Made by a program: the position numbers and the translations under genes. DNA of 61,411 bases from Kineococcus sp. TRM81007 (GTDB lineage: Bacteria; Actinomycetota; Actinomycetes; Actinomycetales; Kineococcaceae), in assembly GCF_022669155.1 (NCBI RefSeq), contig NZ_JALBVB010000034.1:131501-192911 (forward strand), given 5' to 3'. The notes below the pieces were generated by a model. That model made no database searches and was not told where the DNA came from. It saw only the letters and a list, made by a program, of their open reading frames with translations. Below, piece by piece: positions 1 through 61,411 of this stretch. Position 1 is the stretch's first letter; each line of letters starts with the position of its first letter.

Positions 1-37
1 CCCCCGGCGCGTCCGCCTCCCGCGCGGGCGTTCGCGG

Positions 38-1078
38 CTACAGGCCGACGCGGGAGGCGGGGTTCTCCTGCGGCACGACCGCTCCCTCGGAGTAGGCCAC
101 GAGGGAGGCGGGGGAGCGGTGCCCGCTCTGGCGCATGATGGAGCGCTCGGGCACCCCGTAGCGCACCGCCGAGGTCACGAACCCGGCGCGCAGGCTGTGC
201 CCGGCCACCGTGGTCGGGTCGATGCCCACGGCCGCGGCTCGCCGCTTGACGACCTCGGCGACCGCCTCACCGGTCATGCGCCGGGGCTTGAGCGAGCGGC
301 CGCCCTTGGTCATGGACCGGAACGCCGCCCCCGTGCGCACGCCCGACAGCTCCAGCCACGCCTCCCAGGAACGCACCGGGCAGGTCTCGCGGTGGCTGCC
401 GTGGGGCAGGTCCACCTGCCGGGCGCCGCTGCGCGTGCTGTCGGCGGCGTCGGGGCGACCCCGCACCACGACCCGCAGCCCCTCGGGGGTGCGGGTCACG
501 TCCTCGACGTCGAGGGCGGCGAGCTCGGAGCGGCGCAGCGCCCCGGCGAACCCCATGACCAGCAGGGCCCGGTCGCGCGCGTCCATCACGGATCCGGTCT
601 GCAGGGGGGCGACGAGGTCCCCGAGGGTGCGGGTGAGCACCGCGTCCACGCGCCGGACCTGCTGGGTGGGGCCGTACCGGCGGCGCAGGCGTGTCCACGC
701 CGCGTGCACCTCGTCGGCGGCGGTGGGCCGGGCGATCCCGATCAGGCTGTGCGCGACGCTGATGGCGGCCAGGCGCCGGCGCAGCGTGGCCAGGGTCAGC
801 AGCTCCGCGTGGGCCTCCAGGTACGCGGCGACGGTGGGGCCGTCGGAGGGCAGCGCCGGGCGGTGCTCGGCGAGGCACCAGCCCGCGAAGTGGGAGAGGT
901 CCCCGGCGTAGGCGCGCCAGGTGGCGGGGGCGCGACCGTCCCGGTGGGCTGCGGGCAGCCCCACGAACCACGCCTCGAGGGAGACGGGGTCGGTGGCTTC
1001 GGGCAGCGGAGCCGTGGGCGGGTCCCAGTCCGAGGCGTCCGTCACCGCCCCGTCGCGGTCGTCACCAGGAGTGATCAT
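38..1078 (-). CDS. Tyrosine-type site-specific recombinase (integrase)
   Basis: Cuts and rejoins DNA through a tyrosine nucleophile. The 346-residue protein has an N-terminal SAM-like core-binding region (about residues 45-135) and a C-terminal catalytic domain (about 150-340). The catalytic set is visible: Arg182 in ALRRSEL, His294 and Arg297 in HSLR, His320 in SGHRS and Tyr329 in LVAYSEG. No key residue is missing, so it should be active. It is the leftmost gene and points out of the window, with an AT-rich segment just upstream. No phage or conjugation genes are visible here, so it may belong to an integrative element lying to the left, or be a stand-alone resolvase or cassette integrase. 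The family call is secure; the role is not. Confidence 0.9.
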   Translation of the reverse strand: MITPGDDRDGAVTDASDWDPPTAPLPEATDPVSLEAWFVGLPAAHRDGRAPATWRAYAGDLSHFAGWCLAEHRPALPSDGPTVAAYLEAHAELLTLATLRRRLAAISVAHSLIGIARPTAADEVHAAWTRLRRRYGPTQQVRRVDAVLTRTLGDLVAPLQTGSVMDARDRALLVMGFAGALRRSELAALDVEDVTRTPEGLRVVVRGRPDAADSTRSGARQVDLPHGSHRETCPVRSWEAWLELSGVRTGAAFRSMTKGGRSLKPRRMTGEAVAEVVKRRAAAVGIDPTTVAGHSLRAGFVTSAVRYGVPERSIMRQSGHRSPASLVAYSEGAVVPQENPASRVGL

Positions 1079-1099
1079 GGTTGCACTCTACTTCGTTCC

Positions 1100-1152
1100 A
1101 CCTCAAGAGAAAATCTGGTTCTCGCGGGTAAAATAATGAAAAACTAATTCCC
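1100..1152. promoter_or_regulatory. AT-rich segment upstream of the recombinase
   Basis: This is a run of A/T-rich sequence in otherwise very GC-rich DNA, between the recombinase start and the next gene. It contains the inverted pair GAGAA/TTCTC (about 1107-1123) and a GGGTAAAATAATG stretch. It could be the recombinase promoter, a recombinase binding site or an attachment site. No second copy of the sequence was noticed in the window. Confidence 0.35.
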
Positions 1153-1183
1153 GAACCACTACACAGAGACGTGAAGGCGTGAA

Positions 1184-1543
1184 GTGGCCGTCGCTGATCG
1201 TCGTGGTGGAATGCCCGGCGTGTCCAGACCCCTCCTCACCGCGGCCACCGCGAGCTACGCGGTCAACTGCGCCCTCGGCACGGCCGTCGCCACCCGCCGG
1301 CTCGACACCTCGGGGTCCCGGTGGGTGCACCACGCGGTGTACGTCGCGACGGGAGTGCTGACGGCCGCGGCGGGGGCACAGCTGGCCTGGCGCCGGGACC
1401 GGGCACTGCGGCGCCTGCTGCCGGTGGCGCTGCCGCTGGCAGCCATCCCGGCGCTGCCGGCGAGGACGCGGGGGCACGTGCTGCTGGCTCTGGCGGCGGC
1501 GCCCGCCTACGTGGCAGCGCTGGCGACGCCGGTGGAGGGCTGA
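1184..1543 (+). CDS. Small hydrophobic membrane protein, unknown function
   Basis: The 119-residue protein has three or four hydrophobic stretches (alanine- and leucine-rich, about residues 18-35, 48-70, 78-95 and 98-115), separated by arginine-containing turns such as WRRDRALRR. No domain is recognised. An ATG at 1211 is an alternative start and gives a more typical N-terminus (MPGVSRPLL). The gene ends 3 bp before the nitroreductase start, so the two are probably co-transcribed. Confidence 0.55.
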   Translation: MAVADRRGGMPGVSRPLLTAATASYAVNCALGTAVATRRLDTSGSRWVHHAVYVATGVLTAAAGAQLAWRRDRALRRLLPVALPLAAIPALPARTRGHVLLALAAAPAYVAALATPVEG

Positions 1544-1546
1544 GCC

Positions 1547-2365
1547 GTGGAGCTGCTCGAGGCGATCCGCCGGCGACGCACGACGAACGGCCCGTTCCTG
1601 CCGGACCCGGTCTCCGCCGAGCACCAGCGCCTCCTCGTGGAGGTGGCCGGGCGGGCACCGTCGCAGCTGAACAGCCAGCCGTGGCGGTTCGTGCTGGTGG
1701 AGGCCCGGGAGACCATCGACGCGATCGCCCGCATCAGCGGCGAGAGCATGACGGAGGCGATGGGCAGCGGCACCTTCTTCGAGCGCTACAAGCGATGGTT
1801 CCGCTTCAGCGCCGAGGAGATGGAGCAGGAGCGCTCCGGGATGCTGTTCGACCGGATGCCCGCGCCGCTGCGGCCGTTCACGTCGCAGGTGTTCACCCGG
1901 CGCGGCCAGCGGGTGATCAACGCGCTGCGGGTGCCGCAGACGCTGGGGGAGGAGAACCGCAAGCTCGTGGCGGGCTCACCGCTGCTGATGGGGGTGATGC
2001 TGGACCGCTCCGAGTACCGGCCGGGGGAGCTGTCGTCGTTCTACTCGCTGTTCAGCATGGGAGCGGCGATGGAGAACGTGTGGCTGACCACGACGGAGCT
2101 GGGGCTGGGCATCCAGTTCGTCTCCTTCCCGATGGAGGTGCCGGGGGCGTGGGAGCGCGTCACCGCGCTGCTGGGCGTGCCGGCGGACCTGGAGCTGATG
2201 GCGGTGTACCGCATCGGGTACGTGCCGCCGGAGCAGCGCCGGCCGGCGATCGACTGGTCGAGCAGCCAGCGCAAGCTCGTCTCGCAGTACGTCTTCCGGG
2301 AGCGGTGCGACACCCCGCAGACGGGGTGGGACACCGCTCCGGAGGCCGCCGGGCGGCGGTCGTGA
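1547..2365 (+). CDS. Nitroreductase-family protein
   Basis: FMN-dependent nitroreductase-fold protein, expected to reduce nitro compounds or related electrophiles with NAD(P)H. The N-terminus ([16 protein letters not shown]) and the [14 protein letters not shown] segment (about residues 37-50) are the usual FMN-binding signature. The segment around residues 155-200 ([18 protein letters not shown], then GLGIQF) matches the dimer and cofactor-binding part. The start is a GTG 3 bp after the preceding small membrane gene. At 272 residues it is somewhat longer than the commonest form because of an insertion at about residues 70-120. The substrate is unknown. Confidence 0.85.
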
Positions 2366-2517
2366 GCGCGGGCGGCTGAGCCCCGTCCGCAGGGGCCTCG
2401 GCGAGGCCCGGCCGTGGTGCCCCGGTGCGGGAGGTCAGCCGGTTGGGCGTGCCGAGGTGGCAGGACCGCCGTAGCGTCGCCGCGTCCGTGACGGGAGTGC
2501 CTGGAGAGGAGTGCCTC

Positions 2518-3411
2518 GTGGTCGACCTGCTGGCCTCGGCGGGGATGCGAGTGCTGGACGACGAGGACGAACCGGTGCTGGTTCGCGCCGACGGGCGTCC
2601 GGTGGAGACGTGGCGGGAGGACTACCCGTACCCGGAGCGGCTGTCGCGGGCCGAGTACGACCCGGCGAAGCGGGCGTTGCAGATCGAGCTGCTGAAGCTG
2701 CAGAAGTGGGTGAAGGCCACCGGTGAACGGCTGGTGGTCCTGTGCGAGGGCCGCGACGCGGCCGGCAAGGGCGGCACGATCAAGCGGTTCACGGAGCACC
2801 TGAACCCGCGGGGGGCGCGGGTGGTGGCGCTGGAGAAGCCGTCGGACCGCGAGTCCACCCAGTGGTACTTCCAGCGCTACGTGCCGCACCTGCCGGCGGC
2901 GGGGGAGATCGTGCTGTTCGACCGGTCCTGGTACACGCGGGCGGGGGTGGAGCGGGTGATGGGCTTCGCCTCGGACGAGGAGTACGAGCGGTTCATGCAC
3001 CAGGTGCCGCTGTTCGAGCAGATGCTCGTGGACGACGGCATCCACCTGGTGAAGTTCTGGTTCTCGGTGACGCGCGCGGAGCAGCGGACGCGGTTCGCCA
3101 TCCGGCAGATCGACCCGGTGCGGCAGTGGAAGCTCAGCCCGATGGACGTGGCGAGCCTGGGCAAGTGGGACGACTACACGGCGGCGAAGGAAGCGATGTT
3201 CGAGCGGACCGACACCCCGTTCGCGCCCTGGACGGTGGTCCGCACGAACGACAAGAAGCGCGCACGGCTGGAGGCGATGCGGGTGGTGCTCAGCCGCTTC
3301 GACTACGACGGCAAGGACGCCGCTGTGGTGGGCCGACCCGACCCGGCGCTGGTGGTGGGTGCGCGCTCGATCCTGGAGGCGGACCGCCGCCCGGTGCCGG
3401 TGGAGGACTGA
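2518..3411 (+). CDS. ppk2: Polyphosphate kinase 2
   Basis: Transfers phosphate between inorganic polyphosphate and nucleotides. The Walker A motif GRDAAGKGG lies at residues 78-86, and the Walker B/lid region FDRSWYTRAGVERVMGF starts at about residue 134. It is a one-domain PPK2 of about 297 residues. The GTG at 2518 was chosen because a strong ribosome-binding site (GGAGAGGA, 2503-2510) sits 7 bp upstream. An earlier in-frame GTG at 2425 has no such site. The stop overlaps the ATG of the next gene by one base, so translation of the two is coupled. Whether it makes ATP or GTP, or works toward polyphosphate, cannot be read from the sequence. Confidence 0.93.
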   Translation: MVDLLASAGMRVLDDEDEPVLVRADGRPVETWREDYPYPERLSRAEYDPAKRALQIELLKLQKWVKATGERLVVLCEGRDAAGKGGTIKRFTEHLNPRGARVVALEKPSDRESTQWYFQRYVPHLPAAGEIVLFDRSWYTRAGVERVMGFASDEEYERFMHQVPLFEQMLVDDGIHLVKFWFSVTRAEQRTRFAIRQIDPVRQWKLSPMDVASLGKWDDYTAAKEAMFERTDTPFAPWTVVRTNDKKRARLEAMRVVLSRFDYDGKDAAVVGRPDPALVVGARSILEADRRPVPVED

Positions 3412-4970
3412 TGCCGGCCACGGCCGGGCACGGGACCGCGAGCGCCGGTGCGGTGCGCGCCGGTGCGGTGGCGCCGCGGTCGCGGTCCGGGGCGTGGGTG
3501 GCGGCGGGGTTCGGTGCGCTGCTGGGTGCGGTGGTGAGCTGGGCGGCGTCGGACGGGTTGATCGACGACACGTACATCACGCTGGCGTACGCGCGGAACC
3601 TGGCGGATTCGGGGCACTGGGGTCTGACGCCGCAGATGACGTCGAACGCTGCGACGTCGCCGCTGAACGTGCTGCTGCTGGCGGTCTTCACGGTCCTGGT
3701 GCGGCCGGTGGGCGGTGGTCCGGTGCTGGCGCTGGGGGTGCTGACCGCGGTGCTGGGGGCGCTGGCGGGCTGGTGGCTGCAGCGGGTGGCGGTGCGGCTG
3801 GGGTTGTCGGCGGGGTGGCCGGTGCTGGCGCTGGTGGTGGTGCTGCTGAACCCGTTCCTGGTCTCGGCGCTGGGGCTGGAGGTGGTGCTGGTGTTCACCT
3901 GCGTCACCGGGTTGCTGGCTGCGGGGGTGGCGGGGCGGTCGGTGCTGTTCGGCGTGGCGGCGGGTGCGGGGTTGCTGGCGCGGTTGGACGTGGTGGTGTT
4001 CGTGGTGGTGCTCGCGCTGGCGTGCGCGGGGGTGCGGCGGCGGCTGCCGGTGGCGGTGCTGGCGTGCGTGGTGGTGGCGGTGCCGTGGTTCGCGGTGAGC
4101 TGGTGGTGGCTGGGGTCGGCGATCCCGGACACCTTCGTGATCAAGACGTTGCAGGAGTCGTTCGGGGAGGGGCGCACGTACCTGCGGGGGTTGTGGACGC
4201 ACTACGCGCCGGTCACGCCGGTGAGCGTGGTGGTGGCGGTGGCGCCGGCGCTGGTGGGTCTGGTGGTGCTGGGGCTGCTGGTGGTGGGGGTGCTGCGGCG
4301 CCGGGTGCGCGCGGGGGCGGGTGCGCTGGTGGGGCTGGGGCTGGGGGGTGTGGGGTACTTCGCGGTGTACAGCGGGCTGGGGGTGCCCCCGTACCAGTGG
4401 TACTACGTGCCGCCGTTGGTGGCGTCGTCGGTGGTGGCGGTGCTGGGTGCGGGGGTGCTGCTGGGTCGGCGTGCGCGCCGGCCGCGGGTGCGCGGTGCCC
4501 TGGTGGGTGCGGGGGTCGCGGCGGTGGTGGCGCTGGGGGTGTGCGTGCCGGCGGTGGCGTGGCCGTTGCCGTGGGCGTACCCGCCGGTGTTCGGCAACTA
4601 CGCGACGCCGGCGGAGTACCGGCGGATCGGTGCGGACCTCGGGGTGCTGGTGGGGGACGAGCGGGTGTCGGCGGCGGGGGAGATCGGGACGCTGGCGTAC
4701 AGCTGCCGGTGCGAGGTGGTGGACGCGTTCTCGGACCCGGCGGTGCTGCAGCCGCTGGTGGAGCGGCGGATCGCGGAGGCTGGGCCGGTGCTGGGGCCGT
4801 TGCTGGAGCTGAACTACGCCCGGCGGGAGGTGGGTGCGCCGCGGCCGGTGCCGTTCGCGCTGCGCTGGACGGACCCGGGGTCGGCTCCGGCGGGGCTGCC
4901 GTCGTGGTCCACGACGGCGGGGACGTGGCGGGCTCCGGGGGAGCTGGTGCTGCGGCCGGCGCGGGGGTGA
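3411..4970 (+). CDS. GT-C-type polytopic glycosyltransferase-like membrane protein
   Basis: The 519-residue protein has about ten hydrophobic segments. It has the hallmark of polyprenyl-phosphate-sugar-dependent GT-C enzymes: an acidic pair in the first extracytoplasmic loop (IDDTYITLAYARNLA, Asp54 and Asp55), followed by an N-A-A-T-S-P-L-N loop. A YQWYY segment lies near residue 330, and a soluble C-terminal part starts at about residue 390. Such proteins transfer sugars from lipid carriers to cell-wall glycans or proteins on the outer face of the membrane. The start overlaps the stop of ppk2. The acceptor and sugar are unknown. The frame is extremely rich in GTG and GCG codons. Confidence 0.75.
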   Translation: MPATAGHGTASAGAVRAGAVAPRSRSGAWVAAGFGALLGAVVSWAASDGLIDDTYITLAYARNLADSGHWGLTPQMTSNAATSPLNVLLLAVFTVLVRPVGGGPVLALGVLTAVLGALAGWWLQRVAVRLGLSAGWPVLALVVVLLNPFLVSALGLEVVLVFTCVTGLLAAGVAGRSVLFGVAAGAGLLARLDVVVFVVVLALACAGVRRRLPVAVLACVVVAVPWFAVSWWWLGSAIPDTFVIKTLQESFGEGRTYLRGLWTHYAPVTPVSVVVAVAPALVGLVVLGLLVVGVLRRRVRAGAGALVGLGLGGVGYFAVYSGLGVPPYQWYYVPPLVASSVVAVLGAGVLLGRRARRPRVRGALVGAGVAAVVALGVCVPAVAWPLPWAYPPVFGNYATPAEYRRIGADLGVLVGDERVSAAGEIGTLAYSCRCEVVDAFSDPAVLQPLVERRIAEAGPVLGPLLELNYARREVGAPRPVPFALRWTDPGSAPAGLPSWSTTAGTWRAPGELVLRPARG

Positions 4971-5067
4971 GCGCGGGCGTCGGGCTCAAGTCGGCGGTGG
5001 TGGTGGTCGAGCCGTTCGGGTGAGGACGGGAGGTGCCCGTCGCGGAGCCGGAGGGGGGCGGTCGGCG

Positions 5068-5772
5068 GTGGAGGGCATCAGCGGGGTCGCGTCGCGCATC
5101 GCGGAGATCGAGGCGCTCATCGGGTCCTTGCAGCCGGAGGCTGTCAGGGGTGCGGGTGTCGCCGGTGCGGCGGCCGGGGGTGGGGCCGGTGCTGGGTCGG
5201 CCGGTTCGCGGGGCGGGTCGTCGGGGTCGGCGTTCGCTTCGGCGTTGTCGCAGAGCATCGCCACCCGGGCCGGGAGCAGCGGGGGGCTGGTCGCCGGGGT
5301 GCCGGCCGCTGCGGGTTCGCCGGGGTCGGTGGGCTCGGCCGGGGTCGGGTCGCCGTCGACGGCGGGGCTGCGCAACGCGGCCGGGGTGCCGCTGGAGCTG
5401 GTCAAGCACGGCAACGGCAAGGTGCCGGCGAGCGCGCTGAGCAGCATCGGGCAGGGCTCGCACCGGATGTGGGCGCCGGCGGCGCAGGCGTTCGAGCGGA
5501 TGCGGGCGGCGGCGGCGCGTGACGGCGTGACGTTCGGGGTGACGGACTCGTACCGCTCCTACGACCAGCAGGTCGACCTGGCGCGCCGCAAGGGCCTGTA
5601 CTCGCAGGGTGGGCTGGCGGCCAAGCCGGGCACGAGCGAGCACGGCTGGGGTCTGAGCCTGGACCTGGACCTGAGCGGCTCGGCGCTGGCGTGGATGCGG
5701 GCGCACGCGGACGAGTACGGCTTCAGCGAGAACGTGCCGCGCGAGTCGTGGCACTGGACGTTCACCGCGTGA
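5068..5772 (+). CDS. VanY-like D-Ala-D-Ala carboxypeptidase domain protein
   Basis: The C-terminal half (about residues 110-234) is a zinc peptidase of the VanY/M15 family. Visible residues include the SYRSYDQQ segment, the zinc-binding HGWGLSLDLD pattern (normally S-x-H-x-x-G-x-x-x-D) and the terminal WHW. The N-terminus (VEGISGVASRIAEIEALIG) and the low-complexity Gly/Ala/Ser linker resemble the start of actinobacterial peptidoglycan hydrolases found beside flagellar genes. That resemblance is an inference, since no flagellar gene is near. No signal peptide is visible. The GTG at 5068 follows a GAGGGGGG ribosome-binding site. Confidence 0.8.
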   Translation: MEGISGVASRIAEIEALIGSLQPEAVRGAGVAGAAAGGGAGAGSAGSRGGSSGSAFASALSQSIATRAGSSGGLVAGVPAAAGSPGSVGSAGVGSPSTAGLRNAAGVPLELVKHGNGKVPASALSSIGQGSHRMWAPAAQAFERMRAAAARDGVTFGVTDSYRSYDQQVDLARRKGLYSQGGLAAKPGTSEHGWGLSLDLDLSGSALAWMRAHADEYGFSENVPRESWHWTFTA

Positions 5773-5930
5773 TGAGGCCGTGAGGCCGTGAGGGCGTCGG
5801 GCGCGTGGGGCGCGGCGAGCGCCCGCCCGGCGTCGGGTGGGCGGTGACACCCGGCAGGTCGGGGAGCGCCCGCTGCGCGGTGGCGGTGCAGTGCCCGCGG
5901 GTCATGCCGGTGACGCCGTGCGTGGTGGTG

Positions 5931-5966
5931 CACGTGGTGCACGTGGTGCACGTGGTGGATGTGGTG
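5931..5966. repeat. Short tandem repeat, 9-bp CACGTGGTG unit
   Basis: Three exact copies of CACGTGGTG, then one copy with a changed first half (GATGTGGTG). The unit contains the palindrome CACGTG, so alternate hairpins are possible. It lies in the 310-bp gap (5773-6082) between the VanY-like gene and the peptidase-E-like gene. No coding sequence is seen in that gap. Confidence 0.8.
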
Positions 5967-6082
5967 GGCCAGCGGCGGCCGCCGTCCACGACGGCACGGT
6001 GCTTCGGCCACCGGCGTCCGCGAGCGCCGGAGCGTGCGCGTCGTACCCCGGTGCGCGCTGCGCGGCCCCTACCTTTCGGGGC

Positions 6083-6733
6083 ATGAGGCTCTTGCTGACC
6101 TCCGCGGGTCTGGTGAACGAGGGGTCGTGCGCGGCCGTGGCCGCCCTGGCGCGCCGTCCGCTGCCGTCGCTGGCGCTGGCCGTGGTGCCGACGGCGGCCA
6201 ACGTGGTCCCCGGCGACAAGGGGTGGTTGATCGCGGACTTCGTGAACTTCCAGCGCGCGGGGTTCGCGCAGGTGGACGTCGTGGACGTCTCGGCCCTGGA
6301 GCCGCAGGTGTGGAGGGCTCGGCTGGAGGAGGCGGACGTGCTGGCGGTGACGGGCGGGGACACCACCCACCTGCTGCGCCAGGTGCGCGGCAGCGGCCTG
6401 GCCGGGGTGCTGGGGGAGCTGCTGCGGGAGCGGGTGTACGTGGGCGTCAGCGCGGGCAGCATGGTGACCGGCCCGCACCTGCGCCTGAGCCGGTCCGTGC
6501 AGGAGCGGCCCGAGGACAGCGCCGGCCTGGGGTTGGTGGACTTCCTGGTGCAGCCGCACCTGGACTCGCCGTGGTTCCCCTCCGCCCGTGAGGACGTCGT
6601 GCGCGAGGCCGTGGCGGGTTTGACGCACACGACGTACGCCTTGGCGGACGGGCGGGCCGTGCTGGTGGAGGACGGCGCCGTGCGCGTCGTCGGTGAGGGG
6701 CGCTACGTGGTCCTGCCCGGGGGCGCCGGGTAG
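6083..6733 (+). CDS. Peptidase E-like (S51 / class I glutamine amidotransferase-like) protein
   Basis: The 216-residue protein is of the peptidase S51 type, known for cleaving Asp-X dipeptides. The nucleophile elbow GVSAGSM places Ser123. VTGGDTTHLL (about residues 89-98) and the PHLDS segment with His159 complete the usual layout. The ATG at 6083 starts the MRLLLTSAG sequence that is typical for the family. There is no obvious ribosome-binding site, so it may be translated from a short leader or be leaderless. The next gene follows 9 bp later. Confidence 0.82.
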   Translation: MRLLLTSAGLVNEGSCAAVAALARRPLPSLALAVVPTAANVVPGDKGWLIADFVNFQRAGFAQVDVVDVSALEPQVWRARLEEADVLAVTGGDTTHLLRQVRGSGLAGVLGELLRERVYVGVSAGSMVTGPHLRLSRSVQERPEDSAGLGLVDFLVQPHLDSPWFPSAREDVVREAVAGLTHTTYALADGRAVLVEDGAVRVVGEGRYVVLPGGAG

Positions 6734-6742
6734 CCCGCCGCT

Positions 6743-8236
6743 GTGGTTCGCCGCTCCGGGAGCGACGGCCGCGAGCGCCGATCGGGGTGCGTGGTGGGTG
6801 GCGGCGGGGATGATCGTCGGGTGCGCGCGTTGCGACCGGACCGGCTGTTCGCGTTGCCGTCGGGGTTGTGGGTGCTCGACGAGGTGCAGCCCGTGGCTGC
6901 GGTGCTGGACCCCGGTGACGGGCAGGTGCGGCGGGTGGTCTCGTGGGCGCGGTTGCCGCCGCGGCCACCGGTGCCGATCAGCCCGTGCGCGGTGCCTGCG
7001 GTGGTGCGCGCTGATGCCGAGGCGCTGTGGGTGCAGAACCACCGCGGTGGGCCGCTGGCCCGGGTGGGCGTGGGCGGTGTGGAGGTGGTCGCGTGGGTGG
7101 GGGACCGGTGCCTGGTCGCGGCCGCGGGCACGAGCGCGTGGTGCACCTTGGGCCGGTACGGGTCGGAGGTGGTGCCCGTCGCGCGTGCGGTCGAGGAGGG
7201 TGGTTCCGGTTCGCTGGTGCGCGTCGACGCCGACGGGCGGGTGCAGACCGTGCACACCGGTGCGCCCGTGCGCGACGTGCGCACCAGCGGGCAGGTGGCG
7301 TGGGTGCGGCTGGACGTCGCGCCCCTCCCGCTGCGGCAGGACGACACCGGGGGCTCCGGGGGGCGGCAGGTGCGCTGGTCCAGCCGGTGGGTGCCGTTGC
7401 CGGTCACCGGGGACCTGCCCGAGCAGGTGCGGGCCGGCGCCGGGCAGGAGGAGGAGCCGGAGGTGCCGGAGGAGCACCGGGTCGTCGACGGCCGCTGGCA
7501 CGGTCACCGGTACGACCCGCACGGGCAGCGGGGCGTGGCCGCCGCGGGGTACCTGTGGCGCCTGGGCCGGCGCGACGACGAGAGCGGTGGGGGCGCTGGG
7601 CGTGGCGGGGCGGTGGCCGGTTCCACCGTCGCCGCCGCCTTCGGCGTGCGCTCCGCGAGCGCCGTGGCGGCCGAGCCGGTGTGCACGGTCGAGCTGGGTG
7701 CCCGGTGGGTTCGGGCCGCGGCACCGGCCGGTGACGCGCTGGCGGTGGTGGCTTCCTCCCGGGCCGTGACCGCAGCGGGCGCCGGGTGGCACGTGCTGGC
7801 GCTGGACCCGTGCAGCGGTTCGGGGGGTGGGCGGGTGCGGGTGTGGCTGTCCCCGCACCAGCTCGACGTCGGTGACGGCTGCTGGCCGTTGCTGCCGCGA
7901 CCGCCGGAGGCGGACTCCTACGCGCGCCAGGTCCTGCACTCCTGGAGCCGGCTGGACACGTACTGGCGGGGGCCGCGGGGTTCGCAGCCGCTGGCGCTGG
8001 GGTTGAGCCACCCGTGGGTGCGGCTGGTGGGTGAGTGGCCGCACACGCACCTGGAGTGCACGTTCGACACCACCCGGTACCCGGGGTTGCGGGTGCGGCG
8101 GCGCCTGGCCCTGTTCGACGAGGTCGGGGCGATCGCGCTGGACGCCGAGGACGCCGCCGTGGCCCTGATGGAGGACCTCGAAGCCGGTGAGCTGCCACCG
8201 GCCGAGCGCGCCCGCGACGGTGTCCTGGACGTCTGA
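6743..8236 (+). CDS. Hypothetical protein, unknown function
   Basis: The 497-residue reading frame carries no domain recognised here. A GTG at 6821 is a likelier start, beginning V-R-A-L-R-P-D-R-L-F and giving about 471 residues, because the first 26 residues are arginine/glycine-rich and not protein-like. The middle part has repeated short strands ending in V/W-x-V with turn residues (for example about residues 90-200), which suggests a beta-propeller-like or beta-rich soluble protein. The C-terminal 100 residues (HPWVRLVGEW, ALFDEVGAIALDAEDAAVALMEDLE) are better ordered and acidic. No signal peptide or membrane segment is visible. Confidence 0.6.
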   Translation: MVRRSGSDGRERRSGCVVGGGGDDRRVRALRPDRLFALPSGLWVLDEVQPVAAVLDPGDGQVRRVVSWARLPPRPPVPISPCAVPAVVRADAEALWVQNHRGGPLARVGVGGVEVVAWVGDRCLVAAAGTSAWCTLGRYGSEVVPVARAVEEGGSGSLVRVDADGRVQTVHTGAPVRDVRTSGQVAWVRLDVAPLPLRQDDTGGSGGRQVRWSSRWVPLPVTGDLPEQVRAGAGQEEEPEVPEEHRVVDGRWHGHRYDPHGQRGVAAAGYLWRLGRRDDESGGGAGRGGAVAGSTVAAAFGVRSASAVAAEPVCTVELGARWVRAAAPAGDALAVVASSRAVTAAGAGWHVLALDPCSGSGGGRVRVWLSPHQLDVGDGCWPLLPRPPEADSYARQVLHSWSRLDTYWRGPRGSQPLALGLSHPWVRLVGEWPHTHLECTFDTTRYPGLRVRRRLALFDEVGAIALDAEDAAVALMEDLEAGELPPAERARDGVLDV

Positions 8237-8261
8237 CCCCCGGCGCGAGCGCTTCGATCGC

Positions 8262-8297
8262 CACCGGCACCGGCACCGGCACCGGCACCGGCACCGG
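8262..8297. repeat. Hexanucleotide repeat (CACCGG)6
   Basis: Six uninterrupted copies of CACCGG. The repeat ends exactly where the homology of the truncated hydrolase begins. Confidence 0.9.
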
Positions 8298-8561
8298 CCG
8301 GTGGCGCTGGCCCGCGCCAGGCTGGCCAGCGCCAGCAACGACGGGCAGAGGGTCGCCGCCCGGCTGGGCGTCCCCGCGCTCGTCCTGCACGGTGGGCGCG
8401 ACCCGGAGGTCCACGACGAGGAGGTCCAGCAGCTGATGGGTGTCCTGCCCGACGCGGAACTGGTCACGCTGCGCGGTGAGGGGCACGTGCTCCCCTTGAC
8501 GGACCCGGAGTTCGTGGCCGAGCACGTCGCGCGCTGGGTGCGCCACGTCCGAGGCTCCTGA
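8298..8561 (+). pseudogene. Alpha/beta-hydrolase, C-terminal fragment
   Basis: The last 80 or so residues of an alpha/beta-hydrolase remain. The strand and acid residue in ALVLHGGRDPEVHDEE and the catalytic histidine in LRGEGHVLPL are both present, followed by the usual C-terminal helix EFVAEHVARWV. The nucleophile serine and the N-terminal two-thirds are absent; the frame instead runs back into a CACCGG repeat. It is interpreted as a gene remnant that cannot be active alone. An in-frame ATG-less stretch upstream gives no convincing start. Confidence 0.7.
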
Positions 8562-9165
8562 TCCCCGCCGCCGCATCGCGCCGGTGAGCCGGCCGCGCGG
8601 GAGGTCACCTCCGCACCGGCCAGGGCCCGCAACTCCACGGCTCCCGCGGCATGGGGCGGGGGGCACGTCCTGGTCTCGAAGGAGTTGCGGTGTGCTCGGC
8701 GCACGCCTTCCGCGTGGCGCGCCAGGAGGTGGCGTGGCTCCGTGGGAGGTGCTTGCCCGGCACGGAAGGGCTCGAGCTCGCCCGCCCGCTCGCCCCCCGC
8801 ATGGAACGGGATCCGGTGCCGACGGCGAGCTGAGGTCGCTGCGTGGCAGCGACGGGTTGACGGACATCGAGCGGGAGCCCTCGCTCACCGCTGCGACATC
8901 GTGCTCCGACGAAGGCCTTCGAGCGCACGTGTTGTGCGCATGAGCTGCTGGCCCGGTTCCACAGAACCACGGTTCCTCGAGCCGACCTCGATCGCGTCGA
9001 ACTCACCTCGCACAGCAACCTCACACAGCAGCCGTGCAGCACCTCATCGCTCGAAGTCCGCAGCGGCTGGCACAGCCGAGACCACGAACCCGTGCACTCA
9101 CGAAGGACGCAGGGACGCTGTCCTAGGCTGTCGCTGCCGGTCGACGATCGAGGGAGCAGCGGCTG
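8562..9165. other. Intergenic region without a recognised gene
   Basis: About 600 bp between the hydrolase remnant and the LacI regulator. No reading frame resembles a protein family, no tRNA was seen, and no clear operator-like palindrome was found. The final 20 bp carry the GAGGGAG ribosome-binding site of the LacI gene. Confidence 0.5.
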
Positions 9166-10218
9166 ATGGGCAGGTCTCCGGGGCTGGTCGACGTGGCACG
9201 GATCGCGGGTGTCTCGCACATGACGGTTTCCCGGGTGCTCAACGGCCACCCGTCGGTGAAGGAGGAGACCCGTGCACGCGTCCTGGCGGCTGTGGAGCAG
9301 ACCGGTTACCGGCGCAACAGCATCGCCCGGGCCCTGCACGGGGACCTGAGCGGCACGATCGGCGTGGTCCTGGCGGGCGAGGAGCTGCACGAGCTGTCGA
9401 AGGTGCTGCGCGGGGTGGAGAGCGCCGCCCGCTCAGCCGGCTACTGGGTGAACCTGGCCGCCTGGCACGGCGGCACCCCTGAGGAGCTGGCCGAGACCTT
9501 CAACCGCTTGATCGACCAGTCGGTGGAGGGCATCGCCCTGATCGCCGATCGGCCCCTCGCAGCCGACGCCCTGCACCGCGTGCAAGCCCGGGTGCCGGTG
9601 GCGGTGGTCATGTCCGGTGAGGTGGACAACGAGCGGCTGGGGTCGGTGGAGATCGACCAGGTCGCCGGTGCCCGGATGCTCACCACCCACCTGCTGCAGT
9701 TGGGGCACCGGCGCATCGCGCACCTGAGCGGACCGGCTCGGGTGTACGACGCGCGAGCGCGGGTGCGTGGCTGGCAGGAGGAACTGGCCCGCGCCGGGGT
9801 GCGTCGCACGACGCCGCTGGAGGGTGACTTCACCGCTGACAGCGGCTACGAGCTGACCCGGCGCCTGCTGACCCGGGCGAGGATGCCGTCGGCGATCTTC
9901 GCTGGTAACGACCACATGGCCATCGGGGTGCTGGCAGCGCTGCACGAGGCGGGTGTGCGCGTGCCGGACGACGTCTCCCTGGTCGGCTTCGACGACGCCC
10001 CGGCCGTCACGCACCTGGTGCCGCCGCTGACGACGGTGCGCCAGGACTTCACCTCCCTGGGGGCGAGCGTGGTGGAGGTGCTGATGGCCATGCTGGGCGG
10101 CGGCACGCCCGAGCACCGGCGCCTGACGCCGCAGCTGATCGAACGCAGCAGCACCGCCCACCCCCCGCTGCCTCAGCCGGATCGGGCGGTGCGTCTGCGT
10201 GAGACCCACCACGCGTGA
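9166..10218 (+). CDS. LacI-family transcriptional regulator
   Basis: The 350-residue regulator has an N-terminal LacI helix-turn-helix (DVARIAGVSHMTVSRVLNG, about residues 10-28), the hinge helix (ARALHGD) and a periplasmic-binding-protein-like ligand domain (about 62-335) ending with FDDAP and LTTVRQDF, as usual. It lies beside a GH43 enzyme and a sugar ABC transporter. A perfect 16-bp palindrome of LacI type sits in the divergent control region between them (12337-12352). It is therefore the likely repressor of that locus, with a sugar as inducer. No copy of the operator is seen in front of its own gene. Confidence 0.93.
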   Translation: MGRSPGLVDVARIAGVSHMTVSRVLNGHPSVKEETRARVLAAVEQTGYRRNSIARALHGDLSGTIGVVLAGEELHELSKVLRGVESAARSAGYWVNLAAWHGGTPEELAETFNRLIDQSVEGIALIADRPLAADALHRVQARVPVAVVMSGEVDNERLGSVEIDQVAGARMLTTHLLQLGHRRIAHLSGPARVYDARARVRGWQEELARAGVRRTTPLEGDFTADSGYELTRRLLTRARMPSAIFAGNDHMAIGVLAALHEAGVRVPDDVSLVGFDDAPAVTHLVPPLTTVRQDFTSLGASVVEVLMAMLGGGTPEHRRLTPQLIERSSTAHPPLPQPDRAVRLRETHHA

Positions 10219-10259
10219 GATCACGGAACCAGACTCACGGCCAGGCTCCTCGACGCCAT

Positions 10260-10273
10260 AGCGCTACGGCGCT
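10260..10273. terminator. Small hairpin between convergent genes
   Basis: AGCGC and GCGCT arms around a TACG loop, at the convergent ends of the LacI gene and the GH43 gene. There is no T tract. It is a possible terminator stem only. Confidence 0.25.
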
Positions 10274-12249
10274 GCACCAGCCCCGGCAGGCTCGCCAGCG
10301 CCTCCACGAACTGCCGCAGCAGCGCCCGATGCCGCTTCTCGGTCTGGGGCAGGTGCAGATGCCGGTGCCAGTCCCGGTGGTGGGATGACGCCGGGCACAG
10401 CCCGCGCCTGCTCGCCCGCCCCGCTGCGGTAGCGGAAGGAGCGCACCCGCAGCACGGCGCCAGCGCCCTCGACCGGATCGGCGCTTCGCGGCCAGGAGGC
10501 GATGCCCGCTGGGGGAACACTGCCGGACACGTACGGGCCCAGGTGCACCCCGACGAACCCCCCGGCGGCCTCGGTGCTCAGTGCCCGGCGGGCCACCCGC
10601 CCGATCGGGTGCCAGCGCAACGCTCCCTGCTGCACTGAACCGGGTACGGGTTCCAGCGCCACGCTGAAGCTGTAGGCGTGCACGTCACCGGTGACAGCCA
10701 GGACGATCCAGCGCCCGTGCGCACCCACCGGCAGCAGCTGACGCGGCGGCGAGGCGCACTCGCCGCTGTCGAGGAGCCCGCTCAGCGCCGCTCCAGTGAG
10801 CTCGGCGTAGACGGTGCCGGATCGATCGACCCCCACGACGGCGCAGACGAACGCCTCCGGGGTGTTGAAGACCGCCAGGCCGCCGACGTCACCGGCTGCG
10901 GCTGGTGCGAAGGTGAACCGCATCTCAGCGCGGAAGCGCACGTCGCGCTGCTTGTACCCCAGGAATGCGGGCGTACCGGTGGGCGAGTCCAGCGCCGTAC
11001 CCGTGGCCGCCAGCACCGCCCCCGCCCCGTCCGGCGTCAGCGCTCGCACCCCGGGCACGGGACCGCGCAGCGCAGCGAAGGCGGAACCGGTCAGCACCGG
11101 CTCCTCCCACGCCGTGCGACCCCACGCCCCGCCGTCCACGGCCGTGCCACCCGACACCGCCCGATCCACCACACCGTCCCGCCCCGCACCCACCGGTGCC
11201 GACGCCGACGCCGTGGCGATCAGCTCACCACCGCGGGCCGAGAGCCCAGCACCCGGCACGAGGACCTGACCGGCGCCCGGAGCCAGCACGGGGCCGTCGG
11301 ATGACCACTGCACGGGCACGAGGAACACCTCCCGCCCCAGGGTGTGCACCCCGTCGATCGGGCGGATGCCCAGCACCACCGCCCACGTCTCGCCCTCGGG
11401 GGTGTCGACCAGGTCCGCGTGGCCGACGTTCTGCACCGGGTGCTGCGCGCCCAGGTGCCGGTGCGTCAGCAGCGGACTGCGCGGATCGGTGCGCCACGGA
11501 CCGGCGGGGTGCGACGCCGTAGCCGCGGTGACGCTGTGCAGAGCTCCCGTGCCGCCCTCAGCGGCCAACAGCACGTAACGCCCCTCCCGCTTGTACAGGT
11601 GCGGCGCCTCCACCCACGCGCCGGCCTGCGCACCGTGCCACATAATCGTCTCCGGACCCACCAGCTGCAGGGTCTCCAGGTCCAGCCGGCGCACGTACAG
11701 CTCCCCGGGACCCGCACCGGGCACCGTGGCATCTCGCGCGGCGTGGAACCAGCACGTGCCGTCGTCGTCGAAGAAGAGCGAAGGATCGATGCCGTCGGCG
11801 TCCAGCCGCACCGGCGCCGACCACGGCCCCCGTGCATCTGTGGCCGTGAACAACAGCGTCGTCTCGCCCCGGCGCTCGCGTGCGGTGGCCACGACGACGT
11901 AGAAGACGCCCTCGTGGTGGCGGATCGTCGGTGCCCAGAAGCCGTCGGAGCACTCGCTCTTGGACAGCTCCACCCCCACCCCGGCGAGCGCTCGTGCGTC
12001 GGTGACGACGTGGGCGATCGGTGTCCACTCGAGCAGGTCGCTGGAGTGGAAGATCGGCAGGGCGGGAAAGTAGGAGAAGGAGGAGCAGACCAGGTAGTAG
12101 TCCTCGCCCACCCGGCACACCGAGGGGTCGGGGTGGCAGCCGGCCAGCACCGGGTTCGTCACCGGCGGCACCTGGGGAGCCACCGACCCGGAGGACGTGG
12201 TCGGGACGAGCCCGGGTGTGATCGGTGCGGGTGTGATCGGGGTGGGCAT
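10264..12249 (-). CDS. GH43-family glycoside hydrolase (beta-xylosidase / arabinofuranosidase type)
   Basis: The 661-residue enzyme has an N-terminal five-bladed propeller. Its three GH43 acidic residues are visible: Asp41 in GCHPDPS (general base), Asp155 in DGIDPSLFF (pKa modulator) and Glu214 in WVEAPHLY (general acid). The C-terminal half (about residues 330-600) is a beta-sandwich like the accessory domain of GH43 xylosidases. No signal peptide is present, so it acts on imported oligosaccharides in the cytoplasm. The ATG at 12249 is preferred over one 36 bp upstream because GAGGCGG precedes it. It is divergent from the sugar ABC transporter and probably shares its operator. Exact specificity is not readable. 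Confidence 0.88.
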   Translation of the reverse strand: MPTPITPAPITPGLVPTTSSGSVAPQVPPVTNPVLAGCHPDPSVCRVGEDYYLVCSSFSYFPALPIFHSSDLLEWTPIAHVVTDARALAGVGVELSKSECSDGFWAPTIRHHEGVFYVVVATARERRGETTLLFTATDARGPWSAPVRLDADGIDPSLFFDDDGTCWFHAARDATVPGAGPGELYVRRLDLETLQLVGPETIMWHGAQAGAWVEAPHLYKREGRYVLLAAEGGTGALHSVTAATASHPAGPWRTDPRSPLLTHRHLGAQHPVQNVGHADLVDTPEGETWAVVLGIRPIDGVHTLGREVFLVPVQWSSDGPVLAPGAGQVLVPGAGLSARGGELIATASASAPVGAGRDGVVDRAVSGGTAVDGGAWGRTAWEEPVLTGSAFAALRGPVPGVRALTPDGAGAVLAATGTALDSPTGTPAFLGYKQRDVRFRAEMRFTFAPAAAGDVGGLAVFNTPEAFVCAVVGVDRSGTVYAELTGAALSGLLDSGECASPPRQLLPVGAHGRWIVLAVTGDVHAYSFSVALEPVPGSVQQGALRWHPIGRVARRALSTEAAGGFVGVHLGPYVSGSVPPAGIASWPRSADPVEGAGAVLRVRSFRYRSGAGEQARAVPGVIPPPGLAPASAPAPDREAASGAAAAVRGGAGEPAGAGAAP

Positions 12250-12336
12250 GACGCCGCCTCGCTGAGGACGTGGGGACCGGGGCACGGGGCACGGGGCACG
12301 GGCGATCGGAGCGCGCAGAGGCGTGCACCTTGACCC

Positions 12337-12352
12337 ATGTTCACGTGAACAT
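12337..12352. promoter_or_regulatory. LacI-type operator, perfect 16-bp palindrome
   Basis: ATGTTCACGTGAACAT is fully self-complementary with a central CG, the usual form of LacI/GalR operators. It lies in the 179-bp divergent region between the GH43 gene and the sugar-binding-protein gene, well placed to control both. The neighbouring LacI gene at 9166 is the likely ligand-responsive partner. Confidence 0.85.
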
Positions 12353-12428
12353 TACCGTGCTGTCCGTCGCGCAGGAAGCGTGGCGGACCCGGCGGCGCAG
12401 CGGCCGCCGGCACGTCGAAGGAGATGTG

Positions 12429-13820
12429 ATGGACCTCGAGCCCTCGTCGTCGCAAGCGCCCACGGGCACCACTCGGACCGCCTCCGGGAAGGTTCGCGGG
12501 ACCACCTCGCGGCGCTCGTTCCTGACCGCGGCCTCCCTGGGTGCCGGTGGTGCGCTGGCGCTGAGCGCCTGCGGCTCCTCGGGGGAGTCTTCCTCGGCGG
12601 CCGGCGACGGGCCGGTGGAGCTGGCGTTCTGGACGTACACGCTCAAGAGCGCCGACCCGGCGGCGCAGGCGATCCTGGACCGCTACCACGAGCTGAACCC
12701 GGACGTGACGGTGAAGCTGTCGGAGGTGGGCGGTACCGCGGAGACGTCCTCCAAGCTGCTGGCTGCCGACCGTGCCGACTCCGCACCGGACGTGGTGCAG
12801 GTGGAGTACCGGGCACTGCCCTCCCTCGTCGTCGCCGGCGTCGTGAAGGACCTCACCGACGACGTGGCCGACGCGAGGTCCGGCGCCGAGCCGAACGTCT
12901 GGTCGCTGTGCACCCTCGACGAGCGCGTCTACGGCGTGCCGCAGGACATCGGCCCGATGATGTTCACCTACCGCCGGGACCTCTTCGACCAGTACGGCGT
13001 GGCGGTGCCCACCACGTGGGCCGAGTACGCCGCCGCCGCGGAACAGGTCCACGCCGCGGACCCGTCGGTGTACATCGCCAGCTTCGCCCCCACCCAGTTC
13101 GAGTTCTTCGCCGCGCACGCCGCGCAGGCGGGGGCGCAGTGGTGGTCCAACGACGGGGAGGCCTGGACGGTGGACCTGACCAGCGAGGAGTCGCTGGCCA
13201 CGGCCGACTTCTGGGAGGACCTGGTGCGCCGGGACCTGGTGCGCGTCGAGCCGCTGCTGACCCCGGAGTGGAACGCTCAGGTCAACGCCGGCAAGATCCT
13301 CAGCTGGGCCGCTGCGGCCTGGGCGCCCAGCGTCATCTACTCCGTGGCCCCCGACACGGCCGGGAAGTGGGAAGCGGCACCGCTGCCGCAGTGGACGCCC
13401 GGCGATGCCGCGGTGCCGTTCCTGGGCGGCTCGACCTACCTGGTGCCGGAGAAGTCGAAGAACGCCGCGGCGGCCACGGCGTTCGCGACCTGGTTGGCCA
13501 CCAGCGAGGAAGGCTCGAAGCTGCTGCTGACCCTGGACATCTACCCCGGCGGCAACGGCGGGCGCGAGGCCACCCTGAACAGCGAGCCACCGCGCCTGAT
13601 GCCCCAGCAGACCGACTTCTACCGCATCGCCGACCAGGTCATCGACGACACCACCATCGACGTCACCTGGGGACCCAACGTCAACGTCGCACAGACCGCC
13701 TTCGGTGACGCGCTGAACGAGGCGGCGCTGAACAAGAGCTCCTTCCGCGACGTCTACGCCGCCGCCGAGCAGGCCATCACCGCCGACCTGGAGAAGTCCG
13801 GCTTCACCGTTTCCTCCTGA
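12429..13820 (+). CDS. Sugar ABC transporter substrate-binding lipoprotein
   Basis: The 463-residue protein is a family-1 (MalE-type) extracellular binding protein of a CUT1 importer. The N-terminus carries a Tat-like twin arginine (SRRSFLTAAS), a hydrophobic stretch and the lipobox LSAC, so it should be exported and lipid-anchored. Typical fold segments follow, such as FWTYTLKSADPAAQAILDRY and VPQDIGPMMFTYRRDLF. The ATG at 12429 is preceded by GAAGGAG. It heads the operon with two permeases and no ATPase. CUT1 systems in actinobacteria often share a distant MsiK-type ATPase, which would explain the absence. Confidence 0.9.
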   Translation: MDLEPSSSQAPTGTTRTASGKVRGTTSRRSFLTAASLGAGGALALSACGSSGESSSAAGDGPVELAFWTYTLKSADPAAQAILDRYHELNPDVTVKLSEVGGTAETSSKLLAADRADSAPDVVQVEYRALPSLVVAGVVKDLTDDVADARSGAEPNVWSLCTLDERVYGVPQDIGPMMFTYRRDLFDQYGVAVPTTWAEYAAAAEQVHAADPSVYIASFAPTQFEFFAAHAAQAGAQWWSNDGEAWTVDLTSEESLATADFWEDLVRRDLVRVEPLLTPEWNAQVNAGKILSWAAAAWAPSVIYSVAPDTAGKWEAAPLPQWTPGDAAVPFLGGSTYLVPEKSKNAAAATAFATWLATSEEGSKLLLTLDIYPGGNGGREATLNSEPPRLMPQQTDFYRIADQVIDDTTIDVTWGPNVNVAQTAFGDALNEAALNKSSFRDVYAAAEQAITADLEKSGFTVSS

Positions 13821-13864
13821 GCGAGGAACCGGGCGGCGCGCTGCGAGTGGAGGTCCCTTGAACG

Positions 13865-13881
13865 GGGTCCCGCCGGGACCC
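13865..13881 (+). promoter_or_regulatory. Strong intercistronic hairpin
   Basis: GGGTCCC and GGGACCC arms around GCC, in the 158-bp gap after the binding-protein gene. Hairpins here are known in other sugar operons to stabilise the upstream message or partly end transcription, giving more binding protein than permease. That role is inferred from position. Confidence 0.55.
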
Positions 13882-13978
13882 GATCAGCGAGAAGCAGTAC
13901 GTGCCCAGGCCGCCCGAGAGGTGGTGGCCGTCGATCGACCCGCTCCGGGCGTCCGGAGCGGCAGGGGAGGAAGTGCTC

Positions 13979-14965
13979 ATGAGCGTCGTCGACCAGCGAC
14001 CGGGCCGGCCGGCCGCGACCCGGTCGTCACGCGGTGGTTCCCGGGGTGGCTCGGTGGGCGGTGCGTGGCGGCTGCGGCGCGGGCTGGCGCCGTGGGCGTT
14101 CGTGGCCCCCGCCGCGGTGTTCTTCACCCTGTTCCTGCTGCTGCCGATCGGCTACGCCGTCCACCTCAGCCTGCGCGGCTACCGGGTGCAGGGCGGTGGG
14201 GCCTTCGGGCGGCGCGAGGAGGCGTTCGTCGGCCTGGAGAACTACACCGCTGCGCTGACCGATCCGGAGTTCGCCGCCGGCCTGGGGCGGGTCCTGCTGT
14301 ACGGGATGATCTCGGTCCCCACCGTCCTGGGCTTCGCGCTGCTTTTCGCACTGCTGCTGGACACCCCGGCAGTGCGGGCACGCAGCTTCTCACGCACCGC
14401 GATCTTCATGCCCTACGCCGTCCCCGGCGTCATCGCCAGCTTGCTGTGGGGGTTCATGTACCTCCCCAGCACCAGCCCGATGAACTACCTCGCCACTCGC
14501 CTGGGAGCCGGACCGCTGGACTTCTTCAGCACCCCGTTCCTGTACTTCTCGATGGCCAACATCGCCCTGTGGTCCGGCGTCGGCTTCAACATGATCATCA
14601 TCTACACCTCGCTGCGCGCGATCCCCACCGAGATCTACGAGGCCGCCCGCATCGACGGCGCCGACGAACGGCAGATCGCCCTGCGCATCAAGATCCCGCT
14701 GGTCGCTCCCGCCCTGGTGCTCACGGGCTTGTTCTCGATCATCGGCACCTTCCAGCTCTACAGCGAGCCGGCGACCCTGCGACCGCTGACGAACACCATC
14801 TCCTCCACGTGGGTGCCCCTGATGAAGATCTACCAAGAGGCCTTCGACAACGACAACCTCGGTGGCGCCGCGGCGGCCTCGGTGATCCTGGCGGTGGGCA
14901 CCCTGGTGCTGTCCTCGCTCATCCTGCGCTTCTTCCAGCGCACCACTTTCGGAGGGGATCGGTGA
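13979..14965 (+). CDS. Sugar ABC transporter permease, MalF type
   Basis: A 328-residue inner-membrane permease of a CUT1 sugar importer. It has six or so membrane segments, starting with WAFVAPAAVFFTLFLLLP. The EAA loop that docks the ATPase is EAARIDGADERQIALRIKIP, about residues 220-240. A basic, glycine-rich cytoplasmic N-terminus of about 40 residues precedes the first membrane segment. The ATG at 13979 follows GGGGAGG. The stop overlaps the next gene's ATG, so the two permeases are translationally coupled. Confidence 0.92.
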   Translation: MSVVDQRPGRPAATRSSRGGSRGGSVGGAWRLRRGLAPWAFVAPAAVFFTLFLLLPIGYAVHLSLRGYRVQGGGAFGRREEAFVGLENYTAALTDPEFAAGLGRVLLYGMISVPTVLGFALLFALLLDTPAVRARSFSRTAIFMPYAVPGVIASLLWGFMYLPSTSPMNYLATRLGAGPLDFFSTPFLYFSMANIALWSGVGFNMIIIYTSLRAIPTEIYEAARIDGADERQIALRIKIPLVAPALVLTGLFSIIGTFQLYSEPATLRPLTNTISSTWVPLMKIYQEAFDNDNLGGAAAASVILAVGTLVLSSLILRFFQRTTFGGDR

Positions 14966-15891
14966 TGGCGTCCAGCACGCACACCACGGCACGCTCGACC
15001 GCCTCGGACACGGCACGAGGCCTCGACGCAGGGCGCCGTCGCCACCAGCGCGGCAAGGCTCGCGGTGGCCGCTCCGGGCTGGCCAGCACCGTCCTGCTGC
15101 TGGGGGCGGTCTACTGCATCATCCCCGTGGTGTGGGTCGTCGTGGCGGCCTCGAAGTCCCCCGGCGAGCTGTTCACGACCTTCTCCTTCGCCCCGGGTGC
15201 CAGCCTGCTGGAGAACATCGCCACCCTGAGCTCCTACGACGGGGGGCGGTTCTGGCAGTGGGGCCTGAACAGCCTCTTCTACGCCGGTCTCGGGGCGCTG
15301 CTGTCCACCCTGGTCTCGGCGATGGCCGGCTACGGGCTGGCCAAGTTCACCTTCCGCGGCCGCGAGGTCCTCTTCTCCATCGTGCTGGCCGGTGTGCTCG
15401 TGCCCGGCATCGTCGTCGCCGTGCCGCAGTACCTCCTGCTGGCTCGTGCCGGACTGGCCGGCAGCTACTGGTCGGTGCTGCTACCGGTGATCATCAATCC
15501 GTTCGGCATCTTCCTCGCCCGCGTCTTCGCCGCTGCCGCCGTGCCCGACGACACCCTCGAAGCCGCCCGCCTGGACGGTGCGGGGGAGGCGCGCACGTTC
15601 GTGGCCATCGCACTGCCGATGATGACCCAGGGCCTGGTCACCGTCTTCCTGCTGCAGTTCGTCGGCATCTGGAACAACTTCCTGCTGCCCTTCATCATGC
15701 TCTCCGACCAGGACAAGTACCCCATGACCCTGGGGCTGTACTCCTTCCTGGCCAAGGGCGCCGGCGACAGCGACCTGTACCCGCTCATCCTCACCGGTTC
15801 AGCCCTGTCGGTCATCCCGCTCATCGCCCTGATCCTCTTCCTGCAGCGGTACTGGCGCACCGACCTGCTCGCCGGCGGCTTGAAGGGCTGA
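14965..15891 (+). CDS. Sugar ABC transporter permease, MalG type
   Basis: A 308-residue partner permease with six membrane segments. The EAA motif is EAARLDGAGEARTFVAIALP (about residues 198-217). The C-terminus YWRTDLLAGGLKG is typical of MalG proteins. It forms the heterodimeric channel with the preceding gene. The ATG overlaps the preceding stop (ATGA). It is the last gene of the operon. Confidence 0.92.
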   Translation: MASSTHTTARSTASDTARGLDAGRRRHQRGKARGGRSGLASTVLLLGAVYCIIPVVWVVVAASKSPGELFTTFSFAPGASLLENIATLSSYDGGRFWQWGLNSLFYAGLGALLSTLVSAMAGYGLAKFTFRGREVLFSIVLAGVLVPGIVVAVPQYLLLARAGLAGSYWSVLLPVIINPFGIFLARVFAAAAVPDDTLEAARLDGAGEARTFVAIALPMMTQGLVTVFLLQFVGIWNNFLLPFIMLSDQDKYPMTLGLYSFLAKGAGDSDLYPLILTGSALSVIPLIALILFLQRYWRTDLLAGGLKG

Positions 15892-16211
15892 ACGCCGAAC
15901 TGGCTGCCCGTGCCGATCTCGTGCGCCGCGAGCGCCACCAGCCGGCGTCGGCCCGCGAGCGTCGTCGCGAGCACCGGGCCACCGCGCGCTCCAGGGACGC
16001 ACGCTCGCCGACTGCGTGCCTAGCGGCCCCGGCCGTGCGGTCACACGGCAACACGGCGCGGAGGACTGCCGCGTACTGGCCGATCGCGGCTGGCTCGACG
16101 GGTCCGAGGGCTGGGCGCATGAGGGCATCGAGGTTCGCATCGAGCTGGGCGACGCCACAGGACACCGTCGGAGGTGCTGGCCGAGGTGTTGCACTGACCA
16201 GCTGATCCGAC
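15892..16211. other. Intergenic stretch, no gene recognised
   Basis: Between the MalG stop and the first transposase fragment, none of the frames resembles a protein. It may be further decayed insertion-sequence DNA continuing the minus-strand IS30 remnant. Confidence 0.4.
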
Positions 16212-16449
16212 AGCCGCTTCGTTCGGGACACCACGCCAGCGACTGCGCCTTCCAGCGCGCGACCGAGGCACGGCGGTCGGGCTCGCTGCCCCGGGTGGCA
16301 GCGTTGCGATGGAGCTTCCGCGGGATCGTGAACGGGCTGAGCTGCAGGCGACGCGCGATCTCCCGGACTCTCGACTGCTGCGCCCGAAGCAACACGATCT
16401 CCTTGCGCTCGATGAAGGACGAGCAGCGGCCCTGAACCGGGGTGGCCAT
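16212..16449 (-). pseudogene. IS30-family transposase, N-terminal fragment
   Basis: The frame reads like the helix-turn-helix start of IS30 transposases: FIERKEIVLLRAQ, REIARRLQLSPFTIPRKLHRN, then RRASVARWKAQ. In the family the serine-rich turn is usually STISRELRRN. After about 80 residues the similarity stops and other frames take over, and the DDE catalytic domain is absent. Only a remnant is left. No terminal inverted repeats were found. Confidence 0.75.
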
Positions 16450-16656
16450 GAACGCCGGCATCTCACCACGCTCTCGACACCGCCGCCTGCGACACGCTGA
16501 TCACGTGGGTGGCGTTCTCACTGCTGAGGCCTTTGGCGCTCTCGCGCCGAGGCAGGTGCCCGACCTCTCGGCGAAGCGAGGGCGCCCCGGTGACTTCGAC
16601 GGCGCTCTTCTGCCGGCCGTCTCAGCAGCACCTCTGCGAAACACCGAGCATTTCGC

Positions 16657-16726
16657 CGTCGAGAGCTTCGCCGCCTCGACCGGCTCCGTCGGTCATGCCT
16701 ACGGCAACGCGTTGGTGAAATCGTGA
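16657..16726 (+). pseudogene. IS3-type transposase fragment
   Basis: A short frame ends SFAASTGSVGHAYGNALVKS. It resembles the conserved part of IS3-family OrfB around the second catalytic aspartate (usually S-x-G-x-V-G-D-x-Y-D-N-A-L-A-E-S). The Asp of the D-x-Y-D-N motif is changed to His and Gly, and a stop follows. It is too short for certainty. Confidence 0.5.
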
Positions 16727-16793
16727 TGTAGTAGGGCTACGGCCAGCGCGAAGACGGCAGCAGATCCGTGACGATTCAGGTTGTAGGTCGAGT

Positions 16794-17924
16794 TCAGGGC
16801 AGGTAGCGCTCAGCGCGGTAGCGGTCCAGTAGTCGCAGCAGGGAGCGTTCGGTGCTGACGTAGCCGGTGAAGCCGGCCAGGCGGCTGCGGGTCATGTCGG
16901 CCAGCACCTCGATCGGCCGACCCAGGTCGCTGTCGGTGTGCCACCAGGAAGCGATGCGGGACAGGTCCGGCTCGAGGAGCTGGTGCTCGGTGACCAGACG
17001 CCCCCACACCTCCTGCGCACCGGCCATCTGCTGCTCCAGGGGTTGCGGCTGCTCGCCGGGACCCTGAGCCTGCACTCCCAGGTGCTCGGCCAGCGTCGGC
17101 CACAACCGGCGCCAGCGGACGACGTCGCCGTTGACGATGTTGAAGGCGGTGTCCGCCGCCGCCGGGGTGGTGGCCGCCCAGGCCTGGTGGTCGGCGAGCT
17201 GCGCGGCGTCGGTGAGATCGACCACGCCGTTCCACTGGGCGAGCGAGCCGGGGAAGGTGAACGGGCGCCCGCTCTCGCGCACGATGGCGGCGTAGGCGCC
17301 CAGGGTCGAGACGATGTTCATCGCGTTGCCCACCGCGTGCCCGATGACCGTGTGAGCGCGGTGCACCGACCAGGTGAAACCGTGACGGGCGGCCGCGGCG
17401 AACAGCTCGTCCTCCTGGGCGTAGTAGAAGTTCGGCACCGGCAGGCGCTCGGCGTCCTCCAGGAAGGGGGTGTCGGGCAGCTCGCCCTGCCCGTAGGCCT
17501 CGAAGGGGCCCAGGTAGTGCTTCAGTCCGGTCACCAGTGCCACGTGCTGCAGCGAGCCTTGCTCACCGAGGATCGCCAGGAGGTCGCGCACGATGCCGGC
17601 GTTGACCTCGATGTTGCGCGCTTCGCTCTCCTGACGGACCCAGGCGTTGATGAAGAGGTGGGTGGGGTGCAGGTCGGCCAGCTGTTCGCGCAGGTCGTCC
17701 GCGTCGAGCAGGTCGGCGGCCACGTGGGCGGCGCCGGCGGTGGTGGGTGGGCGGCGGGAGAGCCCGCTGGTGCGCCAGCCGGCGTCGACGAGCTGGTGCA
17801 CCAGCGTCGAGCCGGTGATGCCGGTGGCTCCCACGACCAGGGCGTGCGCGCCCGGCGGGGGGGTGCGTACCGGGGTCGGTGCGCGATCGGGCAGGGGAGT
17901 CGCTGCAGCGGACATGGCCACCAC
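16794..17924 (-). CDS. PRISE / VEP1-type NAD(P)-dependent reductase (atypical SDR)
   Basis: The 376-residue protein has a Rossmann-fold N-terminus (ALVVGATGITGSTLVHQL, about residues 26-43). It carries the signatures of the progesterone-5-beta-reductase/iridoid-synthase-like family: VTGLKHYLGPFE with the catalytic lysine, and NFYYAQEDEL with the catalytic tyrosine. These enzymes reduce enones with NADPH; the bacterial substrate is unknown. The start is a GTG at 17924 or the ATG 9 bp downstream, and neither has a strong ribosome-binding site. It stands alone between IS30/IS3 remnants, which suggests that it arrived or was rearranged by mobile elements. Confidence 0.85.
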   Translation of the reverse strand: MVAMSAAATPLPDRAPTPVRTPPPGAHALVVGATGITGSTLVHQLVDAGWRTSGLSRRPPTTAGAAHVAADLLDADDLREQLADLHPTHLFINAWVRQESEARNIEVNAGIVRDLLAILGEQGSLQHVALVTGLKHYLGPFEAYGQGELPDTPFLEDAERLPVPNFYYAQEDELFAAAARHGFTWSVHRAHTVIGHAVGNAMNIVSTLGAYAAIVRESGRPFTFPGSLAQWNGVVDLTDAAQLADHQAWAATTPAAADTAFNIVNGDVVRWRRLWPTLAEHLGVQAQGPGEQPQPLEQQMAGAQEVWGRLVTEHQLLEPDLSRIASWWHTDSDLGRPIEVLADMTRSRLAGFTGYVSTERSLLRLLDRYRAERYLP

Positions 17925-18222
17925 GGTAAGCCGGGTGGGCCGTTGTGGTGTTCAACGTGTCCGCCGCTCGACCACGACGACGGGCCCGACGACGGATCTG
18001 GTGTCGGGCCCGACATCGAGTCGCACTGAGCACGGGGTTCGGTGACACGCCGGGGTCCGCGACGTCCGTGATGCGGGGAGGACCTCCGAGGGCAGTGTGG
18101 AGTTGTTGAAGGCGACGCGGCGAGCGGTCTGCCCGGCTGGCTGCACATCGACAACCGTCACCACACCGCTCCCGGCGAGCTACCGCCCGACTCCCGCGGC
18201 ACCGACCTCAGTGGTCAGCACG

Positions 18223-18395
18223 TGAAGGACCGCCTTGGCGGTGGCGATCACCGATCTGCCCCAGGAGTTGCTCCGGTCGCTGACGTGGGATCGCGGCGAT
18301 GACACGGCCCAGCACGTCCGGTTCACCTTCGAGGACCGTGCGGGGGCTGTTCCTGCGACATCCGCAGCGAGGGGGCAGGAGGTACGGCGGCTGCG
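18223..18395 (+). pseudogene. IS30-family transposase, C-terminal fragment
   Basis: The frame contains LAVAITDLPQELLRSLTWDRG followed by AQHVRFTFE. This is the well-conserved DDE-domain segment of IS30 transposases, normally LPxxLRRSLTWDQGxEMAxHxxFT. A C-D-x-R-S pattern like the family's FCDPxSPWQRG appears soon after in another frame, implying a frameshift. No start or end of a gene is preserved. The fragment runs opposite to the IS30 fragment at 16212-16449 and abuts the end of the LacI gene. The 300 bp to its left hold no recognised gene. Confidence 0.7.
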
Positions 18396-18404
18396 GCGGG
18401 ACGG

Positions 18405-19436
18405 TCAGGCGCTGGCGCGGCGGACGAGGTGGGCGAAGCCGGTCGTCGGTTCCTCCGGGACGTCGGGGTCGCCGGCCAGGACGGCGGCGACGCTGCGGCC
18501 GACGAAGTCGGCGAGGGCCTCGGCGTCCAGTCCGACCGTCGTCAGCGGGGGCTGGGCCGAGCGCGCGGCGGGGAGGTCGTCGAGGCCGATGACGGCGAGG
18601 TCCTCGGGCACGCGCAGACCCGCGTCGCGGGCGGCCGACAGGACCGCCATCGCGACCTCGTCGTTGTAGGTGACGACGCCCGTGACGCCTTCGGCCTGCC
18701 AGGTGCGCACCGCGGCCGCGACGGCCTGGGGGGAGTCGTCGGCCACCTCGACGACGTGCGGCGCCGGTAGACCGGCCTCGTGCGCGGCTTCCAGGGCGGC
18801 GTCCAGCCGTCCCTCGGCGAGCTGGCGGACCTGCGGGTCGGTGAGGGTGACGACGGCGATGCGCCGGTGGCCCGTCGCCACCAGGTGCTCCACCTGGAGG
18901 GCTGCCGCGGCCCGGGAGGCGTACTCGACGCAGACCACCCGGGTGCCCGAACCGTCGAGCAGCGGGTGCGGTGTGAAGGCGGGGCTGAGCGAGACGAGCA
19001 CCGGGGTCCCCGAACGCTGCAGGTCGGCCTGCTCCGCGGCGTCCAGGCCGCTGAGGACGACCACCGCGGCCGGCGTCACGGCCTTCCACACGTCGGAGAC
19101 CGGACGCAGCCCCGGGCTGTGCAGGTGCACCGCGAAGGTGAGCCCGTCGGTGCCGAACCGGGTCGACATCGCGTTGAGCAGTGCACCGACGACCGATCCG
19201 ATCGGGCCGACCTTCAGGACCCCGAGGACGAGATCGCTGCGGCCGTTGCGCAGCGAGCGGGCGGCGGGGGAGGGGGAGTACGCCAACCGCTGCGCCGCCT
19301 CGAGCACCCGCTCACGGGTCTGCTGCGGGATCTTCTGGTGCGGGGTGTCGTTGAGGACGTAGCTGACCGTGGCCCTGGACACGCCCGCCTCCCGCGCCAC
19401 GTCCGCGCTGGTGACCCTGCGGGCAGTGCCTGTCAT
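18405..19436 (-). CDS. LacI-family transcriptional regulator
   Basis: The 343-residue regulator has the LacI helix-turn-helix (VTSADVAREAGVSRATVSYVLND, shown in two parts: DVAREAGVS and RATVSYVLND), the hinge (AARSLRNG) and a ligand-binding domain with typical IGLDDLP and PPLTTVGLD near the end. The ATG at 19436 follows GGAGAGAGG. It is divergent from the oligopeptide-type ABC operon that carries GH43 and GH42 enzymes. A dyad with TGACA half-sites lies between the two genes, so it is the likely repressor of that operon and of itself. Confidence 0.93.
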   Translation of the reverse strand: MTGTARRVTSADVAREAGVSRATVSYVLNDTPHQKIPQQTRERVLEAAQRLAYSPSPAARSLRNGRSDLVLGVLKVGPIGSVVGALLNAMSTRFGTDGLTFAVHLHSPGLRPVSDVWKAVTPAAVVVLSGLDAAEQADLQRSGTPVLVSLSPAFTPHPLLDGSGTRVVCVEYASRAAAALQVEHLVATGHRRIAVVTLTDPQVRQLAEGRLDAALEAAHEAGLPAPHVVEVADDSPQAVAAAVRTWQAEGVTGVVTYNDEVAMAVLSAARDAGLRVPEDLAVIGLDDLPAARSAQPPLTTVGLDAEALADFVGRSVAAVLAGDPDVPEEPTTGFAHLVRRASA

Positions 19437-19550
19437 GTCGTCCTCTCTCCGCCCGGCCACACCGCCGGGAACCCTCGACCGGGTCCTCCCCCCGGCCGCC
19501 CCCTGCTTGCGCATCGGGGACGACCCAGCCTATCGTCGCCGACAACTGCT

Positions 19551-19579
19551 ACTGACACGTGCAAGTGATGCGTGTCAGT
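19551..19579. promoter_or_regulatory. Candidate LacI operator dyad
   Basis: ACTGACACG (19551-19559) and CGTGTCAGT (19571-19579) form perfect 9-bp inverted arms around an 11-bp spacer. Inside lie two partial LacI-like sites, TGACACGTGCA and TGATGCGTGTCA, each with a central CG. It sits between the divergent LacI gene and the binding-protein gene. Confidence 0.65.
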
Positions 19580-19664
19580 GGAGCGGTCGACGGACGGCCG
19601 TGGACAGCCAGGACCACCTGCACCGGCGCACGGGAGCGTCGGCCTCGATCTCACTGGAGAGACC

Positions 19665-21203
19665 ATGAAGAGGCGCACCTTCATCGCAGCCACCGGCACC
19701 ACCGCCGCCGTCACCGGGCTCGCCGCCTGCGCAGGCGGGGACGGCGAAGGCTCCGGGAGCGGCACCAGCGGCACCCTCACGCTGGCCACCGTCGCCGCAC
19801 CGCAGCCCTGGGACCTCACCGAGGCCGGGCTGGGCAACAACGCGATCTACTACCAGCCCGTCTACGACCCGCTGCTGCGCCTGACCGCAGACGCGGAACT
19901 CACCGAGAACCTCGCGACCGACTGGTCCTACGACGAGACCGGCACCGTCCTCACCCTGACCCTGCGCGAAGGGGTCACCTTCACCGACGGCACCGTCTTC
20001 GACGCCGAAGCCGTCAAGGCCAACCTCGAGCACACCCGCACGGGGTCGAACGAGGCCTCCACCAACATCGCCTCCATCTCCTCCGTCGACGTCGTCGACC
20101 CGCAGACGGTCGCGATCACGCTGTCCGCGCCCGACCCGTCGCTGCTCACCAACCTCGCCAACGTCTCCGGGATGATGGTCAGCCCGCAGGCCATCGGCAC
20201 CCCCGAGCTCGCCACCACCCCCGTCGGGTCCGGCCCCTACGTGCTGTCCAGCAGCGGCACCACCGCCGGGTCGCAGTACACGTTCACCCGCAACCCCGAC
20301 TACTGGAACGCCGAGGCCTTCGGCTTCGACACGGTCGTCCTGCGGTACATGTCCGACCCGACCGCGCTGGTGAACGCCCTGCGTTCCGGGCAGATCGACG
20401 GCGGCCAGCTCACCGACCACCGCAACGCCGCCCCGCTCGAAGGCGCTGACGACCTCACCGTCACCGAGTACGTCACCGGTGACGTCGACGGCCTCTACAT
20501 CTGGGACCGCGCCGGCACCGTCGTGCCCGCCCTCGCCGACGTCCGCGTCCGCCAGGCGCTCAACCACGCGATGGACCGGGCCACCATCATCGAGACCGCC
20601 AAGGGCGGTCTGGGCGACCCCACCACGCAGGTGTTCAACCCCGAGTCCACCGCCTACGACGCCACCCTCGACGACGTCTACCCCTACGACGTCGCCCGCG
20701 CGAAGGAACTGCTCGCCGAAGCCGGCTACGCCGACGGGTTCGACGTCGCCATGCCCGACTTCTCGGCGTTCTTCCCCACCGCCCAGGCCGCCCTCACCGA
20801 GGCCCTGGAGGCGATCGGCGTCCGCCCGGCCTACGAGACCGTCCCGCCGGACCAGCTCATCAACGAACTGCTCGCCGCACGCTGGGCCATGAGCTACTTC
20901 ACCCTCGCCTCGTTCCGCTCCTGGGACACCATCCTCATCCAGTTCCTGCCCGAGTCGCTGTGGAACCTGTTCCGCGTCGAGGACCCCGCGCTGACCGAAC
21001 TCGTCACCCAGGCGCGCAACACCCTCGACGAGCAGGAGCAGGCCGACCTCTTCCAGCAGGTCAACGCCTACGTCGTCGCCCAGGCGTGGAACGCGCCCTG
21101 GTCCGTCGTCAAGGGCTACTTCGTGTCCAACGACCGGGTCGACGTCCAGATGCGCTCCTTCGCACCGGCGCCCTGGCTCTACGACTTCACCCCCGCCAGC
21201 TGA
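19665..21203 (+). CDS. Family-5 (oligopeptide-type) substrate-binding lipoprotein
   Basis: The 512-residue protein is a DppA/OppA-type extracellular binding protein with a Tat-like start (MKRRTFIAATG) and lipobox LAAC. The family segment TLTLREGVTFTDGTVFDAEAVKANLE appears in parts as LTLREGVTFTDG and DAEAVKANLE, and INELLAARWAMSY lies near residue 405. Although the family is named for peptides, members from Thermotoga and actinobacteria bind oligosaccharides. The glycosidases in the same operon favour that here. It leads a likely seven-gene operon that runs to 29683. Confidence 0.92.
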   Translation: MKRRTFIAATGTTAAVTGLAACAGGDGEGSGSGTSGTLTLATVAAPQPWDLTEAGLGNNAIYYQPVYDPLLRLTADAELTENLATDWSYDETGTVLTLTLREGVTFTDGTVFDAEAVKANLEHTRTGSNEASTNIASISSVDVVDPQTVAITLSAPDPSLLTNLANVSGMMVSPQAIGTPELATTPVGSGPYVLSSSGTTAGSQYTFTRNPDYWNAEAFGFDTVVLRYMSDPTALVNALRSGQIDGGQLTDHRNAAPLEGADDLTVTEYVTGDVDGLYIWDRAGTVVPALADVRVRQALNHAMDRATIIETAKGGLGDPTTQVFNPESTAYDATLDDVYPYDVARAKELLAEAGYADGFDVAMPDFSAFFPTAQAALTEALEAIGVRPAYETVPPDQLINELLAARWAMSYFTLASFRSWDTILIQFLPESLWNLFRVEDPALTELVTQARNTLDEQEQADLFQQVNAYVVAQAWNAPWSVVKGYFVSNDRVDVQMRSFAPAPWLYDFTPAS

Positions 21204-21231
21204 CGCCGGCAGACCCGACCAGGAGGAACTC

Positions 21232-22170
21232 GTGCTCGGATTCCTGACGCGGCGCGTCCTGTCCGCGGTCGTGCTGGTGTTCGTCATCGCCAGCGTGACG
21301 TTCGGACTGCTGCAACTCACCGGCGGCAACCCCGCCCGCAGCATCGTCGGCCAGAACGCGACCGCCCAGCAGGAGGCGCAGAAGGCCGCCGAACTCGGCC
21401 TCGACCGGCCGCTGCTGACCCAGTACCTCGACTGGGTCGCAGGGCTGCTGCGCGGTGACCTCGGCACGTCGTGGTTCACCGGGCAACCGGTGTCGGCCAC
21501 GCTCGCCGACGCGCTGCCGGTCACGATGTCCATCGTCCTGGCGGGTCTGCTCCTGTCGGCGGTCGTCTCGGTGCTCCTCGGCGTCGCCGCCGCCGTGCGC
21601 GGCGGGTGGCTCGACAGGGTCCTGCAGGTCGTGTCCGTCCTCGGGTTCGCCGTCCCCAGCTTCCTCGTGGCGCTGGTCCTCGCCCTCTTCGTCGCCGTCC
21701 GCTGGGGGCTGCTGCCCGCCACCGGGTACACCTCGCTCACCGAGGACCCCGCCGGGTGGCTGCGCACCATCACCCTGCCGGCACTCGCGCTCGCCGTGGG
21801 CGCCATCGCCGCCACCGCGCAACAGGTCCGCGGTTCCATGCTCGACGTCCTGCGCCGCGACTACGTCCGCACCCTGCGCGCCCGCGGCCTCGCAGACCGC
21901 AGCATCCTGTTCCGGCACGCCCTGCGCAACGCCGCACCTCCCGCGCTCACCGTGCTGTCGCTGCAGTTCATCGGCCTGATCGGCGGTGCCGTCGTCGTGG
22001 AGAAGGTCTTCGGCCTGTCCGGCATCGGCACCGCAGCCCTGTCCACGGCGGCGCAGGGGGACCAGCCGGTCGTCCTCGGCATCGTCGTCGTGACCGTCGT
22101 CCTCATCGCCGCGGTCAACGTCCTCATGGACCTCGCCCACGGCTGGCTCAACCCGAAGGTGCGTGTGTGA
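21232..22170 (+). CDS. Oligopeptide-type ABC transporter permease, DppB type
   Basis: A 312-residue membrane protein with six segments. It has the DppB-type N-terminus (FLTRRVLSAVVLVFVIASVTF), the periplasmic loop GNPARSIVG, and the ATPase-docking loop RRDYVRTLRARGLADRSILF (about residues 206-225). The GTG start follows AGGAGG. The stop overlaps the next ATG. It pairs with the permease half of the downstream fusion protein. Confidence 0.92.
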   Translation: MLGFLTRRVLSAVVLVFVIASVTFGLLQLTGGNPARSIVGQNATAQQEAQKAAELGLDRPLLTQYLDWVAGLLRGDLGTSWFTGQPVSATLADALPVTMSIVLAGLLLSAVVSVLLGVAAAVRGGWLDRVLQVVSVLGFAVPSFLVALVLALFVAVRWGLLPATGYTSLTEDPAGWLRTITLPALALAVGAIAATAQQVRGSMLDVLRRDYVRTLRARGLADRSILFRHALRNAAPPALTVLSLQFIGLIGGAVVVEKVFGLSGIGTAALSTAAQGDQPVVLGIVVVTVVLIAAVNVLMDLAHGWLNPKVRV

Positions 22171-24050
22171 TGACAGTTCCCACCCCCGACGGCAACACCG
22201 GAGCCACGAGCGGACCGGCGACCGGACCCGCGGTCGACGAACCCGCGACCGTCGAGCCCGGGACCCCGGTGCGCGCCGGCCTGCTGCGACGGGTCCTGAA
22301 GAACCCCACCGCCGTCGCCTGCCTCGTCGTCATCGGCCTGCTCGTGCTCGTCGCCGTGCTCGCACCGTGGCTCACCAGCCAGGACCCGGCCCGTTCCTCG
22401 GTGGCCGACGCCCTCGCCGCACCCGGCGGGGACCACCCGCTCGGCACCGACGGCGTCGGCCGCGACGTCCTGGCCCGCCTGCTGCACGGCACCCGCACCA
22501 GCCTGGTGGGTGCTGCCATCGCCACCGGTGTGGCGCTGCTGGTCGGTGTCCCCGCCGGGCTCGTCGCCGGGTACTTCCGCGGCTGGTTCGACGCGCTGTC
22601 GTCGTGGGTCGCGAACCTCCTCATGGCCGTGCCCGCGATCATCGTCCTGCTCGTCGTGCTTTCCGTCGTCGGCCAGTCCACCTACCTGGCGATGGCCGTC
22701 TTCGGGTTCCTGCTCTCACCCGGCGTCTACCGCCTCATCCGCGCCTCCGTGACCGCCGTGCGCGAGGAGCTGTACGTCGACGCCGCCCGCGTCTCCGGCC
22801 TCTCCGACGCCCGCATCATCCGCCGGCACATCCTGCCCGTCGTCGCTGCGCCGTCGATCATCCAGGCCGCGCAGATGCTCGGCGTCGGGATCATCATCCA
22901 GTCCGGCCTGGAGTTCCTCGGCCTCGGTTCGGCCTCGCAACCCAGCTGGGGTTCGATGCTGTCCGACGCGTTCCAGAACATCTACCTCTCCGCCCTGCTG
23001 CTGCTGTGGCCGGGAGCAGCCCTCGCCCTCGCCGTCATCGCGTTCGCGCTGCTCGGCAACGCCCTGCGCGACGCCGTGGAGAACGCCGAGAAGCCCCGTC
23101 GCAGCAAGGCGACCGCGGCCGCCGCCGCGGCCACCGACGCCCGTGACTCCGCCGCCGACCCCCGACCGCCGTCGGTGCCGCTGGGCCAGCTCGCCGGCGA
23201 CGAGGTCCTCGTGGTGCGCGACCTGCGGGTGCGCTACCCCCGTCAGGACGGGTCGAACTCCACCGTCGTCGACGGGGTGGACCTGGCCGTCCGCCGCGGT
23301 GAGGTCCTCGGCCTCGTCGGGGAGTCCGGGTCCGGCAAGAGCCAGACCGCGTTCAGCGTGCTCGGTCTCCTGCCGCCCGAGGCTTCGGTCGAGGCCGCCA
23401 CCATGACGTTCGGCGGGCAGGACCTCACCGCGATGAGCGCCGGCCAGCGCAACGAACTGCGCGGAAGGCGCATCGGGTACATCCCGCAGGAACCGATGAG
23501 CAACCTCGACCCGTCCTTCACCATCGGCTACCAGCTCGTCGAGCCGGTCCGCCGCCACCTGGGGCTGTCGAAGGCCGCGGCGAAGGAGAAGGCGCTGGCC
23601 CTCCTCGCCCGCGTCGGCATCCCCGACCCGCAGCGGGTGTTCGACGCCTACCCCCACGAGGTCTCCGGCGGGATGGCCCAGCGCGTGCTCATCGCCGGGG
23701 CCGTCTCCTGCGAACCGGACCTGCTCATCGCCGACGAACCCACCACGGCCCTCGACGTCACCGTGCAGGCCGAGGTCCTCGACCTCATCCGCTCGCTGCA
23801 GGAGGAGCGCGACATGGCCGTCCTGCTCGTGACGCACGACTTCGGTGTCGTCGCCGACCTCTGCGACCAGGTGGCGGTCATGCAGACCGGCCGGATCGTC
23901 GAGGCCGCACCCGTCCACGTGCTGTTCGCCGAACCCAGCCACGAGTACACGCGGATGCTCCTCGACTCCACGCTCGAGGACGCCGCCCCCCGCCCGCCGC
24001 TGCGCACCCGCGCACAGGCCCCCGCCACCGCTCAGGAGGTGCAGGCGTGA
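22170..24050 (+). CDS. Fused DppC-type permease and DppD-type ATPase
   Basis: One 626-residue polypeptide holds what are usually two subunits. Residues 1-310 form a DppC-like permease with N-terminal tail, membrane segments, the [20 protein letters not shown] signature and the docking loop [17 protein letters not shown]. Residues about 330-600 form an ABC ATPase with Walker A (GESGSGKSQ), Q-loop ([11 protein letters not shown]), signature VSGGMAQRV, Walker B ([14 protein letters not shown]) and the H-loop (THDFGVV). An alanine-rich linker joins them, with no stop or internal start seen. The start overlaps the preceding stop and the end overlaps the next GTG. Such fusions are known in some actinobacteria. 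Confidence 0.93.
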
Positions 24051-24946
24051 GCACCGACCCGCAGGTGGCACCCCTGCTCGAGATCGACGACGTCGTCGTC
24101 GAGTACCCGTCCAAGGGGTTCCGCAAGAAGCCCTTCCGCGCCCTGCACGGCATCAGCCTCGACATCGCCGCCGGCGAGACCGTCGGGCTCGTCGGGGAGT
24201 CGGGGTCGGGCAAGACCACCCTCGGGCGGGCCGTGCTCGGTCTCGCCCCCGTCACCGCCGGGCAGGTCCGCTTCGACGGGCGTGTCATCTCCGGCCTGCC
24301 GAAGGCGGCGCGGCGCAAGCTGTCCGACGACGTCCAGGTCGTCTTCCAGGACCCCTACACGTCGCTGAACCCGGCGCTGACGGTCGAGGACATCCTCACC
24401 GAACCCCTCCTCGTCGCCGGGACCTCCCGCACCGACGCACGCCGCCGGGTGGGCGACCTCCTCGACGAGGTGCGCCTGCCCTCCGATGCCGGGCAGCGCC
24501 TGCCCCGGGAGTTCTCCGGCGGGCAGCGCCAGCGCGTCGCCATCGCCCGGGCGCTCTCGCGCGACCCCCGACTCATCGTCTGCGACGAACCCGTCAGCGC
24601 CCTCGACCTGTCCAACCAGGCGCGCGTGCTCGACCTGTTCATCGAGATCCAGGAACGCACCGGCGTCGCGTACCTGTTCGTCACCCACGACCTGTCCGTC
24701 GTCCGGCACATCAGCCACCGCGTGGCCGTGATGCGCGGCGGCCGGCTCGTGGAGACCGGCGACGGGGCGACCGTGACGTCGGACCCCGAACACCCGTACA
24801 CGCAACGGCTGCTGCTCGCCGCGCCGGTGGCCGACCCGGCCCGGCAGACCCAGCGGCGCGCCGACCGGCAGCGTCTCCTCGCCGCCCAGCGCGACCAGGA
24901 CGAGCAGGCCGGGGCGGGGACCGGCGCGTCCATCGCGACGCGCTGA
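24047..24946 (+). CDS. Oligopeptide-type ABC transporter ATPase, DppF type
   Basis: A 299-residue ATPase with Walker A (GESGSGKTTLGRAVLGL), the VVFQDPYTSLNP segment after the Q-loop, signature FSGGQRQRVAIARAL and Walker B (LIVCDEPVSALD). The EHPYTQRLLLAAPV segment typical of DppF follows. It forms the ATPase heterodimer with the ATPase half of the preceding fusion. The GTG start overlaps the upstream stop by four bases. Confidence 0.93.
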   Translation: MSTDPQVAPLLEIDDVVVEYPSKGFRKKPFRALHGISLDIAAGETVGLVGESGSGKTTLGRAVLGLAPVTAGQVRFDGRVISGLPKAARRKLSDDVQVVFQDPYTSLNPALTVEDILTEPLLVAGTSRTDARRRVGDLLDEVRLPSDAGQRLPREFSGGQRQRVAIARALSRDPRLIVCDEPVSALDLSNQARVLDLFIEIQERTGVAYLFVTHDLSVVRHISHRVAVMRGGRLVETGDGATVTSDPEHPYTQRLLLAAPVADPARQTQRRADRQRLLAAQRDQDEQAGAGTGASIATR

Positions 24947-25026
24947 CCCGGCCCCGCAACCCCCGTCGTCACCCCCGCCGCTTCCCCGCTGCAGCCCCCG
25001 TCGTCACCACGAGAACGAGGCCCCGC

Positions 25027-26580
25027 ATGACCCTCACGGCTCCCGCACCCATCGAGGGCGGCCCCGCCCAGCCCGGGGTGCTCACCAACCCCGTCGTCCC
25101 CGGGTTCCACCCCGACCCCAGCGTCTGCCGGGTCGACGGCACCTACTACCTGGCGTGCTCCACGTTCGAGTTCCTCCCCGGCATCCCGCTGTTCCGCAGC
25201 GACGACCTGGTCACCTGGACACCGGTCGGGCACGTCGTCACGCGCGCCGAGCAGCTCGACGTCCGCGACGTCCCGACCGCGGGCGGGGCGTGGGCGCCGA
25301 CGATCCGCCACCACGACGGCCGGTTCCACGTCGTCGTCACCGACGCCATGGGTCGCGGGAACCTCCTGTTCACCGCCGACGACCCCGCCGGTGAGTGGTC
25401 GGACGGCACGGTCGTCGAGGGGATCGACGGCATCGACCCCGACCTCGCCTGGGACGCCGACGGCACCTGCTACCTCACGTACTCGGGACTGCTGCTGGGC
25501 GAGGCCGCCGAAGGCGGTGTGCGCCACCTCGGCATCCAGCAGGTCCGCTTCGACGTCGCCACCGGGCGCGCCCTGGAGGAACCCCGCTCGCTGTGGTCGG
25601 GGACCGGGGGGATCTTCCCCGAGGCACCGCACCTGTACGAGGTCGACGGCACCTGGTACCTGCTCGTCGCCGAAGGCGGCACCGAACGCGGCCACGCCGT
25701 GAGCATCGCCCGCGGCCCCACGCCGGAGGGGCCGTTCGAGGACTGCCCCGCCAACCCGCTGCTCACCGCACGCGGAACCGACCGCCCCGTGCAGAACACC
25801 GGTCACGCCGACCTGTTCCAGACCCCCGACGGCGGCTGGGCGATGGTCCTCCTCGGGGTCCGCCCCCGCGGGATGGTCCGCTCGTTCTCCCCGATGGGCC
25901 GGGAGACGTTCGCCACCCGCCTGCGGTGGGAGGACGGCTGGCCCGTCGTCGAACCCGTCGAACTCGGGCCGCAGCGCCCGCCCGTCCGCGTCGTCGACGA
26001 CTTCGACGGCACCGGGCTCGACCTCCCGTGGGTCTCCGTGCGCCGGCCCGCGACGGAGTTCTCCACGCTCACCGCGCGACCCGGCTGGCTCGTCCTCCAC
26101 GGTGACGGGTCCACGATGGACGACCCCCGCCCCGTGTTCGTCGGCCGCCGCCAGCAGCACGAGGTCACCGAGGTCACCGCCGTCGTCGACGCCTCCGCCG
26201 GGGTCGGCGGGCTCAGCGTCCGCATCGACGAGGACAACCACGTCGACCTCGAGATCGACGGGGACGTCGTCCGCGCTCGTGCCGTCCTCGCCCGCGTCGC
26301 CCAGACGTGGCAGGTCCCCGCCCCCGCGGGACCGGTGACGCTGCGCCTGGAGACCGTGCCGCCGGCCGAGGGTTTCAGCCTGCGTGCCATCACCTGCGAC
26401 CTCGTGCGGCTCAGCGTCGACACCCCCACAGGTCGCGTCGACGTCGCCGAGGTCGACGGCCGCGGGATGACCGCCGAGACGGCCGGCTCCTTCACCGGCC
26501 GCGTCGTCGGCGTCTACGCCACCACCGGCACGGTCGCCGTCGACCGCATCAGCTACCAGGGACAGGACCGCGACCGGTGA
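25027..26580 (+). CDS. GH43-family glycoside hydrolase (beta-xylosidase type)
   Basis: The 517-residue cytoplasmic enzyme has a GH43 propeller with the three acidic residues: Asp30 in FHPDPS, Asp137 in GIDPDLAW and Glu199 in FPEAPHLY. A C-terminal beta-sandwich follows from about residue 325 (RVVDDFDGTGLDLPW). It is a paralogue of the GH43 enzyme at 10264-12249 but shorter. It is expected to release xylose or arabinose from imported oligosaccharides, and it lies between the transporter genes and the GH42 gene. The ATG at 25027 follows an 80-bp gap. The stop overlaps the next gene's GTG. Confidence 0.9.
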   Translation: MTLTAPAPIEGGPAQPGVLTNPVVPGFHPDPSVCRVDGTYYLACSTFEFLPGIPLFRSDDLVTWTPVGHVVTRAEQLDVRDVPTAGGAWAPTIRHHDGRFHVVVTDAMGRGNLLFTADDPAGEWSDGTVVEGIDGIDPDLAWDADGTCYLTYSGLLLGEAAEGGVRHLGIQQVRFDVATGRALEEPRSLWSGTGGIFPEAPHLYEVDGTWYLLVAEGGTERGHAVSIARGPTPEGPFEDCPANPLLTARGTDRPVQNTGHADLFQTPDGGWAMVLLGVRPRGMVRSFSPMGRETFATRLRWEDGWPVVEPVELGPQRPPVRVVDDFDGTGLDLPWVSVRRPATEFSTLTARPGWLVLHGDGSTMDDPRPVFVGRRQQHEVTEVTAVVDASAGVGGLSVRIDEDNHVDLEIDGDVVRARAVLARVAQTWQVPAPAGPVTLRLETVPPAEGFSLRAITCDLVRLSVDTPTGRVDVAEVDGRGMTAETAGSFTGRVVGVYATTGTVAVDRISYQGQDRDR

Positions 26581-28742
26581 ACGAGACCCGCTACCAGCGC
26601 GAGGTCCTCGTCGGCGCCGCGTACTACCACGAGTACCACCGCGCCGAGCAGCGCGACGCCGGACGACTGAAGACCGACATGGACCTCATGGCCGCGGCCG
26701 GGTTCAGCGTCGTCCGCGTCGGGGAGTCCGTGTGGTCGACGTGGGAACCGCGCGAAGGGGAGTTCGACCTCGACTGGCTCGAACCGGTCCTCGACGCCGC
26801 CCACGAACGCGGGATCTCCGCCGTCGTGGGAACCCCGACGTACGCGGTGCCGCCGTGGCTGCGGCGCACCTACCCGGAGACTGCGCTCGACGTCGCCACC
26901 GGGGTGACGATGCCCTACGGCCGCCGGCAGGACGTCGACCACTCCCACCCCACGTTCCGCCACCTCGCCGAACGTCTCGTGCGGGCCGTCGTCACCCGCT
27001 ACGCCGACCACCCCGCCGTCATCGGCTGGCAGGTCGACAACGAACCCGGCATCCACCTGCTGCACAACCACGGGGTGTTCCAGCGGTTCGTCGAGCACCT
27101 CAAGAGCGAGTACGGGACCGTCGAGGAGCTCAACGAGCGGTGGGGCCTCACCTACTGGTCGCACCGGCTCAGCGACTGGGCCGACCTGTGGGTCCCCGAG
27201 GGGAACACCACGCCGTCCTACCAGCTCGCCTGGCGGCGGTTCCAGGCCCAGCTCACCCACGAGCACATCGCCTGGCAGGCGGGCATCGTCCGATCCCTCG
27301 TCCCCGAGCACCAGTTCGTCACCACCTGCGTCGCGCTGAACCAGGACGGCCTCGACGTCGGGGAGGTCGGCCGGCCGCTCGACGTCGTCGGCACGAACGT
27401 CTACTACGGGACGCAGGACGACCTGGAGCTGCCCGGCAGCGACGACCCCGCGGGGACCACGACCCCGTTCTGGGTCCCGTGGGCGGGAACCGCCTACCTG
27501 CACCTGCAGGCCGACCTGTCCCGCGGCACCGCCCAGGCGCCGTTCCTCGTCACCGAGACGAACGCCACCTCCATCGGCGGCCCGGCGGAGAACCACCCCA
27601 GCTACGACGGGCAGTGGCGGCAGGTCATCTGGACGCTCGTCGCCCGCGGCGCCCGCATGGTCGAGTACTGGCACTGGCACTCCCTGCCCTACGGGGCGGA
27701 GACCGACTGGGGCGGTGTCCTCGGGCACAGCCTGCAACCCGGCCGCGCCTACGACGAGATCGCCGCCACCGCCCACGAACTCGCCGGCGTCACCGCCGAC
27801 CTGCACGGCCTGACCCCGCGCAGCGACGTGGGCCTGCTGCTGTCCGCGGAGTCGAAGTGGGCCATGCAGTTCTTCGGGCCGCTGCACGCCCCGGGGACCT
27901 GGCTGGGCGACACGGCGTCCTACGACCGCATCCTCGCCGCGTTCTACCGCGGGCTGTTCGACGCCGGCCTGTCCGTCGACGTCGTCCCCACCGGGCACCT
28001 GCCCCACGACCCCGAGGAGCTGCTGCGCCGCTGGCCCGTCCTCGTCGTCCCCGGCCTCCACGTCGCCTCCGACGAGCTGCTGGACCTGCTGCGGCGCTAC
28101 GTCGTCGCCGGAGGGCACCTCGTGCTGTCCCCGCGGTGCGGGGTCGCGGACACCGACGCCGTCGTGCGCCAGCTCGTCGCCCCCGGTGTGCTGCGTGAGG
28201 CGGTCGGCGCCCGCCAGCTCGAGCACAGCAACACCCGCACCGCCGTCCCGGTGACGGGACTGCCCGGCGCCGGTACCGGCTGGATCGACGGGCTGCTGCC
28301 CGAGGGGGCGGAGGTGCTCGCCGGGTACGACCACCCGCACTTCGGCCGGTTCGCCGCCGTGACGACCAACACCCACGGCGAGGGTCGCGCCACCTGGGTG
28401 GGCACCGTCCCCGACCGTGACCTCGGCCGGGCCGTCGGCCGGTTCGTCGCCCGGACGTCCGTGCCCGACGACCCGTGGCGCCACGCGCGGACCGAGACCA
28501 CCACCGTCGTCACCGCCGACACCGACACCGGTGCCCTGCGGTTCGTCCACCACTGGGCGTGGGGGAGCACGCGGTTCACCGTCCCCGAGGACTGCACCGA
28601 CGTGCTCGACGGGACCGAACTGCCCGCCGGTTCGACCCTGGACCTCGGGCCGTGGGACGTGCGGGTGCTCCGCGTCCCCACCACTCCCACCACTCCCAAC
28701 ACGACACCGACCACGACGACCGGTCAGGGAGGTCCCGCGTGA
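26577..28742 (+). CDS. GH42 beta-galactosidase
   Basis: The 721-residue enzyme of clan GH-A has a TIM barrel (about residues 10-390) with the acid/base Glu156 in QVDNEPGI and the nucleophile Glu327 in LVTETNA. Next come the class-I-glutamine-amidotransferase-like trimerisation domain (about 405-625) and a C-terminal beta domain. The zinc cysteines seen in some GH42 enzymes are not evident. It probably hydrolyses beta-galactosides, or alpha-L-arabinopyranosides as some GH42 enzymes do, from imported oligosaccharides. The GTG overlaps the preceding stop. The C-terminal tail is threonine/proline-rich. Confidence 0.9.
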   Translation: MNETRYQREVLVGAAYYHEYHRAEQRDAGRLKTDMDLMAAAGFSVVRVGESVWSTWEPREGEFDLDWLEPVLDAAHERGISAVVGTPTYAVPPWLRRTYPETALDVATGVTMPYGRRQDVDHSHPTFRHLAERLVRAVVTRYADHPAVIGWQVDNEPGIHLLHNHGVFQRFVEHLKSEYGTVEELNERWGLTYWSHRLSDWADLWVPEGNTTPSYQLAWRRFQAQLTHEHIAWQAGIVRSLVPEHQFVTTCVALNQDGLDVGEVGRPLDVVGTNVYYGTQDDLELPGSDDPAGTTTPFWVPWAGTAYLHLQADLSRGTAQAPFLVTETNATSIGGPAENHPSYDGQWRQVIWTLVARGARMVEYWHWHSLPYGAETDWGGVLGHSLQPGRAYDEIAATAHELAGVTADLHGLTPRSDVGLLLSAESKWAMQFFGPLHAPGTWLGDTASYDRILAAFYRGLFDAGLSVDVVPTGHLPHDPEELLRRWPVLVVPGLHVASDELLDLLRRYVVAGGHLVLSPRCGVADTDAVVRQLVAPGVLREAVGARQLEHSNTRTAVPVTGLPGAGTGWIDGLLPEGAEVLAGYDHPHFGRFAAVTTNTHGEGRATWVGTVPDRDLGRAVGRFVARTSVPDDPWRHARTETTTVVTADTDTGALRFVHHWAWGSTRFTVPEDCTDVLDGTELPAGSTLDLGPWDVRVLRVPTTPTTPNTTPTTTTGQGGPA

Positions 28743-29683
28743 CCTGGCGCGACAACCCACCGCGCGTGCGCGTCCTGAGCGACAACGACTACGCCGGCGA
28801 CCCCGACGGCCTGCTCCAGCTCGCCCACCACGCGCTGTCCCCGTCCGTCGACCTCGTCGGGGTGCTCTCCACCCACCTGCGTGAGGGCGACCCGTTCGAC
28901 CCGTCGGGGCGCTCCGCGCGCCACGGGGCGGTCGCCGCCCGTCACGTCCTGGCGTTGTGCGGACGTGACGACGTCCCCGTCGTCACCGGCAGCGAGACCG
29001 CCCTGCCGGACCGGTCGACGCCCGTGCGCTCCGCGGCCGCCGAGGCGATCGTCGCGGAGGCCATGCGCGAGGACACCGATCTGCCGCTGTTCCTCGCCTG
29101 CGGTGCCGGGCTCACCGAGGTGGCCAGCGCCTGGATGCTGGAGCCGCGCATCGCCGAACGGCTCACCGTCGTGTGGATCGGCGGTCCCGAGCACCCGGGT
29201 GTCCCCGCCCCGCCGCAGGCCGGGCCGTCGGAGTACAACCTGCGGATCGACGTCGCCGCAGCGCAGGTCGTGTTCGGCTCGGACCTGCCGTTGTGGCAGG
29301 TCCCGCGCGACGCGTACCGCCAGGTCCTCGCGGGGATGGCCGAGCTCGAGCAACGGCTGCTGCCTCACGGTGAGCTCGGTGCGCACCTGTACGGGCAGCT
29401 CGACGGGGTTCACGACCTCACCGCCGCGCACGGCCTCGCGTCGGGGGAGACGTACGTCCTCGGCGACAGCCCGCTCGTGCTGCTGACCGCGCTGCAGACC
29501 ACGTTCGAGGCTGACCCGGCGAGCAGCCGCTACCGCGTCCTGGCCCGTCCCGCCGTGGACGACGACGGGGAGTACGTGGCCGGGCCGGCGACCGGGGCGC
29601 CCGTTCGCGTGTACGAGCACCTCGATACCCGCCTGGTGCTGGAGGACCTGTACGCCAAGCTCGCCCGCCGCGGCGCAGGCTGA
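28739..29683 (+). CDS. Nucleoside hydrolase-like protein
   Basis: The 314-residue protein has an N-terminal aspartate cluster (LSDNDYAGDPDGLLQL: Asp15, Asp17, Asp21, Asp23). It matches the calcium-binding D-x-D-x-x-x-D-x motif of the nucleoside-hydrolase superfamily, though the last pair is D-P-D rather than D-D. The segment TVVWIGGPEHPG and the ASEYNLRIDVAAAQ-like region (EYNLRIDVAAAQVVF) also fit. The family cleaves N-glycosidic bonds of ribosides. In a glycosidase operon it could instead act on another glycoside. The GTG overlaps the GH42 stop; it is the last gene of the operon. Confidence 0.8.
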   Translation: MTWRDNPPRVRVLSDNDYAGDPDGLLQLAHHALSPSVDLVGVLSTHLREGDPFDPSGRSARHGAVAARHVLALCGRDDVPVVTGSETALPDRSTPVRSAAAEAIVAEAMREDTDLPLFLACGAGLTEVASAWMLEPRIAERLTVVWIGGPEHPGVPAPPQAGPSEYNLRIDVAAAQVVFGSDLPLWQVPRDAYRQVLAGMAELEQRLLPHGELGAHLYGQLDGVHDLTAAHGLASGETYVLGDSPLVLLTALQTTFEADPASSRYRVLARPAVDDDGEYVAGPATGAPVRVYEHLDTRLVLEDLYAKLARRGAG

Positions 29684-29706
29684 GTCGATGGGCCGCGTCA
29701 CGAACG

Positions 29707-29734
29707 GGCGCTCGGGCGAGCGTGGGCGAGCGCC
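29707..29734. terminator. Inverted repeat between convergent genes
   Basis: Perfect 8-bp arms GGCGCTCG and CGAGCGCC with a 12-bp loop lie 24 bp after the nucleoside-hydrolase stop and before the convergent GrpB gene. It could act as a bidirectional terminator stem. No T tract is present. Confidence 0.45.
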
Positions 29735-29851
29735 ACGGCGGTCTGGTGCTGCACCTGGGGCACCGCGCGCAACGACCCCGTCCACGCGCCCGCCCGGAAG
29801 GTCGTGTCGGACTCACCCCTGAGGATCCTGTCGCGGCAACGACCCGCGTGC

Positions 29852-30475
29852 TCACCGTCCCCGGGCTTCTCTCGCTCGTGCCTTGATCGCGAGGATGACG
29901 TCGGTCTTGGCGTCGGAGTAGTCGTTCGTGTCGTGCCACCGCTCGCGGAGCAGGGCTCTCTTGGTGCTCTCGTAGAGGGCGCGGTCGTCCGCGTCGGAGC
30001 GCAGGTGGTCGCGCAGGAGGAGGTAGTCGTCCACGGCGGGGTCGCCGCGTCCGTACAGGTGCACGTGGACGTCGCGTGCCGGTGTGCGCACCAGGCGGTG
30101 CCCCGGCTCGCGGACCCGCAGCTCGTACCCCGCCGTCAGCAGAGGATCGAGGTAGTCCTCTTCAGCGGTGATGTCGTCCACCGTGACCACGATGTCGATG
30201 ATCGGTTTGGCGGCCAGCCCGGGGACGGACGTGGAACCGATGTGCTCGATCCCGACGCCCACCGTTGCGAGGGCGTCCCGGATCCGCGCCCGGTGAGCGA
30301 GGTAGGTCTCCGCCCACCGCTCGTCGTGGCTGTACAGCTCGAGCCCGAGCGCCTCGACACCCCCCACGAGCTCCACCGTCGTGACGTCCGGTCGGCGCGG
30401 TTCGCGGCTCCTGCTCACACGGGCATCCTCGCGGTGCGCGCACAGAGGGCTGGGGGTCGCGCGACGAGGACTCAC
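29852..30475 (-). CDS. GrpB-family protein (nucleotidyltransferase fold)
   Basis: The 207-residue protein has the GrpB/UPF0157 signature IEHIGSTSVPGLAAKPIIDI (about residues 75-94), a nucleotidyltransferase-like fold with G-S-T and D-I-V. LYSHDERWAETY comes before it, and the C-terminal HDTNDYSDAKTDVI segment is also typical. The biochemical role of the family is poorly known. A GTG at 30418 (V-S-R-S-R-E) is a possible shorter start, as the first 19 residues look non-conserved. Confidence 0.85.
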   Translation of the reverse strand: MSPRRATPSPLCAHREDARVSRSREPRRPDVTTVELVGGVEALGLELYSHDERWAETYLAHRARIRDALATVGVGIEHIGSTSVPGLAAKPIIDIVVTVDDITAEEDYLDPLLTAGYELRVREPGHRLVRTPARDVHVHLYGRGDPAVDDYLLLRDHLRSDADDRALYESTKRALLRERWHDTNDYSDAKTDVILAIKARAREARGR

Positions 30476-30556
30476 TCGACCATCATCACGGCTGGCCCAG
30501 CCGCTCCCGTGTGCACGCGGGCGGCGACACGCGGTCCCCGGTGCGGGCTCAGGCGG

Positions 30557-30688
30557 TCAGCGCCGCGAACGGGGATCCAGCACCACCTCCTTGCACTCCG
30601 CGTCCTCGGTCCGGACGAAGTCCCCGGTGAGCAGGGAGCGGTGGACGACGCTGTCCCACAGGTAGCAGGTCGTGCCCGGAGTGTGCCC
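30557..30688 (-). pseudogene. MBL-fold metallo-hydrolase, C-terminal fragment
   Basis: The frame reads GHTPGTTCYLWDS, then LLTGDFVRTEDAE and VVLDPRSRR before a stop. This is the C-terminal end of a metallo-beta-lactamase-fold hydrolase, in which the G-H-T-P-G histidine and the T-G-D aspartate are metal ligands. The H-x-H-x-D-H N-terminal metal site is absent. The surrounding gap (30476-30974) shows no other recognisable gene. Confidence 0.65.
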
Positions 30689-30974
30689 CCGGGGGGTGGG
30701 TCTGTGCCTGCGAGGTGTGGGCCCACCGGTCGCGGGCGCGAGGGTCGGGGTGGTGCTTCCGTGGCGGTCCCGGTCGGCGGGCGCGACGTGCGGTGTGCTC
30801 CAGGGGTGCCGGATGACGCCGGTGGCGGTGAGGACAGCCACGTGGTCACGAGGGCCAGGCGTGTCGCCGCGTCGTCGTGCTCGGTGTCGGTGCACGTCCG
30901 TCCGCGGCGGCGCCGGGCGGGTCGCCGGCGCGATACCCGGTGATCGGGCGCCCGGTCGCCGGCTGATGCCCGTG

Positions 30975-31913
30975 TCAGTAGCCGGCGCTGGGGTCGACGA
31001 CGCCGTCGAAGCGGCCGGTGATGCCGCCGGCCGCGAACACCGCGAGGTTGTGGGTGAGCACGTCCAGTCCTCGTCGACGGGTCGCGCGTGTCGTCGCTGC
31101 GTTGTGCGGTGTGACGACCACGTGTGGTTCGTGCCAGAAGGGGGAGTCCTGGGGCAGCGGCTCGGTGCTGTGGGCGTCGAGGCCGGCGCCGGCCAGCTGT
31201 CCCGACCGCAGGGCCCGCAGCAGGGCGCGGTCGTCGGCGATGCCGCCGCGTGAGACGCACACGTAGTACGGGTGCCGCTCGCACAGCGCGAACTCGGCGT
31301 CGCCGAGCATGCCGATGGTCTCACTGGTCGCAGGGGCCGTGACGGCGATCGCGTCGCTGGTGGTGAGCAGGGCCTCGAGCTCGGCGCGGTCGTGTCCGCG
31401 CCGGACCTGGAGGACGTCCATCCCGAACGCCGCGGCCCGGGTGGTCAGTTCGTGGCCGGCTCGGCCAGCCCCGATGATGCCCAGCCGGGCTCCGAGCAGC
31501 TCGCCGTGCTGGTAGCGGTCCCAGTGGCGTTCTCCTTGTGCCCGCTGCCACCGGGGAACGTCGCGCGTGAGCATGAGCAGCAGCAGCAGCACGTGTTCGG
31601 CCAGGGGTGCTGCACCGCTGCCCTTGGCTGCCGTGAGCAGAACGCGTCCGGAGGCGATCGGCTCCGGGAGCACTCCGTCGGCCGCGATGCCGTCGACGCC
31701 TGCGGCCCAGCTGTGCACCCAACGCAACCGGGGAGCTCTCGCGAGCTCGACCGCGTCTGGGGAGCCGACGAGTCCTTCGGCCACCGCCAGCAGGTCCGGG
31801 TCTGTTCCGGCACGCTCGGTGAACTCGAGCCGGACGCCTGGTGCTGCGTCGATGAGCTGCGCCCGTTCCTCGTGGGTGACGGCTCCGGTGACCAGGACGA
31901 GCGGGGCGCTCAA
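30975..31913 (-). CDS. D-2-hydroxyacid dehydrogenase (GhrA-like)
   Basis: The roughly 312-residue dehydrogenase has an NAD(P)-binding motif (LGIIGAGRAGHEL), the substrate arginine in CVSRGGIADD and the catalytic histidine in VVTPHNAATTR. Members of this branch reduce glyoxylate or hydroxypyruvate to glycolate or glycerate. A TTG start at 31913 is preferred: it overlaps the upstream stop (ATTGA), whereas the longer frame would intrude well into the upstream gene. It is the last gene of the leftward GHL6 operon. The usual catalytic glutamate is not obvious, as the corresponding region reads DAHSTEPLP. Confidence 0.82.
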   Translation of the reverse strand: MSAPLVLVTGAVTHEERAQLIDAAPGVRLEFTERAGTDPDLLAVAEGLVGSPDAVELARAPRLRWVHSWAAGVDGIAADGVLPEPIASGRVLLTAAKGSGAAPLAEHVLLLLLMLTRDVPRWQRAQGERHWDRYQHGELLGARLGIIGAGRAGHELTTRAAAFGMDVLQVRRGHDRAELEALLTTSDAIAVTAPATSETIGMLGDAEFALCERHPYYVCVSRGGIADDRALLRALRSGQLAGAGLDAHSTEPLPQDSPFWHEPHVVVTPHNAATTRATRRRGLDVLTHNLAVFAAGGITGRFDGVVDPSAGY

Positions 31914-32695
31914 TGCGCGGGCTCCGGGACGGCGGTGTACTGCCGCAGCCACGAGGTGCCCGCGCCGGTCGGCACGTACTCGGCACCGAAGAACCCGTCG
32001 TACCCGGCGGCTTTCAGCGCCGGCAGCAGGAAGGTGTAGTTCACCTCACCGGTGCCGGGCTCGTGACGGCCCGGGTTGTCGGCGACCTGCACGTGGCGGA
32101 TGCCTGTCCGGTACCGGTTGAAGGTGGTGAGCAGGTCCCCGTGCATCACCTGGGCGTGGTACACGTCGAACTGGAGCCCCGTGTTGGGTGCTGCCACGCG
32201 CGCGAGCAACGCCGCAGCGTCCGCGGTCGTCGGCAGGGCGAATCCTGGCACGTCACGGGTGTTGACCGCTTCCACCAGTACGGTGACGCCGAGGGGGGAC
32301 AGTGCTCGTGCGGCGAAATCCACGTTGCCCACCAGGGTGTCCAGTGCTCTGTCCACGTCGAGGTCGTCCGGTACCTTGCCCGCCAGGACGTTCACCAGCG
32401 GACACTGCAGGATCCGGGCGTGCTCGACCGCGTCCGCGACCCCTTCGCGGAACTCCTCGACCCTGTCCGGCAGGCAGGCGATCCCCCGTTCCCCGGCGGC
32501 CCAGTTCCCGGACGGGACGTTGAACAGCACCTGCTGCAGCCCGGCGGAAACAGTTGCCGCTCGCACCTCGTGGACGTCTTGATCGTAGGCTCCCAGGAAC
32601 TCGACGCCGGAGAACCCGTCAGCTGACGCGGCGGCGATGCGTTCGATGAGGGGGAGGTCCTGGTAGAGCATGGACAGGTTGGCGCTGAACTTCAC
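31910..32695 (-). CDS. Hydroxypyruvate isomerase-like TIM-barrel protein
   Basis: The 261-residue protein is of the Hyi/AP-endonuclease-2 TIM-barrel type. The N-terminus KFSANLSMLYQDLPLIERI matches hydroxypyruvate isomerases. Metal/catalytic residues lie in TVLVEAVNTRDVPGF (Glu), FDVYHAQVMHGDL (Asp, His), HVQVADNPGRHEPGTG and FFGAEYVP (Glu). Hydroxypyruvate isomerase interconverts hydroxypyruvate and tartronate semialdehyde; relatives epimerise keto sugars. The GTG overlaps the upstream stop and follows GGGAGGAG. The dehydrogenases in the same locus fit the hydroxypyruvate/tartronate branch. Confidence 0.87.
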   Translation of the reverse strand: MKFSANLSMLYQDLPLIERIAAASADGFSGVEFLGAYDQDVHEVRAATVSAGLQQVLFNVPSGNWAAGERGIACLPDRVEEFREGVADAVEHARILQCPLVNVLAGKVPDDLDVDRALDTLVGNVDFAARALSPLGVTVLVEAVNTRDVPGFALPTTADAAALLARVAAPNTGLQFDVYHAQVMHGDLLTTFNRYRTGIRHVQVADNPGRHEPGTGEVNYTFLLPALKAAGYDGFFGAEYVPTGAGTSWLRQYTAVPEPAH

Positions 32696-34845
32696 GACTC
32701 CTCCCGGGTGCTGGAGGGCGCGAAGGTCAGGTGGAGGACCTCGAGCAGGTCGATGGAGGGCACGATGACCTCCGCGGTGCCGCCGGTCACGTTGACGGCG
32801 ACTTCGCTGCCGTCCAGGGCGAGGAGCGCGGAGGTGACGTCTGCGCCGGCCGGGACGGGGACGGACACCGACACCGGCCCGCTCGGCAGGGTCCGTCGAA
32901 TGGCGCCTCGCATGGTCATGGGGTTGGTGAGGTTCACCAGGCACACCGCGACCTCGCTGGGCGTGCCGCCGCGCGGCGTCCGGTAGACGGAGACGTCGAC
33001 GATGCCGGGTGTGTCCACGTGCACACCGGTGTGCTCGCCCAGTGCCCACCGGACGGTGTCCGCGAGCAGCCGGCCGTGGTCGGGTTGCAGAGCCTCCCAG
33101 AAGACCGAGCCGAGGTTGAAGGCCACGTACGCGCTGCGGCCACCGCCTTCGTGCTCGCGCAGGACGACCGCGGGGTCGCGCGGCGCCTCGCGGGCGTAGA
33201 CCTCCTCCATGGGCAGGTCGGGGTAGTCGGGGACGAAGCGGAACGGCACGGTGGTGCCCTCCTCGGCCCGGACGGGGACGACCTGGGTGCCGCCGATGAT
33301 GCGCTGGGCACCGGCGAAGCCGGCGTGCAGGGGGTGCTGGCCGACGAGTGCGGCGTAGTTGTTGCGCACCCGATCGCGCACCTGCCCGGTGAGGTGCACG
33401 CCCAGCAGGTCGGCCAGGCCCAGGTCGTCTCTGCGAGCGCCGTCCTCGGTGAGCAGTGACGTCTCGCAAGCGGCGACCAGGGCGCCTCCGCGTGCCACCC
33501 ACTCGGTGATGGTGCGGCACTCCTGCTCGCTGAGTCGTTGCACGTTCGGGGCGACCAGGACGTGGAAGCGGTCCAGCTGCTCGGCGGTGATGAGACCGTC
33601 ACAGACGAACTCGAAGGGGATGCCGGCCTCGACGAGCGCCTGGTAGGCGCCCTGCCCGTCCTCTTGCTCCTTGCCGTGCGTGGGCAGCGGCGATGCCCGG
33701 GTGGCGTCCAGCAGGGCGACCTCGGCGGTGATCTCGAGCCGCGACAGGAGCGGTTCGAGGCGCGCGTGCAGCGTGAAGGCGTCGATGAGGGGCTCGACCC
33801 AGCGGGTGTCGAGGACCTCTGCTTTGAACTTGGTGAACCAGGGGAAGGCTCCTTGGGCGAAGCCGTCGACGATCCAGGTGGCGAACTCGGGCCCGCTGGT
33901 GACCGAGTCCTTCCAGCGGTGGGCGGGGTGCTCGGGGCCGATGCTCGTGATCAGCCCGACCGGGCGGTCCCGGAAGACGCTGCGGCTGCGCTTGCCGTTG
34001 CGGCCCGCTGCCCACGGCGCTTCGGTGCCCGAGCGGCCCTGCTTGTCGATGAAGAGCAGCGGGTAGTGCTTCTCCACCAGTCGGCGGTCGAGGTCGTGGG
34101 CGGCGACAGAGCCGAGGTTGGGGATGAACCGCACGTGCGGCTTGACCGCGCGCACGGCGTCGTCCCACAGTCCCACGAGGGTGCTGAGTCGTTGGCGTCG
34201 CCACGCGGGCCACGCACGCCATGCGGGGTCGTCGGGGTCGAACGCGCCGCGGGGCAGGTCCATGCCGGTGTCGTCGCGGAAGGCGCGGGCGGCGGCTCGC
34301 GAGTAGGAGATGCCGTGGCCTTGCCAGCGGTTGGCGAAGACGGCGTCGATCTCGTACTCGCGGGTGATCTCACGGGCCACGTCGGTGAGGAACTCGCTGT
34401 TGTAGGTGCCGAAGGGGCAGGTGACGTAGGTTCCGGGAAAGGCCCAGTGCTCGACCGGTGCGCCGTCCTCGTCAAGGGCCGCCCATTCGGGGTGCGCCGC
34501 GAGCGCGTCGGCGTGGATGGCGTGCGGGTCGATGCGGGCCATGACGGCCATGCCCATCTTCTTCGCCCCGTGCACCAGCGTGCCGAACAGGTCCCCGTCG
34601 CCGAGGTGCTTGCTGCGGTAGTGGAAGGGGATGCGCGTGGGGTAGAAGGCCATGTAGCCGCCTGCGGACAGGCACGTCGCGTTCGAGTGGCTGCGGCGCA
34701 TGACGTCGAGCCAGAAGTCGGGGTCGAAGTGCAGGGGGTCGTCCTCGGTGAAGGTCAGCTGCGTCCAGCGGTTGGCCCACGAGGGCCAGTCGCGGTCGGC
34801 GGGTGCTGCCGTGCTGCGCTCGGGTGCCGGATCGAGAGTGGTCAT
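32692..34845 (-). CDS. GHL6-like putative glycoside hydrolase with amidotransferase-like domain
   Basis: The 717-residue protein has an N-terminal TIM-barrel-like part (about residues 25-380). Segments typical of hypothetical glycosyl hydrolase family 6 are YMAFYPTRIPFHYRS, AVMARIDPHAIH, HPEWAALDEDG, CPFGTYNSEFL and EIDAVFANRWQGHG. A class-I-glutamine-amidotransferase/beta-galactosidase-trimerisation-like part follows (about 395-610), with VLVAPNVQRLSEQE and WVARGGALVAACETSL. A beta domain ends in VPSIDLLEVLHLTF. There is no signal peptide. It is a distant paralogue of the protein at 39918-41933. No member's substrate is known to me. Confidence 0.75.
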   Translation of the reverse strand: MTTLDPAPERSTAAPADRDWPSWANRWTQLTFTEDDPLHFDPDFWLDVMRRSHSNATCLSAGGYMAFYPTRIPFHYRSKHLGDGDLFGTLVHGAKKMGMAVMARIDPHAIHADALAAHPEWAALDEDGAPVEHWAFPGTYVTCPFGTYNSEFLTDVAREITREYEIDAVFANRWQGHGISYSRAAARAFRDDTGMDLPRGAFDPDDPAWRAWPAWRRQRLSTLVGLWDDAVRAVKPHVRFIPNLGSVAAHDLDRRLVEKHYPLLFIDKQGRSGTEAPWAAGRNGKRSRSVFRDRPVGLITSIGPEHPAHRWKDSVTSGPEFATWIVDGFAQGAFPWFTKFKAEVLDTRWVEPLIDAFTLHARLEPLLSRLEITAEVALLDATRASPLPTHGKEQEDGQGAYQALVEAGIPFEFVCDGLITAEQLDRFHVLVAPNVQRLSEQECRTITEWVARGGALVAACETSLLTEDGARRDDLGLADLLGVHLTGQVRDRVRNNYAALVGQHPLHAGFAGAQRIIGGTQVVPVRAEEGTTVPFRFVPDYPDLPMEEVYAREAPRDPAVVLREHEGGGRSAYVAFNLGSVFWEALQPDHGRLLADTVRWALGEHTGVHVDTPGIVDVSVYRTPRGGTPSEVAVCLVNLTNPMTMRGAIRRTLPSGPVSVSVPVPAGADVTSALLALDGSEVAVNVTGGTAEVIVPSIDLLEVLHLTFAPSSTREES

Positions 34846-34853
34846 GTGCGTCC

Positions 34854-35741
34854 TCACTTCAGGCCGGTGGTCGCGATGCCCCGGATGAGGTACTTCTGTG
34901 CGACGGCGAAGAACACGAGGATGGGAGCCAGGGAGAGCAGGGACATCGCGAACAGCGCGCCGACCCCGCTTTGCGTCTCCGCGTTGACCATGGTGTTCAG
35001 CGCGACGGGGACGGTGTAGACCTCGACGGACGTCAGGTAGATGAGCGGTGTGAAGAAGTCGTTCCAGGTCCAGATGAAGGTGAAGATCGTCGTGGTCACC
35101 AGGGCCGGCTTCATGAGCGGCAGGATCACGAACCAGAAGGTGCGGAAGGGGCCGGCGCCGTCGATGGCGGCGGCTTGGTCGAGCTCGCGGGGGATGGTGC
35201 GGATGAACTGGACCATCAAGAAGATGAAGAACGCATCCGTTGCCAGGAACTTGGGGATGAGCAGCGGGAAGTACGTGTTGAGCAGGTCCAGCTGCGAGAA
35301 GAAGATGTACTGCGGGACGACGAGGACGTGCATGGGCAGCATCACCGATGCGAGGGTGATCCCGAAGTAGATGCGTCGGCCGCGGAAGTCCAGCCGGGCC
35401 AGCGCGTAGGCGGCCAGCGAGCAGGAGAAGAGGTTGCCGACGATGGAGCCGACGGTGAGGAACAGGGAGTTGGCGAAGAAGAGCGAGAACGGCTCGCCGA
35501 GAGCGCCCCAGCCGTTGCGGTAGTTCTCGAGCGTCACCTCGCTGGGGATCAGTCCGGGCTGGGAGAGCACCAGGTTGCCGGGCTTGAAGGAGCTGACGAC
35601 CATCCACACCAGTGGGTAGACCATCAGGACGGCGAAGGCGATCAGGGCGATGTGCTTGCGCAGGTTCCCGGGGCGGGACGCGCGGGGTGCGCGGATGCTC
35701 GTCGTCTCGGTGGTCGGTGCCGTCGTCGTTGTCGTGGCCAC
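34854..35741 (-). CDS. Sugar ABC transporter permease, MalG type
   Basis: A 295-residue six-segment permease. The docking loop is ELDQAAAIDGAGPFRTFWFV (about residues 187-206), with Asp-Gln-Ala-Ala in place of the usual Glu-Ala-Ala. The C-terminus ends LIRGIATTGLK, as in MalG. The N-terminal 20 residues are threonine-rich and poorly conserved. It lies 8 bp upstream of the GHL6-like gene and 10 bp downstream of the partner permease. Confidence 0.92.
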   Translation of the reverse strand: MATTTTTAPTTETTSIRAPRASRPGNLRKHIALIAFAVLMVYPLVWMVVSSFKPGNLVLSQPGLIPSEVTLENYRNGWGALGEPFSLFFANSLFLTVGSIVGNLFSCSLAAYALARLDFRGRRIYFGITLASVMLPMHVLVVPQYIFFSQLDLLNTYFPLLIPKFLATDAFFIFLMVQFIRTIPRELDQAAAIDGAGPFRTFWFVILPLMKPALVTTTIFTFIWTWNDFFTPLIYLTSVEVYTVPVALNTMVNAETQSGVGALFAMSLLSLAPILVFFAVAQKYLIRGIATTGLK

Positions 35742-35751
35742 GTGTCCCTCC

Positions 35752-36717
35752 TCAGTTGTCGCCGTAGAAGACCCAGTACTTCGACAGCAGGAAGTGGATG
35801 GCCGTCACGATGCCGATCACGACGAGCAGTGCCCACGCCATCGCCGATGCGTAGCCCATGTTGAAGCTGACGAATCCTTGCTGGTACAGGTACAGCGTGT
35901 AGAACAGTGTCGAGTCGAGCGGCCCGCCGCGGCCACCGGAGATGATGTGGGCCTGGGTGAAGCTCTGGAAGGCGCCGATCGTCTGCAGGACGAGGTTGAA
36001 GAAGATGATCGGCGTCAGCATCGGCACGGTGATCGACAGGAACTGCCTCCACCGGCCGGCGCCGTCGACGCGCGCGGCTTCGTAGAGCTCTTCGGGGATC
36101 TGGCGCAATCCGGCCAGGAAGATGATCATCGGTGAGCCGAACGTCCAGACGTTGAGCACGACGAGCGTCGACAAGGCTGTGGAGGGGTTCTGCAGCCAGC
36201 TCTCGCCCTCGATGCCCAGCAGTGCCAGCCCGGAGTTGATCAGGCCGTCGTGACCGAAGAGCTGGCGCCACAGGATGGCGATCGCGACGGAGGCGCCGAG
36301 CAGCGAGGGGAGGTAGTAGACGCTGCGGTACAGAGCGAGTCCCTTGATGCCCCGGTCCAGCACGATGGCCAGTCCCAGGGCGAAGGCCAGCTGCAGCGGG
36401 ACCGAGACGAGGACGTACTTCAGGGTGACCCAGGCGGAGGCCCAGAAGCGGGGGTCCTCGCCCATGCGGCGGAAGTTCTCCAGGCCGGTCCAGGTCGGGG
36501 GGTCCAGCAGGTTGTAGTCGGTGAAGGCCAGGTAGAGCGAGGCGAGCAGCGGGACGGCCGTGATGAGCACGAGGCCGAGCAACCACGGGATGAGGAAGAC
36601 GTGCGCCGCGCGTCCCTGGCGCCGCCACTTCGGGGTGCGGCGGGTGGTGCGGTTGGCCGGCTCGGGGGGCGAGCTGCCCGACAGAGCAGGGCTCGGTGGT
36701 GCGGTGGGGGCGCTCAC
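35752..36717 (-). CDS. Sugar ABC transporter permease, MalF type
   Basis: A 321-residue permease with six membrane segments, starting FLIPWLLGLVLITAVPLLASLYLAF (given in part: LIPWLLGLVLI). The docking loop is EELYEAARVDGAGRWRQFLS (about residues 216-235). The GTG at 36717 overlaps the binding-protein stop (GTGA), so production of the binding protein and permease is coupled. As in the first sugar locus, no ATPase gene accompanies the system. Confidence 0.92.
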   Translation of the reverse strand: MSAPTAPPSPALSGSSPPEPANRTTRRTPKWRRQGRAAHVFLIPWLLGLVLITAVPLLASLYLAFTDYNLLDPPTWTGLENFRRMGEDPRFWASAWVTLKYVLVSVPLQLAFALGLAIVLDRGIKGLALYRSVYYLPSLLGASVAIAILWRQLFGHDGLINSGLALLGIEGESWLQNPSTALSTLVVLNVWTFGSPMIIFLAGLRQIPEELYEAARVDGAGRWRQFLSITVPMLTPIIFFNLVLQTIGAFQSFTQAHIISGGRGGPLDSTLFYTLYLYQQGFVSFNMGYASAMAWALLVVIGIVTAIHFLLSKYWVFYGDN

Positions 36718-38012
36718 CGTCGCGCCGCTTCGATCTCGCGGGTCACCTCGGCGGTGAACTGCGTCGCCGCCGTGGGGATGTCGACGTTGCCCAGCGCCAG
36801 CGCTTCGATGGTGCGGGCCATGACATCGCGCCACGTGCCGGATCCGGGCGGGGCCTCGTAGCGGGGGCGCTGCTCGTGCTGCATCTCCTCATCGACCAGG
36901 TCGAGCAGCTTCAGCTCGTCCGCCGTGGCGTCGGGGCGGATCTCCTCGAGGACGCGGGGGTTGGCGGGAGCACCCACGGTGAGCCCTGTCTGGGCGACCA
37001 TGCGCGCGTCGTTGAGGTTGAAGTCGAGCAGCTTGGCGGCGCCCTCCAGACTGCCGTCGGGGGTTTCCCGGTACATCGCGATGCGGCTGAGGTAGCCGAA
37101 CCGGAAGCCGGGTGTGGCGTCGGGGTTCGCGGGGGTCATGCGCTGCTGGAAGTCGTAGTCGGGGAACTGCTGGGCCTCGTCGACGATGTGGTTGGAGTTC
37201 TGCAGGGTCATGAGGACCTTCTCGCCGACGACCGGCCACTCCGGGTCGGCGCCTTCCTGTTCCGAGAGCTCCAGGGCGGCGCCGGCGGTACGCAGTCGCT
37301 CCCACCACTCGAACCAGCCCTCGAGGGCGGCCGGGTCCGCGCCCAGCGTGCCGTCCTCGGTCCACAGGTCGCTGCCGTGCTGGCGCAGCCAGGACTCGAA
37401 GACCATGTCGCTGTTGGCGCAGTACGCAGCGCCCTTGCGGCCTTGCGGGTTGTCGGCCGAGTAGTCGATGAGGAACTCCGCCAGGGAGTCCCAGGTCCAG
37501 TTGGCCTCGTCGTAGGCCGGGAGCTCGGCGCCGGCCTCCTCGAGGAAGGTCTGGTTCCAGCGCACGCAGGGCGTGAAGATCGAGCGCGGCATCGTGTTGA
37601 GCTCACCGTTGAGCTTGAAGGTCTCGAGCAGGTCGTCGGGGTAGTCGGACAGGTCGAAGCCGTCGAGGTCGTCGAGCGGGCGGTACAGGTTCGCCGCCTG
37701 GTACGTGAGCACCTGGGGTGAGGGGATCCAGAAGAGCTCCGGGACGTTGCGGCCGGCCATCTGCACGGTGATGCGTTCCTGGAACGCGCCGTAGTCCGCG
37801 AACTCGGGACGCACGGTGACGTCGGGGTTCTCCTCGGAGAAGATCGCCAGTGCGGCTTCGTAGTTCTGCTTGCGCACGGCGTCGCCCCACCAGGCGTAGC
37901 GCACCGCGCCCTCGGTGGAGCCGCTCGCGCTGCGGCCGCAGGCGGCCAGGGGGGCGGCGGCCGCGGTCACGGCGCCGGCGCCGATCAAGCGGGTGAAGGT
38001 CCGTCGGTCCAT
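36714..38012 (-). CDS. Sugar ABC transporter substrate-binding lipoprotein
   Basis: A 432-residue MalE-type binding protein with a Tat-like N-terminus (MDRRTFTRLIGAG) and lipobox LAAC. Typical family segments are AIFSEENPDVTVRPEF and VPELFWIPSPQVLTYQAA. The ATG at 38012 is chosen because GGGAGA lies 6-10 bp upstream; an ATG 18 bp earlier is possible. It is the first gene of the leftward GHL6 operon, divergent from a GntR regulator with an operator pair in between. The ligand is unknown and may be an oligosaccharide or glycoconjugate. Confidence 0.9.
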   Translation of the reverse strand: MDRRTFTRLIGAGAVTAAAAPLAACGRSASGSTEGAVRYAWWGDAVRKQNYEAALAIFSEENPDVTVRPEFADYGAFQERITVQMAGRNVPELFWIPSPQVLTYQAANLYRPLDDLDGFDLSDYPDDLLETFKLNGELNTMPRSIFTPCVRWNQTFLEEAGAELPAYDEANWTWDSLAEFLIDYSADNPQGRKGAAYCANSDMVFESWLRQHGSDLWTEDGTLGADPAALEGWFEWWERLRTAGAALELSEQEGADPEWPVVGEKVLMTLQNSNHIVDEAQQFPDYDFQQRMTPANPDATPGFRFGYLSRIAMYRETPDGSLEGAAKLLDFNLNDARMVAQTGLTVGAPANPRVLEEIRPDATADELKLLDLVDEEMQHEQRPRYEAPPGSGTWRDVMARTIEALALGNVDIPTAATQFTAEVTREIEAARR

Positions 38013-38117
38013 CGGGGTCTCCCTGTACATCGCCGTCGATGTGGTGCCGGGTGTCCATGTGGTGCCGGGTGCTCGAGCGGAGGGGGCTTGAGTGACTCGA
38101 CCGTAGGACGCCGCATC

Positions 38118-38146
38118 TTGTCGGTCAAGACTGATTGTTAGACAAT
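38118..38146. promoter_or_regulatory. Tandem GntR-type operators
   Basis: Two related 11-mers 17 bp apart, TTGTCGGTCAA (38118-38128) and TTGTTAGACAA (38135-38145). The second extends to the perfect inverted repeat ATTGT-TAG-ACAAT. They fit the T-n-G-T-n3-A-C-n-A pattern of FadR-type GntR regulators. They lie in the 155-bp region between the divergent binding-protein and GntR genes, so one regulator could control both arms. Confidence 0.75.
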
Positions 38147-38167
38147 TTGCTGCGCTAGCATCGCGCC

Positions 38168-38911
38168 ATGACTGTTGCGCCTGTGGGCTCCCAAGCACCG
38201 CGGTTCGTGCTGGCGCCGTCCTCGGTGGTGGACGCGCTCTACGACGCGGTGCGGCACCGCATCGTCAACGGTGAGCTCGTCGGCGGGGAGAAGCTCACCG
38301 AAGCCCGCCTGACCGGTGAGTACGGCGTGGCGCGCACCACCGCCAAGGCGTGCCTGGAGCGCCTCACGACAGCGGGGTTGCTGCGAAGGACGGCCCACCG
38401 CACGGCCGTGGTGACCGAACTGGGAGCGGCGGAGGTCAGCGACCTGTACTTCGCCCGACTCGCGGTGGAAGGCGCCGCAGTGCGGCGCCTGGCCGAGCGC
38501 CGGGACCTGCCGGCGACGGCCACGGCGGCACAGGCGCAGGTCGTCTCAGCGGTCGATGCCCACGACTTCCGCAGGCAGGCGGAGGCGGACATGGCCTTCC
38601 ACGCCGCCCTCGTCAACGGTGCCGGCAGTGAGCGACTCTCCCGCATGCACGGCTTGATCATGGGGGAGGTCCACCTCACGATGGGACAGTCGCGTGCGCA
38701 CCTCGTCCCCGGGCGCAGCGCAGTGGGTGACGAGCACGACGCGATCCTGGCCGCGGTGCTCGCCGGGGACGCCGCAGGCGCCGTCGCGGCGCTCGAGACG
38801 CACCTGGCCCACGCGCAATCCCGCGTGCAGGCCAGGCTCGCCCGCGCGGCAGCGCAACAGGACGCGCAGCAGGAGGCACAGCAGCAAGCAGACCCGGGCG
38901 CCGCGAACTGA
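38168..38911 (+). CDS. GntR-family (FCD-type) transcriptional regulator
   Basis: A 247-residue FadR/FCD-type regulator. The N-terminal winged helix (ALYDAVRHRIVNGELVGGEK, then EARLTGEYGVARTTAKACLERL) is followed by an all-helical ligand domain (about residues 95-225). That domain contains the usual metal-ligand residues: Asp in DMAFHAALVNG with His, and His in the C-terminal VAALETHLAHA. FCD regulators usually respond to small organic acids. The tail is glutamine/alanine-rich. Its position between the two GHL6 operons marks it as their regulator. Confidence 0.92.
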   Translation: MTVAPVGSQAPRFVLAPSSVVDALYDAVRHRIVNGELVGGEKLTEARLTGEYGVARTTAKACLERLTTAGLLRRTAHRTAVVTELGAAEVSDLYFARLAVEGAAVRRLAERRDLPATATAAQAQVVSAVDAHDFRRQAEADMAFHAALVNGAGSERLSRMHGLIMGEVHLTMGQSRAHLVPGRSAVGDEHDAILAAVLAGDAAGAVAALETHLAHAQSRVQARLARAAAQQDAQQEAQQQADPGAAN

Positions 38912-39027
38912 CCGCGGCACGCCTGAGCCCAGCACCAGCACCGCACGCACGGGCGCGCCGCGGTCCACCGCAGTGAGCCCACACGCACCACCCGAGCACT
39001 CCCGAGCGAGCACGAAGGAGCAAGGAC

Positions 39028-39921
39028 ATGCGCGTAGGCTTCATCGGAGCAGGGATCATGGGCAGGCCGATGATCGACAACCTCGTCGCGAAGGGGCACG
39101 AGGTCCGCTGCTACGCCCGCTCGGACGCCTCCCGCGAGCGGGCCCGCAGCACCGGTGCTGAGGTCACCGCCAGTGTGGCGGCCGCGTGCAAGGACGCCGA
39201 GGTGGTCGTGACGATGCTGCCCGCCGGCCCTGACGTCCTCGACGTCGTCACCGGCGAGGACGGAGCCCTGCAGGCCATGGCGACCGGCTCGATCCTGCTG
39301 GAGCAGTCGACGATCAGCCCGGACGAGGCCCGAGCGGTGCACGAGGCCGCCCAGGCGGCCGGCATCCGCTGTCTCGACGCCCCGGTCAGCGGCGGCGAGG
39401 CGGGCGCCGTCGAAGGAACCCTGGCCGTCATGGTGGGAGGCGACACCGACGTGCTCGACGACGTCCGCCCCGTCCTCGACGCAGTCGCCACCACCGTGGT
39501 CCACGTCGGCGGGCCGGGCGCCGGCCAGGTCGTCAAGGCCGCCAACCAGCTCGTCGTCGCCGGCAACCTGCAGGTCCTGGCCGAGGCGATGGTCTTCCTG
39601 CGCGCGCACCTCGCCGACGACGACCTGCCCGCCGCGCTCGACGTGATCGGCGCCGGACTGGCCGGCAGCACCGCGCTGAACCGCAAACGCCAGGCACTGC
39701 TGACCCGCGAGCACCCAGCCGGCTTCCGCGTCGCCCTGCACGACAAGGACATGGGGATCATCACCACCGCCGCCCGGCAGGCCGGCCTCGCGCTCCCCGC
39801 CACCGCGGTCGTCAGCTCGATGCTCGCCGCCCTCAAGGCCCGCGGCGGCGCGGACCTGGACCACTCGGCGCTCGCCCAGCTCGCGGCCGAGCTCAACGGC
39901 GACCCGGGGAGGGCCCGGTGA
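39028..39921 (+). CDS. 3-hydroxyisobutyrate / tartronate semialdehyde reductase-family dehydrogenase
   Basis: A 297-residue beta-hydroxyacid dehydrogenase. It has a dinucleotide-binding N-terminus (VGFIGAGIMGRPMIDNL), the substrate motif DAPVSGGEAGA (about residues 115-125) and the catalytic lysine in GQVVKAANQ. GarR/GlxR members reduce tartronate semialdehyde to D-glycerate; others oxidise 3-hydroxyisobutyrate. With an Hyi-like isomerase in the divergent operon, tartronate semialdehyde reduction is the better guess. The ATG follows AAGGAG. The stop overlaps the GTG of the second GHL6-like gene. Confidence 0.87.
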   Translation: MRVGFIGAGIMGRPMIDNLVAKGHEVRCYARSDASRERARSTGAEVTASVAAACKDAEVVVTMLPAGPDVLDVVTGEDGALQAMATGSILLEQSTISPDEARAVHEAAQAAGIRCLDAPVSGGEAGAVEGTLAVMVGGDTDVLDDVRPVLDAVATTVVHVGGPGAGQVVKAANQLVVAGNLQVLAEAMVFLRAHLADDDLPAALDVIGAGLAGSTALNRKRQALLTREHPAGFRVALHDKDMGIITTAARQAGLALPATAVVSSMLAALKARGGADLDHSALAQLAAELNGDPGRAR

Positions 39922-41933
39922 CCACCGTCGAGGAGACCACCTCGTCCTCGGTGGTCGCCGAGGACGAGCTGTGGTGGCGTTCGCCGTTCCGGATGTACCA
40001 GACGAACCTGCGTGAGATCGACGTCGACCTCGACGTCGACGCCGTGCTCGAGCACATCGTCGACTTCGGTGCGAACGCGTGGCTGCTCAACGTCGGCGGC
40101 ATCATCTCGAACTACCCGACGCGCCTGCCGTTCCAGACGCCCAACCCCGTGCTCGCTGCCCGCCCCTCCGGTGACCTGCTGGGCGATGCCGTCACCGCAG
40201 CGCACGCCCGTGGTGTGCGCGTCATGGCCCGGATGGACTTCTCCAAGGTCGCCCGGCCGATCGCCGAGGCGCACCCGGACTGGCTCTACGTGGGCCCGGA
40301 CGGGCGACGCCAGGAGGTCCACGGGTTGACGAGCGTCTGCCCGAGCGGCGCCTACTACCAACAGCACCTCACCGAGGTCCTCGAGGAGGTGCTCGCGCAC
40401 GCGCCGGTCGACGGGTTCTTCATCAACTGGATGAGCTTCGGTGAGGTCGACTACGCCAAGCAGTACCGGGGGGTGTGCCAGTGCATGGCCTGCCGGCGCG
40501 GTTTCACCCTCGCCCACCCGGACCTGTCCTTGCCCGTTGACCGGGAATCGGCGTCGTACCCGGCGTGGCGCCGCTGGTCCGCCGCCGTCATCGACGACCT
40601 GCTGGCCCGGGCCCGTGCCGTCATCGCAGCTCACCGACCGGAAGCGCCGCTGGTCATGGGCAACACCGCCGACATCGTCTTCCACGAGGCCAACAACGCC
40701 GTCGGCAGACCCATGTGGCACCACCAGACCTCCGAGAGCGTCTCCGCCGCGAAGGCCTACCGACCGCACGTGCCGGTCCTGGTGAACTCGGTCGCCTTCT
40801 ACGACATGCCCTACCGGCTGGTCGCCGAAGAACCACACGTCCTGGCCCAGTACCAGCTGCAGGCCATCGCACGCGGCGCGAACCCGTCCACGTACGTCAT
40901 GGGCTGTCCAGGGCGGCTGGACTACGCCAGCGTGCCCGCGGCCTCGCGGATCGTGCGCTTCCACCGCGACCACGCCCACGTCTACGACCGACTGGTGCCC
41001 TCGGCGCGCACGGCCATCGTGCGGCCCGACCCGTTGGCGGTGCCCGAGGACGGCACCGATCCCGTCGAGGAGTTCCGCGGTCTGTACGACTCGCTCCTGC
41101 AGCGGCACATCCCCTTCGACGTGCTCCCCGCCCAGCACCTCGGCGATCTCGGCTCGTCCCTGCAGCGGTACGCGCTGCTCGTCCTGGGTGACCTCGGAGC
41201 GCTCTCGACGGACGCGGTGGGCGTGTTGGAGCACTTCACGAGCTCCGGGGGCCGCCTGCTCCTGACGGGGTCGACAGCCTTCGCAGCGGACACCTCGCAG
41301 CTGACCGCAGCCGGTGTCGTTCGCCGCACGGCGGTGCTGGCCGGCGCTGAGGCGACCTGGTCGTCCGTCGTCGTGCCCGACGGCGGTGCACCCGTTCCGG
41401 TCCTGGGGGCGTTCCACGTCCTCGAAGCGGCCGCACACGCCTCGACGACCCACCGTGTGCTCTCCCGCGCTCCGTACGGCCCGCCCGAGAAGTGCTACGG
41501 GCACCTGGACCTCGACATGCCCGCCACCATCCGCTCGGACGCGGTGACGACGTTGCCGATGACACCGGGGCGGGCGTACCGCACGAGCGGCCTGTCGACG
41601 CTGCGGGACCTCGTGGCCGACGAGGCCTTGCGTCTGCTGGGCGCAGACGTCGAGGTCACCACGGACCTCCCCGAGCAGGTCGAGGTCGTCGTCGGGTCCT
41701 CACGGGCCGGCAGCGTCGTCCACCTGCGCAACCTGACGGGTGCCACCCACCAGTCCTTCCACGCGCCGCTACCGGTCACGGACCGCACCATCGCGTACGC
41801 GGGATGGCACGTGGGCCGACGCGTGCAGGCCCTGGTCGCCGGTACCGAGCTCATCGCCGAGCCGGCACCGGGCGGGGGTGCCCAGGTCCGCCTGCCCGAC
41901 GTGAACCTGTTCGAGGTGCTCACCGGAGCCTGA
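39918..41933 (+). CDS. GHL6-like putative glycoside hydrolase with amidotransferase-like domain
   Basis: The 671-residue protein has a TIM-barrel-like part (about residues 20-370) with family segments NAWLLNVGGIISNYPTRLPF, VRVMARMDFSKV, HPDWLYVGPDGR and VDGFFINWMSFG. A cysteine cluster, CQCMACRR (about residue 193), may bind metal. The amidotransferase-like part follows (about 385-560), and the C-terminal beta domain ends in LPDVNLFEVLTGA. The architecture matches the protein at 32692-34845, but the sequence is clearly divergent. No signal peptide is visible. The GTG overlaps the preceding stop, so it is coupled to the dehydrogenase. Confidence 0.77.
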   Translation: MTTVEETTSSSVVAEDELWWRSPFRMYQTNLREIDVDLDVDAVLEHIVDFGANAWLLNVGGIISNYPTRLPFQTPNPVLAARPSGDLLGDAVTAAHARGVRVMARMDFSKVARPIAEAHPDWLYVGPDGRRQEVHGLTSVCPSGAYYQQHLTEVLEEVLAHAPVDGFFINWMSFGEVDYAKQYRGVCQCMACRRGFTLAHPDLSLPVDRESASYPAWRRWSAAVIDDLLARARAVIAAHRPEAPLVMGNTADIVFHEANNAVGRPMWHHQTSESVSAAKAYRPHVPVLVNSVAFYDMPYRLVAEEPHVLAQYQLQAIARGANPSTYVMGCPGRLDYASVPAASRIVRFHRDHAHVYDRLVPSARTAIVRPDPLAVPEDGTDPVEEFRGLYDSLLQRHIPFDVLPAQHLGDLGSSLQRYALLVLGDLGALSTDAVGVLEHFTSSGGRLLLTGSTAFAADTSQLTAAGVVRRTAVLAGAEATWSSVVVPDGGAPVPVLGAFHVLEAAAHASTTHRVLSRAPYGPPEKCYGHLDLDMPATIRSDAVTTLPMTPGRAYRTSGLSTLRDLVADEALRLLGADVEVTTDLPEQVEVVVGSSRAGSVVHLRNLTGATHQSFHAPLPVTDRTIAYAGWHVGRRVQALVAGTELIAEPAPGGGAQVRLPDVNLFEVLTGA

Positions 41934-41973
41934 ACCGGCGAGGGGTGGCCGCGAGGTTCGGCGCAGGAGGTCA

Positions 41974-41988
41974 ACCCTCGGGGAGGGT
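41974..41988 (+). terminator. Hairpin after the second GHL6-like gene
   Basis: ACCCTC and GAGGGT arms around GGG, 41 bp past the stop. It is a plausible intrinsic-type stem without a T tract. The rest of 41934-42181 shows nothing recognisable. Confidence 0.4.
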
Positions 41989-42181
41989 GAGCGGCATGCT
42001 CGCGCGGCGCCTCGGGCGGGTGCCCCGCCTGCTCCTCCACGAGCACCTGCTGCCGAGCCCTCACCCCCGCTGCGAGCAACAGGGGCGTAGACCTTCCGCG
42101 GCCCGTGAGGCTCTGTCAGGCTGCGATCAGCAGCTGTTGCAGCAGGTGCCGCCGGCACAGGAGCAGGCAGGGGTGGTCGTG

Positions 42182-42415
42182 GTGAACGAGGTGCTGATCG
42201 TGATCGCCATCATCGGTGCGGTCGCCGTGGTGGTCCTGGCATCCGTGCGGGAGGAGCGCCGCGAGCTGCGCCTGCGGCAGGCCAGGCGCCGAGCCGGCGG
42301 TGAGACCCTGCCCTTCGCCGGCGCTGCAGGCGTCAGCGGTAGCTCCGACGGCTTCAGCGGCGGCTTCGGCGATGGTGGCTGTGGTGGTGGCGGCGACGGG
42401 GGCGGGGGCTGTTGA
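42182..42415 (+). CDS. Small single-span membrane protein with Gly/Cys-rich tail
   Basis: A 77-residue protein with an N-terminal membrane segment (VLIVIAIIGAVAVVVLAS), then a basic stretch (REERRELRLRQARRR), then a tail rich in glycine and serine that ends G-G-C-G-G-G-G-D-G-G-G-G-C. The tail resembles those of some actinobacterial membrane proteins of unknown function. The GTG start is a guess; nearby GTG codons are possible. Confidence 0.45.
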   Translation: MNEVLIVIAIIGAVAVVVLASVREERRELRLRQARRRAGGETLPFAGAAGVSGSSDGFSGGFGDGGCGGGGDGGGGC

Positions 42416-42550
42416 GGCGGCGTTCACCCGTCTACCGGCACCGCGGCAGCGGCGGGCGCTGTCGTGGTGCGCTGTCTTGACGCGCTGCCTCCGCGAGGCG
42501 GCGTCGTGCAGCCCGGGTGGGGTCGTGATGGGTGTGCTGGGGGTGGGGAC

Positions 42551-42850
42551 GTGGCCGTGGCGGTGTGGTCGCTGGCGGCGGCGTTCTTCGCCTCCTGCGG
42601 CGCCGTCGCCCTGATCAGGCGGGCCGGTGAGCAGCGCATCCCGCTGTGGATCGGGCGTCAGCCCCCGCGGGGGCGGGCGTGGTGGTGCTGCACGTTCGCC
42701 TGGCCCTTCTGCTTCCAGTGCGCCGCCTCTGCGGCAGCGCGCAGCGGTCTCGCCTGGGGGTACGCCCTCCTGCTCGGCGTCGCGGTGCTGGTGGCGCCCA
42801 CCGTGCTGCTGGTGCGGCACAACCAGCGTTTCGCCACTGGCCAGCGCTGA
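42551..42850 (+). CDS. Small membrane protein, unknown function
   Basis: A 99-residue protein with an N-terminal hydrophobic segment (VWSLAAAFFASCGAVALI), a tryptophan/cysteine-rich middle (RAWWCCTFAWPFCFQCAASA) and a third segment (YALLLGVAVLVAPTVLLV). The GTG at 42551 follows GGGTGGGGA. An open frame upstream to 42464 is less likely to be used. No domain is recognised. Confidence 0.5.
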   Translation: MAVAVWSLAAAFFASCGAVALIRRAGEQRIPLWIGRQPPRGRAWWCCTFAWPFCFQCAASAAARSGLAWGYALLLGVAVLVAPTVLLVRHNQRFATGQR

Positions 42851-42859
42851 CGCGCCAGG

Positions 42860-43039
42860 GCCGTCGGGTACGCGATCGGCACCACCGTGGTGGTGCTCCG
42901 GGTGCAGGCGGGCGAGATCGTGAACAGCTCACTCCTGGAGGTCGTCGCCACCCCGGCCGTCGCCTTCCCATCGGCGCTGCTCTTCTGGGCGGCGGTGCTG
43001 CACCGGTACCGCGAGCTCTTCGACCGCGACCGGCAGTGA
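42860..43039 (+). pseudogene. Possible membrane-protein remnant
   Basis: A 59-codon frame immediately after the preceding stop reads AVGYAIGTTVVVL, then NSSLLEVVATPAVAFPSALLFWAAVLHRYRELF. It is membrane-protein-like but has no start except internal GTG codons. It may be the tail of a lost gene. It may also be a small GTG-started gene at about 42887. Confidence 0.35.
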
Positions 43040-43510
43040 ACACGCCCCGGGAGTGAGCTGGGGGAGTACGCCACCGCGCCAGGTGGACTGGCGGCGGCAC
43101 CGCAGCGGCGTGGAGCCGCCGAGCAGGTGGGGCGGCGGGCGGGCGGGGTTTCGGGGTGAACGGCACCTGGGACGCCAGCGAGGGCGTCGATGCGGCGTAC
43201 CTGTCCTTCGACGGCGAGCACGCGCCTGAGCGCCAGGTCTTCGCCCACACGGCTCAGCGGGTCAGCCGTGCTCGGATCTCGGGGCTGACGTCCACGTCGT
43301 GCGGCAGCGCCGCGATCTCGCCCGCCTCGATGGGCACCCCTGCGCCCGGGCGATGCCCGCCAGGTGGGTCCAGTGCAGCGCCTCCTCCTCGTGGGTGCGT
43401 CCCTGAGGAGGATCGTCCGGCCCGACCACCGTGCGCGCGGTCTCTGTCAGCTTCTCCGATGATTCGTAGGACCAGATGCCGCAGGGGTGACACCGTCGGC
43501 GAGTGAGCAC

Positions 43511-43606
43511 CTCGTCCCACCGCTCGTCCCACCGCTCGTCCCACCGCTCGTCCCACCGCTCGTCCCACCGCTCGTCCCACCGCTCGTCCCACCGCTCGTC
43601 CCACCG
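43511..43606. repeat. 12-bp minisatellite, eight exact copies
   Basis: CTCGTCCCACCG is repeated eight times without a mismatch, followed by a partial copy. Because 12 is a multiple of three the array stays open in several frames (repeating S-H-R-S or, on the other strand, D-E-R-W). No gene of known type is associated, so coding is not assumed. Confidence 0.95.
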
Positions 43607-43640
43607 CTCGTCGTCGCGCCGTGGCCCCCTCCTCCACTGG

Positions 43641-43702
43641 CGGGGCGGTGCTGCCGTGGCGCTGCTCGGGGCGGTGCTGCCGTGGCGCTGCTCGGGGCGG
43701 TG
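43641..43702. repeat. 26-bp tandem repeat, about 2.4 copies
   Basis: A 26-bp unit starting CGGGGCGGTGCTGCCGTGGC occurs at 43641-43666 and 43667-43692, then its first ten bases once more. It lies just upstream of the HSL-type hydrolase gene. Confidence 0.85.
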
Positions 43703-43774
43703 TCCCGGTCTGCGCAGTGAGCGTGCGGTTCGACCACCGCCTCGACGTGGTGACCGCGCCGGTAGCGTTCCTGG

Positions 43775-44683
43775 GTGCCTCCGCTCGCTTCCCGTGTCGT
43801 CGACGCCGACGTGACGGGTCCGCGGGGGCCGGTCCCCGTGCGCTGCTACGAACCACCGGGGGCCGCCTCCAGCACGCTCACACCGACGCTGGTGTGGCTG
43901 CACGGGGGCGCCTACTTCGCCGGGAGCCTCGACAAGCCCGAGTCCGACGCCCTCGCCCGGGCCCTCGCGGGAACCGGTGTGCGGGTGGTGACCGTGGACT
44001 ACCCGTTGGCTCCGCTGCTGTCGAGGCGGTGGCCGTGCCCGGACCGCTCAGCGAGTGGAGTGCTGCGGGAGCGCTTCCCCGCGCAAGTCCACGACGTGGC
44101 CGCGGTGCTCGCCCACGTGCGGGCCACCTGCGCCGGCCCGGTGCTGCTGGGCGGCGCCAGCGCTGGTGCCTGCCTGGCTGCCGGCACCGCGGTGGCTGCG
44201 AGCACAGCGACCAGCGCGACGCAGGACGAAGAGCCGCGCATCGACGGCGTCGTCCTGGCCTACGGGTTCTTCCACGCCCGCCTGCCCCCGCGACCACGTG
44301 CGCTGCGGGCCACGTTGCGGGGCCGTCGCCGCTTCACCCACACCCGGTGGCCGATGCTGGCGATGAACCTCAACCACACCGGCTCCCGCGCGCTGCTGCG
44401 CGACCCGTCGGCCTTCCCCGGCGGGCACCGGCCGGCCCACTTCCCGCCGACGCTGCTGCTGGACGCCGACCGCGACGGCATGCGGGCCTCCAGCAGCCTG
44501 TTCGCCGCCGACCTGGCGGCAGCCGGGGTGCCCCTGGAGCACCAGGTGCTGCCCGAGGCCGTGCACGGCTTCCTGGGTCGCCCGCAGGAGCGCGACTTCA
44601 CCACCGGCGTCGAGGTCATCGCACGGTGGTCACGATCACTGGTGACGGCTGAACCGGTGGACGGTGCGGCCCGCACCGGGTGA
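43775..44683 (+). CDS. Alpha/beta-hydrolase, hormone-sensitive-lipase (HSL) type
   Basis: A 302-residue esterase-like protein. The oxyanion motif HGGAYFAGS (about residues 43-51), the nucleophile in GGASAGAC, the acid in LLDADRDGMR and the histidine in EAVHGFLG give a full catalytic set. Members hydrolyse short esters or acetylated compounds. The start is the GTG at 43775, with no strong ribosome-binding site. The 3' end overlaps the convergent membrane-protein gene by 48 bp. A loop around LSRRWPCPDRSASG (about 80-93) is unusual for the family and may reflect local sequence change. Confidence 0.82.
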   Translation: MPPLASRVVDADVTGPRGPVPVRCYEPPGAASSTLTPTLVWLHGGAYFAGSLDKPESDALARALAGTGVRVVTVDYPLAPLLSRRWPCPDRSASGVLRERFPAQVHDVAAVLAHVRATCAGPVLLGGASAGACLAAGTAVAASTATSATQDEEPRIDGVVLAYGFFHARLPPRPRALRATLRGRRRFTHTRWPMLAMNLNHTGSRALLRDPSAFPGGHRPAHFPPTLLLDADRDGMRASSSLFAADLAAAGVPLEHQVLPEAVHGFLGRPQERDFTTGVEVIARWSRSLVTAEPVDGAARTG

Positions 44684-45121
44684 CGCCTCGAGCACGTCCT
44701 GCTTCTCCGTTCGGGTGGCGCAGGTGCTCGACAGCGTGCGTGCGGTGCGGCGGTGGCGCCGGGCGTTGAGGACCAGGGACACGACGCTGAGGACGGCGGC
44801 TGCGAGCAGCCACCCGGCGTCGGAGAACATGTTGTAGCTGGTTCCGGTCTCGTCCGCGCGGATCCCACCTCGGTAGGTCACCACGACCCAGACGGCTGCC
44901 AGTCCGGCACCAGCCGAGGCGAGGAGGGTCGCTGTCCGGTGGCGAGGTGCTGTCGACACCGCTGACACGAAGGCGACGAGGACGACGACGCCCCCTGCCG
45001 GCAGGGAGGCCAGGGTGAGCAGCAGCAGGAGATCCACGACACCGAGCATGGTCGCGGTGCACGCCAGCCGACGCCCTCGCGGGTGATCTTCACTGGCCCT
45101 GTCCGGCACCGGCACAGGCAT
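44636..45121 (-). CDS. Hypothetical membrane protein
   Basis: A protein of up to 161 residues with three membrane segments (LLLLLTLASLPAGGVVVLVAFV, given in part: VVVLVAFVSAV; TLLASAGAGLAAVWVVV; AGWLLAAAVLSVVSLVL). The connecting loop contains RADETGTSYNMFSDAG. An ATG at 45049 gives a shorter, more natural start right before the first membrane segment. No family is recognised. It converges on the hydrolase gene with a short tail overlap. Confidence 0.55.
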   Translation of the reverse strand: MPVPVPDRASEDHPRGRRLACTATMLGVVDLLLLLTLASLPAGGVVVLVAFVSAVSTAPRHRTATLLASAGAGLAAVWVVVTYRGGIRADETGTSYNMFSDAGWLLAAAVLSVVSLVLNARRHRRTARTLSSTCATRTEKQDVLEASPGAGRTVHRFSRHQ

Positions 45122-45160
45122 GGCGGGTCTTCGGATCTGCGGGTGGGTAGCTCACCCTGA

Positions 45161-45190
45161 CCGGCGCCGGCGCCGGCGCCGGCGCCGGCA
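45161..45190. repeat. Hexanucleotide repeat (CCGGCG)n
   Basis: Four exact copies of CCGGCG and a fifth ending in A. It is 13 bp beyond the end of the ISL3 transposase fragment. Confidence 0.85.
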
Positions 45191-45202
45191 CCGTCGCCGT
45201 CG

Positions 45203-45370
45203 CCAGGGCCGGGTGCCATCGGCGGCGAGCAGGATGTGGATGCGGTAGTTACCGAAGTTTCGGAACCCGTGCGCCAGGCGGCGTGCCTTCTCGATGATGA
45301 GGACGATGGCCTCGGTGCCGCCGTTGCTGATCCCGCCGGTGTCGAAGTAGTCCATCACCTCCGCCCGCCA
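45203..45370 (-). pseudogene. ISL3-family transposase, C-terminal fragment
   Basis: The frame reads WRAEVMDYFDTGGISNGGTEAI, in parts MDYFDTGGISNGGTEA and IIEKARRLAHGFRNFGNYR. This is the strongly conserved end of ISL3 transposases (usually F-x-T-G-x-S-N-G-x-T-E followed by K-R-x-A-x-G-F-R-N-F). The first 300-odd residues are missing: upstream the sequence becomes an MFS transporter fragment within a few bases. Downstream it dissolves into a CCGGCG repeat. Confidence 0.8.
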
Positions 45371-45765
45371 CGTCGTAGCGACGGGCGCCTTCGGCGCGGC
45401 TCTCACGCAGGGTGGGGAGGGCAACCAGCAGGGTCGCGACGGCGATGGGCACGTTGATGAGCAAGCACCAGCGCCAACTGACGTACTCGGTCAGCAGCCC
45501 GCCGAGGACGAGCCCGATGGCGCCACCGGCCCCTTGGACCGCGTCGTAGACGCCGAACGCGCGGGCCATCTCGCGCGGGTCGGTGAAGGTGGTGGTGATC
45601 AGCGACAGGGCGGCCGGGGCCAGGACTGCGGCGAAGACCCCTGCAGCGCGCGGGCGCAGAAGAGCATGACGTCGGTGGTGGCCGCGCCGCCGATCGCCGA
45701 GACGAGGGCGAATCCGATCAGGGCGATGAGGAAGGCGCGTTTGCGGCCGACGAAGTCGCCCCCCC
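45366..45765 (-). pseudogene. MFS drug-efflux-type transporter, internal fragment
   Basis: Two frames together encode the middle of a 14-segment MFS transporter: FVGRKRAFLIALIGFALVSA and MLFCARALQG in one, VFAAVLAPAALSLITTTF and WRWCLLINVPIAVATLLV in the next. Joining them needs one extra G in the run at about 45638-45641. The N-terminus is cut where a CACCTG repeat begins. The C-terminal half is replaced by the ISL3 fragment, so it is non-functional even if the frameshift is a sequencing error. Confidence 0.8.
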
Positions 45766-45770
45766 AGCAG

Positions 45771-45788
45771 CACCTGCACCTGCACCTG
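45771..45788. repeat. Hexanucleotide repeat (CACCTG)3
   Basis: Three copies of CACCTG at the truncated N-terminal edge of the MFS fragment. Confidence 0.7.
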
Positions 45789-45950
45789 CGACAGGAACCA
45801 CTTCCCTGACTGAAACTCCCCCTCACGACAGTGGAGTCGCGCTTGTTGAAGTTGCAGAATGCGGGTGGCGCGACCACCGCATGACCGCGACGTCGAGCGT
45901 GCCCCAGCGGGGGTGAGGATCTCCTACCCACCCTTGGATCCGAAGAGCCA

Positions 45951-46583
45951 GTGATCCGTTGGGGCGGTGAGAAACCGACGCTGCGGATCACTCGGAAGCT
46001 CTTCAGGGCTCTGGACGATCAAGCCGGTGTCATCGAGCACCGCCGCGGGGCGTTGGAGCGGGTCGAGTTCGTCCTGGCGGATTGGCTGGCCACCCGCCGG
46101 CGACGGGCCGAGGTCGAGCAGCGCATGGAAGCGGTGTCGGACGAGCTCGAGCTGATCGCCCTGGTCACGTCCATCCCGGGCTTGAGCGCGATCGGCGCGG
46201 CGGCGATTCTGGCCGAGACGGGAGATCCGCACCGGTTCACTTCCGCGCGGGCGCTGGTCAAGCACGCCGGTGTGGCGCCTCGGGAACGCTCCTCAGGGAC
46301 ATTCGTGGGGCGCAGGAGGGTGACCGGGCAGGGCCGGCCGTCACTGCGGTTGGCGGCTTGGCGGGGGATCTGGGGAACGTTGCACAGCGGTCCAGTGCAC
46401 GCCGCCCGCTACACGCATTTGACGACGCGGGAGCACAACAGATTCAAGCCCACCCAGGCGCAGGCCGCGGTCGCCGCGGCGTTGCTGCGGCAACTGCACG
46501 CCATCATCGTCTCCGGCCGTCGCTGGGACCCCGACGTGGCCACCTTCGGCTCCCGGCGGCGCCCGCTGGAGCTTGCTGCCTGA
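45951..46583 (+). mobile_element. IS110-family transposase, N-terminally truncated
   Basis: The 210-residue frame covers the C-terminal half of an IS110 transposase: a coiled-coil-like stretch (about residues 30-65), then the Transposase_20 domain (ALVTSIPGLSAIGAAAILAE, HRFTSARALVKHAGVAPRE, GRPSLRLAAWRGIWG and the C-terminal RQLHAIIVSGRRWDP). The N-terminal DEDD RuvC-like domain of about 180 residues, needed for strand exchange, is absent, so it should be inactive. No flanking bridge-RNA region or element ends were identified. The piece is otherwise undamaged, suggesting fairly recent truncation. Confidence 0.85.
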
Positions 46584-46851
46584 GGAGCTGACTGCGGCCG
46601 AGTAGCCGCTTGGGACTCAGCGCACGTCGTTCCACGTCACTCCCTGGTGGGGCGGGCTCCCCGCGCCATCGAGGCCGCAGCCTGGACCTCGCCGGTCATC
46701 TTGAGCAGCCCCGCCTTCAACCCGATCACACGCTGCCGGGCGCGAGCCCCGTCACCGCTGTGCAGGGCACCGACGACGAGCAGGGCACCCACCAGAACTT
46801 GACGTGGAACGTCTCACGCTGATGACCGAGTGGTCGCGCGGGGAGCTCAGC

Positions 46852-47268
46852 TCAAGGCAGCCACCAGGGGGAGGTGACTACTGCCGCTGCTGCAGCCGCC
46901 GCCCCCAGCGTCGCCAGTACTCCAAGAACCCACGCCGGCACTGTGAACAGCACGCGCATCCCGGCAAGCCAGTAGGCGCTCACCCGGGCCACCACGGCAC
47001 CCACCAGGCACAGCAGCGCCAAGACAGCGCCGGGGACACCCAGGATGAGCGCCCAGCTCCTCCAACCCAGATGACCGCCGAGGGCCTCCACCCCGAACAA
47101 CGAGAACATCAGGCAGAAGTAGCCGACGAGGATGCTCACGAGGACGCTCGGGTACACCCAGAGAGGAGCCAGAGCCCAGGCCGTTCTACGCGCCTCCAGT
47201 CGGCGAACGTAGGTGTTGTGAGTACTGACGGGCAGGTGGCCGCTCACAGACCCTCCAAACGTTGACAC
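46852..47268 (-). CDS. Hypothetical membrane protein with three to four spans
   Basis: A 138-residue protein with hydrophobic segments at about residues 35-58 (SVLVSILVGYFCLMFSLF), 70-95 (WALILGVPGAVLALLCLVGA), 100-118 and 120-135. A basic N-terminus (RRLEARRTAW) is consistent with the N-terminus inside the cell. The start is a GTG with no clear ribosome-binding site. No family was recognised. The 270 bp to its left (46584-46851) show only a weak minus-strand frame. Confidence 0.55.
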   Translation of the reverse strand: MSTFGGSVSGHLPVSTHNTYVRRLEARRTAWALAPLWVYPSVLVSILVGYFCLMFSLFGVEALGGHLGWRSWALILGVPGAVLALLCLVGAVVARVSAYWLAGMRVLFTVPAWVLGVLATLGAAAAAAAVVTSPWWLP

Positions 47269-47544
47269 GCCCGTCTGTGCCTCCCCTGGCCGCCAGGTGA
47301 GGCGTACGACTGCTCCAGGGCTTCATCTTGCCCGCGTCCAGCCCGCGCACGGGCGGGCAGTGCCTCATCGCTTGCTTGTTCACCATCTCGGCGCACTGGC
47401 TGTGCGCAGCACGCACACGTTGGGGCCTTGACCTCCTGATCATCGCTGGACGTCGGGGAGGTCGCGGGCTCAGCGACCGTCCTCACTTCGGCAGACGCGC
47501 CACCACCGCGCCATGTGCGTGTGTCGGTGTGGTGCCCGCGGTGA

Positions 47545-48846
47545 GTGGGCCTTCGGCGGTGCAGCGTTCCGGCCGCATCGTTCTGCCACGGTGCTGTCGT
47601 GGACAGCACTGGTGGCTGGCGCCGGCACGGGCGCTGGTCGAGCTCCCTACCCCGTGGGGGCGGGCGCCTGCGCGAAGGGGCAGCATCGGCCTCGGGCTTG
47701 ACCGCGCGCGGCCGGCGAGCACGGCTCGGTGTCCTGGCTGTCCTCGTGGTCGGTGCTGTCCTGGCGGCCGTGCTCACCCGCCCACCCGGTGCACTGCACG
47801 GTCCCGCAGCGCCCTACGAGCACGCGGCGATGCAGGAGGTCTCGGTCGCCACCGAGCAAGTCGTCGGGGGCCAGACCGGGGTGCTCGTCGCCGGGCTGCG
47901 CGCGGCGGGCTCGTGGTGCTTTCAGCCGCGCAGCAACGCCCTGACCGCGCAGATCCGCTGCCAGGGGCAGCAGGGCGACGCGACGGTGGACCTGGTCAGC
48001 GACCTCGACGGAGACCTCACTCACGCCGAGATCCAGATGCCCACCGAGGTGACGGCTACCGGGGTCACCACCGTGACTTCGCGCGCGAGCGGGGCACTGA
48101 CCGCGAGCGGTGCCTCGGGCACGAGCACCACGGAGCCGGTGCGAGCGGCTCAGGACCACTTGCGCTTCGTGCTCGAGGCGTCGTTGCTGACGGTGTGGCC
48201 CCAGGACCGCGGCGTCCTCGACGGCCTCCTGCGCAAGGCGGAACCACGAAGCTTCTTGCCCTTCGGGGATGCCGGAGCACCGCACTCGGACGAGGAGCAG
48301 TACCAGACGCTGGAGCAGCGCAGTGAACGAGCCAGCTGGTCGCTGCGGACGTCATGCACCGGCGCGCCGCTGGCCCTGACGGTGCGCACCGACGCCCTGC
48401 GTGATCGCAGCTGGCCCTTCGGTGCTTCCCACTACGCCGGCACCACCGCCGCAGCAGCTGCACGGCTGCAACAGGCGGGCTCCTCCTGCGGTTCCAGCGG
48501 ATGCTCGCTCGGTGACGAGCACGGGGATCGGTCGGTGGCCTTCGGCGTCCACGACGGCCAGATCGTCACCGCCGACCTGACCTTGCGACCGGCCGCCGAT
48601 GGCGCGGCGGCGACCACCGAGGTGCACGAGCTGGAGCAGACGCTGGCCTTCCTCACTCCCGAGGTGCGCACCGACATCGCCGCCGTCATCGCCCGGTCGC
48701 AGGCCGAGGGCAGCGAGTGGCGCGGGCTGGTGGCCGGCACTCCGGTCCAGGTGTCGGTGGAGAACGGGTGGCCGACACTCGGTGGCCGCCACGTCTACGG
48801 CGTCCGCGTCCTCATCGGGATTCCGCTGCTGTACGTGGGGCCGTGA
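47545..48846 (+). CDS. Hypothetical membrane-anchored protein
   Basis: The frame of 433 residues has one membrane segment (LGVLAVLVVGAVLAAVL, about residues 61-77 from the first GTG) preceded by an arginine-rich stretch, then a large extracellular part of about 350 residues. The residues before the membrane segment are not protein-like, so a TTG at 47698 (L-T-A-R-G-R-R-A-R) may be the real start. The extracellular part has paired cysteines (GSWCFQPRS and QIRCQGQQG; SSCGSSGCS) suggesting disulfides. No domain is recognised. It stands alone. Confidence 0.55.
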   Translation: MGLRRCSVPAASFCHGAVVDSTGGWRRHGRWSSSLPRGGGRLREGAASASGLTARGRRARLGVLAVLVVGAVLAAVLTRPPGALHGPAAPYEHAAMQEVSVATEQVVGGQTGVLVAGLRAAGSWCFQPRSNALTAQIRCQGQQGDATVDLVSDLDGDLTHAEIQMPTEVTATGVTTVTSRASGALTASGASGTSTTEPVRAAQDHLRFVLEASLLTVWPQDRGVLDGLLRKAEPRSFLPFGDAGAPHSDEEQYQTLEQRSERASWSLRTSCTGAPLALTVRTDALRDRSWPFGASHYAGTTAAAAARLQQAGSSCGSSGCSLGDEHGDRSVAFGVHDGQIVTADLTLRPAADGAAATTEVHELEQTLAFLTPEVRTDIAAVIARSQAEGSEWRGLVAGTPVQVSVENGWPTLGGRHVYGVRVLIGIPLLYVGP

Positions 48847-48950
48847 ACAGGTCTGTACCGCTTGCGGGTGGGCCGCAGGGAGCAGCGGAGCGTGTTGTCA
48901 GGTTCTCGCGGCCTCGAGCCACCTGCTCAAGAGGGGTGCCGACCGCTCGA

Positions 48951-49001
48951 CCATCGACAGATCCGAGCGGTCGGCAACGTCCACGACAGCGGGATGAGAG
49001 T
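48951..49001 (+). repeat. Dispersed repeat, long form (copy 1)
   Basis: It contains CCATCGACAGATCCG, then CGGTCGGCAACGTCCACGAC (19-20 bases), then AGCGGGATGA. An almost identical copy lies at 59611-59677. It is about 105 bp downstream of the gene ending at 48846. Confidence 0.8.
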
Positions 49002-49010
49002 GCGTGCGGG

Positions 49011-49217
49011 TCAGTGGTGGTGCAGCGGTGTCACGGTGAACAGGTCGCCGGGTTGGCACTGCAGCGCGTCGCACACGGCGGTCAGGGTCGAGAAGCGCAC
49101 CGCGCGGGCGCGGTCGTTCTTCAGCACCGACAGGTTCACCACGGTGACGCCGGCGCGCTGGGCCAGCAGGTCGTCCAGGTGGCAGGTGACGCGGTGCGCC
49201 CGCTCAGCCTCGTCCAC
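49011..49217 (-). CDS. XRE-family helix-turn-helix protein with internal deletion
   Basis: A 68-residue small regulator like YozG. The second half (VLKNDRARAVRFSTLTAVCDAL, in parts VLKNDRARAVRFS and CQPGDLFTV) is intact and closely matches the XRE protein at 50701-50958. By comparison about nine residues are missing between LLAQR and AGVTVVNLS, the part that forms the first helix of the DNA-binding motif. It is probably impaired. It follows the truncated DUF2975 gene by 69 bp, mirroring the intact pair to the right. Confidence 0.75.
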   Translation of the reverse strand: MDEAERAHRVTCHLDDLLAQRAGVTVVNLSVLKNDRARAVRFSTLTAVCDALQCQPGDLFTVTPLHHH

Positions 49218-49286
49218 GACGCCTCCCGCCCTCGCGGCTGCCCTGCCGGGGTGCGCCTGCCGGCTGGGGCCCTCGTTCTGGCGGGG

Positions 49287-49781
49287 TCACACCAGCCCGT
49301 CCAGGTCCCGGTGCAGGCGCTCTCCTTGCCGGAAGGCTTCGGCCAGCACGAGCACCACCACGGCGATCAGGTCCCAGGCACCCAGGTGCAGCCAGGCAGC
49401 GACGCTCAGGGGGCTGTCGGCACCGTCCAGGCCGAGGCGTTCGAGCACCTGATCGGCGGCCAGGGCCGGCAGCAGCGGTGCCAGGTGCGCGATGAGCACG
49501 GTGAGCAGCGCCAGTTGGGCCAGGCGGCGGGCGTTGCCGGCGCCGAAGGGGCGCGCGGCGGCGATGGAGGTCAGCACCGGGCGCAGCAGCAGCGCGGCGG
49601 CGCCCAGCCCGATCCCGGCCAGGGCGAAGTGGCCGCGCGAGAGGAACTGCTCGGTGCGGGTGGAGTCCCACGCGGACAGCTCGGCGGGGTAGCCCTGGGC
49701 TACGTCGGGGGTGAGCAGGTCGATCGCGGTCAGCTGGACGTGCTCAGGCACCTGCTCGCCGCTGGTGGAGGAGGTGGGCAC
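49287..49781 (-). CDS. DUF2975-like membrane protein, N-terminally truncated
   Basis: About 164 residues from a GTG at 49781. Two to three membrane segments are visible (FALAGIGLGAAALLLRPVL, ALLTVLIAHLAPLLPALA, LIAVVVLVLAEAF), then the typical end AFRQGERLHRDLDGLV. DUF2975 proteins are coded beside XRE regulators and are thought to act with them. The first membrane segment normally present before the extracytoplasmic part is missing. The frame instead runs antisense through a MazF fragment, so this is probably a broken copy of the module. Confidence 0.65.
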   Translation of the reverse strand: MPTSSTSGEQVPEHVQLTAIDLLTPDVAQGYPAELSAWDSTRTEQFLSRGHFALAGIGLGAAALLLRPVLTSIAAARPFGAGNARRLAQLALLTVLIAHLAPLLPALAADQVLERLGLDGADSPLSVAAWLHLGAWDLIAVVVLVLAEAFRQGERLHRDLDGLV

Positions 49782-49836
49782 GGGCAGCCGGCGGGCCTGT
49801 TGCAGCTGCCGGCCCTGCGCGGAGGTGGGGTCGACC

Positions 49837-50049
49837 TGCGTGGTACCGGTGACCAGCGACACGGCCAGGGTGTTCCCCTTCCAGGTCCTGCTCGCCGCCC
49901 AGGACACCGGGTTGCACGTCGACTCCAAGGCTCAGGCCGAACAGGTCTGCGCCGTGTCGGTGGACCGTCTGGGACCGGCGCTGGGGCGGTTGCCGTCGAA
50001 GGCGTTGGGCGCTCTCGACGACGCCTTGCGGCTGCACCTGGCCCTGTGA
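49837..50049 (+). pseudogene. MazF/PemK-type toxin, C-terminal fragment
   Basis: The frame CVVPVTSDTARVFPFQVLL, then GLHVDSKAQAEQVCAVSV and ALDDALRLHLAL, matches the C-terminal two-thirds of actinobacterial MazF endoribonucleases. The conserved T-S in VPVTSD and D-S-K-A-Q-A-E-Q are present. The N-terminal 25-35 residues with the R-x-x-V-I-V strand are gone, and there is no start codon or antitoxin gene. The fragment abuts the truncated DUF2975 frame, as if a rearrangement joined the two. Confidence 0.7.
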
Positions 50050-50187
50050 GGTCGGCGACGAGAGCGATCCTCACCGCGCCGTGTCCGAGCGGAACCCGGC
50101 ATGACCGTGAAGGCGCGCAAGGGGCGCGGATCTCCTGAGCTGGCACCGGTGCGGCCTCCAGTCGCGCACTCCACCATGGCGACCTAT

Positions 50188-50221
50188 TGACTTTCGATCG
50201 CTGCCGAGCGACTATCGATAC
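50188..50221 (+). promoter_or_regulatory. Probable promoter and operator of the DUF2975/XRE pair
   Basis: TTGACT (50188-50193) and a TATCGA hexamer about 18-19 bp downstream fit a vegetative promoter. Between them TCGCT and AGCGA form inverted arms around GCCG. The ATG follows at 50222, so the transcript would have almost no leader. The XRE protein of the pair could bind the inverted repeat. Confidence 0.55.
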
Positions 50222-50701
50222 ATGAGCATTGCCGTCATCCGCGCGCTGCGGGTCTGCATCATCCTGCTCGGCCTGGGAGCCCTGATCGGCCAGGCCGTCT
50301 ACGTGCCCGTCGCGGCCTGGCAGTCGGCCGATGCCTACCCGGAGCTGGCCGGCTTGGCGGTGCCGTACACGATCGCCGCGATCGTGGTACTGGCTTGTGT
50401 GCAGGCTGCGGTGGTGGCGGTGTGGGTACTGCTGTCGCTGGTGCAGGACCGGCGCATCTTCGACCCAGCGGCCCTCCGCTGGGTCGATGTGATCATCGTG
50501 GCCGCGGCGGTGGCCACGGCCGTGACCGTCGCCACGCTGACGCACCTGATCAGCTGGGTCGGCGTCGGCGGGCCGCCGGCGCTGCTGCTGCAGGCCGCTT
50601 CCCTGGTCGGCGGGGTGAGCTTCGTGCTGCTGATGGTCGTGATGCGGGCCCTGCTGCGCTCAGCGACGGTGCTCTCCAGCGAGATGGCCGCGGTCGTCTG
50701 A
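50222..50701 (+). CDS. DUF2975 membrane protein (YoaS-like)
   Basis: A 159-residue membrane protein with four segments (CIILLGLGALIGQAVYVPV; YTIAAIVVLACVQAAVVAVW; VIIVAAAVATAVTVATLTHL; LVGGVSFVLLMVVMRALL). The conserved loop DRRIFDPAALRWVD between segments two and three is typical of DUF2975. These proteins occur in pairs with a small XRE regulator, which follows here with stop/start overlap (TGATG). Function is unknown; a membrane sensor or modulator of the XRE protein is a reasonable guess. Confidence 0.8.
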   Translation: MSIAVIRALRVCIILLGLGALIGQAVYVPVAAWQSADAYPELAGLAVPYTIAAIVVLACVQAAVVAVWVLLSLVQDRRIFDPAALRWVDVIIVAAAVATAVTVATLTHLISWVGVGGPPALLLQAASLVGGVSFVLLMVVMRALLRSATVLSSEMAAVV

Positions 50702-50958
50702 TGGCCGTGGTCGTCGACCTCGACGTCATGCTGGCCAAGCGGAAGATGCCGGTGGGTGAGTTCTCCCGCCGGATCGGCTTGTCCCCGGCCAACGTGGCCG
50801 TCTTGAAGAACGGTCGGGCCAAGGCGGTGCGGTTCAGCACCCTGGATGCGATCTGCCGGGTGCTGGACTGCCAGCCCGGTGACGTCCTGCGCTGGGTGCC
50901 GGACGAGACCGCCGAAGCGATCGAGGTCGCGGACTCGGCGCAGCCCGCTTCACGCTGA
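50701..50958 (+). CDS. XRE-family helix-turn-helix regulator (YozG-like)
   Basis: An 85-residue protein made of one helix-turn-helix: DLDVMLAKRKMPVGEFSRRI, GLSPANVAVLKNGRAKAVRF and ICRVLDCQPGDVLRW. It is the intact counterpart of the shortened protein at 49011-49217. The ATG overlaps the DUF2975 stop, so the two are translated together. It is likely to regulate its own promoter. The acidic tail after residue 65 is not conserved. Confidence 0.88.
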   Translation: MAVVVDLDVMLAKRKMPVGEFSRRIGLSPANVAVLKNGRAKAVRFSTLDAICRVLDCQPGDVLRWVPDETAEAIEVADSAQPASR

Positions 50959-51032
50959 CGCACCCGCTGGCGCCCCGGCCATCAGCACCACCACCCGGAG
51001 ATCGGCAGGTGCGGGCGCCGAGGACCGCGTTA

Positions 51033-51815
51033 TCAGCGGGCGGACCAGCCTCCGTCGGAGGCGATGGTCTGCCCGGTGACCCAGTCCGCCTCGTCGCTGA
51101 GCAGCCAGCCGACCAGGCGAGCGGTGTCGGTGGGGGTGCTCCACCGAGCGCCCGGGTTGGCCGCGGTGACGGCGGCGCGCAGCTGCTCATCGGCGTGACC
51201 GGTGTCGTTGGGGCCGGGGTTGATGCAGTTCACGGTGACCGAGCGGGGCATGAGGTGGACGGCGAGGGTGCGGGTGAGCTCGTGCAGGGCGGCCTCGGAG
51301 GCGATGTACGGCAGCTCGGCAGGCATGGCGCCGTGGTACTGCCCGGAGGTGAACAGGATGACGCGTCCGCCGGGGCGTGTGTCGTCGTGCTGGGCGGCGA
51401 AGGCTTGCGTGAGCAGCAGACTGGCTCGGGTGTTGACCGCGTAGCTGAGGTCCAACTCGGCGGCGGTGAGGTGTTCGAGGTCGTGACCGCTGCTGCGGGC
51501 GTGGTTGGCGACCAGGGCGTCGACGTGGCCGAAGACGTCGCGGGCTGCGGCGACGACAGCGGCGGGTGCCTCGGCTTCGGCGAGGTCGGCGCTGATGTGC
51601 TCGACGCGGCCACCGGTGGCCCGCAGCTCCGCGAGCAGGGCCGCGGGACCGTCGGTGTCCTCGCCCCAGGGTTGCTGGGCATCGTGGGGAGACCAGGTGT
51701 GCAGCAGGACCGCGGCGCCGTCGGCGACGGCGCGGCGGGCGATGGCGGCGCCGATGGCGATGCGTCGGCTGGCGCCGGTGACGATGACGACGCGCTCGTG
51801 CAGGGCTCCGGTCAT
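51033..51815 (-). CDS. SDR-family oxidoreductase with altered active site
   Basis: A 260-residue classical short-chain dehydrogenase. The cofactor motif is VTGASRRIAIGAAIAR with an insertion relative to T-G-x3-G-x-G. Asn128, Ser157 (FTSGQYHG) and Tyr170 (LPYIASEAAL) of the tetrad are present, but the lysine four residues after the tyrosine is Glu174 (codon GAG, one base from AAG). DGGWSAR at the C-terminus is typical. If the sequence is right, normal hydride transfer would be impaired. Confidence 0.87.
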   Translation of the reverse strand: MTGALHERVVIVTGASRRIAIGAAIARRAVADGAAVLLHTWSPHDAQQPWGEDTDGPAALLAELRATGGRVEHISADLAEAEAPAAVVAAARDVFGHVDALVANHARSSGHDLEHLTAAELDLSYAVNTRASLLLTQAFAAQHDDTRPGGRVILFTSGQYHGAMPAELPYIASEAALHELTRTLAVHLMPRSVTVNCINPGPNDTGHADEQLRAAVTAANPGARWSTPTDTARLVGWLLSDEADWVTGQTIASDGGWSAR

Positions 51816-51952
51816 GCGCCGATGGTCGCCGCCGTTGAGACGGATCTCATCTGGTTTGCGACGTTCTGGTCAGCGCCGTGACCGCGACGTCGCCCGCAAG
51901 GGCGCCATGACCGCGACGCCGATGTCGTGTCGGGATGTGTAAGCGATTCGCC

Positions 51953-52378
51953 TCAGGTAGTCGGCCGGCGGCGCAGCCTCAGCGGCTGGTGGTTCAGCGG
52001 CCCGTTGCGGGCTTCGACGAAGACTTCCTCGTCGTGGTGCACCTGCACCCGCAGGGTGCCGGTGCCCAGGGGTGCGCGGGTGCCGCGGTAGCGCCAGAAC
52101 GCTTCCAGCACGTATGTGCCCGGCTGGAGGGGGAAGGTTCCGGTGCGGCCCCACGTCAGGGGGTGTTCGGTGCCGTTCAGTCGCAGGTACGGCCGGGCGG
52201 TGGACCTCAGCAGCCAGGCGTTCACCCAGTGGGGTCGCGCCAGGACGCTCAGGCGCACCGGGTGCTGGGCGCCGGCACGTGTCTGTGACGCGGCCCGCGG
52301 GGTGGTGCTCACGGGGGCACTCTTCCACCGGGCTTCGAGGGGTTGGTGCAGCGGCGACGGCTTCACGCTCGTCGGCAT
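51953..52378 (-). CDS. Hypothetical protein, beta-rich
   Basis: A 141-residue protein without membrane segments. The central part (VRLSVLARPHWVNAWLLRS, LRLNGTEHPLTWGRTG, VLEAFWRYRGTRAPLGTG, HDEEVFVEARNGPLNH) alternates short strands and turns, suggesting a small beta-sandwich. The first 35 residues look unstructured. No family name can be given. It lies divergent from the next small membrane-protein gene. Confidence 0.5.
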   Translation of the reverse strand: MPTSVKPSPLHQPLEARWKSAPVSTTPRAASQTRAGAQHPVRLSVLARPHWVNAWLLRSTARPYLRLNGTEHPLTWGRTGTFPLQPGTYVLEAFWRYRGTRAPLGTGTLRVQVHHDEEVFVEARNGPLNHQPLRLRRRPTT

Positions 52379-52461
52379 CCCACAGCACCGCGTCGTTCAG
52401 GGGGTGCTGGGCTGAGGGCGTCGACTACCGTGGCGGTTCTCCGCTTCCCGGGGGGGTGACG

Positions 52462-52635
52462 ATGACGTGGGCTGTCGTGGGTGCTGTTCTCGCGGTGCTG
52501 GCTGCGGTGATCGGGTGGGGCGCCCGGCGCCGGCTTGATCGTGGCAGCCGTGCAGCGGACCCGGAGAAGGCGCGCGTCGCTCAGGAGATCAGCCGCCAGA
52601 TCGACCGCGGCCGTGGCTCTACCTGGTGGGTGTGA
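52462..52635 (+). CDS. Small single-span membrane protein
   Basis: A 57-residue protein with an N-terminal membrane segment (WAVVGAVLAVLAAVIGWGA) and a basic, polar tail (RRRLDRGSRAADPEKARVAQEI) ending TWWV. The ATG at 52462 follows a GGGGGG ribosome-binding site. Function is unknown. Confidence 0.55.
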   Translation: MTWAVVGAVLAVLAAVIGWGARRRLDRGSRAADPEKARVAQEISRQIDRGRGSTWWV

Positions 52636-52973
52636 CCCCAGATCGGTGACGGCGTGCCGTGCCGGTTGCGCGCACCCGTGCTGCTGTCCGCCCTGACGCC
52701 GATGATCTTCCTCGATGAGAGCGTGGCGCAGCCGTCAACGCGCCGGCAGTGGCGTGGAACGCCCGCCCAGGTAGGTCGCCGACCCGGTACCGCCGCAGCG
52801 GCCTGCACGCGTGCTCGTCGGTTGCTGAGGGCGTCATCAGGCATTTGTGATCGCGCGTGACCGGCGTCGTGACCGTGCGTGGGGAGCCGTCGGGTGCTGG
52901 CGGCCTCGATCGACTACACCTGGGGTCGTGCATCGGCACCTGGTGAGCGATCGAGGGGCGGCGGTGAGCGTGG
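52636..52973. other. Intergenic region, nothing recognised
   Basis: About 340 bp before the acetyltransferase gene. No gene, RNA or clear repeat was seen. TGATCGCGCGTGACCGGC at about 52848 weakly resembles part of the dispersed repeat family. Confidence 0.4.
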
Positions 52974-53804
52974 ATGACTGACGCACCGGTGGACGGCGAA
53001 GAGCGCCCCGAGGGCGGCGAGCCGCGGCCGGCGACCGTGCAGTCGCTGACGCATCAGCTGGGGGCCCTGGGGGTCGAGGCCGGTGCCACGCTCATCGTGC
53101 ACACCTCGCTGTCGGCGCTGGGCTGGGTCGTCGGGGGCGTGCAGGACGTCGTCGCCGCTCTGCACGCCGCGGTCGGGCCGGCAGGGACGGTGGTGATGCC
53201 GGTGCAGTCCTGGCAGTTGTGCGATCCGGCGCTGCTGCAGCAGACGGATGCGCAGTGGTGGCCGCTGGTGCGCGAGCACCTGCCCGTCTACGACCCGGCC
53301 AGCACCCCGAGCAAGACCATGGGCACCGTCGCTGAGCACTTCCGCACCCTGCCCGGCACGCTGCGCAGCGCGCACCCGCACCGCTCCTTCGCCGCCGCCG
53401 GCCGCCTGGCCGCGCAGGTGGTCGCCCAGCACGACCTGAGCGAGCCGATGGGGGAAGGCTCCCCGCTGGCGGTGCTGTACGACGTGGGGGCCCGGGTGCT
53501 CCTGCTGGGCGTCAGCGCGGCCAAGTGCACCGCGCTGCACCTGGCCGAGCACCGCTGCGAGTACCCGGGCAAGCACCGCATCAGCAACGGCGCACCGGTG
53601 CTGGTCGACGGGCAGCGGCGCTGGCGCTCCTGGCAGGAGCTGGCCGTCAGCGCCGAGGACTTCGAGCAGGTCGCCGAGGACTTCGCCGCGGCGACCGGGC
53701 TACGGCGCAGCGCACCGGTCGGTCAGGGCGTGGGGCAGTTGCTGCCGGTGCGCGAGCTGGTGGACCACGCCGCGGGCTGGTTCCCGACCCACCGTCGAGC
53801 CTGA
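52974..53804 (+). CDS. AAC(3)-family aminoglycoside N-acetyltransferase-like protein
   Basis: The 276-residue protein matches the antibiotic acetyltransferase (AAC(3)) family. The N-terminal LIVHTSLSALGWVVGGVQDVV (in parts HTSLSALGWVVGG) gives the acetyl-CoA site, with AVGPAGTVVMPVQSW, the R-S-x-H-P-H-R-S-F segment and GVSAAKCTALHLAEHRC with conserved histidine. Family members acetylate the 3-amino group of aminoglycosides; chromosomal homologues may have other substrates. The ATG start adds about 20 charged residues before the domain. Resistance cannot be concluded from the sequence alone. Confidence 0.85.
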   Translation: MTDAPVDGEERPEGGEPRPATVQSLTHQLGALGVEAGATLIVHTSLSALGWVVGGVQDVVAALHAAVGPAGTVVMPVQSWQLCDPALLQQTDAQWWPLVREHLPVYDPASTPSKTMGTVAEHFRTLPGTLRSAHPHRSFAAAGRLAAQVVAQHDLSEPMGEGSPLAVLYDVGARVLLLGVSAAKCTALHLAEHRCEYPGKHRISNGAPVLVDGQRRWRSWQELAVSAEDFEQVAEDFAAATGLRRSAPVGQGVGQLLPVRELVDHAAGWFPTHRRA

Positions 53805-53892
53805 CGCGATCGGCCGCGGGCGCCGTGGTGCGCACGCGCAGGCGGCGCCATGTGCGGTCGACGTCGGCCTCAACTCGCCCAGCGGGGATCAC

Positions 53893-54387
53893 TCAGCTGT
53901 CGGTGCGCCGCCAAGGTACCCACCACCGACGCCGGGCAGACAGGTCCAGCAGGCGCAGACGGTGCACACCGATGAGCGCGGCCAGGCGCTGGTGCTGCTC
54001 GTCGTCCAGGTGCAGCACGAGGGTGCCCTCATCGGACAGGGAGGCGATCTGCGTACCGTGCGCGTCACGGACCTCGGCGTCGTAGGCGTGCGGGGCCACC
54101 AGCACGAAGGCGTCCCACAGGTGCGGGTGGGTGCGCACGTCGGCAACGGCGTAGCAGTAGCGCTCCGGGTCGGTGCCGGGATCGGCTCCGGGGTCGCTGT
54201 GCCGGCGCAGCTGTTCGGCGGCGGCCTCGACCTCGGCCGGCCAGGTGCCCGGTTCGTGCACGGGCAGGTCGGTCTCGACCGTGGCCGCGCGCGGCGCCAG
54301 GTGGGCCAGGACGGACCGGTCCAGCGCCTGCAGGTCCTGCTGCGGCAGGTCGCCGTGCTCGACGGCGTAGGTACCGGCACCGCTCAT
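53893..54387 (-). CDS. Hypothetical protein
   Basis: A 164-residue acidic soluble protein. The ATG at 54387 (MSGAGTYAVEHG) is chosen over a longer frame, since the extra upstream residues are not protein-like. Segments such as DVRTHPHLWDAFVLVAPH and GTLVLHLDDEQHQRLAALIG look well ordered, with alternating strands and helices. No family is recognised. It converges on the AAC(3)-like gene. Confidence 0.5.
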   Translation of the reverse strand: MSGAGTYAVEHGDLPQQDLQALDRSVLAHLAPRAATVETDLPVHEPGTWPAEVEAAAEQLRRHSDPGADPGTDPERYCYAVADVRTHPHLWDAFVLVAPHAYDAEVRDAHGTQIASLSDEGTLVLHLDDEQHQRLAALIGVHRLRLLDLSARRRWWVPWRRTDS

Positions 54388-54431
54388 CTGGTCAGCGTCC
54401 CAGAGGCTGCTCGCATCGTTCGCTCTCCGAC

Positions 54432-54490
54432 ATAGGCGTGAAGTCAGCCGACCGTGATCGCGCCCGGATCGCGGGATGAGCGCGAGGTGG
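54432..54490 (+). repeat. Dispersed repeat (copy 2)
   Basis: It contains GGCGTGAAGTC, then CCGTGATCGCGCCCGGATCG and CGGGATGAGCGCGAGG. GATCGCG and CGCGGGAT can pair as a hairpin. It lies between two divergent small genes. Confidence 0.75.
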
Positions 54491-54525
54491 CTAGCGCTGG
54501 TCGAGGCTCTGGTTACGGTGATCGC

Positions 54526-54786
54526 GTGGGAGCCCTGAAGCCGTGGCACATCTTGGTCCTGGTCGCGGTCGTGGTCGTCGTCGCCATAGCGCTCGGGCTC
54601 GTTGCCCTGGTGAGAGCTGCGTCTCGGGGCGGGATGACCGTGAAGTCGCATGACCTTTATCAGGGGACCATCGGAGATCGACTGACTACCGTCTCGGCAT
54701 GGCTCCCATCAACCCGGCCAACGGCAAAGGCACCTACGAGATCCGGATCGGCCTGTGGGCCACGGAGGAGCAGGCGTTCGCGGTGA
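54526..54786 (+). CDS. Small membrane protein with TatA-like N-terminus
   Basis: An 86-residue frame starting GALKPWHILVLVAVVVVVA, which resembles the membrane segment of TatA-type proteins (G-x-L-x-P-W-H-I/L). The F-G hinge and amphipathic helix of true TatA are not seen; VRAASRGG follows instead. From residue 36 the frame runs through a copy of the dispersed repeat (GGMTVKSHD) and overlaps the next gene, so the C-terminus may be a consequence of repeat insertion. It should not be taken as a functional Tat component. Confidence 0.4.
   Translation: MGALKPWHILVLVAVVVVVAIALGLVALVRAASRGGMTVKSHDLYQGTIGDRLTTVSAWLPSTRPTAKAPTRSGSACGPRRSRRSR
54626..54648 (+). repeat. Dispersed repeat core (copy 3)
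   Basis: It contains the core GGGATGACCGTGAAGTCGC. It lies inside the reading frame of the preceding small membrane protein and about 50 bp before the next ATG. Confidence 0.75.
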
Positions 54787-54944
54787 AGGAGCGCTTGACG
54801 AGGGCCTTGTGCCCCGAGTCGGAGCACAGCGGTCCCTGCGAGATCCCGTGGTCCAGTGCTGTGCTGCCACCGGAGGCGGTCGATGAGGGCGGTGACCTCT
54901 ACGACGAGTTGGTCACGCAGGCGAAGATCGAAGGCACCTACTGA
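54699..54944 (+). CDS. Small conserved-looking protein, unknown function
   Basis: An 81-residue soluble protein with a well-ordered sequence: GTYEIRIGLWATEEQAFAVK, ERLTRALCPESEHSGPC and DEGGDLYDELVTQAKIE. Two cysteines lie 9 residues apart. The beta-alpha-beta pattern resembles small ferredoxin-like folds, but no family is assigned. The ATG at 54699 lies just after a dispersed repeat, and another repeat copy follows the stop by about 18 bp. Confidence 0.55.
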   Translation: MAPINPANGKGTYEIRIGLWATEEQAFAVKERLTRALCPESEHSGPCEIPWSSAVLPPEAVDEGGDLYDELVTQAKIEGTY

Positions 54945-54962
54945 CTACGGCCCACGCGCGCA

Positions 54963-54983
54963 GCGCGGGATGAGCGTGAAGTC
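54963..54983 (+). repeat. Dispersed repeat core (copy 4)
   Basis: CGCGGGATGAGCGTGAAGTC directly after the small gene ending at 54944 and before the convergent isochorismatase-like gene. Confidence 0.75.
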
Positions 54984-55019
54984 GACACCCACCCTTGCCG
55001 GAGGCCGGCACTGCATGAG

Positions 55020-55646
55020 TCAGGCCGAGGTGGTGGTGAAGGCGGCGGTGAAGGCGGCGGTGACGCTGGCGGTATCGGTGATGGTGGCGATGTTGGTCAG
55101 GGCATAGCTGAGGGCGGCGTGCTGCCAGTCGGCGTTGATGCTGGAGGTGGCATCGGAGAGGACGCTGACGCGGTAGCCGTGGTCGGCGGCGTCACGGGCG
55201 GTGTGCTCCACGGCCATGTTCGTCCACACCCCCACGACGACGACGTCGGTGATGGCCAGGTTGCGCAGCATGCTGTCCAGGCCGCTGCCGTTGAAGGCGC
55301 TCATGCGAGTGCGGTCCAGGACGATCTCGTCCTCGCGCGGGTCCAGGCCGTCAATGATGGCCGCGCCCCAGGAGCCGAGCTTGAGCGGCTCCGGGCCGAG
55401 CATGGTGAAGATCGGGGCGTTGCTTCCGCCGACGTCGCGACCGGGGTGGACCACGATGCGGTTGTGGAAGACGGCTGCACCGGTGGCGCGGGCGGCGTCC
55501 AGGACGGCGCGCACGTTGGCGACGACGTTCTGCTCCCCGGCGTGCTGAGCGGCTCCGGTGGCGGCGAAGGCTCCGTCGGGGTGGAGGTTGTCGTTCTGCA
55601 TGTCGATGACGAGAACGGCGGTGCTGGCGGGATCGAGCGTGGTCAT
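55020..55646 (-). CDS. Isochorismatase-like hydrolase-fold protein lacking the catalytic cysteine
   Basis: A 208-residue protein of the cysteine hydrolase/isochorismatase superfamily. Asp15 (VLVIDMQND) is present. The usual lysine is Arg112 (DRTRMSAFNG), and the position of the nucleophile cysteine is Ala145 (GVWTNMAVEHTARDAA, normally T-N-x-C-V-E). It therefore should not work as a cysteine amidohydrolase. True isochorismatases also lack the cysteine, but the C-terminal ADWQHAALSYALTNIA segment points to another subfamily. The ATG start has GGAAG nearby. It lies 47 bp downstream of the OpuBC-type gene, same strand. Confidence 0.85.
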   Translation of the reverse strand: MTTLDPASTAVLVIDMQNDNLHPDGAFAATGAAQHAGEQNVVANVRAVLDAARATGAAVFHNRIVVHPGRDVGGSNAPIFTMLGPEPLKLGSWGAAIIDGLDPREDEIVLDRTRMSAFNGSGLDSMLRNLAITDVVVVGVWTNMAVEHTARDAADHGYRVSVLSDATSSINADWQHAALSYALTNIATITDTASVTAAFTAAFTTTSA

Positions 55647-55693
55647 GGGCTTCCTGTCCGTGGGATCGAGGTGGTCAAGCAGGCAGCGCTGGC

Positions 55694-56638
55694 TCAGATG
55701 AGGCCGTGGTCGGTGAGGTAGTCGCGGGCCACGGTGGCGCTGTCCTCGCGCTCGAGGCTGACGCGGCCCAGGGCCGCTGAGAGCGCGTCGGTGGTCAAAG
55801 TGGCCGAGAAGGCGTTCAGGGCCTGGGTCACGGTGGCGGTGTTCTTGGCGGTGCTGATCAGCGGCACGACGTTCTGCACCCCGAAGAGGCCTTGCGGGTC
55901 CTGCAGCGTCACGAAGCCCCGCTGGACGATGACGGGGTCGGTGGAGAGCAGGCTGGCGACCTGGACGGTGTCGTCCTCCAGCGCAGCGACGGTGAGAGGG
56001 CCTCCGGCGTCCAGTGGCCGGAACTGCTCGAAGGTGACGTCGTAGACCTCGGCCAGACCGAGCAGGCCCTGGCGGCGTTCGGCGTACTCCGCACCCGCAC
56101 CGAGCACGAAGTCGCCGGCGACGGGTGCCAGGTCGGCGATGGTGGCCAGGTCGTAGCGCTGCGCGGTGGCGGCAGTGACGACCAGGGAGTCCTTGTCCTC
56201 AGCCGTCGCCTCGTCCAGCAGGGTGAGCGTGGCCGGCAGCTTCTCCTGCAGCCCGGCGTGGACCGCCTCGGCGGTGCTCGCGTCGACCGTGTCGTTGTCG
56301 GCCAGGTAGGCCAGCAGTGCGCCGTTGTACTCCGGGATCAGGTCGATCGAGCCGTCGTGGAGGGCGCGCATGTAGACCTCGCGTGAGCCGATGCCGAAGT
56401 GGCGTTCGACCTTCACGCCGGCGGCGTCGAGGACCTGGGCGTACATCTCGGCCAGCAGTTCGCTCTCGGGGAAGTTGGCCGATCCGACCGAGATCACGTC
56501 CGAGCCGCTGCCCGCGCTGCCGTTGGTGTTCCCCGAGGAGGAGTCGCCGGCGGCCAGGGGGTCGAAACCGCCGCAGCCTGCAGCCGTGGGGGTCGCTGCG
56601 GCCAGCAGGGCGAGGGTGAGTAGATGGCGGCGCTGCAT
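55694..56638 (-). CDS. Glycine betaine/choline-type (OpuBC-like) substrate-binding lipoprotein
   Basis: A 314-residue OpuAC-domain binding protein. The N-terminus is a lipoprotein signal ending AAGC. Typical segments are SVGSANFPESELLAEMYAQV, FGIGSREVYMRALHDGSIDL, LIPEYNGALLAYL and VQNVVPLIST. The family binds quaternary ammonium compounds such as betaine, carnitine or choline. No permease or ATPase gene is next to it, which is unusual because these are normally encoded as a four-gene set. It sits between an alcohol dehydrogenase and an isochorismatase-like gene on the same strand. Confidence 0.9.
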   Translation of the reverse strand: MQRRHLLTLALLAAATPTAAGCGGFDPLAAGDSSSGNTNGSAGSGSDVISVGSANFPESELLAEMYAQVLDAAGVKVERHFGIGSREVYMRALHDGSIDLIPEYNGALLAYLADNDTVDASTAEAVHAGLQEKLPATLTLLDEATAEDKDSLVVTAATAQRYDLATIADLAPVAGDFVLGAGAEYAERRQGLLGLAEVYDVTFEQFRPLDAGGPLTVAALEDDTVQVASLLSTDPVIVQRGFVTLQDPQGLFGVQNVVPLISTAKNTATVTQALNAFSATLTTDALSAALGRVSLEREDSATVARDYLTDHGLI

Positions 56639-56675
56639 GAAGGTGCTTGTTCCTGTCCGGTGCTTGGGGCGGGGC

Positions 56676-57806
56676 TCAGAAGACGACGATGGGCTTGACG
56701 ACGGCGCCGGAGGCGGAGTCGGCGAAGGCGTCGTTGATCTCCTGCAGGCGGTAGGCGCGGGTGAGCTTGTCGATGGGGAAGGCGCCCTGCTTCCACAGCT
56801 CGACCAGGCGGGGGATGAAGACCTGCGGCACGGCGCTGCCCTGCACGATGGTCTTGAACGTCCAGCCCTTGACCAGGGAGGAACCGATCTCGAAGGGCAC
56901 CTCGGTGCCGGGGCGCGCGGCCCCGACCAGGGCCAGCGTGCCGCGCACGGCCAGCGACTGCGCCGCGCTGGCCAGCAGGGCGGGGATGGCGGTGGTGTCC
57001 AGGATGTAGTCGACGCCGGCCCCGCCGGTGATCTCCATGAGCTTCTCGTGGGTGTCGACCTGCTTGCCGTTGACGGTGTGGGTGGCGCCCAGTTCGGTGG
57101 CCAGCTGCAGGCGGGAGTCGTGCACGTCGATGGCGATGACGGTGCTGCAACCGGCGATGCGCGCGGCCATCACCGCGGCCAGGCCGACCGCGCCGGCACC
57201 GGAGACGGCCAGGCTGGTGCCGGCCGGCGGGCGCAGTTCGTTCAGGACCGCTCCGGCGCCGGTCTGCATGCCGCAGCCCAGGGGCGCGAGGACCTCCAGC
57301 GGCACGTCGGGGTCGACGACGACCACGCTGGTGGGGCGGACGTTGGCGTGGGTGGCGAAGGCGGACTGGCCGAAGAAGTGTGAGGAGATGACCTGCTCGG
57401 GACGGCCCGGGGCGCTCAGGGCGGTGGTGCCGTCGTGGCGGCGCCCGCCGAAGTCCTCGGCGAACAGGTGCTCGCAGTAGGCCACCTGCCCGGCACGGCA
57501 CCGCTTGCAGGTGCCGCAGTAGGCCGCGGAGAGGATGACGTGGTCTCCGACGGCGATGTCGGCAACCATCTCCCCGACCGCCTCGACCACCCCGGCGCCC
57601 TCGTGGCCCAGCACCGCGGGAAGGGGGGTGGGGTAGACCCCGTCGCGCACGATGGCGTCGGTGTGGCACACGCCGGTGGCGACTAGCCGTACCCGCACCT
57701 CATCAGGGCGCATGGCGTCCAGCTCGACCTGCTCGATGCTCAGCGGCTGCCCGTGCTCTCGGGCGACCGCAGCGGTGATGGTGCTCGTGGTCACGTCCGT
57801 GGTCAT
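56676..57806 (-). CDS. Zinc-dependent alcohol dehydrogenase (aryl-alcohol type)
   Basis: A 376-residue medium-chain dehydrogenase. The catalytic zinc ligands are Cys47 (GVCHTD), His68 (LGHEGAG) and the later cysteine in LGCGMQTG. The structural zinc set is Cys97, Cys100, Cys103 and Cys111 (CGTCKRCRAGQVAYC). The cofactor motif is VSGAGAVGLAAVMAARIAG. The C-terminal ASGAVVKPIVVF is typical of benzyl-alcohol-dehydrogenase-like enzymes. The ATG follows AGGAGAG. It is divergent from a PadR regulator with an operator in between, so it is probably induced by a phenolic or aldehyde compound. Confidence 0.92.
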   Translation of the reverse strand: MTTDVTTSTITAAVAREHGQPLSIEQVELDAMRPDEVRVRLVATGVCHTDAIVRDGVYPTPLPAVLGHEGAGVVEAVGEMVADIAVGDHVILSAAYCGTCKRCRAGQVAYCEHLFAEDFGGRRHDGTTALSAPGRPEQVISSHFFGQSAFATHANVRPTSVVVVDPDVPLEVLAPLGCGMQTGAGAVLNELRPPAGTSLAVSGAGAVGLAAVMAARIAGCSTVIAIDVHDSRLQLATELGATHTVNGKQVDTHEKLMEITGGAGVDYILDTTAIPALLASAAQSLAVRGTLALVGAARPGTEVPFEIGSSLVKGWTFKTIVQGSAVPQVFIPRLVELWKQGAFPIDKLTRAYRLQEINDAFADSASGAVVKPIVVF

Positions 57807-57876
57807 GGCGACTCTCTCCTCTGAGCGGCCGGTGGGTCTCACCTCGCGATCGGGCGGGGACTCCGGCGGCACTAAT

Positions 57877-57897
57877 ACCTCGATTCGAGGTACCTCG
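57877..57897. promoter_or_regulatory. PadR-type operator with three half-sites
   Basis: ACCTCGATTCGAGGT (57877-57891) has perfect 7-bp arms around one base. TCGAGGTACCTCGA (57884-57897) is a second, overlapping perfect palindrome. So three ACCTCGA half-sites alternate in direction. It lies between the divergent alcohol dehydrogenase and PadR genes, with GATAAC as a possible -10 element just before the PadR GTG. Confidence 0.8.
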
Positions 57898-57917
57898 ATG
57901 TGTGAGACGATAACACC

Positions 57918-58475
57918 GTGCTGGAGCTGCCGATCCTGGGATTCCTCGCCGAGGGACCACTGCACGGCTACGAGCTGCGCCGGCGGGTGGCCCGGCTGTC
58001 CGGGTACGCGCGCCCGATCAGCGACGGAAGCCTGTACCCGGCGATCAACCGCCTGCTCAAGGCCGGCTGGCTCTCACGCCACATCGAGCCGGGAGCCGGT
58101 GCCACCCAGCGCTACGTGCTCACCCTCACCGATGCCGGACGCGAGGAGCTGCACCGTCGCCTGCGCGAGCCCGGCGAGCTGGACATCACCGACCTGGCCC
58201 GGTTCCTGACCGTGCTGGCGTTCTTGTCCCTGCTGCCCAGCGTGCAGGAGCAGCACGCCGTGCTGCGACGGCGGCTGACCTTCCTGGAGCAGCCGGCGAG
58301 CTTCTTCTACGACGGCGACCGCCCGCTGCGCCGGCGCGAGGTGACCGACCCGTACCGGCAGGGCATGTTCACCATCGCCGGGGCGACCAGCCGGGCCGAG
58401 CGCACCTGGTTGCGCGACGTCCTGGCCCACGACACCCCTGCGGCGGGAGACGCCCCCGCCGCCTCTGAGGGCTGA
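57918..58475 (+). CDS. PadR-family transcriptional regulator
   Basis: A 185-residue PadR regulator. The winged helix (LELPILGFLAEGPLHGYEL, SDGSLYPAINRLLKAGWL, RYVLTLTDAGREEL) is followed by a C-terminal helical dimerisation part (about residues 90-170). The GTG start gives the family-typical beginning L-E-L-P-I-L-G. With almost no 5' leader it may be leaderless. The operator upstream implies control of itself and of the divergent alcohol dehydrogenase. The quinone-reductase gene 56 bp downstream is probably in the same transcript. Confidence 0.92.
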   Translation: MLELPILGFLAEGPLHGYELRRRVARLSGYARPISDGSLYPAINRLLKAGWLSRHIEPGAGATQRYVLTLTDAGREELHRRLREPGELDITDLARFLTVLAFLSLLPSVQEQHAVLRRRLTFLEQPASFFYDGDRPLRRREVTDPYRQGMFTIAGATSRAERTWLRDVLAHDTPAAGDAPAASEG

Positions 58476-58531
58476 GCCGTCCCGACAGGTGGCGGCAGCC
58501 CGTCACCGAGAACTGGAAGGACACCCGTTCG

Positions 58532-59524
58532 ATGCGAGCAGCGTGGTACGAGCGGCGCGGAGCAGCCGCGGACGTCCTGCAGGTCGGGGAGCTGCCCGAC
58601 CCCCACCCCGGTCCCGGCGAGGTCCGGGTGCGGGTGGCCGTCTCCGGGATCAACCCCGGCGACACCAAGAAGCGCAGCGACTGGCTGGGCGCACCGATGC
58701 CCTACCCGCGCGTCATCCCGCACAGCGACGGCGCCGGCGTCGTCGACGAGGTCGGACCCGGCGTGGATGAGGAGCGGCTGGGCCATCGGGTGTGGGTGTA
58801 CGGAGCGCAGTCCTACCGCGCTGGTGGGACCGCGGCGCAGTTCACCGTCGTGCCCGCCGAGCAGGCCGTCGCGCTGCCCGACGCGGTCGGCGACGAGGTC
58901 GGGGCCTGCCTGGGCATCCCCGGGATCACGGCCCACCGCGCGGTCTTCGCCGACGGGCCGGTCGCAGGCCGGACCGTCCTCGTGCACGGTGTCCTGGGAG
59001 CGGTCAGCTCGATGGCGGCGCAGCTGGCGCACCGTGCCGGGGCGCGTGTCATCGGCACCGTGCGGCGCACCGCGGAGCTCGCGCAGCTGCAGGTGCTGGA
59101 GCCCTCGCGTTGGCTGGACACCGCCCTCGCGCTGGACGGCGAGGACCCCGTCGCCGCGGTGCGGGGCATCGCTCCTGATGGCGTCGACCGCATCGTGGAG
59201 GTGTCCTTCTCCGACAACGCCGACCTCGACGCCGCGCTGGTGCGCAACGGCGGCGTCATCGCCGCCTTCGCCACCCGCCGGGCCCGACCGGAGTTCCCGT
59301 TCTGGACCATGCTCTTCGAGAACACCACCATCCGGCTGCTGGGTAGCGACGACTTCCCCGCGCAGGCCAAGCGAGAAGCAGCCGCCGAGCTCACCCAGGC
59401 AGCTGCTGCCGGTGACCTGCTCATCCCGATCGCGCAACCGCTGGCGTTGGAACGCATCGCCGAGTCCCACGATCAGGTCGATGCAGGCTCACGGAGCCGG
59501 GTGCTGCTCAGCCCGTCCAGTTGA
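58532..59524 (+). CDS. Zinc-free quinone oxidoreductase-type MDR protein
   Basis: A 330-residue medium-chain reductase without zinc ligands, of the NADPH:quinone reductase type. Segments include MRAAWYERRGAAADVLQVGE, VAVSGINPGDTKKRS, PHSDGAGVVDEVG and the dinucleotide site VLVHGVLGAVSSMAAQLA. This last deviates from the usual A-G-x-G-x-V-G by having V-L-G-A-V. It probably reduces quinones or reactive enones and aldehydes with NADPH. It follows the PadR gene with a GAAGGA ribosome-binding site and fits a detoxification unit with the divergent alcohol dehydrogenase. Confidence 0.88.
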   Translation: MRAAWYERRGAAADVLQVGELPDPHPGPGEVRVRVAVSGINPGDTKKRSDWLGAPMPYPRVIPHSDGAGVVDEVGPGVDEERLGHRVWVYGAQSYRAGGTAAQFTVVPAEQAVALPDAVGDEVGACLGIPGITAHRAVFADGPVAGRTVLVHGVLGAVSSMAAQLAHRAGARVIGTVRRTAELAQLQVLEPSRWLDTALALDGEDPVAAVRGIAPDGVDRIVEVSFSDNADLDAALVRNGGVIAAFATRRARPEFPFWTMLFENTTIRLLGSDDFPAQAKREAAAELTQAAAAGDLLIPIAQPLALERIAESHDQVDAGSRSRVLLSPSS

Positions 59525-59610
59525 GCGAGACCGCAACAGCGGGCCTTCCGCGGGGGACACGACTCGGGAGCTCGGTGCCTCAGCAGTGTCGTGGTCACCG
59601 GCAGGGGCGC

Positions 59611-59677
59611 GACAGCGCGGCCATCGACAGATCCGGACGGTCAGCGACGTCCACGACAGCGGGATGACCGTGAAGTC
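59611..59677 (+). repeat. Dispersed repeat, long form (copy 5)
   Basis: It contains GCCATCGACAGATCCGGACG, then GTCAGCGACGTCCACGACAG and CGGGATGACCGTGAAGTCCC. GGACG and CGTCC form hairpin arms. It matches the copy at 48951-49001 at nearly every base across about 45 bp. The 310-bp gap (59525-59835) shows no gene. Confidence 0.85.
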
Positions 59678-59835
59678 CCCTGACATGATCGATTAGTGCT
59701 CGACCACCTACCGCTGCCGCGAGAAGCTCTCTTGCGAGCAGGCGTCGTGGCCTTCAGGTCCGGTGACCTACGCCCGAGGCAAGGTGTCGGGCACCGTGCC
59801 TCGGGCGGCCTGGAAGGTGCAGGGGTGGTGGCGTT

Positions 59836-60339
59836 GTGCTGAGCACGTTCCTGATCACCCACCGGTGGATCACCCCGGCTCTACTGCTGGTCTACATCGT
59901 CATCGGTCCGGTGATCGGTGCGTGGCTGGTCCGGCGCCCTCGACTGGCGTGGGCGTTGACTGCGCTGTCCCTGCTGCCGTTGGCGGCTCTGACGCTGGTG
60001 CCGGTCGATCGCGATCTGAGCGTGGGCTGTGCGGTCCAGTGGGACTGGCCAACGCCGGCTCGGGTGGAGTCCTTTGCCAACGTGGTGCTCTTTATCGCGC
60101 CGGTGCTGTTGGCGGGTGTAGCGACCCGTCGGTGGGTGTTGGCCGCTGTGGTTGGTAGTGCGCTGTCGGCGGGGATCGAGGTGCTGCAGGCTCTCGTTCC
60201 CGGCCTGGGTCGCTCGTGCGACACCGGTGACTGGTTGGCGAACACCATGGGCGCGCTTGTCGGTGGCCTGCTTGCGTGGGGGGCCTTGGCATTGGCGCGG
60301 TGGAGACGGCCTGCGGAGCGAGCCGCTCGCCTCCACTAA
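59836..60339 (+). CDS. VanZ-family membrane protein
   Basis: A 167-residue membrane protein with four or so segments. VanZ signatures are ESFANVVLFIAPVLL, EVLQALVPGLGRSCDTGDWL and ANTMGALVGG. VanZ itself gives low-level teicoplanin resistance; most homologues are of unknown function. The GTG start has a weak ribosome-binding site. It stands alone between two dispersed repeats. Confidence 0.87.
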   Translation: MLSTFLITHRWITPALLLVYIVIGPVIGAWLVRRPRLAWALTALSLLPLAALTLVPVDRDLSVGCAVQWDWPTPARVESFANVVLFIAPVLLAGVATRRWVLAAVVGSALSAGIEVLQALVPGLGRSCDTGDWLANTMGALVGGLLAWGALALARWRRPAERAARLH

Positions 60340-60407
60340 CGCGACAGCGGGGTAATAGCCACAAGCATGTGCCGGTGGTGGCCGTAGCCGCGCGGAAGGG
60401 TCTGCTG

Positions 60408-60461
60408 CATGACCGTGAAGTCGTACGCCGCCGTGATCGCGCTCGGACCGCGGGATGAGCG
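60408..60461 (+). repeat. Dispersed repeat (copy 6)
   Basis: It contains GCATGACCGTGAAGTCGTAC, then GCCGTGATCGCGCTCGGACC and GCGGGATGAGCGG. It resembles copies 2 and 7. Confidence 0.8.
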
Positions 60462-60509
60462 GGCACTTCAGCAACCATCCACGCGAGCACGACCTCCTAC
60501 TTGCCGTGA

Positions 60510-60543
60510 TGGAAAGTCGTAGCTAGCTTTCCAGTATGGAAAG
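60510..60543. promoter_or_regulatory. Operator overlapping a start codon, three half-sites
   Basis: CTTTCCAGTATGGAAAG (60527-60543) is a palindrome with perfect 7-bp arms around GTA and covers the ATG at 60536. A further TGGAAAGT half-site lies at 60510-60517, so GGAAAG and CTTTCC also pair across 60511-60532. Binding here would block initiation of a probably leaderless message. The winged-helix protein of the operon is the likely binder. Confidence 0.75.
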
Positions 60544-61033
60544 CGATCCTCGGGCCACTCCCGACGACGCCCGCGCAGCCCTGCGCGAACTCACCGACAC
60601 GCGCCGGCGCCTGGCCGAGCGCATCACCTCCCCGTGGTGGTACCGCCTGGGCGCGGCCGCCTGCACCGCCTCGCTGTTCCTGGGCGTCGGCCTGCTCGTG
60701 GGCCGGCCCGACGCCGGCAGCAGCGCGGAGTCGGCATCGACGCTGCTGATCGTGTTCGGGGCCATCCTGGCGCCGATGGCTCTGCTGGCGGCGCTGAGGC
60801 GTTCGACGGGGATCTCCATCGAGCGCTACGGCGAGGGCCTGGGCACCTGGTACGCCGTCGTGTTCGGGCTCTTCGCGTTGGGGTTCGCGCTGCAGGCCTT
60901 CGCCGGCGTGCCCTTCGCCCTGCCCGTCGCCGGGGTCGGTGCCTTCGTGGCCACGGTGCTCACCGAGCGGCGCATCGACGACCTGCTGCGCCGGCGCGTG
61001 CGCGAGGGCCGAGGCGCGCAGGCGGGAGCGTGA
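60536..61033 (+). CDS. Four-span membrane protein of a winged-helix-regulated pair
   Basis: A 165-residue protein. The N-terminal soluble part ARAALRELTDTRRRLAERIT is followed by membrane segments at about residues 40-60, 68-88, 100-120 and 122-142 (for example TLLIVFGAILAPMALLAAL and WYAVVFGLFALGFALQAF). The tail is basic. No function is known. The ATG lies in the operator, and the stop overlaps the GTG of the regulator, so the two work as a unit. Confidence 0.7.
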   Translation: MESDPRATPDDARAALRELTDTRRRLAERITSPWWYRLGAAACTASLFLGVGLLVGRPDAGSSAESASTLLIVFGAILAPMALLAALRRSTGISIERYGEGLGTWYAVVFGLFALGFALQAFAGVPFALPVAGVGAFVATVLTERRIDDLLRRRVREGRGAQAGA

Positions 61034-61338
61034 GCGCGCAGGCGCGCCCGGTCTTCGACGAGATCGTCCACGCCCCCAACCGCCTGCAGGTCTGCGCGAT
61101 GCTCGCCGCCGTGGAGGCGCTGGACTTCGCCACCGTGCGCGAGGCGCTGGCCATCAGCGACTCGGTGCTCAGCAAGCACGTCAAGGTCCTGGCGGACGCC
61201 GGGTACGTGCACACCGCCAAGACCCCGCACGGCTCGCGCACTCGTACCTGGCTGTCCTTGACCGACGCCGGCCGCACGGCGCTGGATGGGCACTTGGCGG
61301 AGCTGCGCCGCATCGCGGCCCTGGCCACGACCCCCTAA
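61030..61338 (+). CDS. Winged-helix transcriptional regulator (HTH_34 / MarR-like)
   Basis: A 102-residue one-domain regulator: FDEIVHAPNRLQVCAMLAAV, FATVREALAISDSVLSKHVK, VLADAGYVHTAKTPHGSRTR and WLSLTDAGRTALDGHLAEL. The H-A-P-x-R-L-x-I start and L-S-K-H recognition helix are typical of the small winged-helix DNA-binding family. The GTG overlaps the membrane-protein stop. It is likely to bind the palindrome at 60510-60543 and repress its own operon. Confidence 0.9.
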   Translation: MSAQARPVFDEIVHAPNRLQVCAMLAAVEALDFATVREALAISDSVLSKHVKVLADAGYVHTAKTPHGSRTRTWLSLTDAGRTALDGHLAELRRIAALATTP

Positions 61339-61358
61339 TCACACCTCACGGATCGACA

Positions 61359-61411
61359 AGGCCGTGTAGTCGTCGGCCGGTCATGATCGCGCCCGGAGGG
61401 CGGGATGACCG
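61359..61411 (+). repeat. Dispersed repeat (copy 7), cut by the window end
   Basis: It contains GGCCGTGTAGTCGTCGG, then GGTCATGATCGCGCCCGGAG and GGCGGGATGACC. GGTCAT pairs with ATGACC, and CGCCC with GGGCG, giving a clear hairpin with a GGA loop region. Confidence 0.8.

Follow-up and report, generated by a model that had tools for sequence, protein, structure and literature searches.

Sugar ABC transporter operons under the control of GntR regulators occur in actinomycetes. The gcl–hyi–glxR–glxK glyoxylate cluster is described in E. coli and, as PA1498–PA1502, in P. aeruginosa (excerpt of PMC12694930). The soil-metagenome alpha-L-fucosidase Mfuc3 bears a GHL6 domain (excerpt of PMC4723247) and is assigned to GH151 (excerpt of PMC10154630); the statement in a preliminary description of the present DNA that GHL6 proteins have no biochemical function is therefore not supported. 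Among the matches listed in the open-licence PMC literature, we found no description of the locus reported here or of its operator.

The locus occupies positions 30975–41933 of the window, the whole 61,411-base stretch of DNA that was analysed. The nine genes that had been proposed are all present and lie around the operator of an FCD-domain GntR regulator, and Pfam and NCBIfam profiles confirmed their families. The forward arm contains the regulator GNTR (38168–38911), the tartronate semialdehyde reductase-like beta-hydroxyacid dehydrogenase GARR (39028–39921) and the GHL6 protein GHB (39918–41933). On the reverse strand lie the binding protein SBP (36714–38012), the permeases PER1 (35752–36717) and PER2 (34854–35741), a second GHL6 protein GHA (32692–34845), the isomerase-like TIM barrel HYI (31910–32695) and the D-2-hydroxyacid dehydrogenase DH (30975–31952, alternative start 31913). 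The gene overlaps noted earlier are present as three 4-base junctions (32692–32695, 36714–36717 and 39918–39921). A fourth overlap, between HYI and DH, spans 4 bases (31910–31913) if DH starts at 31913 and 43 bases if it starts at 31952. GHA is separated from its neighbouring permease by 8 bases and the two permeases from one another by 10 bases; promoter and terminator scans returned no sites.

Two repeats lie between the arms. The first, TCTTG-TCGGT-CAAGA (38116–38130), is the single copy of TCTTG-N5-CAAGA in the window, and the second, TTGTTAGACAA (38135–38145), is the only copy of TTGTN3ACAA. Across 80 fetched loci containing GHB, the latter pattern has 35 intergenic sites in 174,918 bp versus 8 genic sites in 1,389,848 bp, and 32 of the 35 are located upstream of a gene of the set. 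The second repeat is therefore a well-supported putative operator, and a common operator motif that serves the gene set across species and promoters is supported by the sequence comparison. The first pattern occurs elsewhere twice in the 80 named loci (L087 and L108) and once in 29 other loci (L062). All three matches are intergenic and adjoin set genes, with none in genes, and an operator pair at the arm junction, as first suggested, is therefore likely, the second repeat being strong and the first backed by these three loci. GNTR exceeds the Pfam cut-offs for both the GntR domain (PF00392, 41.8 bits) and the FCD domain (PF07729, 72.2 bits), which makes it an FCD-type GntR regulator; its effector is likely a small acid.

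The gene set is a real unit that is kept together across many soil bacteria. When 396 genomes of the order were scored for relatives of GHA and GHB, all 15 genomes with a GHA relative fell inside the 22 with a GHB relative (hypergeometric 3e-22). A scan of genome contigs with GHB alone returned no relative, whereas the same scan with an alignment (A1) recovered them. The 80 loci represent 41 genera or MAG groups, and some of them are cut by contig ends. The steadiest partners of GHB are DH, found in 67 loci and 37 genera or groups, and GARR (61 and 31); these two are absent from 13 and 19 of the loci, respectively, contig-cut ones included. Each permease is found in 54 loci (28 genera or groups), GHA in 39 (18), SBP in 36 (16), and HYI and GNTR in 32 each (14 and 16, respectively). 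HYI is absent from 21 of 51 type I loci and from 20 of 21 type II sister loci. These counts, with the nesting of GHA genomes within GHB genomes, bear out the expectation that the set would be conserved as a unit elsewhere.

SBP (PF13416, 4.2e-22) and two MalF/MalG-type permeases constitute an importer of the CUT1 type. PER1 (PF00528, 1.2e-13) is nearest to UgpA/MalF and PER2 (PF00528, 4.7e-19) to GlcU/UgpE/MalG, all NCBIfam matches of both being under cut-off. The locus has no ATPase gene, and we assume that a shared ATPase is encoded elsewhere in the genome. SBP carries, as judged by eye, a twin-arginine-like lipoprotein signal, and nine Arg and seven Trp residues are kept in at least 95% of 37 aligned sequences. 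Its best solved relative is YesO (5z6b; phmmer, 2e-18), which we take to be a binder of acidic pectin fragments; the sugar-binding protein 2uvg/2uvh matches at 3.4e-10.

GHA and GHB score 56.1 and 96.1 bits on the GHL6 model PF14871, both over the gathering score of 35, and are the sole GHL6 matches of their genome at E 0.001. Of 296 genomes sampled across the phylum, 8 have the domain over its cut-off, this one included. By eye, neither protein has an export signal. The PF08532 middle domain scores 32.1 bits in GHA and 24.2 bits in GHB, for a cut-off of 25.8, and PF02449, the GH42 catalytic domain, has no match in either protein at E 0.01. Single-sequence phmmer against the PDB returned nothing below E 0.39, but a profile hmmsearch placed the GH151 structure 6tvk as the best solved match of both GHA (5.2e-25) and GHB (2.1e-20). 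AlphaFold models (mean pLDDT 89.7 for GHA and 93.9 for GHB) again had 6tvk as Foldseek rank 1, at 2.9e-38 (TM 0.76/0.82) and 1.3e-36 (TM 0.76/0.77), respectively, and both predicted models have the GH151 fold and the domain architecture of 6tvk (TM 0.76–0.82).

The GH151 nucleophile Asp154, at the end of strand 4, is replaced by Asn172 in GHA and Asn170 in GHB. We located this position in alignments to 6tvk and GH151-like proteins, Asp154 being residue 183 of the 6tvk chain as inferred from the lengths 689 and 660. The Asn is present in 108 of 108 GHB and 58 of 58 GHA sequences, near-copies included, the 108 having been partly selected by a pattern containing FxNW; in sequences not picked by motif it is present in 27 of 27 and 19 of 19. 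Asp occupies this position in 6tvk and in three GH151-like proteins from a single genus. With Asn in both, GHA and GHB cannot use the GH151 nucleophile, and because neither has it, the original proposal is not overturned on the ground that the GHL6 proteins belong to a characterised CAZy family with a known substrate. The invariant acids are Asp106 and Asp267 in GHA and Asp107 (strand 3) and Glu257 (strand 6) in GHB. The GH151 acid/base Glu235 stands at the end of strand 6 and is not cleanly placed by hhalign; GHB has Glu257 within model strand 253–258 and GHA has Asp267 just past model strand 264–266. GHB also contains Cys141, Cys187, Cys189 and Cys192, the last three kept in 26 of 27 sequences. 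The foremost candidate catalytic residues are the invariant acids that both proteins have near strands 3 and 6, and with the expected residue replaced, GHA and GHB may follow a so far undescribed mechanism.

DH (PF02826, 3.5e-42) had been called GhrA-like; it scores higher on GhrB (99.6 bits) than on GhrA (75.8 bits) and best on a general D-2-hydroxyacid dehydrogenase model (148.2 bits), all far under cut-off. Its Arg235, Glu264 and His283, presumably the catalytic triad of the family, are kept in at least 93% of 66 sequences. The Hyi-like label stands in that hydroxypyruvate isomerase is the best model for HYI (TIGR03234, 309.7 bits; equivalog cut-off 353.45), but it is not exclusive, as 2-oxo-tetronate isomerase is nearly equal (NF043033, 291.2 bits; cut-off 325). 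All 17 HYI members match TIGR03234 at E 1e-10, and Glu142, Asp177, Gln203 and Glu239, which we take to be metal ligands, are invariant in the 17 sequences of alignment A3. GARR scores 301.5 bits on TIGR01505, the tartronate semialdehyde reductase model (equivalog cut-off 340.75), with a best relative at E 4e-117; all 17 members match this model, and Lys170 is invariant in the 17 sequences of alignment A4.

Additional genes occur in the relatives, where each neighbour-cluster name rests on one HMM-tested member. Glycerate kinase is found in 9 of the 80 loci, in seven genera, for about 0.5 expected; the tested member of this cluster is over the TIGR00045 cut-off. It is absent from the window locus and from 71 of the 80 loci, and the glycerate kinase of this genome is on another contig. 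Glyoxylate carboligase (Gcl) has no match over cut-off in this genome (best 394 bits versus 711), so HYI and GARR do not serve the usual allantoin/glyoxylate route here and that route was set aside for this genome. Elsewhere, Gcl is found in 7 of 22 genomes with GHB versus 65 of 374 others (Fisher p 0.09), 15 of the 22 being without it; the seven speak against a clean exclusion of the route in other species. The type II loci keep GHB, DH and GARR. Their extra clusters include beta-glucuronidase, glucuronate isomerase, ManD and malate synthase G, with tested members over cut-off, and GlcD-like and lactonase-like proteins, with tested members under it. Loci whose transporter is of another class account for most of the genes for glucuronate and glycolate, which may point to another substrate there. 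Because the type I locus L145 also bears genes for glucuronate, the sugar of type I is not certain to be a plain hexose.

The glycerate kinase in relatives and the lack of Gcl over cut-off in this genome strengthen the C3-acid reading of the preliminary description. Together with the type II genes, they favour the catabolism of a C2 or C3 hydroxyacid with a sugar attached, ending as glycerate. We tentatively propose, at just short of an even chance, that the two arms under GntR control form a system that imports and catabolises a glycoside carrying a C3 hydroxyacid, or in type II perhaps a C2 one, as its non-sugar part. The ABC system would take up a small carboxylated glycoside, and GHA and GHB would split it in the cytoplasm, GHB attacking the linkage shared by the loci and GHA another linkage that is found mostly in type I. 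HYI, GARR and DH would lead the freed C3 unit, at the level of hydroxypyruvate, tartronate semialdehyde or glycerate, to D-glycerate for phosphorylation by the glycerate kinase, and the sugar would enter general metabolism. The conserved set, the shared operator motif and the kinship of SBP to the presumed acidic-pectin binder YesO also speak for this proposal. Compatible-solute glycosides, gellan with glyceryl groups and ascorbate glycosides are substrate candidates that the data do not separate. Against this explanation, HYI and GARR fall below their equivalog cut-offs, and glycerate kinase, HYI, GARR and DH are each missing from part of the loci.

The non-sugar part could instead be a C4 acid, with HYI a 2-oxo-tetronate isomerase and GARR a threonate/erythronate-type dehydrogenase. 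HYI would allow it, being near-equal on the two isomerase models (291 versus 310 bits, with 17 of 17 relatives matching both) and having YgbM, presumably a 2-oxo-tetronate isomerase, as its second-best solved relative. GARR speaks against it, scoring 301.5 bits on tartronate semialdehyde reductase and 137 bits on L-threonate dehydrogenase. Furthermore, glycerate kinase recurs in the relatives, and no kinase or aldolase of the tetronate pathway (OtnK, OtnC) was identified among the annotated neighbours, a minority of neighbour genes; we consider a C4 acid unlikely. Nor is it probable that HYI is a sugar epimerase and DH and GARR act on a glycoside-derived sugar acid, with no C3 acid freed. The HYI barrel is common to ketose 3-epimerases and a 3-keto-glucoside 4-epimerase, and GHB loci L127, L139 and L067 carry ThuA-family (HMM-tested) and Gfo/Idh-like (by eye) genes reminiscent of 3-keto-sugar routes. 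However, HYI matches the hydroxypyruvate and 2-oxo-tetronate models at least 70 orders of magnitude ahead of any epimerase, and solved relatives of those isomerases at least 40 orders ahead, and glycerate kinase, GlcD and malate synthase G would be left unexplained. That GHA and GHB represent diverged alpha-L-fucosidases of the GH151 type, with the small enzymes as passengers, appears very improbable: among solved structures both profile and fold put 6tvk first, with equal domain order, yet the nucleophile position is Asn throughout, GHB is accompanied most constantly by DH and GARR, and no fucose catabolism gene was identified among that annotated minority of neighbours.

The preferred C3-acid explanation has a special case, in itself improbable, in which the non-sugar part is L-glycerate. 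GARR would oxidise it to tartronate semialdehyde, HYI would turn this into hydroxypyruvate, and DH would reduce the latter to D-glycerate, the substrate of glycerate kinase, so that oxidation and reduction cancel out. This inversion would explain the joint presence of semialdehyde reductase, isomerase and hydroxyacid dehydrogenase without Gcl; a single reductase of the known gcl cluster turns the semialdehyde into D-glycerate (excerpt of PMC12694930). The absence of HYI from the 21 type I loci argues against it, softened by the possibility that the tautomerisation occurs spontaneously (excerpt of PMC12694930). More speculative still, and quite unlikely, GHA and GHB may be founders of two glycosidase families without the GH151 nucleophile, GHB cleaving a glycosyl-hydroxyacid after activation of the acid part by GARR. 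GARR would act on the intact glycoside, such as 2-O-glycosyl-glycerate, and oxidise its hydroxyl beta to the carboxylate. A strand-6 acid of GHB would expel the enediol so formed as the leaving group, and HYI and DH would return it to D-glycerate, again with no net redox change. Such chemistry would be the aglycone-side counterpart of known oxidation-assisted glycosidases and, if true, would open glycosidic bonds by a new route.

The locus ties a rare glycosidase-like domain, GHL6, to a defined metabolic context and yields two protein families with a changed active site that can be put to the test. If the proposed function is true, it shows the way in which soil bacteria exploit glycosides of glyceric-type acids, and it advises caution in annotating proteins of the GHA and GHB types as beta-galactosidase or fucosidase. 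GHA and GHB share the TIM barrel, middle domain and C-terminal beta domain with the GH151 alpha-L-fucosidases (ALfuk2, 6tvk; Mfuc3). They differ in having 18% identity to 6tvk in the structural alignment, Asn for the nucleophile Asp154, an invariant Arg-x-Asp at strand 3 and, in GHA, Asp267 rather than Glu at strand 6. GH42 beta-galactosidases are the next structural kin and share the PF08532 middle domain, and Cys141 with Cys187-x-Cys189-x-x-Cys192 of GHB presumably resembles the GH42 zinc site. However, the PF02449 match is absent, and the Asn-Glu motif of clan GH-A is Asn170-Trp171 in GHB and Asn172-Arg173 in GHA. With the gcl–hyi–glxR–glxK cluster the locus has in common the Hyi-like and tartronate semialdehyde reductase-like enzymes and, in some relatives, glycerate kinase, but this genome is without Gcl over cut-off and the locus has, in addition, two glycosidase-like proteins, an ABC transporter of the sugar type and a further dehydrogenase. 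Finally, the regulator, the divergent promoter, and the binding protein and two permeases without a local ATPase are those of actinomycete GntR-controlled sugar ABC operons, from which the locus differs in its enzyme content.

All nine genes of the set at 30975-41933 named in the preliminary description were found, and all are complete. The minus arm runs from the ABC binding protein gene (SBP) at one end, through two permeases (PER1 and PER2), the first GHL6 (PF14871) protein (GHA) and an Hyi-like isomerase (HYI), to the D-2-hydroxyacid dehydrogenase (DH) at the other. The plus arm carries the FCD-GntR regulator (GNTR), the GarR-like reductase (GARR) and the second GHL6 protein (GHB). GHA and GHB are the only two matches to the GHL6 domain in the genome (E 0.001).

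To the left, the plus-strand genes at 22170-29683 (OppC-type permease/ATPase fusion, second ATPase-like frame, GH43, GH42, nucleoside-hydrolase-like) look like a unit apart from the nine-gene set, because a check of two of its proteins against 29 relative loci gave one relative for GH42 (in L073, 27%) and no relative for the nucleoside-hydrolase-like protein. The gene mixture of that unit is odd, with GH43 beta-xylosidase-like, GH42 beta-galactosidase-like and inosine-uridine nucleoside-hydrolase-like members. Its fusion protein (22170-24050, 626 aa) holds OppC_N/permease and ABC ATPase domains in a single open frame, and the proteins of one neighbour cluster of the relative loci, n5 (570-640 aa), have a length that would fit it. 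Elsewhere in the window lie a predicted aminoglycoside 3-N-acetyltransferase family protein (52974-53804; PF02522, 257 bits) and a short reading frame judged by eye to be an apparent insertion-sequence transposase remnant (45152-45406).

The set is conserved as a unit in other genomes, with nested genome lists and recurring partners. A sample of 396 genomes of the order includes 22 that encode a GHB relative at E 1e-40 or better; a GHA relative (1e-60) is encoded by 15, all of them within the 22 (hypergeometric 3e-22). Within the genus, two of the 11 genomes searched have the set, which is therefore an accessory trait. The nine proteins were mapped on each of 29 retrieved loci, 27 with GHB, across which the set recurs with its gene order rearranged. 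A scan of named genomes kept 80 of 101 loci. They represent 41 genera or MAG groups, chiefly in Actinomycetota but also in Pseudomonadota (Inquilinus, Devosia), Chloroflexota and Thermomicrobiota. Genes there were called with a home-made caller and clustered by BLAST, and the counts include near-copies and loci truncated at contig ends, none removed: DH occurs in 67 loci (37 groups), GARR in 61 (31), each permease in 54 (28), GHA in 39 (18), SBP in 36 (16), GNTR in 32 (16) and HYI in 32 (14). The next commonest clusters (n5, n11, n10, n12 and n13) are by eye transporter and LacI-type regulator families, followed by glycerate kinase.

Two locus types can be separated by their transporters. Type II comprises the 21 loci with Opp-type cluster n10 (SBP_bac_5) or n11. 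Of the rest, the 51 that have PER1 make up type I, and eight are neither. Type I loci often hold GHA (35), HYI (30), DH (45), GARR (41) and GNTR (31), and type II loci hold DH (19) and GARR (18), with GHA in two and HYI and GNTR in one each. In a quick tree built from 71 rows, which drew long-branch warnings, the type II GHBs cluster (3 label changes versus 13.8 shuffled). Neighbour clusters were named from one HMM-tested member each. In type II loci, the tested member passed the NCBI cut-off for beta-glucuronidase (seven loci, two as fragments at locus ends), glucuronate isomerase (three), D-mannonate dehydratase (four), glucuronide symporter (two) and malate synthase G (five), and fell under it for GlcD-like oxidase (four), fructuronate-reductase-like (four) and lactonase-like hydrolase (eight) clusters. 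The exceptions are two type I loci, L145 with isomerase, dehydratase and reductase-like clusters of the glucuronate route and L126 with a GH2 protein.

Glycerate kinase accompanies both types, in nine of the 80 loci (five type I, four type II; seven genera), where about 0.5 would be expected by chance assuming two copies per 6 Mb. One member of the cluster was tested and passed the TIGR00045 cut-off; four of the nine are shorter than 270 residues, partly truncated by locus ends. A single glycerate kinase is encoded in the window's own genome, on a different contig from the set.

Other companions were seen in smaller groups of loci. A third GHL6 subtype (c36) occurs in L068, L070 and L072; in L070 and L072 it is near GHB, malate synthase G and an HbpS/GlcG-like gene, and in L070 also a GlcD-like oxidase. 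ThuA-family and Gfo/Idh-like genes accompany GHB-type (L127, L139, L067) or GHA-type (L067, L075) GHL6 genes, company that recalls 3-keto-sugar routes. A cluster n71 protein (L140, L143 and L146) adjoins GHB in Arthrobacter and Modestobacter; the 883 aa member at L146:12266-14914 has no Pfam match at 1e-5.

The proposed GntR operator pair between the arms is plausible, since both repeats recur intergenically beside set genes, the second with better support. The second repeat, TTGTN3ACAA, has one site in the 61,411-base window, at 38135. Across the 80 loci it has 35 sites in 174,918 intergenic bases versus 8 in 1,389,848 genic bases. Of the intergenic sites, 32 are upstream of set genes, spread over 24 loci, and 22 of those loci carry GNTR. 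The first repeat, TCTTG-N5-CAAGA (38116), is found again in L087 and L108 of the 80 loci and L062 of the 29, always intergenic and adjoining a set gene.

The view that GHL6 proteins lack a biochemical function was not borne out, as Mfuc3 is reported to be a fucosidase carrying a GHL6 domain (PMC4723247). For both GHA and GHB the best solved match by profile is the GH151 alpha-L-fucosidase 6tvk (5.2e-25 for GHA, 2.1e-20 for GHB), which also ranks first in Foldseek searches with high-confidence predicted models. The reported GH151 catalytic residues are Asp154 on strand 4 and Glu235 on strand 6 (PMC10154630). Judging by the lengths (689 versus 660), Asp154 should correspond to position 183 in the 6tvk chain sequence, and the alignments place GHB Asn170 and GHA Asn172 there. 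GH151 has an Asp nucleophile, whereas Asn stands at that position in all 58 GHA rows and all 108 GHB rows, the 80-locus GHB rows being partly selected by a pattern containing FxNW; the fairer counts, with motif-selected rows set aside, are 27 of 27 for GHB and 19 of 19 for GHA. Asp is present in the GH151-like L164 protein of the phylum sample (3.2e-95 to 6tvk), in L163 and L165 of the same genus and, by eye, in L167, a further GHL6 protein. The two families instead share an Arg-x-Asp at the strand 3 end plus an acidic residue at strand 6 (Glu257 in GHB, Asp267 in GHA), invariant in the 27 and 19 rows.

Both locus types bring together glycoside-directed genes and enzymes for C2/C3 hydroxyacids. 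Glyoxylate carboligase (Gcl) over the cut-off was absent from the window's own genome and from 15 of the 22 GHB genomes, so tartronate semialdehyde or hydroxypyruvate, if true substrates, come from another source, most simply the imported compound. Among the minority of type I neighbours annotated, no recurrent sugar-specific enzymes were seen except in L145, and the sugar part may therefore be a common hexose. The best solved relative of SBP is YesO (2e-18), followed by other sugar-binding proteins including 2uvg/2uvh; these bind acidic pectin fragments. Nine arginines and seven tryptophans are conserved among SBP relatives (95% or more of 37 rows). The ligand we favor is a glyceric-type acid glycoside, and we likewise infer the bonds that would be cut, the direction in which GARR and DH would run and the effector that the regulator would sense. 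With its semialdehyde reductase, isomerase and additional dehydrogenase, the set has more enzymes than a direct route down to glycerate needs; GlxR of the P. aeruginosa gcl cluster is reported to turn the semialdehyde into D-glycerate by itself, and the role of Hyi is described as debated (PMC12694930). We therefore considered L-glycerate and oxidation-first alternatives, and HYI could also be a 2-oxo-tetronate isomerase.

Among the matches listed in the open-licence PMC literature, none was seen to describe this set of enzymes or a GHL6 pair altered in this way. The GntR-controlled operon of ABC transporter and glycosidase is a kind already known.
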